Shown piece after piece: positions 1 through 38,628 of a stretch of DNA of 38,628 nt (position 1 is the first letter of the stretch; the number at the start of each line of letters is the position of its first letter). The DNA lies in NCBI GenBank assembly GCA_913776885.1, contig CAJYQC010000276.1, forward strand, positions 1 to 38,628, given 5' to 3'. The position numbers and the translations under genes were made by a program. The stretch comes from an uncultured Variovorax sp. GTDB taxonomy: Bacteria > Pseudomonadota > Gammaproteobacteria > Burkholderiales > Burkholderiaceae_C. The notes below the pieces were generated by a model that did not search any database, was not told the origin of the DNA, and saw nothing but the letters and a program-made list of their open reading frames with translations.

Positions 1-755
1 CCGTACACCCACAGGCCGTCGTCGCGCCGGTACTGCTGCGCGCTGCGGATGCGCGGCCCGGGTTCCGCCCGGTGCACCAGTTCGACCTCCCTGTCGTCCA
101 GCACGGCCAGCATGAAGGCATTGGTCAGCGCCACCGACAGGTTGAAGTTGCTCAACTCGCCGCTGTCCTTCGCGCCGATGAACGCCTCGATGTCGGGATG
201 GTCGCAACACAGCACGCCCATCTGCGCGCCGCGTCGCGCCCCGGCAGACTCCACCGTGCGGCACGAACAGTCGAAGACCTGCATGAACGGCACGGGGCCG
301 CAGGCGCTGGAACGCGTGCCGGCCACCCAGGCACCGCGCGGGCGGATGCGCGAGAAGTCGTAGCCCACGCCGCCGCCCATGCGCATGGTTTCGGCGGCTT
401 CCGCCAGCGCGATGTAGATGCCCGGATAGCCCTCGTCGTTGCCGATGATCGAGTCGCCCACGGGCTGCACGAAGCAGTTGATCAGGGTGGCCGCCAGCGT
501 GGTGCCCGCAGCGGCATGGATGCGGCCCGCGGGCAGGAACCCATCGTGCAATGCCTGCAGGAAGCGCGCCTCCCAGGTCTGCCGCTCGCCGGGCTTTTCG
601 GCCTGTGCCAGCGCGCGAGCCACCCGGCGATGGACGTCGTCGATGCCCTGCTCGCCCTCCTGCGCGTATTTCTCCATCAGCACGTCGCGGCAGATCGGCT
701 GCAGCGGAAGTTCGGGCGGGCTTGGGCTGTCGGCGGTGTAACTGGTCATGGCCAT
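1..755 (-). CDS. nrdJ: Adenosylcobalamin-dependent (class II) ribonucleoside-diphosphate reductase, N-terminal part, truncated by window edge
   Basis: Manual reverse translation gives MAMTSYTADSPSPPELPLQPICRDVLMEKYAQEGEQG...LPAGRIHAAAGTTLAATLINCFVQPVGDSIIGNDEG...MRMGGGVGYDFSRIRPRGAWV...CRTVESAGARRGAQMGVLCCDHPDIEAFIGAK, typical of B12-dependent RNR; open to the left edge. Confidence 0.9.
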   Translation of the reverse strand, partial: MAMTSYTADSPSPPELPLQPICRDVLMEKYAQEGEQGIDDVHRRVARALAQAEKPGERQTWEARFLQALHDGFLPAGRIHAAAGTTLAATLINCFVQPVGDSIIGNDEGYPGIYIALAEAAETMRMGGGVGYDFSRIRPRGAWVAGTRSSACGPVPFMQVFDCSCRTVESAGARRGAQMGVLCCDHPDIEAFIGAKDSGELSNFNLSVALTNAFMLAVLDDREVELVHRAEPGPRIRSAQQYRRDDGLWVY

Positions 756-803
756 CGACGCACGGGTGGAGCACCCATGATGGACACGCATCCGGGGAGC
801 GCC

Positions 804-817
804 TTGATCCATCGCAA
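804..817 (+). promoter_or_regulatory. FNR-type box, asymmetric class (TTGATCCATCGCAA), divergent region nrdJ / 880 ORF
   Basis: TTGAT half-site plus CGCAA half; TAGATT at 840-845 lies 22 nt downstream, as in a class II FNR promoter. Confidence 0.65.
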
Positions 818-879
818 GAGCCCGGCCGCCTCGAACTCCTAGATTCAACCGGACAGCCACAACCAGGAGAAGAAGCACC

Positions 880-1164
880 ATGCCAAGCCACTATCGCCTT
901 GCCGACATCACGGTCCGGATTCCCTTCGGCACCACCGAGCCGGGACGCATCGCCCTGCTCCAGGCAGCGGGTATTCCCGTGAGCCTGTCCGGCGAGGTCG
1001 CCCGCGGCTTCCTCTACGAGCGGCAGCCGCGCAGGCTGGGCGCCGATTCGATCTGCCGCTGGTTCGACACCGGCGACGTCGCGCCCGCGCAGGACATTCC
1101 CGGCATGGCGGCCATGTCCTCCATGGCGCCCGCCGACCGCACGTCGGGCGCTCGCACAGCCTGA
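880..1164 (+). CDS. Small conserved-looking hypothetical protein (94 aa)
   Basis: ORF preceded by AGGAGAAGAAGCACC; follows an FNR-type box and precedes a USP gene on the same strand. Confidence 0.6.
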   Translation: MPSHYRLADITVRIPFGTTEPGRIALLQAAGIPVSLSGEVARGFLYERQPRRLGADSICRWFDTGDVAPAQDIPGMAAMSSMAPADRTSGARTA

Positions 1165-1173
1165 GCAGCCGGC

Positions 1174-2013
1174 ATGAGCACGCTGCGTTCGATCCTCGTC
1201 CATCTCGACGGCACCGACCGCGCCGAGGTGCGCCTGCGCCTCGCGCACCGGCTCGCGGCACGGCACGGATCGGCCCTGACCGCGCTCTTCGCGGTGTCGC
1301 CCACGGTGCTGGCGGTGCTGCCGATGATCGGCGGGCTGCCTGCGATGCCGATGGCCGGCGACATCGACCCCGGCCATCGCGACCATGCGGCCGCGATGTT
1401 CGAACGCCTGCTGCAGGACCACGCCAGCCGCAGCGACTGGCTCGAACTGCGTGGCGAGCCGGTCGTCGAGAGCTTCGTCCAGCACGCGCTGACCTGCGAC
1501 CTCATGGTGGTGGGGCAGCGCGATCCGCGCGACAAGGCCGGCTTCGACGTGCCGGCCGATTTCGTCGAGGCGGTGGTGCTCGCCAGCGGCAAGCCGGCGC
1601 TGGTGGTCCCGTTCGCGGGCAGGGTGTCGCCGAACCCCGGCAAGGTGCTGGTCGCATGGCGCTGCGCGCGCGAGGCGGCCCGGGCGCTGGAGACCGCGCT
1701 GCCGCTGCTGCGCTCGGCCCAGGAAGTCCACCTGGTGGCCTCGGCGAGCGCCTCGGATCCCGAACACGGCACGACGATGTCGAGGCTGCGCGACTACCTG
1801 CGGCTGCACGGCGTCGGGCAGCTGCGGGAACACAAGGCGCCGGCGGAGGACAGGCATGCCGGCGAGGCGCTGCTCTCGCTCGCGCAGGAGACCGGCGCGG
1901 GGCTGATCGTCATGGGCGCCTATGGCCACAGCCCCGCACGCGAGCTCATGCTGGGCGGCGCCACGCGCACGGTGCTGGAGCGCGCCACTGTTCCGGTCTG
2001 GATGGCGCACTGA
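1174..2013 (+). CDS. Universal stress protein, two-domain (279 aa)
   Basis: MSTLRSILVHLDGTDRAEVRLRLAHRLA...LIVMGAYGHSPARELMLGGATRTVLERATVPVWMAH. Confidence 0.9.
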   Translation: MSTLRSILVHLDGTDRAEVRLRLAHRLAARHGSALTALFAVSPTVLAVLPMIGGLPAMPMAGDIDPGHRDHAAAMFERLLQDHASRSDWLELRGEPVVESFVQHALTCDLMVVGQRDPRDKAGFDVPADFVEAVVLASGKPALVVPFAGRVSPNPGKVLVAWRCAREAARALETALPLLRSAQEVHLVASASASDPEHGTTMSRLRDYLRLHGVGQLREHKAPAEDRHAGEALLSLAQETGAGLIVMGAYGHSPARELMLGGATRTVLERATVPVWMAH

Positions 2014-2156
2014 CGGTCGGCCTCAGCGCCTGTGCCGCCGGACCGCGTCCGGGCCGCAGCATCGAGGCCGATCGTGCGGCCGCGAGCCTGGGGCGTTGAC
2101 AAGCTCCCGGCGTGCAGTGCACACGGTCCGGATGCGGTTCACCGGCGGCAGTCCGA

Positions 2157-3131
2157 TCATGACGCTGCGGCGCGGCCGCCCCATGGCGCCGCAGCGAACG
2201 CCGCGTCGAAGCGCGGCAGCTCCCAGCGCGGCAGCCTGTCGATGCCGGCCGCGCGCGCACGGCCCGCGCCGCCGAAGCGGCTGCACAGGGCGTGGGCGCC
2301 GTCCGGGCGCGCCTGCGGGGCGCGAACGCTGACGACGTAACCCCCGTCCCGCGCCACGAGCACCGCATGCGCGAGCGCGGGCTCTCTGCTCGCCAGCTCG
2401 TTGGCCAGGCAGCCCAAGACGCGGCGGCTCCAGGGCGCATCGGGCAGCACGCGCACGCTGCCGTCCGCGCCCTGCCAGATCGGCACGGTGCCCAGGGCGC
2501 GACGCAGATCGGCCTGGCGCACCGCATCGATCTCGTCGACGATGCTCTCGTGCGCCAGCATGTCGCGCGGGTCGCGGTAGCGCAGCATCAGGGCGTACAG
2601 CAGGCGCGGCGCGATGCGCACGTCGTGCTCATGCTCGCCGTAGGCGTTGTAGTTGATCAGCATGCCCAGCCGGTGCAGCCCCGCGCAGTCGCCGGGCTCG
2701 AAGCCGCCGTCGAGCGCCAGCCTGTCGGCCACGGCCGCCATGTTGTCGCCATAGATCCCGACCAGCGCCCAGGCGCGGCATGCGCCGCCGAGGTGGCGAT
2801 CCACCAGCAGGCTGGTGCAGACCGCGCTCGCCTCGTCGATGTGCGCCTCGAGCTGCGGATGCCGCGGCACCTCGCCCGCGGCGTGGTGGTCGAAGTAGCG
2901 CACCCGCGCGCCCTCGCCCAGCAGCCGCAGAACGTCGGCACGGTTGCGCAGCATCGAGATGTCGAACACGTTGACCTCGTCACCGGGCCCCGCCGAAACG
3001 CTGCCGAGCAGGGCAATGTCGCGCTTGAGGCCGGTCACCAGCCGGACCGCGCCGGGCCGGTGCAGCCGCCACTGCACGGCCGCGCAAAGGCCGTCGGCGT
3101 CGCCGTTGCAGACATCGAACCTCGTGGCCAT
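2157..3131 (-). CDS. DHH-family phosphoesterase-like protein
   Basis: MATRFDVCNGDADGLCAAVQWRL...VNVFDISMLRN...VRYFDHHAAGE...; DGLCAA and DHH motifs; start placed at 3131 inside the longer ORF 2157..3599. Confidence 0.8.
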   Translation of the reverse strand: MATRFDVCNGDADGLCAAVQWRLHRPGAVRLVTGLKRDIALLGSVSAGPGDEVNVFDISMLRNRADVLRLLGEGARVRYFDHHAAGEVPRHPQLEAHIDEASAVCTSLLVDRHLGGACRAWALVGIYGDNMAAVADRLALDGGFEPGDCAGLHRLGMLINYNAYGEHEHDVRIAPRLLYALMLRYRDPRDMLAHESIVDEIDAVRQADLRRALGTVPIWQGADGSVRVLPDAPWSRRVLGCLANELASREPALAHAVLVARDGGYVVSVRAPQARPDGAHALCSRFGGAGRARAAGIDRLPRWELPRFDAAFAAAPWGGRAAAS

Positions 3132-3169
3132 CGCCCGGTCCTGCCCGCCTGTCCGCTTGTCCGCCTGCC

Positions 3170-3571
3170 TCAGGGCCCGATGCGCCAGGCGCCGTCGGGC
3201 TGGCGGCACGCGCTGCCCGCGATGCCGTCGGGACGGCCCCCGACCACGACTTCGAGCCGGAACTCGCGGCAGCGGGCGCCGCTGCGCTCGAAGCTGCGCA
3301 TGGGCGTGAAGACGAAGCTGTCGCCGGTGTCGCGGTTGTGCCAGGCCGACGATTCGCCATTGGCCAGGCTCTCCAGCGCGCTCGCCGCGCGGCGGCGGTC
3401 GCTGTCGTCCATCGCGCGCGCCGCCACGCTGCCGGGCCCGAAGGAAGCGATCGAACCGGAGAGCATGGCACCGCCCGGCGCGCCGGCCGGGAGGCTGCCG
3501 CAGGCGGCTACCAAGGCAGCAGCCGATACAGCGCCAGCGAGGGACATCGAAAGCGCCGGCCAATGCTTCAT
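3170..3571 (-). CDS. Putative surface-antigen-like lipoprotein (133 aa)
   Basis: Signal peptide with lipobox-like VAAC; C-terminal AWHNRDTGDSFVFTPMRSFERSGARCREFRLEVVVGG resembles 17-kDa/RT0821-type surface antigens. Confidence 0.65.
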   Translation of the reverse strand: MKHWPALSMSLAGAVSAAALVAACGSLPAGAPGGAMLSGSIASFGPGSVAARAMDDSDRRRAASALESLANGESSAWHNRDTGDSFVFTPMRSFERSGARCREFRLEVVVGGRPDGIAGSACRQPDGAWRIGP

Positions 3572-3605
3572 CGCAGCTCCTCGGCGCCCGTGCTTTCAAG
3601 TGCGT

Positions 3606-4790
3606 TCAGGCGTAGGAACGCAGCCGGCGCGAAAAATCCGCCAACGGCGCGATACCGCTGGCCTCGGCGCGCTGGCACCAGTCCTGCAGCTGCCTGGCCA
3701 GCTGCTCCCCGGTGGCGGCGGAACGGCTCCACAGTGCGGCCAGCTCTTCGCGCATCGAATACATCGTCGCAAGCGCCTGCGAGGCCATCAACGCCTGCAG
3801 CATCTGCCGGTGCCGCGAGGGCCCGAGCAGGCCCTGGTCCTTGCCGAGCCAGGGCTTGACGGCCTTCAGGGCGCGCGCCGCCTCGGGGGAGACACCGCGC
3901 AGGCGGACGAGCTCGGACACGCAGGCCTTCTTCAGCGAGCGCGTGTAGTTCGACAGCACGTCGTAGTGGCAGCGGATGATCGCCTGCACCGTGGCCAGGT
4001 CGACGTTGGCCTTCGGCGCGACCATCCGCGGCGTGGGCGCCACGTGCTTCACGCGCGCCAGGCCCAGCGCCTGCAGCGTGCGGATGTAGAGCCAGCCGAT
4101 GTCGAACTCGAACCACCTGCTCGACAGCTTCGCCGAGGCCGGGAATGCGTGGTGGTTGTTGTGGAGCTCCTCCCCGCCGATCAGGATGCCGATCGGAAAG
4201 ATGTTGGTGCTGGCATCGCGCGCCGGCCAGTTGCGGTAGCCCCAGTAGTGGCCGATGCCGTTGACCACGCCGGCCGCCCAGAACGGGATCCACGCGATCT
4301 GCACGAGCAGCACCAGCGCGCCGGGCACGACGCCGAAGAGCGCCATGTCGAGCACGCCCGTCAGCACGATTCCCAGGGTCTTGTGCTTCGCGTAGAGGTG
4401 CCGCTCCAGCCAGTCGTCGGGCGTGCCGTGGCCGTAGCGCTCCAGGGTCTCGGTGCGCCTGGCTTCCCGCACGTAATAGAACACGCCGCCCCAGAGCACG
4501 CGGTTGAGGCCGTGAACCTGCGGGCTGTGCGGGTCTTCGGGGGTCTCGCACTTGGCGTGGTGCTTTCGGTGCACCGCGGCCCACTCCTTGGTCGCCATGC
4601 CGGTGGTCAGCCAGAGCCAGAGGCGGAAGAAATGGCTCGCCACCGGGTGCAGATCGAGTGCGCGGTGGGCCTGGTGGCGGTGCAGGAATATCGTGACGGA
4701 AGCGATGGTGACGTGCGTGAGCGCGAGCGCGGCCAGCAGCACGCCCCACCACGGAAGATCCAGCACGCCGGAATAGAGCAGGGATTGCAT
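3606..4790 (-). CDS. Acyl-CoA / fatty acid desaturase (membrane-bound), with extra C-terminal domain
   Basis: MQSLLYSGVLDLPWWGVLLAALALTHVTIASVTIFLHRHQAHRALDLH...HRKHHAKCETPEDPHS...GEELHNNHHAFPASA; three His boxes; start placed inside ORF 3606..6020. Confidence 0.9.
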   Translation of the reverse strand: MQSLLYSGVLDLPWWGVLLAALALTHVTIASVTIFLHRHQAHRALDLHPVASHFFRLWLWLTTGMATKEWAAVHRKHHAKCETPEDPHSPQVHGLNRVLWGGVFYYVREARRTETLERYGHGTPDDWLERHLYAKHKTLGIVLTGVLDMALFGVVPGALVLLVQIAWIPFWAAGVVNGIGHYWGYRNWPARDASTNIFPIGILIGGEELHNNHHAFPASAKLSSRWFEFDIGWLYIRTLQALGLARVKHVAPTPRMVAPKANVDLATVQAIIRCHYDVLSNYTRSLKKACVSELVRLRGVSPEAARALKAVKPWLGKDQGLLGPSRHRQMLQALMASQALATMYSMREELAALWSRSAATGEQLARQLQDWCQRAEASGIAPLADFSRRLRSYA

Positions 4791-4842
4791 TCGTACCTCT
4801 TGAACAGTGCCGGCGATTCTGCGGACTGCAGGCGCGCGCGCC

Positions 4843-4856
4843 TTGATGCACGTCAA
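4843..4856 (-). promoter_or_regulatory. FNR-type box, symmetric class (TTGATGCACGTCAA on + strand), upstream of desaturase
   Basis: 53 bp from the desaturase start; CAGAAT hexamer 21 nt downstream on minus strand (4821-4816); overlaps the stop codon of the preceding gene. Confidence 0.75.
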
Positions 4857-6261
4857 CACGCATCGCCCGGCTTGGCGTTCAGCGAGATCACCCGCCGGAA
4901 CTTTCCGCTGCGCCCGCACTGGGTGCTCTCGCCCGCGCGGCACTCGATGCGCACGCCCTTCGCGCCCTGCGCCTCGAGGAACGCAGCGAGCGCAGCGCGC
5001 GCCTTGCGCAGGGTCCGCTGCATCTTCTGCCCCTGGCCGCGGGTCCTGAGCAGCAGCTCGCGCGGCCCCTGCTGCACCAGCTGGAAGTCGAAGAGGCCCG
5101 CCTCCTCCTCGAGCACGGTGCTCGCCGCCAGCGGCACCACCCGCACCGCCGGCATGCCGGCACCCGCCGCGAGGTACAGCGTGTCGTCGTCGCGGCCATG
5201 CACTTCGATGGCCGGCAGGTGCGATCCGCATCCGCAGCGCGCATCGAGCAGCCTGACCCTGTCGCCCAGGTCGTAGCGGATCAGCGGTTGCAGATGGTTG
5301 GCCAGGTTGGTCAGCAGGGTCGTGGCTGCGGCATGGCCGGCCGGCACCGCCCGGCCCTGGGCATCGACCGGCTCCAGGATCGCCCAGTCGCTGTTCAGGT
5401 GCAGCACGCCCAGCGGACATTCGAAGGCCAGCGACAGGAACTCGGAAGCGCCGTAGCTGTTCGCGACGGGACAGCCGAACACTTCCTTCAGAAACGTGCG
5501 GCCCGCCGCGGAAAGCGTTTCGCCGCCAGTCCATATCTCGCGCGGCGCGGCCTTCAGCCGACCGGCCTCCCGCTCCTGCGCGAGCACGATCGCGGCGCTC
5601 GGATAGGTGGCCAGCACCGTGGGGTCGAAGGCATCGAGCTCGTCGCACAGCCGCTCCAGCGGCTGAAGGAATGAAATGCCGCGCAGACGCGACGCGAGGC
5701 CGGGCTGCAAGCGGCGCAGCCGCTCGACCGATACCGTGCTCGCGAAATGCCCGCCGGTCGCGCCCACGAAGGCGATGCGCTCGCTCAGGCTCCACGGGTC
5801 GAGCAGCCGCTCGAAGGGCCGCAGCAGCGGCCGGCGCAGCGCTTCGAGCGCGTCGTACACGGACATGGCACGCGCGTCCTGCAGGAAGATCGCGGGTTCG
5901 CCGGTGCTGCCGGAGCTTTCCCACGCCGTGTAGGGGCCGAGGCAGTCGGCCGCGATGTTCGCCGGCTCGGCAATGAAGCGGCGCAGCGCCGGCAGCGACA
6001 ACGCCGGATCGCAGACCCACCCGCGAAGTCGGCCATCAGTTCCGCCTTGCGAACCACCGGCAGGTCTTCCAGCCGCGCGGTGGCCGGATCGCAACCGGCC
6101 AACAGGCGCCGGTAGCGCGGCGAATGGGCTGCCGCATCGGCGAGCAGTTCCGACAGCCGCTGCGACTGCATCACGGCGAGCGAACTCGCCGCCGCGTTCG
6201 TGGCCATCGATACCTCGGCCGCGACCACACAGGCCCGCCACGGATCAAAGATCGGCGGCAT
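4853..6261 (-). pseudogene. Phenylacetate-CoA ligase / F390-synthetase-like AMP-binding protein with a frameshift near 6025
   Basis: N-terminus in one frame (MPPIFDPWRACVVAAEVS...LEDLPVVRKAELMADF, ORF 5785..6261) and the rest in another (RGWVCDPALSLPALRRFIAEP...TAWESSGSTGEPAIF..., ORF 4853..6241); one added base restores a continuous reading. Confidence 0.75.
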
Positions 6262-6372
6262 CGGGCGTGGCTCCAGGCGAACGGGTGTCCATGGCGGGTT
6301 CCTCGGCCAGGAGGCTGGGTCTCACGCGTGCATCGCGGGTCGGCATGCACCAGGCTCCCGGCTGCATGGGCT

Positions 6373-6777
6373 TCAGGGCCGACGCGGTGAAGCGTCGTTC
6401 GCGCCTGCGCCGGCCGGGGCTGCAGCTGCTGGGTTGAGCAGGCTGGTCGCGCTGGGGGGCTCGAAGCCGTAGAAGCGGTCGTTCAGGTAGCGGGCGACCT
6501 CCATGATGTCCTGGTCGCGCCAGCCCAGCGAGGAGGCCTGCTGCCAGCGCCGCACCTGCTCTTCGAGGCTGTCCCAGTCGTTGACCAGCTTCCTTCCGCG
6601 CCAGTGCATCTTCTCGTTGTGGCAGGCGACGCAGTTGGCGTTGTAAAGCAGCTCGCCACGGGACTGGGCCCGGGTGGGGCTGGCGTGCAGGCCCAGGCAC
6701 AGCGACAGGGCGAGCACGGCCGCGGCAGCGCGCCCCGACATGCGGCCAGTCTTGCAGGCGATGGAAATCGGACGCAT
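6373..6777 (-). CDS. Small c-type cytochrome, periplasmic
   Basis: MRPISIACKTGRMSGRAAAAVLALSLCLGLHASPTRAQSRGELLYNANCVACHNEKMHWRG...; signal peptide and CVACH heme motif. Confidence 0.8.
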   Translation of the reverse strand: MRPISIACKTGRMSGRAAAAVLALSLCLGLHASPTRAQSRGELLYNANCVACHNEKMHWRGRKLVNDWDSLEEQVRRWQQASSLGWRDQDIMEVARYLNDRFYGFEPPSATSLLNPAAAAPAGAGANDASPRRP

Positions 6778-6842
6778 GGAACTCTCCTTCGATCGGCGGT
6801 GGACGTCGGCCCTGCATCGTCTCGCTTCGACGGCCGGCCAGC

Positions 6843-6856
6843 TTGATCCAGCGCAA
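6843..6856 (+). promoter_or_regulatory. FNR-type box, asymmetric class (TTGATCCAGCGCAA), divergent cytochrome c / hsp20 region
   Basis: TAGATT at 6879-6884, exactly 22 nt downstream; 62 bp between box and hsp20 start. Confidence 0.7.
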
Positions 6857-6918
6857 CGGAACTCGGGCTGCGAGCGCCTAGATTGAAGTTCCCTCAACCC
6901 CGTCATGGAGCAAAGCGC

Positions 6919-7344
6919 ATGAACACCGCACTGTCCCGCCTCGACCGCATCGAGAACCTCTTCCCCGACATGCTGCGCCGCTGGGCGCGTCCGCTGCAGC
7001 TGATCGACGAGGCCGAACTGCCGGCCGACATCCGGCTCGACATCAGCGAGAACGACAAGGAATACCTCGTCACCGCCGAGATCCCCGGCGCCAGGAAGGA
7101 AGACGTGCGCGTCTTTATCGACGGCGGCTACGTCTCGATCTCGGCCGAGGTCAGGAAGGACGAGGAAAAGAAGCAGGGCCGCTCCATCGTGCGCGAGACC
7201 TATCGCGGCAGCATGTCGCGCGGCTTCTCGCTGGCCAGCGAAGTCGACGACAAGACCGCCGTGGCGAAGCTCGAGGACGGCGTGCTGCACCTGACGCTGC
7301 CCAAGCGCGAAGGCACGGCCCGCACCACGCTGAAGATCCAGTAG
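6919..7344 (+). CDS. Hsp20/alpha-crystallin small heat shock protein
   Basis: [44 protein letters not shown]...[29 protein letters not shown]. Confidence 0.95.
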
Positions 7345-7537
7345 CCGCTGCGCCCTGGTGCCGCCGGCAGCGGGCTCCCCGGAGGGCGGCTACGCCTTGA
7401 GTGCCCTGGCGCGCAGCGCGGCCGCGCACGTCAACGTACTCATCGACGCCGACCGAGCGTCCTCGACGGACTTGGCTGACGACCTGGACACCGGTGAAGG
7501 AGCCGCGAGCCCTTCGACGGACCTGGGCTCAATGTTC

Positions 7538-7806
<269 letters not shown>

Positions 7807-7829
7807 CCCGCGCGGATGGCGGCGGACCG

Positions 7830-8723
7830 CTATCCGCCTGCCGGATGCCGGTGCGCGGGAAGCGCGTTCACCGGGATGCGCAGGTACGCAACGCCGTTGT
7901 CGTCGGCAGGCGGCAGGCGGCCGCCGCGCACGTTCACCTGGATCGAAGGCAGGATCAGCGTGGGCACGTCCAGCGTCGCGTCGCGCGCGGTGCGCATCGC
8001 CACGAACTCGTCGGCACCGATGCCGTCGCGCACGTGGATGTTGTGCGCGCGCTGCTGCGCCACGGTGGTCCGCCAGGCGGGCTGCCTCGACGCGGGCGGG
8101 TAGTCGTGGCAGACGTACATGGCGGTTTCGGGAGGCAGTTCGAGCAGCCTGCGCATCGATGCGTAGAGCTGCCGGGCGTCGCCGCCCGGGAAGTCGGCGC
8201 GTGCGCTGCCGAGGTCGGGCATGAAGAGCGTGTCGCCGACGAAGACCGCGCCATCAACCAGGTAGGCCATGTCCGCGGGTGTGTGGCCCGGCACCAGCCA
8301 GGCAGTGACCTCGACCCCGCCGATGCGGAAGACCTCGCCGTCCTTGAAGAGATGGTCGAACTGGCTGCCGTCGGGCAGGAAGGCGCGCTCGAAATTGAAC
8401 AGCTTGCCGAAGGTGGCCTGGACGACGCGGATGTTCTCGCCGATGGCGATCTTTCCGCCTGCGTGCTGCTGCACGTAGCGCGCGCCGGACAGGTGGTCGG
8501 CGTGCGCGTGCGTCTCCAGGATCCAGTCGAGCTGCAGCGCGTGCTCGCGCAGGTAGGCCAGCAGCCTGTCAGCCGAAGCGGTGCCGGTGTGGCCCGATTT
8601 GAAGTCGTAGTCGAGCACCGGATCGATGACCGCGGCGCGCCTGCCAGCGTGCTCCCACACCACATAGGACACCGTGCCCGTGGCGGGATCGAAAAAACCC
8701 TGGATGGTCGTGCGTGCGGTCAT
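7830..8723 (-). CDS. blh: MBL-fold metallo-hydrolase (Blh / ETHE1-like persulfide dioxygenase family)
   Basis: MTARTTIQGFFDPATGTVSYVVWEHAGRRAAVIDPVLDYDFKSGHTGTASADRLLAYL...ILETHAHADHLSGARYVQ...VPGHTPADMAYL...DTLFMPDLGSARADFPGG; divergent from an ArsR-family repressor. Confidence 0.85.
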   Translation of the reverse strand: MTARTTIQGFFDPATGTVSYVVWEHAGRRAAVIDPVLDYDFKSGHTGTASADRLLAYLREHALQLDWILETHAHADHLSGARYVQQHAGGKIAIGENIRVVQATFGKLFNFERAFLPDGSQFDHLFKDGEVFRIGGVEVTAWLVPGHTPADMAYLVDGAVFVGDTLFMPDLGSARADFPGGDARQLYASMRRLLELPPETAMYVCHDYPPASRQPAWRTTVAQQRAHNIHVRDGIGADEFVAMRTARDATLDVPTLILPSIQVNVRGGRLPPADDNGVAYLRIPVNALPAHRHPAGG

Positions 8724-8741
8724 GGCGGTTCCCGAGACAAA

Positions 8742-8766
8742 CAATATATATTTAAATATAATATTG
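8742..8766. promoter_or_regulatory. AT-rich inverted repeat, likely operator of the adjacent ArsR/BigR-like repressor
   Basis: CAATATATATTTAAATATAATATTG, near-perfect palindrome centred on TTTAAA, between divergent blh and arsR-type genes in an otherwise GC-rich region. Confidence 0.7.
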
Positions 8767-8790
8767 GAATCGAAAACGTCAACCCGTCCC

Positions 8791-9114
8791 GTGAAGAAAT
8801 CCTCCCTCGCCATCGACCCCCAAATCCTGCGCGGTGCCGCCGGCAAGGCGGTCACGGCACTCAAGCTGCTGGCCAATGAAGACCGGCTGCTGTTGCTGTG
8901 CCAGCTCTCGCAGGGCGAGATGTGCGTGAGCGACCTCGAGGAGACGCTTGGCATCCACCAGCCCACGCTGTCGCAGCAACTGGGCGTGCTGCGCAACGAA
9001 GGCGTGGTCGACACCCGCCGCGAAGGCAAGAACATCTTCTACAGCGTGACTGACCCGGCGCTCCTGGAGATCCTGCGCGTGCTCTATCGCCTGTACTGCC
9101 CCCCGGAGAAATGA
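8791..9114 (+). CDS. bigR: ArsR-family transcriptional repressor, BigR/SqrR-like
   Basis: Probable GTG start VKKSSLAIDPQILRGAAGKAVTALKLLANEDRLLLLCQLSQGEMCVSDLEETLGIHQPTLSQQLGVLRNEGVV...[10 protein letters not shown]; wHTH plus candidate thiol-sensing cysteines; ATGA overlap with next gene. Confidence 0.85.
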   Translation: MKKSSLAIDPQILRGAAGKAVTALKLLANEDRLLLLCQLSQGEMCVSDLEETLGIHQPTLSQQLGVLRNEGVVDTRREGKNIFYSVTDPALLEILRVLYRLYCPPEK

Positions 9115-9548
9115 TGTCCATCGACTGGAACCACTTCACGCCCCTCGCCTCGCTGGCAGGCGGAGCGCTCATCGGCACCGCCGCGGCGATGCTCGTGCTG
9201 CTCAACGGACGCATCGCAGGCATCAGCGGCGTGCTGGGCGGCCTGCTCAGGCCCTCGAAGGGCGACATCGGATGGCGCGCCGCCTTCGTGCTCGGGCTGC
9301 TGGGCGCGCCTTCGGTCTGCCTGCTCTTCGCGGTTCTGCCCCGTCCGCAGATCGAGGCGGGCTACGGCACGCTGGTGCTGGCCGGGCTGCTCGTCGGCCT
9401 GGGTACGCGATACGGCTCCGGCTGCACCAGCGGCCATGGCGTCTGCGGCCTCTCCCGCCTGTCGCCGCGCTCGCTGGTGGCCACGGTCGCGTTCATGGGC
9501 GGGGGCTTCGCCACGGTGTTCGTGGTGCGCCACTTGCTCGGCATCTGA
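9111..9548 (+). CDS. YeeE/YedE-family inner-membrane protein (first half)
   Basis: [14 protein letters not shown]...[45 protein letters not shown]. Confidence 0.9.
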
Positions 9549-9558
9549 GGAGAACGCC

Positions 9559-9981
9559 ATGACCCTTTTCGTCTCGCTGCTCGCAGGCCTCGTCTTTGGG
9601 CTCGGCCTCATCGTCTCAGGCATGGCCGATCCGGCCAAGGTGCTCGGCTTCCTGGACCTGGCAGGACGGTGGGATCCATCCCTGGCCTTCGTGATGGCGG
9701 GCGCGATCGGCATCGCATCGATCGCATTCCTCGCCGCGAGGCGGCGCAGCGTGTCGCTGCTGGGCGCGGCGATGCGCCTGCCGTCCGCGCGCGGCATCGA
9801 CCGGCGGCTGGTCCTGGGCAGCCTGGTCTTCGGGGTGGGCAGGGGCATCGCCGGCTTCTGTCCCGGCCCGGGTCTCGTCGCACTGGGCATCGGCGAGGGC
9901 AAGGCCTTCGTCTTCGTGCTCGCCATGCTCGCGGGCATGGGCCTCTTCGAACTCGTCGAGCACCGCGCGCCACGGGCCTGA
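9559..9981 (+). CDS. YeeE/YedE-family inner-membrane protein (second half, DUF6691-like)
   Basis: [51 protein letters not shown]...[17 protein letters not shown]. Confidence 0.9.
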
Positions 9982-9983
9982 CA

Positions 9984-10439
9984 CTACCCTGCGGCCGGCT
10001 GCTCGCCCGCGGCCGCATGCACCAGCAGCACGGGAACGCCGGCGCCGCGCACGATCCGCTCGGTGCTGCTTCCCAGCAGCAGCTGGCCGAGTCGGCGCCG
10101 GCCTCGCGCGCCGGCGATGATCAGGTCGGCATGCCAGCACCTCGCCTCGTCCGCGACGAGGCTGGCCACGGTGCCGTCCGCTTCGTTGTAGAGCACGGTG
10201 TCGACCTCGACGCCGGCGGAACGCACGCGCTCTGCGCTGCGCGCCAGCATGCGCGCGGCTTCGGCGCGCAGCTCGGGCGACCTGTCGTGGGCGAAGCCGG
10301 CGCGTGATACCGAGAGTTCGTCGATCGCGTGGAGCAGCCGCACCCGGCTTCTCATCGGGCGGGCGAGGCGGATCGCCTCTTCGATGCCCTGGGCCGATGC
10401 CGGGCTGCCGTCTATGGGAACGAGTATTCGTCGGTACAC
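9984..10439 (-). CDS. Universal stress protein, single domain
   Basis: GTG start; (M)YRRILVPIDGSPASAQGIEEAIRLA...DLIIAGARGRRRLGQLLLGSSTERIVRGAGVPVLLVHA. Confidence 0.9.
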   Translation of the reverse strand: MYRRILVPIDGSPASAQGIEEAIRLARPMRSRVRLLHAIDELSVSRAGFAHDRSPELRAEAARMLARSAERVRSAGVEVDTVLYNEADGTVASLVADEARCWHADLIIAGARGRRRLGQLLLGSSTERIVRGAGVPVLLVHAAAGEQPAAG

Positions 10440-10521
10440 GGTGGCTCCTTGCAGGGCGGGGCTGCGTCCGCAGCCGCAGGGCCTGCACGCGTCCATTCTG
10501 CGCACCGCCGCGGCTTTCGGA

Positions 10522-10531
10522 TTGACGTGCA

Positions 10532-10535
<4 letters not shown>
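10522..10535 (-). promoter_or_regulatory. FNR-type box, symmetric class (TTGACGTGCATCAA on + strand)
   Basis: CAGAAT (minus strand 10500-10495) 21 nt downstream; overlaps stop codon of the ABC ATPase gene. Confidence 0.75.
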
Positions 10536-11856
<1,321 letters not shown>

Positions 11857-11868
11857 GGCTTCAGCGCT

Positions 11869-12654
11869 TCATGGCGAGGGCGCGCGTGCGTCCGGCGGCT
11901 GCACGGCGATCGCGCGCAGGCGTGAGCCGCTCGCGATGCCCTGCGCCTTCGCCGGCAGCACCAGATCGCCAGCGCGCAGCCCTTCGAGCACCTCGGCGAA
12001 GCCGCCAGCGCGAAGGCCCAGCCGCACAGGCTGGCGCCGCGCACGGCGGCCCTCGACCTTCAGCACCCACGCCGAGGCGATGTCCGCTTCGCGCAGCGCA
12101 TCGGACGGCACCAGCACCGCCTGCTGCCGGTGCGCGACCTGGATGTCGACCGACACCGTCATGTCCTGGCGCAGGTAGGCCGGTGGCTGCGGCACGTCGA
12201 GCTTGACCTCGGCCTGGCGCACGGTCTGCGCCGCCACCGGCGCCTGCACTTCGCGCAACTGCCGCAGCCGCGCCCACGCCTGGGACACGGCGGCCTCGGC
12301 CTGCGCGAGCGCGGCCGACCATTCCGAGTTGTCGAGTTCGATGAGCACCTGCCCCGCGTGCACATGCTGTCCCTCCGCCACCGGCACCCTCTTCACCACA
12401 CCCGTGACCTGTACGCCGACGTTCACGCGATGCGGCGCCTCCACATGCCCGCTGGCGACCACCGACTGCACAAGGTCGCGCCGCACCACCACCGTCGCCT
12501 CCACGCGCGGCCCGAGCAGGAGCCACGGCGCCATCCACACGCCGGCCGTGATCGCGCCCAGCGCAACCAAAGCGATAGCGATGCGGGGCCTGACAGCCGT
12601 CCACAGCCGTGCAGCCCATGCGCGGCGCGGCGATTCAGGCGGCGGCTGCGGCAT
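11869..12654 (-). CDS. HlyD/MacA-like efflux periplasmic adaptor, apparently internally deleted (261 aa)
   Basis: Lipoyl-type half [45 protein letters not shown] directly joined to membrane-proximal half [26 protein letters not shown]; hairpin and second lipoyl half seem missing. Confidence 0.75.
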
Positions 12655-12781
12655 CGTCTTGCGCCGGCACGCGGCCGGACTCCTTCATCGGCCGTGTCGC
12701 GTGCACCACGAGCCGCAATGCGCGGCCATCGCGCAGCGAAGCTGCGCTGCTGTCCAGCGGGACGAGGATGCGGGCGGGCAT
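12635..12781 (-). other. Short ORF resembling a universal stress protein N-terminus (48 aa remnant)
   Basis: Manual translation [48 protein letters not shown]; not in the supplied ORF track. Confidence 0.4.
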
Positions 12782-12870
12782 GGGGGGCTTCCGGTCGTGC
12801 GGCCTGTGGCTCGTGTAGGCGCGGATGGGATCGCGTCGGCTGCAGTCTCCATGTGCCGGTGCCGGGCGGC

Positions 12871-12884
12871 TTGACGCACATCAA
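12871..12884 (+). promoter_or_regulatory. FNR-type box, symmetric class (TTGACGCACATCAA)
   Basis: Intergenic between the minus-strand remnant (start 12781) and plus-strand USP (start 13017); -10 less clear than at other sites. Confidence 0.65.
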
Positions 12885-13016
12885 GCCGCCGGCAGCGCCA
12901 TGGCGATGTTGATGTGGCGCAAGCCCGGCCCCGGCACGCGACGGAAGAATCTGGCTGCCCGTCGCGCCGGGGCCGGCGGCAGGTGCGTGTTGCAGGCGGC
13001 CCCGAGGAGAAACCCC

Positions 13017-13478
13017 ATGTCCGTCTACAAGCACATGCTGGTCCCCGTGGATGGCAGCCCCACGGCCGACTGCGGCCTGCAGGAAGCCATCCGCCTGGCC
13101 GCCGAACTCGGCAGCAGGCTGCGCCTGCTCCATGTGATCGACGACTTTCCGATGCTGATCGAGATGTCGAGCATCTCCAGTTTCGAGGCGGCCCTGCAGA
13201 AGGCGCGCGAATACGGCGAATCCGTCCTCGGGCGTGCCCAGGCCAGGGCGACCGCTGCCGGCGTGGAGGCCGAGACCGTGTTGCGCGAGATCACGCAGGG
13301 CCGCATCGCCGAGGTCGTGACCGAAGAGGCTGCCAAGTCCGCGTGCGACCTGATCGTCATGGGAACCCACGGCCGCCATGGCCTCAGCCGGCTGGCGCTC
13401 GGCAGCGACGCCGACCGCGTGGCGCGAAGCAGCCCGGTGCCGGTGCTGCTGGTGCGCGCCGCGGCAACGCCGAGTTGA
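13017..13478 (+). CDS. Universal stress protein, single domain
   Basis: MSVYKHMLVPVDGSPTADCGLQEAIRLAAELGSRLRLLHVID...DLIVMGTHGRHGLSRLALGSDADRVARSSPVPVLLV. Confidence 0.95.
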   Translation: MSVYKHMLVPVDGSPTADCGLQEAIRLAAELGSRLRLLHVIDDFPMLIEMSSISSFEAALQKAREYGESVLGRAQARATAAGVEAETVLREITQGRIAEVVTEEAAKSACDLIVMGTHGRHGLSRLALGSDADRVARSSPVPVLLVRAAATPS

Positions 13479-13522
13479 ATGCGCAGGCCGCCCCACACCA
13501 CCCTTGAACCAACGGAAGACAC

Positions 13523-14158
13523 ATGAACTCCCACACACTTCGCAACCTGATGGCGTGCGCGACCCTCGCCGCCGGCGCCTGCGCATTCGCTGCAGACTAC
13601 GCCGCACCCGGCCAGCTCAGCCCGCCCGAGAGCGCAACGCAACGAGCGGTGCAAGAGGCGGGCAAGGCGACGCGCGCAGCGGCCAGCCGGGCCGCACGCG
13701 ATGCGGAAAGGGCGGCCCGCAAGGCAGCCGATGCCGCAAAGGCCGCCGCCGACATGGGCAAGGCCACCACCGGCAAGGTGTCGAGGGCTTTGGCCGAGGG
13801 CATCCGCCAGGCTGCGCGCAAGGCGGCCCAGGCAGCGACACGCCTGGAGGAAAAGACCGCCCTGTCGGCCGCCAAGGCCATCGACGAGGGCAGGGACGCC
13901 GCCCAGGCCGCGCAGGAAGAAAGCCGCAAGGCAGCGCTGGCGTCGAAGGAGGCCCTCGCCAGGGCGGAGGAATCGGTGAGCCGCTCCGCGCAGGCCGGCA
14001 AGGAAGAGGCCGAGAAGGCGGCGCAAGCCACGCGCGAGGCGCTCGACAAGGCGGAGGAAGCGATGCGCTCGGCCGCCAGGGCCGCCGCCGACGCCTCCGC
14101 GCGCACCGTCGAGGCCCTGAAGCGCAAGCCCGCTGCTGCGGGTACCGAAGGAAAGTGA
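13523..14158 (+). CDS. Exported Ala/Lys/Glu/Arg-rich long-helix protein (LEA/phasin/apolipoprotein-like composition)
   Basis: Signal peptide MNSHTLRNLMACATLAAGACAFA then near-continuous amphipathic repeats (AARDAERAARKAADAAKAAADMGKATTGK...). Confidence 0.7.
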   Translation: MNSHTLRNLMACATLAAGACAFAADYAAPGQLSPPESATQRAVQEAGKATRAAASRAARDAERAARKAADAAKAAADMGKATTGKVSRALAEGIRQAARKAAQAATRLEEKTALSAAKAIDEGRDAAQAAQEESRKAALASKEALARAEESVSRSAQAGKEEAEKAAQATREALDKAEEAMRSAARAAADASARTVEALKRKPAAAGTEGK

Positions 14159-14189
14159 CGCCGGCGCCCGTCGCCGCAGAGGAAGACCC

Positions 14190-14411
14190 ATGAATCCCGA
14201 TATTCAACTCAGGCACGACGTCTTCGCCCAACTCAACTGGGACCCGGCCGTCAACGGCTGCGACGTCGACGTATGCGTCAAGGATGGCATCGTGACCCTG
14301 CGCGGCCAGGTCGCCGACGAGGCGCACCGCGCCGCCGTCGAGCGGGCGGCACGCCGCACCGAGGGGCTGACGACGCTGCTGAACAGGCTCGTCGTGCTGC
14401 CACCGCGGTAG
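14190..14411 (+). CDS. Single BON-domain protein, no signal peptide (73 aa)
   Basis: MNPDIQLRHDVFAQLNWDPAVNGCDVDVCVKDGIVTLRGQVADEAHRAAVERAARRTEGLTTLLNRLVV; similar to BON repeat 1 of the 22984..23637 protein. Confidence 0.85.
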   Translation: MNPDIQLRHDVFAQLNWDPAVNGCDVDVCVKDGIVTLRGQVADEAHRAAVERAARRTEGLTTLLNRLVVLPPR

Positions 14412-14499
14412 ACGACGCCGCCCTGCGGCTGCAGGCGCGAGCCCGCTGAGGCCGCAACGCGGCGGCGGCGCGCGCGCGGCCGCGCTTCACCTTTTCCGT

Positions 14500-15354
14500 T
14501 CAATGCGCCATCAGCAGCGGGACGCCGGTTCGCAACAGCACGTCGCGGGTCACGCCGCCCAGCCACCGCTCCTGCATGCGGGCATGGCCATAGCCTCCCA
14601 TCACGAGCAGGTCGCTGCCGAGCACCTCGGCACGGTCCAGCAGTGCGTCGCCGATGCGCAGCGGTGTCGCGAGGCGTTCGACGCTGGCCTGCACGCCATG
14701 GCGCAGGAGCCAGCCGCTCAAGGCCGCCGGTTCCGGCTCGACGGAAGCATCCGCCGATTCATCCGCCGAGTTCCCCCGTCGCAGGGTCAACAGTGCCACG
14801 TGCGCGGCACGGCGCAGCAGCGGCATGGCGCCGCGCATTGCCATCGATGCCTCTCGGCCTCCATCCCAGGCCACGAGGATCCTGTCGAAGCCCGAGGGAA
14901 TGCGGCGCCCCGCGCGCGGAACGACGAGCACGGGCCTTCCCGCGTCCAGCATGACCTGCTCGGGCAGCCGGCGCGCGGCGTCGCTCACCGCCGCTGAAGC
15001 ATCGGCCTGCCCGACGACGATCAGGTCGCTGGCCCGCCCATGTTGGACCACGGCGCCCACCGGGTCGCCGTCCACCAACCTCGCTTCGCAGGAGAACGTC
15101 GCCGGCCTCGTACGGCTGTGGAACACGTGGGCGACGGTTTCGGCGCGCCTGCGCAAGTACAGGGAGGCCTCGACGATCGCATCATCCAGGCGCCGTTCGT
15201 CACGGGCGCCCATGCTCGCGGCAGTTGGCGCCCAGGTGGGCACGATGCCCATGAGGTGGCTGCCGTGCAGCCTCGCGAGCCGCGCCGCCAGGCGCGTGCG
15301 GGCCTCGCAGCATTCGGTGTGGTCCAGGTGCACCGAGATGGTCGACAGCGTCAT
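14500..15354 (-). CDS. Universal stress protein, two-domain (284 aa)
   Basis: MTLSTISVHLDHTECCEARTRLAARLARLHGSHLMGI...DLLVMGGYGHARMQERWLGGVTRDVLLRTGVPLLMAH. Confidence 0.85.
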   Translation of the reverse strand: MTLSTISVHLDHTECCEARTRLAARLARLHGSHLMGIVPTWAPTAASMGARDERRLDDAIVEASLYLRRRAETVAHVFHSRTRPATFSCEARLVDGDPVGAVVQHGRASDLIVVGQADASAAVSDAARRLPEQVMLDAGRPVLVVPRAGRRIPSGFDRILVAWDGGREASMAMRGAMPLLRRAAHVALLTLRRGNSADESADASVEPEPAALSGWLLRHGVQASVERLATPLRIGDALLDRAEVLGSDLLVMGGYGHARMQERWLGGVTRDVLLRTGVPLLMAH

Positions 15355-15749
15355 GCCTGCCGCCTCGCCGCAGGTGCGCTGCGGCCTGCTGCAGAGCGGC
15401 GCGCGGCGGGCGACGAGGCCAGCGCGTCGTGCAGGGTGCGCAATGACTGGTTCACCACGGCTTTGCGCGAGGGCAGCGGTTGCATCGCAGCCGGCCCGGC
15501 GGACTGCGGCATGTGCGCGGCCGCGGTCGCGGTCGCCGTCGCCTCGGGGTGGCCGAATACCTGCATCGGCGCCATGGCCAGCGCGTACCAGTCCTCCGCG
15601 CGGATGACCGCGTCGGTCTCGGCGCGGGTCAGCGCGATGCAGTCCTGCAGCAGCCGCGAGCCGATCGTCTCGAACATCGATACCGCGTGCAGCCAGATGC
15701 CGTACTGGGCCTTGCACAGCGCCAGCGGGAAGGTGAAGTCGGTGCTCAT
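15351..15749 (-). CDS. Phasin-like granule-associated protein
   Basis: MSTDFTFPLALCKAQYGIWLHAVSMFETIGSRLLQDCIALTRAETDAVIRAEDWYALAM...; short helical protein; ATGA overlap with the USP gene. Confidence 0.5.
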   Translation of the reverse strand: MSTDFTFPLALCKAQYGIWLHAVSMFETIGSRLLQDCIALTRAETDAVIRAEDWYALAMAPMQVFGHPEATATATAAAHMPQSAGPAAMQPLPSRKAVVNQSLRTLHDALASSPAARRSAAGRSAPAARRQA

Positions 15750-15810
15750 CGCTTGTCCTCCAGCCCGAAGGGCTTCGCACGCATGCTGACGCCGCGGGGC
15801 ACCGCCCGGT

Positions 15811-15824
15811 TTGCGCGGGATCAA
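15811..15824 (-). promoter_or_regulatory. FNR-type box, asymmetric class on minus strand (TTGATCCCGCGCAA)
   Basis: CAGCAT on minus strand (15788-15783) 22 nt downstream; 61 bp between box and the phasin-like start. Confidence 0.55.
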
Positions 15825-15865
15825 GACAACACGAATCCGCGCCTGCTGTATCGGTCGTTACCGGT

Positions 15866-15879
15866 TTGACGGACATCAA
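15866..15879 (+). promoter_or_regulatory. FNR-type box, symmetric class (TTGACGGACATCAA)
   Basis: CATACT at 15901-15906, 21 nt downstream; 59 bp between box and phosphoketolase start. Confidence 0.75.
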
Positions 15880-15938
15880 CCCGACGCGCGCCCGTGTGCC
15901 CATACTGGAGCGTCGATCCATTCCGCGGGAAATTCGAC

Positions 15939-18329
15939 ATGCCCTCTTCCAGCGAAACGCCGGTCCCGGACGACTTCGCGCTGCTCGACGCCTGGTGGCG
16001 CGCCGCCAACTACCTGTCGGTGGGCCAGATCTACCTGATGGACAACCCGCTGCTGCGCGAGCCGCTCGCGCTGCGCCACATCAAGCCGCGCCTGCTGGGC
16101 CACTGGGGCACGACACCGGGCCTCAACTTCATCTATGCGCACATGAACCGCGCCATCGCCGCGCGGGACCTCGACGCGATCTTCATCGCGGGCCCCGGGC
16201 ACGGCGGCCCGGGCGTGGTCGCCAACACATGGCTCGAAGGCACCTACAGCGAGGTCTATCCGGAGGTCGGGCGGGACGCCGCAGGCCTGCAGCGGCTGTT
16301 CACCCAGTTCTCGTTTCCCGGCGGCATTCCGAGCCACGCGGCGCCCGAGACGCCGGGCTCCATCCACGAGGGCGGCGAGCTCGGCTATTCGCTGCTGCAC
16401 GCCTACGGCGCCGTGTTCGACAACCCGTCTCTGCTCGCCTGCTGCGTGGTGGGCGACGGCGAAGCCGAGACCGGCGCGCTGGCGGCGAGCTGGCACTCCA
16501 ACAAGTTCCTCAACCCCGAGCATGACGGCGCGGTGCTGCCGGTGCTGCACCTCAACGGCTACAAGATCGCCGGCCCGACCGTGCTGGCGCGCATCGGCGA
16601 GGAGGAGCTGACGCAACTCCTGCGCGGCTACGGCCACGAACCGTACTTCGTGGTGGGCGACGAGCCCGCCGACATGCACCGGCAGATGGCGGCGGCGCTG
16701 GACACGGCGCTGGACGGCATCCGCGCCATCCAGGCCGATGTCCGCGCGAACGGCTTCCGCGTCCGCCCGCGGTGGCCGATGATCGTGCTGCGCTCCCCCA
16801 AGGGCTGGACCGGCCCGCGCCAGGTCGACGGCGTGCAGGTCGAGGGCACGTTCCATGCGCACCAGGTGCCGCTCACCGGCTTCGCGGCCGAGCCGCAGCA
16901 CATCGAACTGCTGGAGCGGTGGATGCTGAGCTATCGCCCGCAGGAGCTCTTCGACGCCGACGGCGCCCTGCGCCCCGAGATCGCCGCGATCGCGCCCCGG
17001 GGCGATCGCCGCATGAGCGCCAATCCGCACGCCAACGGCGGGCTGCTGCTGAAGGACCTGGCACTTCCGCCCTTTCGCGCGCACGCGGTGTCCGTGGCAG
17101 CGCCCGGAGCCAACGACGCCGAAGCCACGCGCGTTGCGGGCACCTTCCTGCGCGAGGTCATGCGCGCCAGCGAACGGGAGCGCAACTTCCGCGTGATGGG
17201 ACCGGACGAGACCGCCTCGAACCGGCTCTCGGCCCTGTTCGAGGTGACCGGGCGGACCACGACCGCGCAGGTGTGGCCGGGCGACGAGAACCTCTCGCCG
17301 GACGGCCGCGTCATGGAGGTGCTGAGCGAGCACCTCTGCCAGGGCTGGCTGGAGGGCTACCTGCTGACGGGACGGCACGGTTTCTTCTCGTGCTACGAGG
17401 CCTTCATCCACATCGTCGACTCGATGTTCAACCAGCACGCCAAGTGGCTCAAGGTGACGCGCGGCATCGGCTGGCGCCGGCCGATCGCGTCGCTGAACTA
17501 CCTGCTCACGAGCCACGTCTGGCGCCAGGACCACAACGGCCTCAGCCACCAGGACCCGGGCTTCCTCGACCACGTCGCGAGCAAGAAGGCGGAAGTGGTG
17601 CGGGTGTACCTGCCGCCCGACGCCAACACGCTGCTGTCGGTGGTCGACCACTGCCTGCGCAGCCGCAACTACGTCAACGTCATCGTGGCCGGCAAGCAGC
17701 CCGCGCCCCAGTGGCTGGACATCGAGTCGGCAAGCCGCCACTGCGCCGCGGGCCTGGGCATCTGGGAATGGGCGAGCAACGACGAAGGCGGCTCGCCCGA
17801 CGTGGTGATGGCCTGCGCGGGCGACGTGCCCACGCTGGAGACGCTCGCCGCCGTCGACCTGCTGCGCGGGGAGCTGCCGTCGCTCAAGGTGCGCGTGGTC
17901 AACGTGGTCGACCTGATGGCGCTGCAGTCGCCGCACGCGCACCCGCACGGACTGCCCGATACGGATTTCGATGCGATCTTCACCACCGACCGGCCGGTGA
18001 TCTTCGCGTTCCACGGCTACCCGGCGCTGATCCACCGGCTGATCTACAAGCGGCGCAACCATCCCGGCTTCCACGTGCACGGCTACTGCGAGGAAGGCAC
18101 CACCACCACACCGTTCGACATGACGGTGCTCAACCGGCTGGACCGCTTCCACCTCGCCGCCGACGCGATCGCCCGCGTGCCGCGCCTGTGCGACAGCGCA
18201 GGCCACGTGCAGCAGCACCTGCGCGACCGGCTGCTGGCGCACCGGGCCTACATCACCCGCCACGGCAGGGACATGCCGGAGGTCGAAGACTGGCGCTGGC
18301 CCGGCCAGGCCCCGCGCGAGCAAGGCTGA
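15939..18329 (+). CDS. xfp: Xylulose-5-phosphate/fructose-6-phosphate phosphoketolase
   Basis: [43 protein letters not shown]...[25 protein letters not shown]...[24 protein letters not shown]. Confidence 0.97.
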
Positions 18330-18477
18330 CGACGCGGCGGCGACGATGGCACCGAGGGCGCTGCAAGCGGCGCCCCTGACGGGTACCCTGGCGCAGGTGC
18401 CTTGGCGCGGCCTGCGTGCTACGCTCAGCGCAGGCCGGACCACCCATGCAGTCCGCACCCCATCTAGCTGCCAGCGC

Positions 18478-19206
18478 ATGAAAAACACGCCCCACATCGT
18501 TGTTCTCGACGACGAAATCGACATCACGCAGCTGCTGGCCAACTATCTCCAGGGCCACGGCTTTCGCGTCACCCAGGTGCACGAGGGCCGCGCCCTCATG
18601 ACGCTGATGGAGACCGACCCCGCCGACCTTGTGCTGCTCGACCTGGGCCTGCCCGGCGAAGACGGCTTCTCGATCGCACGCCGCATGCGCGAACGCTGGC
18701 ATTGCGGCCTGGTGATCGTGACGGGCCGCGGCGATGCGGTGGACAAGGTGGTGGGCCTCGAGGTGGGCGCGGACGACTACGTCACCAAGCCCTTCGACCT
18801 GCGCGAGCTGGCGGCCCGCGTGAAGGCGGTGCTGCGGCGGCTCGCGCCGGCCATGCCCGCTGCACCGGCCGCAGCGGCCGCCTCCCCCGACAAGCTGAGT
18901 TTCGCCGGCTGGCGGCTCGACACCGCCGCGCGCAGCCTGATGAATCCGCGCGGTGAACCGGTGACCTTGACCGGCGGCGAGTTCGATCTGCTGCAGGCCT
19001 TCGCACGCCATCCGGGCCGCGTGCTGTCGCGCGACTTCCTGCTCGAACAGACGCGCGGGCGCGAGGCCGCGCCCTTCGACCGCACGATCGACGTGCAGGT
19101 GGGCCGGCTGCGCAGGAAGATCGAGGCCGACGCCGAGGATCCGCAGCTCATCAAGTCGGTGCGGGGGGCGGGCTACATCCTGGTCCCGCCGGTCTCCCAT
19201 GGCTGA
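18478..19206 (+). CDS. OmpR-family response regulator
   Basis: MKNTPHIVVLDDEIDITQLLANYLQGHGF...LVLLDLGLPGEDGFSIA...GADDYVTKPFDLRELAARVKAVLRR...DRTIDVQVGRLRRKIEADAEDPQLIKSVRGAGYIL. Confidence 0.95.
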   Translation: MKNTPHIVVLDDEIDITQLLANYLQGHGFRVTQVHEGRALMTLMETDPADLVLLDLGLPGEDGFSIARRMRERWHCGLVIVTGRGDAVDKVVGLEVGADDYVTKPFDLRELAARVKAVLRRLAPAMPAAPAAAAASPDKLSFAGWRLDTAARSLMNPRGEPVTLTGGEFDLLQAFARHPGRVLSRDFLLEQTRGREAAPFDRTIDVQVGRLRRKIEADAEDPQLIKSVRGAGYILVPPVSHG

Positions 19207-21316
19207 CACGGCCGGCGAGGCGAGCCAGCCATCCACCGGCGGCGGCCAGGTCCTGCCGTCCGGCATCGACGAGGGCAGCGTCTTCCGCTCGCTGTTCTCC
19301 GCCTATCCCGACTCGCTGCTCGTGGTCGACCAGGCCGGCTGCATCGTGCTTGCCAACCCCTCGGCGGCCGCGCTGCTGGGCTACGCCCCGCACGAGCTCC
19401 TCGGCCTCAACGTCGACGCGCTGGTGCCCGACGGCATCCGCCCGCGCCATGCCTCCTACCGCGAGGCCTACGGCCGTGCCCCGCGCCCGCGTCCCATGGG
19501 CACGCACATGGAGCTCGTGGCCAAGCGCAGGGACGGCAGCGAGGTGATGGTGGAGATCGCGCTGAGCCCGCTGCAGAACCATGGCCTGCCGTTCGTCGTC
19601 GCGGCCATCCGCGACATCGGTGCCTACCCGCGCGTGAAGCAGGCGCTGCAACGCGCGCGCTACAGCGAGCACCTGGCCCAGCTGGGCCGCCTCGCGGTCG
19701 ACACGCGCGACCTGCAGGCGGTGCTCGAGCACGTGCCGGAGATCATCGCCAAGGCCCTGGAGGTGGAGGTCGCGATGGTGTGGCTGCTCGACGCGGGCCG
19801 CTCCGAGTTCCGCGTGGCCAGCGGGGTCGGGCTGGTCGCCGGCGAGGACATCGGCGCGCGCCTGCCGAACCGTCCGGACACGCCGCCAGGCTTCGTTCTC
19901 TCGCAGAACCGGCCGGTGGTCGTGCAGGACTATCGCAAGGAGACGCGGTTTCGCGTGCCGGGAGCCTACCTCGATGCCGGACTGGTGAGCGCCCTCGCGG
20001 TGCCGCTGTCCGACCGGGGCCGCGTCACCGGGATGCTCTCGGTGCGCTCGAGGGAATCCAAGCGCTTCGGCGACGAGGAAGTGCGCTTCCTCGAATCGCT
20101 TTCGAGCCTGCTCGCGACCAGCCTGCAGCGCATGCAGACGGAGGAGGCGCTGAACCACGCCCAGCGGCTGGAGAGCGTCGGCCAGCTCACCGGCGGCATC
20201 GCGCACGACTTCAACAACCTGCTGACCGTGATCCAGGGCAACCTCCAGGTGCTCGAGGAGCTGCCTGCCCTCGCGCACGACGGCTACGCCCAGCAACTGC
20301 TGGGCGCCGCCACCCGCGCTTCGCGGCGCGGTGCGGAGCTCACCGGCAAGCTGCTCGCGTTCTCGCGCCGGCAGGTGCTCCAGCCGGTCGCGGTGGACAC
20401 GCACGCGCTGCTGCATTCGCTGGCCGACATGCTGCGCCGCACGCTCGACCAGCGCATCCGCATCGAGATCGACACGGCCCCCGGCCGGCCGCTGGTGGTG
20501 GCGGACCCGGGCCAGCTCGAATCAGCCCTGCTCAACATCGCGATCAACGCGCGCGACGCCATGCCGGAGGGCGGCACGCTCCAGTTCCGCACCGCCATCT
20601 GCGGTACGCTGCCGACGGTCCTGCGCAACGAGCGCAACGAACCGCAGGCGGGCAACACCGCGCACTTCGTCGCGATCTCCATCGCCGACAGCGGCAGCGG
20701 CATGTCCGACGAAGTCAAGGAGCGTGCCTTCGAGCCCTTCTTCACCACCAAGGAAGCGGGGCGCGGCACGGGACTCGGGCTGAGCACGGTGTACGGCTTC
20801 GTCAGCCAGTCGCGCGGCGCCGTCGCGATCGACAGCGAGATCGGCAGGGGCACCACGGTGACGCTCTACCTCCCGCAGCAGCAGGAGGCATGCTCACCCG
20901 CTGCGATGGAGGAGCACCGCGGCGAAGCGCTGGCGCCCGGATTGCGGGTGATGCTGGTCGAGGACGATGCGGAAGTCCGCAAGGTGGTGGAGAACTTCCT
21001 GCACACGCTGGGCTGCGAGATCGTCATCGTCGCGCCCACTGCCGAGCAGGCGCTGGCCGCAATGGACGCGGGCGCGGGCGACTTCGACCTGCTGCTCAGC
21101 GACATCGCGCTGGGCGCAGGCATGCGCGGGACGCGGCTGGCCGCCGAGGTTCAGCAGCGCCTCCCGGGGGCCGCGGTGCTGCTGATGTCGGGCTTCTCGT
21201 CGGAACTCCTCGATGCCGACCGCGAGGTGCCTCAGAGCTGGGAACTGCTTCGCAAGCCCTACACGCGCTCCGAACTTGCGCAGGCCATGGCCAGGGTCCT
21301 GGCCGGCCGCGGCTGA
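19199..21316 (+). CDS. Hybrid sensor histidine kinase (PAS-GAF-HisKA-HATPase-REC)
   Basis: [31 protein letters not shown] region; H-box [18 protein letters not shown]-box [39 protein letters not shown]; 8-bp overlap with the response regulator. Confidence 0.93.
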
Positions 21317-21340
21317 ACGCCGCAGCTTGCGCGATAGCGG

Positions 21341-22111
21341 CTACTGCAGCATCGCGGGCGCAGGCGACAGGCAGCGCTGCACGAAGGCGGAGAGAGCGCC
21401 CACGTCGGGAATCTGCACGTCGCGGCGCCCCTTGGTCGCGAACCCGATGACGTTGTCGCGCGCCAGGCGCGACAGCGCGCGGCTCACGCTCTCGAGCGTC
21501 ATGCCCAGGTAGTTGCCGATCTCGGCGCGCGTCATGCGCAGCGTGATCTCGTCGGCGCGCATGCCGCGCTCCGCGAGCGACTCCGCCCAGTAGCGCAGGA
21601 AATCGGCGACGCGGGCATCGGCCGGGAGGGTGCACACGGACATCAGCGAATCCCGGTCGTGCGCGATCTCGCGACTCATCGCGGCATGCAGCACCTGCAG
21701 CAGATCGGGACGGGTGATGCAGGCTGCCAGCAGCGCCTCGTACGACACCACCCAGACCTCTCCGGTATCCATGGACACCGCGTCGCACGAGTAGCGCCCG
21801 CTGGCGATGCCGTCGAAGCCGAGCCAGTCGCCGCGGAACTTCAGGCCCACCACCTGCTCGCGGCCGTCGGCCGACAGGTTCACGATCTTGAAGAAGCCCG
21901 AGTTGAGGATGTAGAGATTGCCGAAGCGCTCGCCGGCCTGGTAGATCGTGTCACCCATGTGGACCACGCGGCGCTGCGGCCTGAGCTGCTCGCCGAGCAG
22001 CCGCAGCGTCTCGGCGGTGCTGCGGTTTGCGCCATCGTGGGCGGCGGCGCCGGGCGTGCCCGGGCCCGACGGAGAAGAAGCGATCTTCGAGGCGGCGGCG
22101 GTGTCGAGCAT
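21341..22111 (-). CDS. Crp/Fnr-family transcriptional regulator without FNR-type Fe-S cysteines
   Basis: cNMP-binding-like fold (GDTIYQAGERFGNLYILNSGFFKIVNLSADGREQVVGLKFRGDWLGFDGIASG) and HTH TRAEIGNYLGMTLESVSRALSRLARDNVI with FNR-like E..SR recognition-helix residues. Confidence 0.92.
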   Translation of the reverse strand: MLDTAAASKIASSPSGPGTPGAAAHDGANRSTAETLRLLGEQLRPQRRVVHMGDTIYQAGERFGNLYILNSGFFKIVNLSADGREQVVGLKFRGDWLGFDGIASGRYSCDAVSMDTGEVWVVSYEALLAACITRPDLLQVLHAAMSREIAHDRDSLMSVCTLPADARVADFLRYWAESLAERGMRADEITLRMTRAEIGNYLGMTLESVSRALSRLARDNVIGFATKGRRDVQIPDVGALSAFVQRCLSPAPAMLQ

Positions 22112-22279
22112 CCTGGTTCCTTGGTGGTTCTTGCTTGTCGATGGAGGAATGCTAGGAAGCCCAGGGCAACGCAGTGACAACACTCGGAATCGCTGCGTAA
22201 CGCTGGGTGAATGCAATGTGTCCGGCGTGTATCAAACGCTTGGGGCGTGCTGCAGTTCACACCGCTGGCGTGCCATGGC

Positions 22280-22293
22280 TTGCGCTGCATCAA
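22280..22293 (-). promoter_or_regulatory. Candidate FNR-type box, asymmetric class (minus strand TTGATGCAGCGCAA)
   Basis: Lies between the divergent Crp/Fnr gene and OTC-like gene; spacing fits the 22346 gene better. Confidence 0.45.
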
Positions 22294-22345
22294 ACAAGGG
22301 GCCACCCGCCCCCCTACCCTCGGCTGTCGCACATTGACACGCCCT

Positions 22346-22849
22346 ATGCCGCCCACCCATACCGTCCGCAGTCCCGAGGCCGACCTCCAGCTCTCACCGT
22401 TCAACGCGGCGAGCCTTCTGGCCCGCGCGCTCATCCTGCAGAGGGCCAGCGTCGACGGCACCACGCGCGCGCTGCTGCGCGGCAAGAACCTGGGGCTGGT
22501 CTACGAGGCGCAGCCCGGCGAATCGCTGGCCTTCTTCCGCCGCGCCGCCGAGGAGCTCGGCGCCCACGTGGCGGTGATGCGCTCGAGCCTGTCGGCGGCG
22601 AGCACGCCGCAGGAAGTGCAGCACACGGCCCGCATGCTCGGGCGCCTCTACGATGCCGTCGAATGCCAGGGGCTCGACCCCGCGCTCGTGCGCTGCATCG
22701 GACAGCACGCGGGCATTCCGGTCTTCGAGGGTGCCGCGACTAAGACCCATCCGGCCAGCCAGCTCGCCGGACTGCTCCCGGACGCGACCGCGCCGGCCGA
22801 CAACCGCCGCTTCATCCTGCAGGCGCTGCTGCTCGAAGCAGTCGGCTGA
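22346..22849 (+). CDS. Orphan ornithine/aspartate carbamoyltransferase N-terminal-domain-like protein (167 aa)
   Basis: LLRGKNLGLVYEAQPGESLAFFRRAAEELGAHVAVM...QEVQHTARMLGRLYDAVECQGLDPALVRCIGQHAGIPVFEGAATKTHPASQLAGLL; no C-terminal ornithine-binding domain. Confidence 0.75.
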   Translation: MPPTHTVRSPEADLQLSPFNAASLLARALILQRASVDGTTRALLRGKNLGLVYEAQPGESLAFFRRAAEELGAHVAVMRSSLSAASTPQEVQHTARMLGRLYDAVECQGLDPALVRCIGQHAGIPVFEGAATKTHPASQLAGLLPDATAPADNRRFILQALLLEAVG

Positions 22850-22873
22850 AGCGCAGGCCGAGCCGCGCGTCGC

Positions 22874-22887
22874 TTGATCCAGCGCAA
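22874..22887 (+). promoter_or_regulatory. FNR-type box, asymmetric class (TTGATCCAGCGCAA)
   Basis: Identical to 6843-6856; TACAGT at 22910-22915 exactly 22 nt downstream; upstream of BON-phbB-adh genes. Confidence 0.7.
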
Positions 22888-22983
22888 GACGCCTTCGCCG
22901 CGCCCTTCCTACAGTGGATTGCACGGCCGCCACGGCTGCGCCAGGACGACCGGCTCCATCCATCCATCGCAAGGAATCCCACC

Positions 22984-23637
22984 ATGAAGACCGATACCCA
23001 ATTGCGCAACGACATCCAGGCCGAACTGAGCTGGGCTCCCGAGGTCAAGTCCTCCGACATCGGCGTGATCGTCAAGGACGGCGTGGTCACGCTCACCGGC
23101 CATCTGTCCAGCCATGCCGAGAAATACGCGGTCGAGCGCGCCGTGCAACGCGTGTACGGCGTGAAGGCGCTGGCGGTCGAACTCACGGTGAAGCTGCCCT
23201 TCGACAACCAGCGCACGGATGCCGACATCGCCCTGGCGGCCGAGCGCGCGCTCGAATGGAACGTGCTCGTGCCCGACGGCAAGATCCACCCGATGGTCGA
23301 GAAGGGCTGGCTCAGCCTGACCGGCGAGGTCGAATGGGACTACCAGCGCAGCGCCGCCGAAGTGGCCGTGCGCGACCTGATGGGCGTGACCGGCGTGTCG
23401 AACCTCGTGAAGGTCAAGCCCAGGGTGAGCCCCGCCGACGTCGAGAAGAAGATCCACGACGCGCTCTCGCGCCAGGCCGACCGCGAGGCCCGCAAGCTGT
23501 CGATTGCGGTGGACGGCTCCCACGTCACGCTGCGCGGCACCGTCCATTCCTGGTCGGAGCGCGATGCCGTGCAAGGCGCCGCCTGGTCGACGCCGGGCGT
23601 CACGGTGGTGGTGAACGACCTGCTCGTGGACGCCTGA
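22984..23637 (+). CDS. Triple BON-domain protein, no signal peptide
   Basis: MKTDTQLRNDIQAELSWAPEVKSSDIGVIVKDGVVTLTGHLSSHAEKYAVERAVQRVYGVKALAVEL... plus two more BON repeats. Confidence 0.93.
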   Translation: MKTDTQLRNDIQAELSWAPEVKSSDIGVIVKDGVVTLTGHLSSHAEKYAVERAVQRVYGVKALAVELTVKLPFDNQRTDADIALAAERALEWNVLVPDGKIHPMVEKGWLSLTGEVEWDYQRSAAEVAVRDLMGVTGVSNLVKVKPRVSPADVEKKIHDALSRQADREARKLSIAVDGSHVTLRGTVHSWSERDAVQGAAWSTPGVTVVVNDLLVDA

Positions 23638-23638
23638 G

Positions 23639-24358
23639 ATGCGCGTGGCGCTCGTCACCGGCGGCACCTCGGGCATCGGGGCGGCCACGGCCGAGGCCCT
23701 GCAGGCAGCGGGCTACCGCGTGGCGGTGAACTTCGCGAACCGCGCGCAGGCGGCCCAGGCCTTCGCCGCGCGCACCGGCATCCCGGCCTTCGCATGGAAC
23801 GTGGCGGACCACGCGGCCTGCCAGGCCGGCGTCGCGCGCGTCGAGGCCGAGCTCGGCCCCATCGACGTGCTGGTCAACAACGCCGGCATCACGCGCGACA
23901 CGATGCTGCACAGGATGAATCTCGAGCAGTGGCGCGAGGTGCTCGACGTCAACCTGGGCGGCTGCTTCAACATGTGCCGCGCCGTCATCGGCGGCATGCG
24001 CGAGCGCCGCTTCGGCCGCATCGTGAACATGGGCTCGGTCAACGGCCTGTCCGGTCAGGCGGGCCAGGTGAACTACGCGGCCACGAAGGCCGGCCTCGTG
24101 GGCTTCACGAAGTCGCTCGCGCTGGAAGGCGCCTCGCGCAACATCACCGCGAACGTGGTGGCGCCGGGCTACACCGACACCCCCATGGTGGGGGCGGTCG
24201 CGCCCGAGGTGATGGCGAGGATCCTGTCGGACATTCCGGCCGGCCGCCTCGCCACGCCCGCCGAGATCGCGCGCGGCGTGGTGTTCCTCGTCGCCGACGA
24301 GTCCGCGTTCATCAACGGCATCACGCTGTCGATCAACGGCGGCAAGTACATGGCCTGA
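23639..24358 (+). CDS. phbB: Acetoacetyl-CoA reductase (SDR family)
   Basis: MRVALVTGGTSGIGAATAEALQ...VLVNNAGITRDTMLHRMNLEQWREVLDVNL...NYAATKAGLVGFTKSLALEGA...INGGKYMA. Confidence 0.9.
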   Translation: MRVALVTGGTSGIGAATAEALQAAGYRVAVNFANRAQAAQAFAARTGIPAFAWNVADHAACQAGVARVEAELGPIDVLVNNAGITRDTMLHRMNLEQWREVLDVNLGGCFNMCRAVIGGMRERRFGRIVNMGSVNGLSGQAGQVNYAATKAGLVGFTKSLALEGASRNITANVVAPGYTDTPMVGAVAPEVMARILSDIPAGRLATPAEIARGVVFLVADESAFINGITLSINGGKYMA

Positions 24359-24401
24359 GGCGGCGCCGCCCCGGCCTTCATCCATCGCGAGCGCCAGCCC
24401 C

Positions 24402-25448
24402 ATGCACAGCACTTCCGATACGCGCGGCATCGAGCGGCCCTTCGCGGCCGCGCCGACCATGCAGGCCATGGTGCTGAGCGCGGCGCTGCTGCCGCTGGAG
24501 TGCGAGCGGCGCAGCATCCCGCAGCCCGGCCCGGGCGAGCTGCGCCTGCGCGTGCTGGCATGCGCGGTCTGCCGCACCGACCTGCATGTGGTCGATGGCG
24601 AGTTGCCGCTGCCGGTGTTGCCCATCGTGCCGGGGCACGAGATCGTCGGCGTCGTCGAGGCCATGGGTGCGGGCGTGCAGGGCCATCGCATCGGCGAGCG
24701 CGTGGGCGTGCCGTGGCTGGGCCACAGCTGCGGCTGCTGCTCCTTCTGCGCGGAGGGCCGCGAGAACCTCTGCGACACGCCGCGCTTCACGGGCTATCAC
24801 CGCGACGGCGGCTTCGCGAGCCATGTGATCGCCGAGGCGGCGTTCTGCCTGCCGCTTGCCATGCCCGAAACCGACGCCACGCGCATCGCCCCGCTGCTGT
24901 GCGCGGGCCTGATCGGCTGGCGCAGCCTCAAGGCCGCGGGCGACGGCGCGCGCCGGCTGGGCATCTTCGGATTCGGCGCCGCGGCGCACCTGGTGACGCA
25001 GGCGGCGATCGCGCAGGGCCGCGAGGTCTGCGCATTCACCCAAGCCGGGGACACGGCGACACAGTCCTTCGCGCGCAGCCTGGGGGCCAGCTGGGCCGGC
25101 GGCTCCAACGAGCGCCCGCCCGAGCCCCTGGATGCCGCGATCATCTTCGCGCCCGCCGGCGAGCTGGTGCCGGCGGCGCTGCGCGTGGTGCGCAAGGGTG
25201 GACGGGTGGTGTGCGGGGGCATCCACATGAGCGACATTCCCGCCTTCGCCTACCGGCTGCTGTGGGAGGAACGCAGCGTGGTCTCGGTGGCCAATCTCAC
25301 GCGCGCGGATGCGCGGGAATTCCTCGACTTCGTGCAGACGCATCCGCTGCAGGTCCACGTCAGGACCTATCCGCTCGCGCAGGCCAACGAAGCACTGGCC
25401 GATCTGCGCGCCGGCCGCATCGAGGGCGCTGCGGTGCTGGTGCCCTGA
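24402..25448 (+). CDS. Zinc-dependent alcohol dehydrogenase
   Basis: VLACAVCRTDLHVVDGELPLPVLPIVPGHEIVGVVEAMG...CGCCSFCAEGRENLCDTPRFTGYHRDGGFASHV. Confidence 0.93.
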   Translation: MHSTSDTRGIERPFAAAPTMQAMVLSAALLPLECERRSIPQPGPGELRLRVLACAVCRTDLHVVDGELPLPVLPIVPGHEIVGVVEAMGAGVQGHRIGERVGVPWLGHSCGCCSFCAEGRENLCDTPRFTGYHRDGGFASHVIAEAAFCLPLAMPETDATRIAPLLCAGLIGWRSLKAAGDGARRLGIFGFGAAAHLVTQAAIAQGREVCAFTQAGDTATQSFARSLGASWAGGSNERPPEPLDAAIIFAPAGELVPAALRVVRKGGRVVCGGIHMSDIPAFAYRLLWEERSVVSVANLTRADAREFLDFVQTHPLQVHVRTYPLAQANEALADLRAGRIEGAAVLVP

Positions 25449-25472
25449 TGCGCCGCCGCCGTGATCCTCGGC

Positions 25473-25632
25473 TCAGAGTTCCAGCGATTCGCGGTATTCG
25501 GGCACGGTGCACGGCCAGCCGTGCGCTCCTCGATGGCCAGCCGCACCGCGTCGGCAGCCGCCGGCCGCCATGGCTCAGCAGGTACTTCGAGCCGGTGACG
25601 GTGCCCGTGCCGCCGAGGAAGTCGATGCGCAT
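25473..25632 (-). pseudogene. Collapsed remnant of MBL-fold/beta-CASP RNA-metabolizing hydrolase
   Basis: N-terminus MRIDFLGGTGTVTGSKYLLSHGGRR fused directly to C-terminal remnant ADAVRLAIEER / HGWPCTVPEYRESLEL-stop with frame change; whole catalytic middle missing. Confidence 0.7.
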
Positions 25633-25639
25633 GGACGCC

Positions 25640-26464
25640 TCAGTGCGACATCAGCACCGGCAGGGTCATCCACTGCAGCATGGACAGCGTGGCGCCGCCC
25701 ATCACCCACTCGCGCGCCCTGCTGTGGCCGTAGCAGCCCATCACCAGCAGGTCCGCGCTCAGGTCGGCGGCCAGCGAGAGGAGCCTGTTGCCGACGTCGT
25801 CGTCCTTGTCGCCACCGGGATGCAGGCGGACCTCGCCCACGCCCTGCAACCGCAGATAGGCCTGCAGGCTCTGCAGCGATTCGTTCGCGCCCTCGCCGTA
25901 GGCCACCGCGTCCACCCGGCCCGCCTTGCGCAGCCATGGCAGCGCGGCACTCACGGCGCGCGCGGCCTCGCGGGTCTCCTTCCAGGCCACCAGCACCTTG
26001 CCGCCGACAGGGCCGACCGGCCCGGCATAGGGCAGCACCAGCGCCGGCCGGCCGCTTTGCACCAGCAGGCTTGGCAGGAAGTCGCCGGGGAGTTCGCCGT
26101 CCATCGGGTCGTTGCGGTCGCGCTGCCCCAGGACCAGCAGGTCGGCATACAAGGCACGCCGGGCGAACCCCCACGGCCCGTCGCTCTCCGGCTCGCTCCA
26201 GTGCAGGCGCGGCGAGCCCGCACCGTGCTGCATGAAGGTGGCGTGCATCTTGTCGCGTGCGTCCTTGTCGATCTCCTGCATGATCGCGACCGCCTCCGCG
26301 GCCGCTTCGATGGCATACGGATAGCGCATGAGCGCGGACACGGTGCACGGCTGCGCCGTGACCTCGGCGTCGAAGGTCTCCGCGAGTTCGCGGGCGAGCT
26401 TGATGCGCCCCACCGTGCGGGCCGAGCCGTCGAGATGAAGCAGGATGGATCTGGGGTTCTGCAT
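25640..26464 (-). CDS. Universal stress protein, two-domain (274 aa)
   Basis: MQNPRSILLHLDGSARTVGRIKLARELAETFDAEVTAQ...DLLVMGCYGHSRAREWVMGGATLSMLQWMTLPVLMSH. Confidence 0.9.
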   Translation of the reverse strand: MQNPRSILLHLDGSARTVGRIKLARELAETFDAEVTAQPCTVSALMRYPYAIEAAAEAVAIMQEIDKDARDKMHATFMQHGAGSPRLHWSEPESDGPWGFARRALYADLLVLGQRDRNDPMDGELPGDFLPSLLVQSGRPALVLPYAGPVGPVGGKVLVAWKETREAARAVSAALPWLRKAGRVDAVAYGEGANESLQSLQAYLRLQGVGEVRLHPGGDKDDDVGNRLLSLAADLSADLLVMGCYGHSRAREWVMGGATLSMLQWMTLPVLMSH

Positions 26465-26528
26465 GAGGCGCTCCTGGACAGGCGGTTTGCGATGGAAGCG
26501 AACTTAGTCCCGCGGCCCGCGCATGCGC

Positions 26529-26542
26529 TTGCGCTGCGTCAA
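26529..26542 (-). promoter_or_regulatory. FNR-type box, asymmetric class on minus strand (TTGACGCAGCGCAA)
   Basis: TAAGTT on minus strand (26506-26501) exactly 22 nt downstream; 64 bp between box and USP start. Confidence 0.6.
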
Positions 26543-26576
26543 TCGGCCGCAGGACCGCTGCGACCCGGGCGGCGGC

Positions 26577-26590
26577 TTGATCCACCTCAA
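26577..26590 (+). promoter_or_regulatory. FNR-type box, symmetric class (TTGATCCACCTCAA)
   Basis: CAAGAT at 26613-26618 exactly 22 nt downstream; 57 bp between box and DUF2892 start. Confidence 0.7.
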
Positions 26591-26647
26591 CGCCCGCCGC
26601 GCACGCGGCGCGCAAGATCGGCTCCCATCTTGCGAAGGAGATGTCTC

Positions 26648-26851
26648 ATGCCTTTCCTGACGAAGAACGTCGGCGTCCTCGACCGTGCGCTGCGCATCGG
26701 CGCGGGCCTGCTGCTCATCGCCCTGACGGTGCGGGGAACCATCGGGTTCTGGGGCTACATCGGCGTGCTGCCGCTGCTGACGGGCGTGGTGGGCAACTGT
26801 CCGGCCTACACGCTGTTCGGCGTCAGCACCTGCCCGCGCGACCGCCGCTGA
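26648..26851 (+). CDS. DUF2892 / YgaP-like small inner-membrane protein
   Basis: MPFLTKNVGVLDRALRIGAGLLLIALTVRGTIGFWGYIGVLPLLTGVVGNCPAYTLFGVSTC. Confidence 0.88.
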   Translation: MPFLTKNVGVLDRALRIGAGLLLIALTVRGTIGFWGYIGVLPLLTGVVGNCPAYTLFGVSTCPRDRR

Positions 26852-26889
26852 GACGCCGGATGCGCATCCGTCGAACGACGCGGGACCGC

Positions 26890-26994
26890 ATGTCCTTTGA
26901 TCTGCTGCTGCTCATCCTGCTGTGTGCCGCGCTGGGCGGCACGGTGCTGTGGTTCGCGTTCCAGCTCCTCATCAAGTGGCTCACGCTGGACTGA
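26890..26994 (+). CDS. Putative 34-aa single-pass membrane peptide
   Basis: MSFDLLLLILLCAALGGTVLWFAFQLLIKWLTLD; downstream of DUF2892 gene on the same strand. Confidence 0.5.
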   Translation: MSFDLLLLILLCAALGGTVLWFAFQLLIKWLTLD

Positions 26995-27013
26995 GCTTCC
27001 TGCAGAGGCTGCG

Positions 27014-27298
27014 ATGTGCATGAACCTGCTGCGCAGGCTGGCCGCCTCACCGCTGCCTTGCAGCGAAGCGGATCCCGCGATGGTCGACAGGCTGCGCGTG
27101 CTCCAGGCCGCGGGCCAGATCGAGGCGCGCATTCCTGCCGCCGTCGCGCGACCAGGCCGCGACGCGGACGGATGCACGCGGCACGACGCGGCCATGGTGA
27201 TCCGCATCACCCCTCGCGGGTGGGAGACCCTCGCCGCCGGTGCGCCCGCTGGCGAGGCCACCAGGTTCATCGGCACCAGGCATCGATCTGGCGCATGA
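27014..27298 (+). CDS. Hypothetical protein (94 aa)
   Basis: MCMNLLRRLAASPLPCSEADPAMVDRLRVLQAAGQIEARIP...; third small ORF after the 26577 box; 3' end overlaps the opposite-strand gene. Confidence 0.5.
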   Translation: MCMNLLRRLAASPLPCSEADPAMVDRLRVLQAAGQIEARIPAAVARPGRDADGCTRHDAAMVIRITPRGWETLAAGAPAGEATRFIGTRHRSGA

Positions 27299-27965
27299 GG
27301 TCGGCGCCCACCGAGTGCGCGGCCGCGCCGGCCAGCAGCACGCCAGCCAGCCGCGCGCCCCACTTCTGGCGCCCCGCGCCGGCAAGCCGCAGCTGCTGCC
27401 AGAGCCATGGACCGAGCGCCAGCGAGAGGCCGCTTCCGAGCGCGAACAACGCCATCAGCATGGCGCCTTCCCACGGACCGCTGCCCAGCCCCGCCAGCAT
27501 CAGCCCGGAATAGAGCAGCCCGCACGGCAGTGCAACCCACAGCAGCCCGGCCGCGAGCACGCCCAGCCCCGTGCCTCCCGCATGCGGCCGAAGACGCGCC
27601 TCGACCGAGCGGCCGATGCGCAGTGCCCACAGCGGCTGCCGCCCCGTGGCGGCCAGCATCGCGCCCCAGGCGAACACGAAGACGTGCAGCAGCACCCACA
27701 GCGGCCGCAGTGCGGCGACCTGCGCACCCGCCAGCGCGAGTCCGTCGACACTCGCGGCCGCGATGGCGCCCGCCGCCGCGTAGCTCGCGACACGGCCCGC
27801 GTGGAATGCACCAGGTGAAGCCAGTGCCGGCAGCGCGCCCCGCCCTGCAGGCGAGAGCGGCACGATCCGTATCACCGCCGACGAGGCGGCACCGCACATC
27901 GCCACGCAGTGCGGCCCGCCGGCAAGGCCCATGAGCAGCGCGGCACCGGCGAGCGCGGCCTGCAT
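27267..27965 (-). CDS. Sulfite exporter TauE/SafE-family protein of cbb3 maturation locus
   Basis: MQAALAGAALLMGLAGGPHCVAMCGAASSAVIR...LLWVALPCGLLYSGLMLAGLGSGPWEGAMLMALFALGSGLSLALGPWLW; GGPHCVAMCG motif. Confidence 0.85.
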   Translation of the reverse strand: MQAALAGAALLMGLAGGPHCVAMCGAASSAVIRIVPLSPAGRGALPALASPGAFHAGRVASYAAAGAIAAASVDGLALAGAQVAALRPLWVLLHVFVFAWGAMLAATGRQPLWALRIGRSVEARLRPHAGGTGLGVLAAGLLWVALPCGLLYSGLMLAGLGSGPWEGAMLMALFALGSGLSLALGPWLWQQLRLAGAGRQKWGARLAGVLLAGAAAHSVGADLMRQIDAWCR

Positions 27966-27967
27966 GC

Positions 27968-29392
27968 TCAGACCACGCGCGAGAAGCGCGTGCGGCTGGC
28001 GCGGCAGTGGCGGTCGAACACCATCGCGACCGCGCGCACGAGGAACCAGCCTTGCTCGGTGACAACCAGGTCGTGATCGCTCAGCCGCACCAGGCCCTCG
28101 GCGACCAGCGGGCCGAGCGCTGCGAACTCGGTAGCGAAGTAGCGCCGGAAATCGACGGCGAAGGCTTCGCCGATGGCGTCGAAGTCGAGCCGTCCGCGGC
28201 ACATCAGCGCCATGATGACCTCGCGGCGCAGCAGGTCGTCGCGCGACAGCGAAAGGCCCCGCACCACCGGCATGCGCCCCTGGTCGAGCAGGGCGCGGTA
28301 GTCGTCCAGGCTCTTGGCGTTCTGGCTGTAGGTCGCACCCACGCGGCCGATGCCCGACACGCCGAGGGCGATCAGGTCGCCCTCGGGCCGCGTGCCGTAG
28401 CCCTGGAAGTCGCGGTGCAGACGCCCTTGCTTCTTCGCGATGGCGAGCGGATCGTCGGGCAGCGCGAAATGGTCCATGCCGATGTAGACATAGCCGGCGT
28501 CGGTGAGCTTCGCGATCGCATTGGCGAGCATGCGCACACGCGCAGCTGCGTCGGGCAGCTCCTCGGCATGGATGCGCCGCTGCGGCTTGAAGCGCTCGGG
28601 CAGGTGCGCATAGGCATACAGCGCGATGCGGTCGGGCCGCAGCCTGCAGACCTGAGCGAGCGTGCGCCCGAAGGAAACGTCGTTCTGCCGCGGCAGGCCG
28701 TAGATCAGGTCCACGTTGATCGACTCGAAACCCAGCGAGCGCGCGTCGTCCATCAGCGCGAAGACCTGCGAAGCCGGCTGGATGCGGTGCACCGCCTCCT
28801 GCACGGCCGGATCGAAATCCTGCACGCCGAAGCTCAGGCGGTTGAAGCCCAGCGCAGCGAGGTTGGCGAGCCGCTGCGCGTCCACCGTGCGCGGATCGAT
28901 CTCGATGGAACGCTCGCCGCCGGGCACGAAGGCGAAGGCCCGGTGCAGCAGCGCCATGAGCTCGCCGAGCTCCGCGTCGTCGAGGAAGGTCGGCGATCCG
29001 CCGCCCAGGTGCAGATGGGACACGGTGGCGCTGCGGCCGAGCTGCGCGACCTGCAGCTCGACTTCGCGCCCGAGGTACGCGAGGTACTGGCGGCCCCATT
29101 CGCGGTGGCGCGTCACGATCTTGTTGCAGGCGCAGTAGTAGCACAGCGACTCGCAGAACGGGATGTGGACGTACAGCGACAGCGGCGGCGCCTCGGGGCC
29201 GGCCGCGCGGCGCTGTGCCAGCGCGCGCACGTAGTCGTTCTCGCCGAATGCTTCGACGAAGCGGTCGGCGGTGGGATAGGAGGTGTAGCGCGGGCCGGGC
29301 ACGTCGAACTGCCTCAGCAGGTCGATCGGCAGCGGGGCCTGCACGGTTCCGGTTTCGGTTCCGGTGTCGGGAGCGAGGGCAATGGAAGTCAT
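27968..29392 (-). CDS. hemN: Oxygen-independent coproporphyrinogen III oxidase
   Basis: LLRQFDVPGPRYTSYPTADRFVEAFGENDY...LSLYVHIPFCESLCYYCACNKIVTRH; radical-SAM CxxxCxxC motif. Confidence 0.97.
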   Translation of the reverse strand: MTSIALAPDTGTETGTVQAPLPIDLLRQFDVPGPRYTSYPTADRFVEAFGENDYVRALAQRRAAGPEAPPLSLYVHIPFCESLCYYCACNKIVTRHREWGRQYLAYLGREVELQVAQLGRSATVSHLHLGGGSPTFLDDAELGELMALLHRAFAFVPGGERSIEIDPRTVDAQRLANLAALGFNRLSFGVQDFDPAVQEAVHRIQPASQVFALMDDARSLGFESINVDLIYGLPRQNDVSFGRTLAQVCRLRPDRIALYAYAHLPERFKPQRRIHAEELPDAAARVRMLANAIAKLTDAGYVYIGMDHFALPDDPLAIAKKQGRLHRDFQGYGTRPEGDLIALGVSGIGRVGATYSQNAKSLDDYRALLDQGRMPVVRGLSLSRDDLLRREVIMALMCRGRLDFDAIGEAFAVDFRRYFATEFAALGPLVAEGLVRLSDHDLVVTEQGWFLVRAVAMVFDRHCRASRTRFSRVV

Positions 29393-29664
29393 GGGGAGGG
29401 TGTGCGCATGGGAGCGTCGGGCTGGACGGGCTGCACGGGTGCAGGCGGCGCGGTCAGCAGCACCGTGCAGGCGCTCGAAGCCGCGGCCATCAGCCAGAAG
29501 ACGAAGAAGGCGCCCGTGTAGATGCCCTGGCGCGTCATGTGCAGCGCATCGGCGCCGCAGAAGGTGTTGATCGGATCGACCAGCGCGAAGACCAGCACCT
29601 CCATGCCGCAGGCCACCAGGAAGGAAGGCCATAGGACGGCGGCGACCAGCCGCATCGCGTTCAT
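29389..29664 (-). CDS. Hypothetical membrane protein of the cco locus (91 aa)
   Basis: MNAMRLVAAVLWPSFLVACGMEVLVFALVDPINTFCGADALHMTRQGIYTGAFFVFWLMAAASSACTVLL; ATGA-type overlaps with both neighbours. Confidence 0.8.
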   Translation of the reverse strand: MNAMRLVAAVLWPSFLVACGMEVLVFALVDPINTFCGADALHMTRQGIYTGAFFVFWLMAAASSACTVLLTAPPAPVQPVQPDAPMRTPSP

Positions 29665-29966
29665 GGCGCCGCCTTCGGGCCCGCGGACGGCACGTCCTGC
29701 GCGGGCGTCATCGCGTGGTTGCGGCCGCTCATCGCGGGGAGGTTCTTCTTCGCGGCCAGGGTTCTGTTGATCTCCACCCCTTCGCGGTAGTAGTCGGGCG
29801 ACACCAGCGCGTCGGGGCTGCGCCAGGCCAGCCAGAAGGTCACGAAGCTCGCGATCATCACGACCGCCGGGCCGCCGATCACCATCCACAGCAGCGGATG
29901 ACGCCACCAGGACTTGTCGGCCTCTGCGGCCAGCGGGTTCATCGTCGAACCGGTTGCTGCATTCAT
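29661..29966 (-). CDS. ccoH: FixH/CcoH-family protein
   Basis: SWWRHPLLWMVIGGPAVVMIASFVTFWLAWRSPDALVSPDYYREGVEINRTLA. Confidence 0.85.
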   Translation of the reverse strand: MNAATGSTMNPLAAEADKSWWRHPLLWMVIGGPAVVMIASFVTFWLAWRSPDALVSPDYYREGVEINRTLAAKKNLPAMSGRNHAMTPAQDVPSAGPKAAP

Positions 29967-29976
29967 TCCAGACCTT

Positions 29977-31398
29977 TCAGCGCGGCACCAGGAAGGCCGC
30001 TTTCTCGGAAACCTGCGCGCCGCTGCCTTCCTCGCGGATGCTGAAGTGCACCGTGTGCGATCCGGCGGGCACGCTGCCGTAGGGCACCTGCAGCCGCACT
30101 GCGACCCAGCGCGACTGGGCCGCGTCGACGGCGACCGGCTCGTCCGGCGACACGCCGAGCCCTTCGAGCCCGCTCGCCGCGATGCGGTAGCGCTGCGGCT
30201 GTTCGGTGGCGTTCATGATCTGCAGCCGATAGACGTTCTCGAGCCTGCCGCCCTCGGCGATGCGCGCGAGCGCGGCCCGGTCGCGCACCACGTCGACCTT
30301 CAGCGGCGAGCGCACCACCAGGCTGGTCAGCAGGCCGGTCACCAGCAGCAGCAGGATCGCGGTGTAGACCAGCACCCGCGGGCGCAGCACGCGCCGCAGC
30401 AGCTGCCGGCGCGACCATCCGGCCTCCATGCCGTTCTGCGTGTCGTAGCGGATCAGCCCGGGCGCATAGGCCATCTTCCGCATGACCGTGTCGCAGGCGT
30501 CGGCGCAGAGGCCGCAGCCGATGCACTCGTACTGCAGGCCCTTGCGGATGTCGATGCCGGTGGGGCATACCTGCACGCACAGGCCGCAGTCGATGCAGTC
30601 GCCGAGCGCCATCGACCGCGGATCGGGGCCCTTGCGGCGCGGCGCGCGCGGCTCGCCGCGCCGGGGGTCGTAGGTCACGATCAGGGTGTCGCGGTCGAAC
30701 ATCGCGCTCTGAAAGCGCGCATAAGGGCACATGTACTTGCAGACCTGCTCGCGCATGAAGCCGGCATTGCCGTAGGTCGCGAAGCCGTAGAAGAACACCC
30801 AGAAGACCTCCCACGAGCCCATCTGCGTCTGCAGGAAGGCCATGCCGAGTTCGCGGATCGGCGTGAAGTAGCCCACGAAGGTGAAGCCGGTCCACATCGC
30901 GATGCCGATCCACAGCAGGTGCTTGGCCCACTTCTTCACCAGCTTCTCGAGCGACATCGGCTCGGCGTCCAGCCGTATGCGCGCGGTGCGGTTGCCCTCG
31001 ATGCGCTGCTCCACCCACATGAAGATCTCGGTGTAGACGGTCTGCGGGCAGGCATAGCCGCACCACAGCCTTCCCGCCACCGCGGTGAAGAGAAAGAGCG
31101 AGAGCGCGCTGATGACCAGCAGGCCCGAGAGGTAGATCAGGTCCTGCGGGTACAGCACCAGCCCGAAGATGTAGAAGCGCCGCGCCGCAAGGTCGAACAG
31201 CACCATCTGGCGCCCGCCCCATTCCACCCAGGGCATGCCGTAGAACACGAGCTGCGTAAGAAAGACCAGCGCCCAGCGCCAGCGCGCGAACACGCCGCGC
31301 ACGGTGCGGGGATAGATCTTCTTCGAGGCCTCGTACAGGCCGACCTCCTCGCCGCCTCCGGGGTTGGCGTTCGCGATGGGAATGATCCTGCGGGTCAT
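29977..31398 (-). CDS. ccoG: Cytochrome c oxidase accessory protein CcoG (RdxA/FixG)
   Basis: IYPRTVRGVFARWRWALVFLTQLVFYGMPW...GDCIDCGLCVQVCPTGIDIRKGLQYECIGCGLCADACDTVM; two 4Fe-4S motifs. Confidence 0.97.
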   Translation of the reverse strand: MTRRIIPIANANPGGGEEVGLYEASKKIYPRTVRGVFARWRWALVFLTQLVFYGMPWVEWGGRQMVLFDLAARRFYIFGLVLYPQDLIYLSGLLVISALSLFLFTAVAGRLWCGYACPQTVYTEIFMWVEQRIEGNRTARIRLDAEPMSLEKLVKKWAKHLLWIGIAMWTGFTFVGYFTPIRELGMAFLQTQMGSWEVFWVFFYGFATYGNAGFMREQVCKYMCPYARFQSAMFDRDTLIVTYDPRRGEPRAPRRKGPDPRSMALGDCIDCGLCVQVCPTGIDIRKGLQYECIGCGLCADACDTVMRKMAYAPGLIRYDTQNGMEAGWSRRQLLRRVLRPRVLVYTAILLLLVTGLLTSLVVRSPLKVDVVRDRAALARIAEGGRLENVYRLQIMNATEQPQRYRIAASGLEGLGVSPDEPVAVDAAQSRWVAVRLQVPYGSVPAGSHTVHFSIREEGSGAQVSEKAAFLVPR

Positions 31399-31413
31399 GG
31401 CGCTGCGCCGGCT

Positions 31414-32331
31414 TCAGGGCGTGGCCGCGGGCGCATTGTTGGACAGCCCCCAGACGTAGGACGCGACCATCCGGATCTGCGCCTCGGTGAGGCGGCCTTC
31501 CTGCGCGGGCATCTCGTTGTGCTTGCCCGAGTTGATCATCTGGACGATGGCGGCCTCGCCGTAGCCGTGCAGCCAGATCCTGTCGCTGAGATTGGGCGCG
31601 CCCAGGGCCTGGTTGCCCACGCCGCCAATGCCGTGGCAGGCGGCGCATGCCGTGAACTTCGCCTTGCCGAGGCCGGCGCGCACCGAGTCGTGCGGCTCGC
31701 CCGACAGGCTCAGCACGTAGTTGGCGACGTTCTTCACGTCGTCGGGCGTGCCGACGGCAGCGGCCATGGGCGGCATCACGCCCACCCGCCCCCTGGTGAT
31801 GGTCTCGACGATCTTCTCGGGCGTGCCGCCGTAGAGCCAGTCCTTGTCCGTGAGGTTGGGAAAGCCCTTGCTGCCGCGCGCATCGGAGCCGTGGCACTGC
31901 GCGCAGTTGCCCATGAAGAGCCGCTCACCGATCGCATGGGCCTGCGGATCGCGTGCGATGTCCTCGACCGTCATCGCGGCGTACTTCGCATAGACGGGTG
32001 CGAGCTCCTGCGTGGCCCTGGCCACTTCCGCGTCGTACTCGCCGCGCGAAGTCCAGTCGGACTTCCCGCGGAAGCTTCCCAGCCCCGGAAACATGGCGAG
32101 GTAACCCAGCCCGAAGACGATGGTCAGCACGAACAGGCCGACCCACCACATCGGCAGCGGGTTGTTGGCCTCGCGCAGGTCCTCGTCCCACACGTGGCCG
32201 GTGGTGTTGTCGGCGCTGGCGGCGACGCGCTTGCGCGCCGTGAGCCACAGCAGGATCACGCAGCCGAGGATGCTCAGCAGCGAGACCACTGCCACGTAGT
32301 CGGACCAGAAACGGCTGATGAAATCGCTCAT
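31414..32331 (-). CDS. ccoP: cbb3-type cytochrome c oxidase subunit III (diheme)
   Basis: TTGHVWDEDLREANNPLPMWWVGLFVLTIVFGLGYLAMFPGLG...CAQCHGSDARG...CAACHGIGG. Confidence 0.97.
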   Translation of the reverse strand: MSDFISRFWSDYVAVVSLLSILGCVILLWLTARKRVAASADNTTGHVWDEDLREANNPLPMWWVGLFVLTIVFGLGYLAMFPGLGSFRGKSDWTSRGEYDAEVARATQELAPVYAKYAAMTVEDIARDPQAHAIGERLFMGNCAQCHGSDARGSKGFPNLTDKDWLYGGTPEKIVETITRGRVGVMPPMAAAVGTPDDVKNVANYVLSLSGEPHDSVRAGLGKAKFTACAACHGIGGVGNQALGAPNLSDRIWLHGYGEAAIVQMINSGKHNEMPAQEGRLTEAQIRMVASYVWGLSNNAPAATP

Positions 32332-32344
32332 CGTGCTTCTCCGT

Positions 32345-32485
32345 TCAATCCTGCTCGAAGGGCAGGCGTGCCGCTTCCTGGAAGCCGGGCGCGTTGCGGC
32401 GCGAATACGCCCAGATCACGATGCCGATGAAAAGCGCGAAGCACACGACGGTGGCGGCGATGCGCAGGGTGGTGAGGTCGATCAT
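32345..32485 (-). CDS. ccoQ: cbb3-type oxidase subunit CcoQ (46 aa)
   Basis: Manual translation MIDLTTLRIAATVVCFALFIGIVIWAYSRRNAPGFQEAARLPFEQD between ccoP and ccoO; not in ORF track. Confidence 0.9.
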   Translation of the reverse strand: MIDLTTLRIAATVVCFALFIGIVIWAYSRRNAPGFQEAARLPFEQD

Positions 32486-32509
32486 GGTTGTGCGTCCTTT
32501 GCCGCTTGC

Positions 32510-33139
32510 TTACTTGAGCGCCAGGCCCAGCGACTGCAGGTAGGCCACCGTGGCCTCCATCTCGGTCTTGCCCCGGACGTCTTCCGCGGCCCCGGCGATC
32601 TCGGCATCGGTGTAGGGCACGCCGACGCGGCGCAGCGCGCGCATGTGGGCGGGCAGCGACTCGGCATCAACCGGCGTCTTCTCCAGCCAGGTATAGGCCG
32701 GCATGTTCGACTCGGGCACGACGTCGCGCGGGTTGTTCAGGTGGATGCGGTGCCACTCGTCGCTGTACTTGCCGCCCACGCGCTGCAGGTCGGGGCCGGT
32801 GCGCTTGCTGCCCCACTGGAACGGGTGGTCGTAGACGAACTCGCCGGCCACCGAGTAGTGGCCGTAGCGCAGCGTCTCCGAGCGGAAGGGCCGGATCATC
32901 TGCGAGTGGCAGTTGTAGCAGCCCTCGCGCAGGTAGATGTCGCGCCCGGCCAGCTGCAGCGGCGTGAGCGGCTTGACGCCCTGCACCGCCTCGGTGGTCG
33001 ACTTCTGGAAGAACAGCGGCACGATCTCGACGAGGCCGCCGACGGCCACCACCACGAGGATCAGCACGATCATCAGCAGGTTGTTGGTCTCGATCTTCTC
33101 GTGCGAGAAGCCGCCGGCGCTGGAGGTCTTGGAATTCAT
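32510..33139 (-). CDS. ccoO: cbb3-type cytochrome c oxidase subunit II
   Basis: [77 protein letters not shown]. Confidence 0.97.
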
Positions 33140-33148
33140 CGTGCGTCC

Positions 33149-34588
33149 TCAGGCATGGGCCATGGCAGGGGGCGGGATCTCGGCGCGCACCGCACGCCCG
33201 GAGATGACGGTCATCCAGACGTTCCAGGCCATCAGCAGCATCCCGCTGAGGTAGAGCACGCCGCCGATCACGCGCACCAGGTAGAACGGGAAGGTGGCCT
33301 TCACGCTCTCCACGAAGGTGTAGGTGAGCGTGCCGTCGGGGTTGATCGAGCGCCACATGAGACCCTGCATCACGCCGGCGATCCACATCGCGGCGATGTA
33401 CAGCACGATGCCGATGGTGGCGATCCAGAAGTGCACCTCGATGGCTCGCACGCTGTACATGGCGGTGCGGCCGTACATGCGCGGGGTCAGGTAGTAGAGC
33501 GAGCCCATGGTGATGAAGCCCACCCAGCCGAGCGCACCGGAGTGCACGTGGCCGATGGTCCAGTCGGTGTAGTGGCTCAGGGCGTTGACGGTCTTGATGG
33601 ACATCATCGGCCCCTCGAAGGTCGACATGCCGTAGAACGAGAGCGCGACGATCAGGAAGCGCAGGATCGGGTCGGTGCGCAGCTTGTGCCAGGCGCCCGA
33701 GAGCGTCATCACGCCGTTGATCATCCCGCCCCAGCTCGGCGCGAGCAGGATCAGCGAGAACACCATGCCCAGCGACTGCGTCCAGTCGGGGAGCGCGGTG
33801 TAGTGCAGGTGGTGCGGGCCCGCCCACATGTAGGTGAAGATCAGCGCCCAGAAGTGCACGATCGACAGCCGGTACGAATACACCGGCCGGCCCGCCTGCT
33901 TGGGGATGTAGTAGTACATCATCCCGAGGAAGCCGGCCGTGAGGAAGAAGCCCACTGCGTTGTGGCCGTACCACCACTGCACCATCGCGTCCTGCACGCC
34001 GGCGTAGGCCGAGTAGCTCTTCATCCAACCTGCCGGAACCACGGCGCCATTGACGATGTGCAGCAGGGCGACCGCGATGATGAAGGCGCCGAAGAACCAG
34101 TTGGCCACGTAGATGTGGCGCACCTTGCGCTTGCCGATGGTGCCGAAGAACACGATGGCATAGGCCACCCAGACCACCGCGATCAGCAGGCCGATGGGCC
34201 ATTCGAGTTCCGCGTACTCCTTGCCGCGCGTGTAGCCCATCGGCAGGCTGATGGCGGCGGCCACGATCACCGCCTGCCAGCCCCAGAACACGAAGGACGC
34301 GAGCCCGGGCGCGAAGAGCCGCACCTGGCAGGTGCGCTGGACCACGTGGAAGCTGGTCGCCATCAGCGCGCAGCCGCCGAACGCGAAGATGACCGCGTTG
34401 GTGTGCAGCGGCCGCAGGCGCCCATAGCTGAGCCATGGAATGCCGAGGTTGAGCTCGGGCCACGTCAGCTGGGAGGCGATGACCACGCCCACCAGCATGC
34501 CGACAACGCCCCACACCACGGACATGAGCGCGAACTGCCGCACGACCGTGTCGTCGTATTCCGCGGCGGGAGGTCTGGGTTCTTGCAT
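33149..34588 (-). CDS. ccoN: cbb3-type cytochrome c oxidase subunit I
   Basis: [80 protein letters not shown]...; start placed at 34588 inside longer ORF. Confidence 0.97.
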
Positions 34589-34643
34589 CGTGGTGCCATT
34601 GATTGAGTTACGGGCAGTTTCCGTGGGTAACCTGCCCGAGGGC

Positions 34644-34657
34644 TTGATGCAGATCAA
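34644..34657 (-). promoter_or_regulatory. Consensus FNR box (TTGATGCAGATCAA) upstream of ccoN
   Basis: Perfect TTGAT-N4-ATCAA; GAAACT on minus strand (34621-34616) 22 nt downstream; overlaps the ccoS stop codon. Confidence 0.88.
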
Positions 34658-34791
34658 TCGCCGTGCAGGATGCGCTCGCCTTCCATGTCGACGTCTTCGA
34701 ACTGGCCGCGCTCGATGGCCCACCACAGGCCGCCGAGGATCGCGAGGACCAGCATCACGGACAGCGGCACGAGGAGAAAGAGGATGTCCAT
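34654..34791 (-). CDS. ccoS: cbb3-type oxidase assembly protein CcoS (45 aa)
   Basis: [45 protein letters not shown]. Confidence 0.95.
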
Positions 34792-37136
34792 CAGCGCACG
34801 CCTTCTCCAGCGCCAGCGCGCGAGAGCCGCGCCGCGTTGAGAACGACGACGAGCGAGCTCGCGGCCATGCCGAGGCCCGCGAGCCAGGCCGGCAGCCAGC
34901 CGGCCACCGCCAGCGGCACGCACAGCGCGTTGTAGCCCGCGGCCCACGCGAGGTTCTGCTGCACCACGCGCAAGGTCCTGCGGGCCTGCGCGACCGCCTG
35001 CGGAATGCTGGCGAGCCTGTCGCCGAGCACGACGAAGTCGGCGTGCGCGCGCGACAGCGGCACCGAACGGCCGAAGGCGAACGAGGCATCCGCGCGCGCC
35101 AGCGAGGGGCCGTCGTTGAGGCCGTCGCCCACCATCGCGATCCGCCGGCCTTCTGCCTGCAGGCGCCACAGCGCGTCGAGCTTGTCCTCCGGCGTGCAGC
35201 CGCCCTGCGCGAAGTCGATGCCGCAGCGCGCGGCGATCTCCCTCGCGGCCGCGTCCCTGTCGCCCGAAAGCAGCCGCACGGTGATCCCTTGCGCGCGCAA
35301 TGCCGAGACGGCCTCTGCCGCATCGGCGCGAAGCTCCTCGGCCAGCACGAAGCTCGCGAGCCAGCCCTGCGCGTCGGCCAGATGGACCTGCGCGGCCTCG
35401 ATTTCCAGCGGGGCCACCTCGCAGAAGCCCGCCGAGCCCAGGCGCACGCGCTGTTGCGTGCCGGCTGCCGCACGCATGCGGCGCAGGCGACCCTCGATGC
35501 CCTGGCCCGCCGCCTCGACGACCTGCTGCGCGACCCAGCCGGGCGGTGAGCGGAACTGTGCGCTCCATGCGCTCACCAGTGACTGCGCCACGGGGTGCAG
35601 CGACTGCGCGGCCAGCGCGGCTGCCATCTCGAGTGCGTCGCCGGGCCGCAGGCCCTGTCGGCAATAGATGCGCTCCAGCCGCGGCACGTCGCCCGTCAGC
35701 GTGCCGGTCTTGTCGAACACCACCGTGTCGACCGATGCCAGGGCCTCCAGCGCCTGCAGGTTGGAGGTCATGACGCCGCCGCGCGCCAGCGTGCCCGCAC
35801 TGGCGAGCATCGCGGCAGGCGTCGCGAGCGAGAGCGCGCACGGGCAGGTCACGATGAGCACCGCGACCGCCACCATCAGCGCCCTGCCCGGGTCCGTCGG
35901 CCACCAGGACGCGGCCGCGATGGCCGCCGCCGCGAGCACCCCGACGAGAAAGGGCCGCGCCACCCGGTCGGCCAGCAGCGCAAGTCGCGGCTTGCGCGAG
36001 GCGGCGCTTTCCATCAACCGGACGATCTGCGCGAAGCGCGTGCCCTCGCCCACCGATTCGAGGCGCACCTGCACCGCCGCCGAGAGGTTGTGGCTGCCCG
36101 CGAGCACGCGGTCGCCGCACGCACGGCGCACCGGCCGGGACTCACCGGTCAGCAGGGCCTCGTCGGCACTGGTGTCGCCTTCGATCAGCACACCATCGGC
36201 CGGGAAGGCCTCGCCGGGGCGCACCCGCACCACGTCGCCCACGACGAGCCGGCGCACGGCCACGCGCTTCCAGCTGCCGTCGGCGGCGAGGCGGTCGATG
36301 CCGTCGGGCAGCCGGTTCATCAGCGCATCGAGCGCACCGGCCGTGCGCTCGCGCAGCCGCGCTTCCAGCCATCGGCCGGTGAGCAGGAAGAAGACGAACA
36401 TCGTCAGCGAGTCGAAGTACACCTCGTGGCCGAGCGGTCCACCGGCATCGAAGGTGGCGGCGCTGCTGACCGCGAAGGTCGCGAACACGCCGAAGGCCAC
36501 GGGCAGGTCCATTCCGACCCGGCCCATGCGCAGGTCGCGCCAGGCACTGCGGAAGAAGGGACCGCAGGAGAAGAGCACCACCGGCAGCGTCAGCACCCAG
36601 GAGGCCCAGCGCAGCAGCTGCGCCGAATCGGCGCCCATGTCGCCAGGCCGCGCGACGTATGCCGGGTAGGCGTACATCATCACCTGCATCATGCAGAAGC
36701 CGGAGACCAGCCAGCGCCACAGCGCCAGCCGGGATTCGCGCTGGCGCAACGCCCTCACGGAGCGGTCGCAGCCCGGCAGCAGCCGGTAGCCCGCTTTCGC
36801 GCTCGCCTCGAACCAGCGCGAGGGCCTTGTCTGCGCCGGCGACCAGACCACGCGCGCGCGCCGGCTGGCCGCGTTGACTTGCACCTCGCGCACGCCGGGC
36901 ACACGGCGCAGCGCGTCCTCGACCGTGAACGCGCAGGCTGCGCAGCTCATGCCTTCGACCATGACCTGCGACTCCCAGCAGTCGCCATCGGCAGCACCGA
37001 GCTCGTGCCCGAACGCGGGCCACTCGGCGGGATCGTCGAGCACCTGCCAGGCGTCTTCAGCGACGGGGGTGGGGCTGGTGGGGCTGGTGGGAACGGCGCG
37101 GATCGAAAGGCGATCCCGGGCGAGCGTGGCATTCAT
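34791..37136 (-). CDS. ccoI: Heavy-metal (copper) translocating P-type ATPase for cbb3 assembly
   Basis: HMA motif [12 protein letters not shown] motif [44 protein letters not shown]. Confidence 0.96.
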
Positions 37137-37170
37137 CGGCCGAGCCTAAGAGGCACGCACCGCGGTGCGC

Positions 37171-37184
37171 TTGATCTGCATCAA
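37171..37184. promoter_or_regulatory. Consensus FNR box (TTGATCTGCATCAA) between divergent ccoI and USP
   Basis: Perfect consensus; TAGGCT (minus, 37148-37143) and TAAGCT (plus, 37207-37212), each exactly 22 nt from the box. Confidence 0.88.
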
Positions 37185-37240
37185 GCTCCACGGGCCGGGC
37201 CGCGCCTAAGCTCGAACGCACACTCCTGTGGAGATCCTCA

Positions 37241-37684
37241 ATGTTCAAGCGCATCCTCGTCGCCACCGATGGCACGGCCCTCTCGAAGAAAGCCGTGGAA
37301 AGCGCCATCTCGCTGGCGGCGCAGAACGACGCCGACCTGGTCGCGCTGACCGTCGTCCCCCGCTACCCGAAGAGCTATTTCGAAGGCTCGATGACCTTTT
37401 CTGCCGAAGACGTCGGCCGCATCGAGAAGCAGTGGGCCGAGAAGGCGCAGGCCATGCTCGACAAGGTGCGCGACCGCGCGCGTGAACGTGGCGTACGGAT
37501 CAAGACGGCACAGGCCAGCTCGGACCTCGTCGCCGAGTCGATCATCGCGGCGGCAAGGAAGCACCGCAGCGACCTGATCGTGATGGCCTCGCATGGGCGC
37601 AAGGGGCTCAAGCGCCTGCTGCTGGGCAGCGAGACGCAACTGGTACTGGTGAGCTCGACGCTGCCTGTGCTGGTGCTGCGCTGA
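37241..37684 (+). CDS. Universal stress protein, single domain
   Basis: MFKRILVATDGTALSKKAVESAISLAAQNDADLVALTVV...DLIVMASHGRKGLKRLLLGSETQLVLVSSTLPVLVLR. Confidence 0.95.
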   Translation: MFKRILVATDGTALSKKAVESAISLAAQNDADLVALTVVPRYPKSYFEGSMTFSAEDVGRIEKQWAEKAQAMLDKVRDRARERGVRIKTAQASSDLVAESIIAAARKHRSDLIVMASHGRKGLKRLLLGSETQLVLVSSTLPVLVLR

Positions 37685-37830
37685 CGCCCGACCTGCGCAG
37701 CAGCGGACGGCGCGTTTCGCCGGTCACACGGCCCCATCGTGCCGGCCCGTGCCGCGAATGCGTCATCGACCGGGATCCGGGCAGCCGCGGCCTCTTGGTG
37801 AACGGACCGGCCGAGACCCCGCTGTCCGGA

Positions 37831-37905
37831 TCAGCGGAAGAACAGTGCGATGAGGATGATGATCGGGATCGGCACACCCAGGAAGTAAAGCAGCAATGAA
37901 CGCAT
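37831..37905 (-). CDS. 24-aa hydrophobic peptide
   Basis: Manual translation MRSLLLYFLGVPIPIIILIALFFR preceded by GGAGAACCCC; below the ORF-track size cutoff. Confidence 0.5.
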   Translation of the reverse strand: MRSLLLYFLGVPIPIIILIALFFR

Positions 37906-37942
37906 GGGGTTCTCCTTCGAGTTGATTTGAGGACGCGGTCGG

Positions 37943-38628
37943 TCAGAGGTCGCGGCGGCGGCCACCCCAGGTTGCGGCGAAGCTGGCGACGAAGGCGCCG
38001 ATCAGCAGCGAGACGACCAGCCACAACGAGGCATAGGCCGATGCCTTGCGCGCCGTGTCGACGGCCTCCTTGGCCTTGGACTGCGCATCCTTCAGCGCGG
38101 CCTGGGTCTTCGCGAAGGTGTCGTTCACGCGCTTCTGCGCATCCTGCTGGTTCAGGCCCGTGCGTTGCGCGACCAGCTGGCCCACATAGCGCGCGTCCTC
38201 GGGCGGAAGCGCGCCGTTGCGGATGCCGTTGAGGAAGATGCGGGTGGCCTCCGCGTCGGTGGCCATGGGGTTGCCGCTCTCTGGCATCGGCGTCACCGCC
38301 GGCGTCGCGGGCGCCGTGGTGGCGTCGCCCGACGGCGCACCCGGTGTCGCCGTCGTGGCCGGAGTGGAGGCGACGGGCTCGCGCCGGAACAACGAGTCGA
38401 CGAAGTAGCTCATCGGTCCGGTGCTGGCATCCGACCCGCCTTGGGGTCCGGCCGCGCTCGACGCGGAGGCCGCTGTCGCGGATGCGGCGGTGGAGGCAGC
38501 GCCTCCGAGCACCGTGGCGCCTGCCTGGGTGCCCGCGCCGACGATGGAGCCGACGACGGAGGCCAGCAGCGAGGCCGTCAGCAAGGTGGCCACGGCCCAC
38601 GCGAGGAAGCCGTGCGCCGTGTCGCGGA
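37943..38628 (-). CDS. Conserved-looking membrane protein, N-terminus beyond window edge
   Basis: Frame stays open to the right edge (RDTAHGFLAWAVATLLTASLLASVVGSIVGAG...); C-terminal TM ASLWLVVSLLIGAFVASFAATWGGRRRDL. Confidence 0.7.
   Translation of the reverse strand, partial: RDTAHGFLAWAVATLLTASLLASVVGSIVGAGTQAGATVLGGAASTAASATAASASSAAGPQGGSDASTGPMSYFVDSLFRREPVASTPATTATPGAPSGDATTAPATPAVTPMPESGNPMATDAEATRIFLNGIRNGALPPEDARYVGQLVAQRTGLNQQDAQKRVNDTFAKTQAALKDAQSKAKEAVDTARKASAYASLWLVVSLLIGAFVASFAATWGGRRRDL

Follow-up and report, generated by a model that had tools for sequence, protein, structure and literature searches.

The 167-codon gene examined here lies in a 38,628-nucleotide stretch of DNA from an uncultured Variovorax sp. 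(the window) and most likely encodes a non-catalytic member of a regulatory set for low oxygen. The protein, referred to here as mini-OTC, probably has a regulatory or accessory role and no enzymatic one, and it is probably switched on at low oxygen. Taken as a whole, the explanation that we prefer is that an exapted, non-catalytic remnant of the catabolic ornithine carbamoyltransferase (OTCase) ArcB is induced at low oxygen and serves a circuit composed of a kinase, a response regulator, and a Crp-family protein; we give it about an even chance of being correct. Related loci can be read as a series that starts with a working enzyme in its operon, passes through a single copy in decay and forms whose second domain has shrunk, and ends in a stable protein of one domain; the promoter box and the regulator are kept throughout. 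Mini-OTC suggests that the N-domain of a transcarbamylase, helix 12 included, can exist on its own. It is also a concrete candidate for a new part of the Burkholderiales low-oxygen circuit. The features discussed are collected in Table 1.

Table 1. Positions in the window of mini-OTC, its sequence elements, and neighboring genes
Feature	Position	Strand	Basis
Phosphoketolase Xfp, same low-oxygen cluster; recurrent, not constant neighbor	15939..18329	+	
PhoB/OmpR-type response regulator, overlaps kinase gene	18478..19206	+	
Hybrid histidine kinase, PAS-GAF-HisKA-HATPase-REC	19199..21316	+	
FixK/FNR-like Crp-family regulator, divergent, without N-terminal FNR cysteines; co-occurs with mini/midi gene	21341..22111	-	
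FNR/FixK-type box TTGCGCTGCATCAA, 8/10 consensus positions, 66 nt upstream of mini-OTC ATG	22280..22293	+	
Mini-OTC gene, 167 aa, OTCase carbamoyl-phosphate (CP) domain plus terminal helix 12, without ornithine domain	22346..22849	+	
PGESL, codons 57-61, in position of carbamoyl-phosphate motif STRTR	22514..22528	+	Alignment and site table
Cys107, family signature; Y of EYRG in ArcB	22664..22666	+	
His135, most widely kept residue of HPTQ	22748..22750	+	
Helix equivalent to OTCase helix 12 (AENRxHTIKAxLVATL), codons 150-166	22793..22843	+	
BON-domain protein, frequent, not constant neighbor	22984..23637	+	
Universal-stress-type protein (USP); no Pfam match at 1e-5; L192 orthologue annotated universal stress protein	25640..26464	-	
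hemN, ccoG/fixG, cbb3 oxidase (fixP, fixO, COX1), ccoI; low-oxygen respiration, downstream	27968..37136	-	

An N-domain without its active site

The preliminary description had recognized an intact reading frame that follows the N-terminal fold pattern of OTCases and ATCases, with PGESL replacing STRTR, no domain for the second substrate, and a divergent Crp/Fnr gene next to it; all of these observations hold. The ATG start at 22346 is conserved across close relatives, and the protein matches Pfam OTCace_N above the cut-off (E=8.4e-10), the NCBIfam model for catabolic OTCase (E=5e-19), and the solved OTCases 9y83 from Burkholderia xenovorans (E=1.7e-18) and 1dxh, the ArcB of P. aeruginosa (E=1e-16). 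The profile matches and the conserved start rule out a chance reading frame or a wrong strand assignment, while a gene broken by sequencing error is ruled out by the presence of the same short gene, intact, in many independent genomes. An AlphaFold2 model built from 36 window-and-locus sequences reaches a pLDDT of 88.1 and a pTM of 0.82, and OTCases head the result of a Foldseek search with this model, with 9y83 at E=4e-10 and a TM of 0.64 relative to query length. The structural likeness to OTCases is thus clear, and close relatives carry the same short gene intact rather than a full-length, disrupted one, so neither of the two findings named beforehand as refuting the preliminary description was seen.

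Residues 57-61 align with STRTR, HPTQ reads HPAS, and EYRG reads ECQG, so the window's protein lacks these enzyme motifs. Pfam gives no match in mini-OTC to PF00185, the Asp/Orn-binding domain that carries SMG and HCLP, and the domain is missing from the alignment too. The C-terminus, ADNRRFILQALLLEAVG, aligns with the terminal helix of OTCases, and the corresponding ADNRR... helix at residues 150-166 is modeled at high confidence. In transcarbamylases, helix 12 is part of the N-domain, which in putrescine transcarbamylase comprises residues 1-130 and 301-315 (PMC3282769). Because the last 17 residues match this N-domain element, only the middle domain is missing. Judged from alignment and model, mini-OTC is therefore a whole N-domain from which the enzyme's middle has been lost internally, with the C-terminus kept. 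Its OTCase ancestry and the loss of the functional residues are almost certain, and the predicted protein, as far as its residues tell, cannot transfer carbamoyl groups.

A Burkholderiales family under moderate constraint

The label "orphan" in the preliminary description has to be dropped, as 92 relatives without STRTR were collected in Burkholderiales. The set used for the family tree consists of 67 short "mini" forms (158-192 aa, the window's included) and 25 "midi" forms (about 234-275 aa) with a shrunken second domain. Mini or midi genes are carried by 24 of the 61 relatives' genomes; many more members came from 401 sampled genomes of the taxonomic family, and few carriers were found among 399 genomes at the order level. 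At the class level, 369 sampled genomes gave none beyond the window's own at E<=1e-36, so this sample shows no spread outside Burkholderiales at that threshold. Some genomes have two members, as in the pairs L045/L047 and L052/L064: G019 and G030 each combine a mini with a midi-type copy, and G012 has two midis, each adjoining its own Crp copy.

According to the site table, STRTR is absent from all 92 relatives; the Arg of EYRG is replaced across them, the Gln of the 80s loop is lost throughout, and no mini has HCLP or SMG. One midi form, modeled with a pLDDT of 84 and a pTM of 0.84, aligns with OTCases for almost its full length. In helix 12, Lys has become Gln in 98% of the family. The Tyr of EYRG is Cys in 88 of 92 and V, I, or W in the other four. 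These exceptions, together with the Tyr in ArcB, suggest that Cys107 probably occupies a buried site, and the same facts leave a redox role for it unsupported. The conserved residues are mostly residues of the fold and thus mark out no interaction surface. One relative, QRF62904.1 (168 aa), is annotated "ornithine carbamoyltransferase" in GenBank. This public annotation is misleading for metabolic models, and the name should not be used for the mini-OTC gene. Among the titles and abstracts retrieved, no papers on a "truncated ornithine carbamoyltransferase" and no relevant pseudoenzyme papers were found.

Values of dN/dS range from 0.11 to 0.38 for mini pairs and from 0.33 to 0.56 for pairs containing a midi or 192-aa form. 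Between the window and V. paradoxus 110B, the ratio is 0.32 for mini-OTC, 0.16 for the Crp gene, and 0.10 for the kinase gene. These ratios indicate that mini-OTC is under purifying selection, and the constraint is moderate, weaker than on Crp or kinase, because the mini gene evolves faster than either in the same genome pair.

Association with a FixL/FixK-like regulatory set

Of the 61 genomes, 25 have a Crp orthologue. A mini or midi gene is present in 24 of these 25, whereas all 36 genomes without Crp lack one (Fisher p=4e-16, with no correction for kinship), and the kinase also co-occurs with the gene. The Crp gene is the divergent neighbor at 74 of 91 loci; at the other 17 it is not, and several of these still adjoin the kinase or the regulator gene. 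The co-occurrence could reflect shared membership in a regulon and not a physical partnership. The only Crp-positive genome without a mini is G004, in which the gene is cleanly absent, with no trace left; its kinase is split into two overlapping pieces (G004:C2:432961-435047), and its Crp gene lies elsewhere.

By homology, the kinase is FixL-like: its PAS domain is related to the haem PAS domains of FixL (E=2e-17) and DosP (E=2e-13), and His84, which aligns with the haem-ligand His of FixL, is conserved in 55 of 55. The Crp protein is nearest to the FNR type (E=2e-26; FixK2, E=5e-16), and no N-terminal cysteine cluster was found in it. Of 92 genes (a set that includes the lone arcB of locus L154), 82 have an FNR-type box that matches the consensus in at least eight of ten positions in the 130 nt upstream, compared with 4.7% of random windows drawn from the same loci. 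On the proposed mechanism, falling oxygen would cause the FixL-like hybrid kinase and the response regulator to raise the level of the FixK/FNR-like Crp protein, which would bind the FNR-type box 66 bp upstream and switch on the mini-OTC gene. Low-oxygen induction through this route is likely on the grounds of homology and the conserved box.

Other parts of the window deserve brief mention. At 25396-25701, it keeps only the two ends of a metallo-beta-lactamase-fold hydrolase, joined with about 19 shared bases; in V. paradoxus 110B (L001), the same hydrolase has about 456 codons and lies between the ADH and USP genes. The approximately 1.2 kb of this region gone from the window reflect either a deletion or an assembly join. 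Positions 2157-6241 on the minus strand show similarity to AMP-binding enzymes in overlapping frames, with only a partial Pfam match, and possibly represent a frameshifted or mis-framed gene. A 211-aa protein encoded at 13523-14158 on the plus strand is 34% Ala and 8% Lys and has no Pfam match.

Probable origin from the arc operon of the same locus

At locus L152 (genome G546), a complete arcDABC operon, arcD-arcA-arcB-arcC, is found between the Crp and USP genes, beside the response regulator and kinase genes. It encodes an amino-acid permease, an arginine deiminase, an ArcB in which STRTR and HCLP are both present, and a carbamate kinase-type amino-acid kinase. In the same place, L154 has a lone arcB of 311 aa with STRER and HGLS, downstream of the box TTGACGGGCATCAA, which is also present upstream of the L152 arc genes and in L153. 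L154 comes from genome G706, which has the same genus code as G546. G706 itself holds a natural before-and-after pair, with an intact arcB elsewhere in the genome at L153 and the lone decaying arcB at L154.

In the tree, the mini and midi forms make up one clade (support 100/100). Its kinship to the ArcBs of L152, L153, and L154 is favored with weak support (48/92), and the common position therefore weighs more as evidence for an origin in the arc locus. Position and intermediates together make it very probable that mini-OTC descends from the arc operon that once stood in this place. An AU test rejects the view that the short form arose only once (p=3.7e-7), and at least four changes in the presence of domain 2 are required by well-supported branches; domain 2 would thus have been lost repeatedly, with helix 12 kept every time. 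The ancestor would have been the catabolic OTCase of an arginine deiminase operon under low-oxygen control. The operon would then have been lost around the gene while the carbamoyl-phosphate site decayed, and the ornithine domain would have shrunk and been removed, the complete N-domain (CP domain and helix 12) being kept. The retained helix 12, the gene family, and the arc-operon origin go beyond the preliminary description.

Possible roles

The preliminary description had also proposed a repurposed, non-catalytic protein with a binding or regulatory function. The first part is well borne out: the CP-binding residues have disappeared from all 92 relatives, mini pairs show purifying selection, the box is conserved, and the gene co-occurs with one regulator. 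The second part is what we infer. Our tentative choice is that mini-OTC, a single domain that may form oligomers, would bind other proteins and serve the kinase/regulator/Crp circuit with which it is inherited, either as an accessory or as a feedback part. A more specific course of events is doubtful, namely that an enzyme of arginine catabolism, captured by the oxygen circuit that had formerly controlled it, became a single-domain signaling protein feeding back on the FixL-like kinase or the FixK-like regulator, after which the second domain was dropped at least four times in parallel. Alternatively, the emptied CP site may have been rebuilt for a different small molecule, with the ligand state relayed to the Crp protein or the kinase. 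The ligand would be an anion or an acyl phosphate, for example acetyl phosphate made by the phosphoketolase encoded nearby. Retention of the HPTQ His in 82 of 92 relatives and of the helix 12 Arg in 53 of 67 minis is consistent with such a sensor, as is the recurrence of the phosphoketolase gene. However, this neighbor is not constant, the whole phosphate loop is gone, the positions concerned are variable and often Asp or Glu, which disfavors anions, and the family has no new invariant polar cluster; we consider a metabolite sensor unlikely.

It is also quite unlikely that the gene is a functionless relic, still expressed from the retained arc promoter and heading for loss. Such a relic would fit the stepwise decay series, the relaxed constraint relative to Crp and kinase, and the clean absence from G004. 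Nevertheless, none of the 16 pairs reaches a dN/dS of 0.6 and no mini pair reaches 0.4, disrupted reading frames are absent from the main set of relatives (one TAG-containing match occurs in the 401-genome family sample), the fold core and helix 12 survive at least four independent domain losses, and most genes keep the box. Selection thus disfavors a relic, and so does the fact that fold and promoter box were kept in parallel lines. Another reading has mini-OTC join trimers of a genuine OTCase, ArgF or ArcB, as a regulatory or dominant-negative subunit that adjusts how carbamoyl phosphate is used when oxygen is low. The kept domain is the CP domain, which makes the trimer contacts in OTCases. 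The enzymes are trimers in which adjacent subunits share active sites (PMC3282769). Against this, 21 of the 24 carriers among the 61 genomes have no arcA, on which ground an accessory of the arginine deiminase pathway is rejected as well; co-occurrence tracks Crp and kinase, not the arc genes; and identity to ArgF is only about 20-25%. Moreover, ArgF-like matches occur in nearly all genomes, so ArgF does not explain the distribution of the family. Mixed trimers are very improbable. The intact modeled N-domain fold would suit an active carbamoyltransferase whose ornithine domain is supplied in trans, but STRTR, the 80s-loop Gln, and the EYRG Arg are lost throughout the relatives and no separate PF00185 protein is found among the scanned neighbors. 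Such activity is nearly excluded because these residues are lost.

Comparison with known systems

ArcB (EC 2.1.3.3; 1dxh from P. aeruginosa, 9y83 from B. xenovorans) shares the N-domain fold and helix 12 with mini-OTC (E about 1e-16 to 1e-18), and the ancestral arc locus adjoins the same Crp gene. In contrast to ArcB, mini-OTC has no STRTR, EYRG Arg, ornithine domain, SMG, or HCLP, and comprises 167 instead of about 335 aa. The lxa locus of Burkholderia cenocepacia resembles the window in its clustering of USPs, a BON protein, and other low-oxygen genes (PMC6127331). The words "ornithine" and "carbamoyl" are absent from the main text of that paper, which names no gene that would make mini-OTC a member of the described locus.

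The part of PMC7888657 drawn on here describes the rhizobial hFixL-FxkR-FixK pathway, in which FixK binds TTGAT-N4-ATCAA. On that description, the pathway shares with the present set a FixL-like PAS hybrid kinase, a response regulator, a FixK/FNR-like protein, boxes of the TTGAT-N4-ATCAA type, and nearby cbb3 and hemN genes. What sets the Burkholderiales apart from that description is a protein derived from an OTCase, which almost always belongs to the set. FixT is a small protein that acts as a feedback inhibitor of the FixL kinase, and it resembles mini-OTC only in the proposed role, that of a small product under the circuit's own control (PMC7078487). FixT consists of one receiver domain that carries a four-Cys Fe-S site, whereas mini-OTC belongs to another Pfam family and fold and has one conserved Cys. 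FixT is thus a precedent as far as the role is concerned, but not where the protein itself is concerned.
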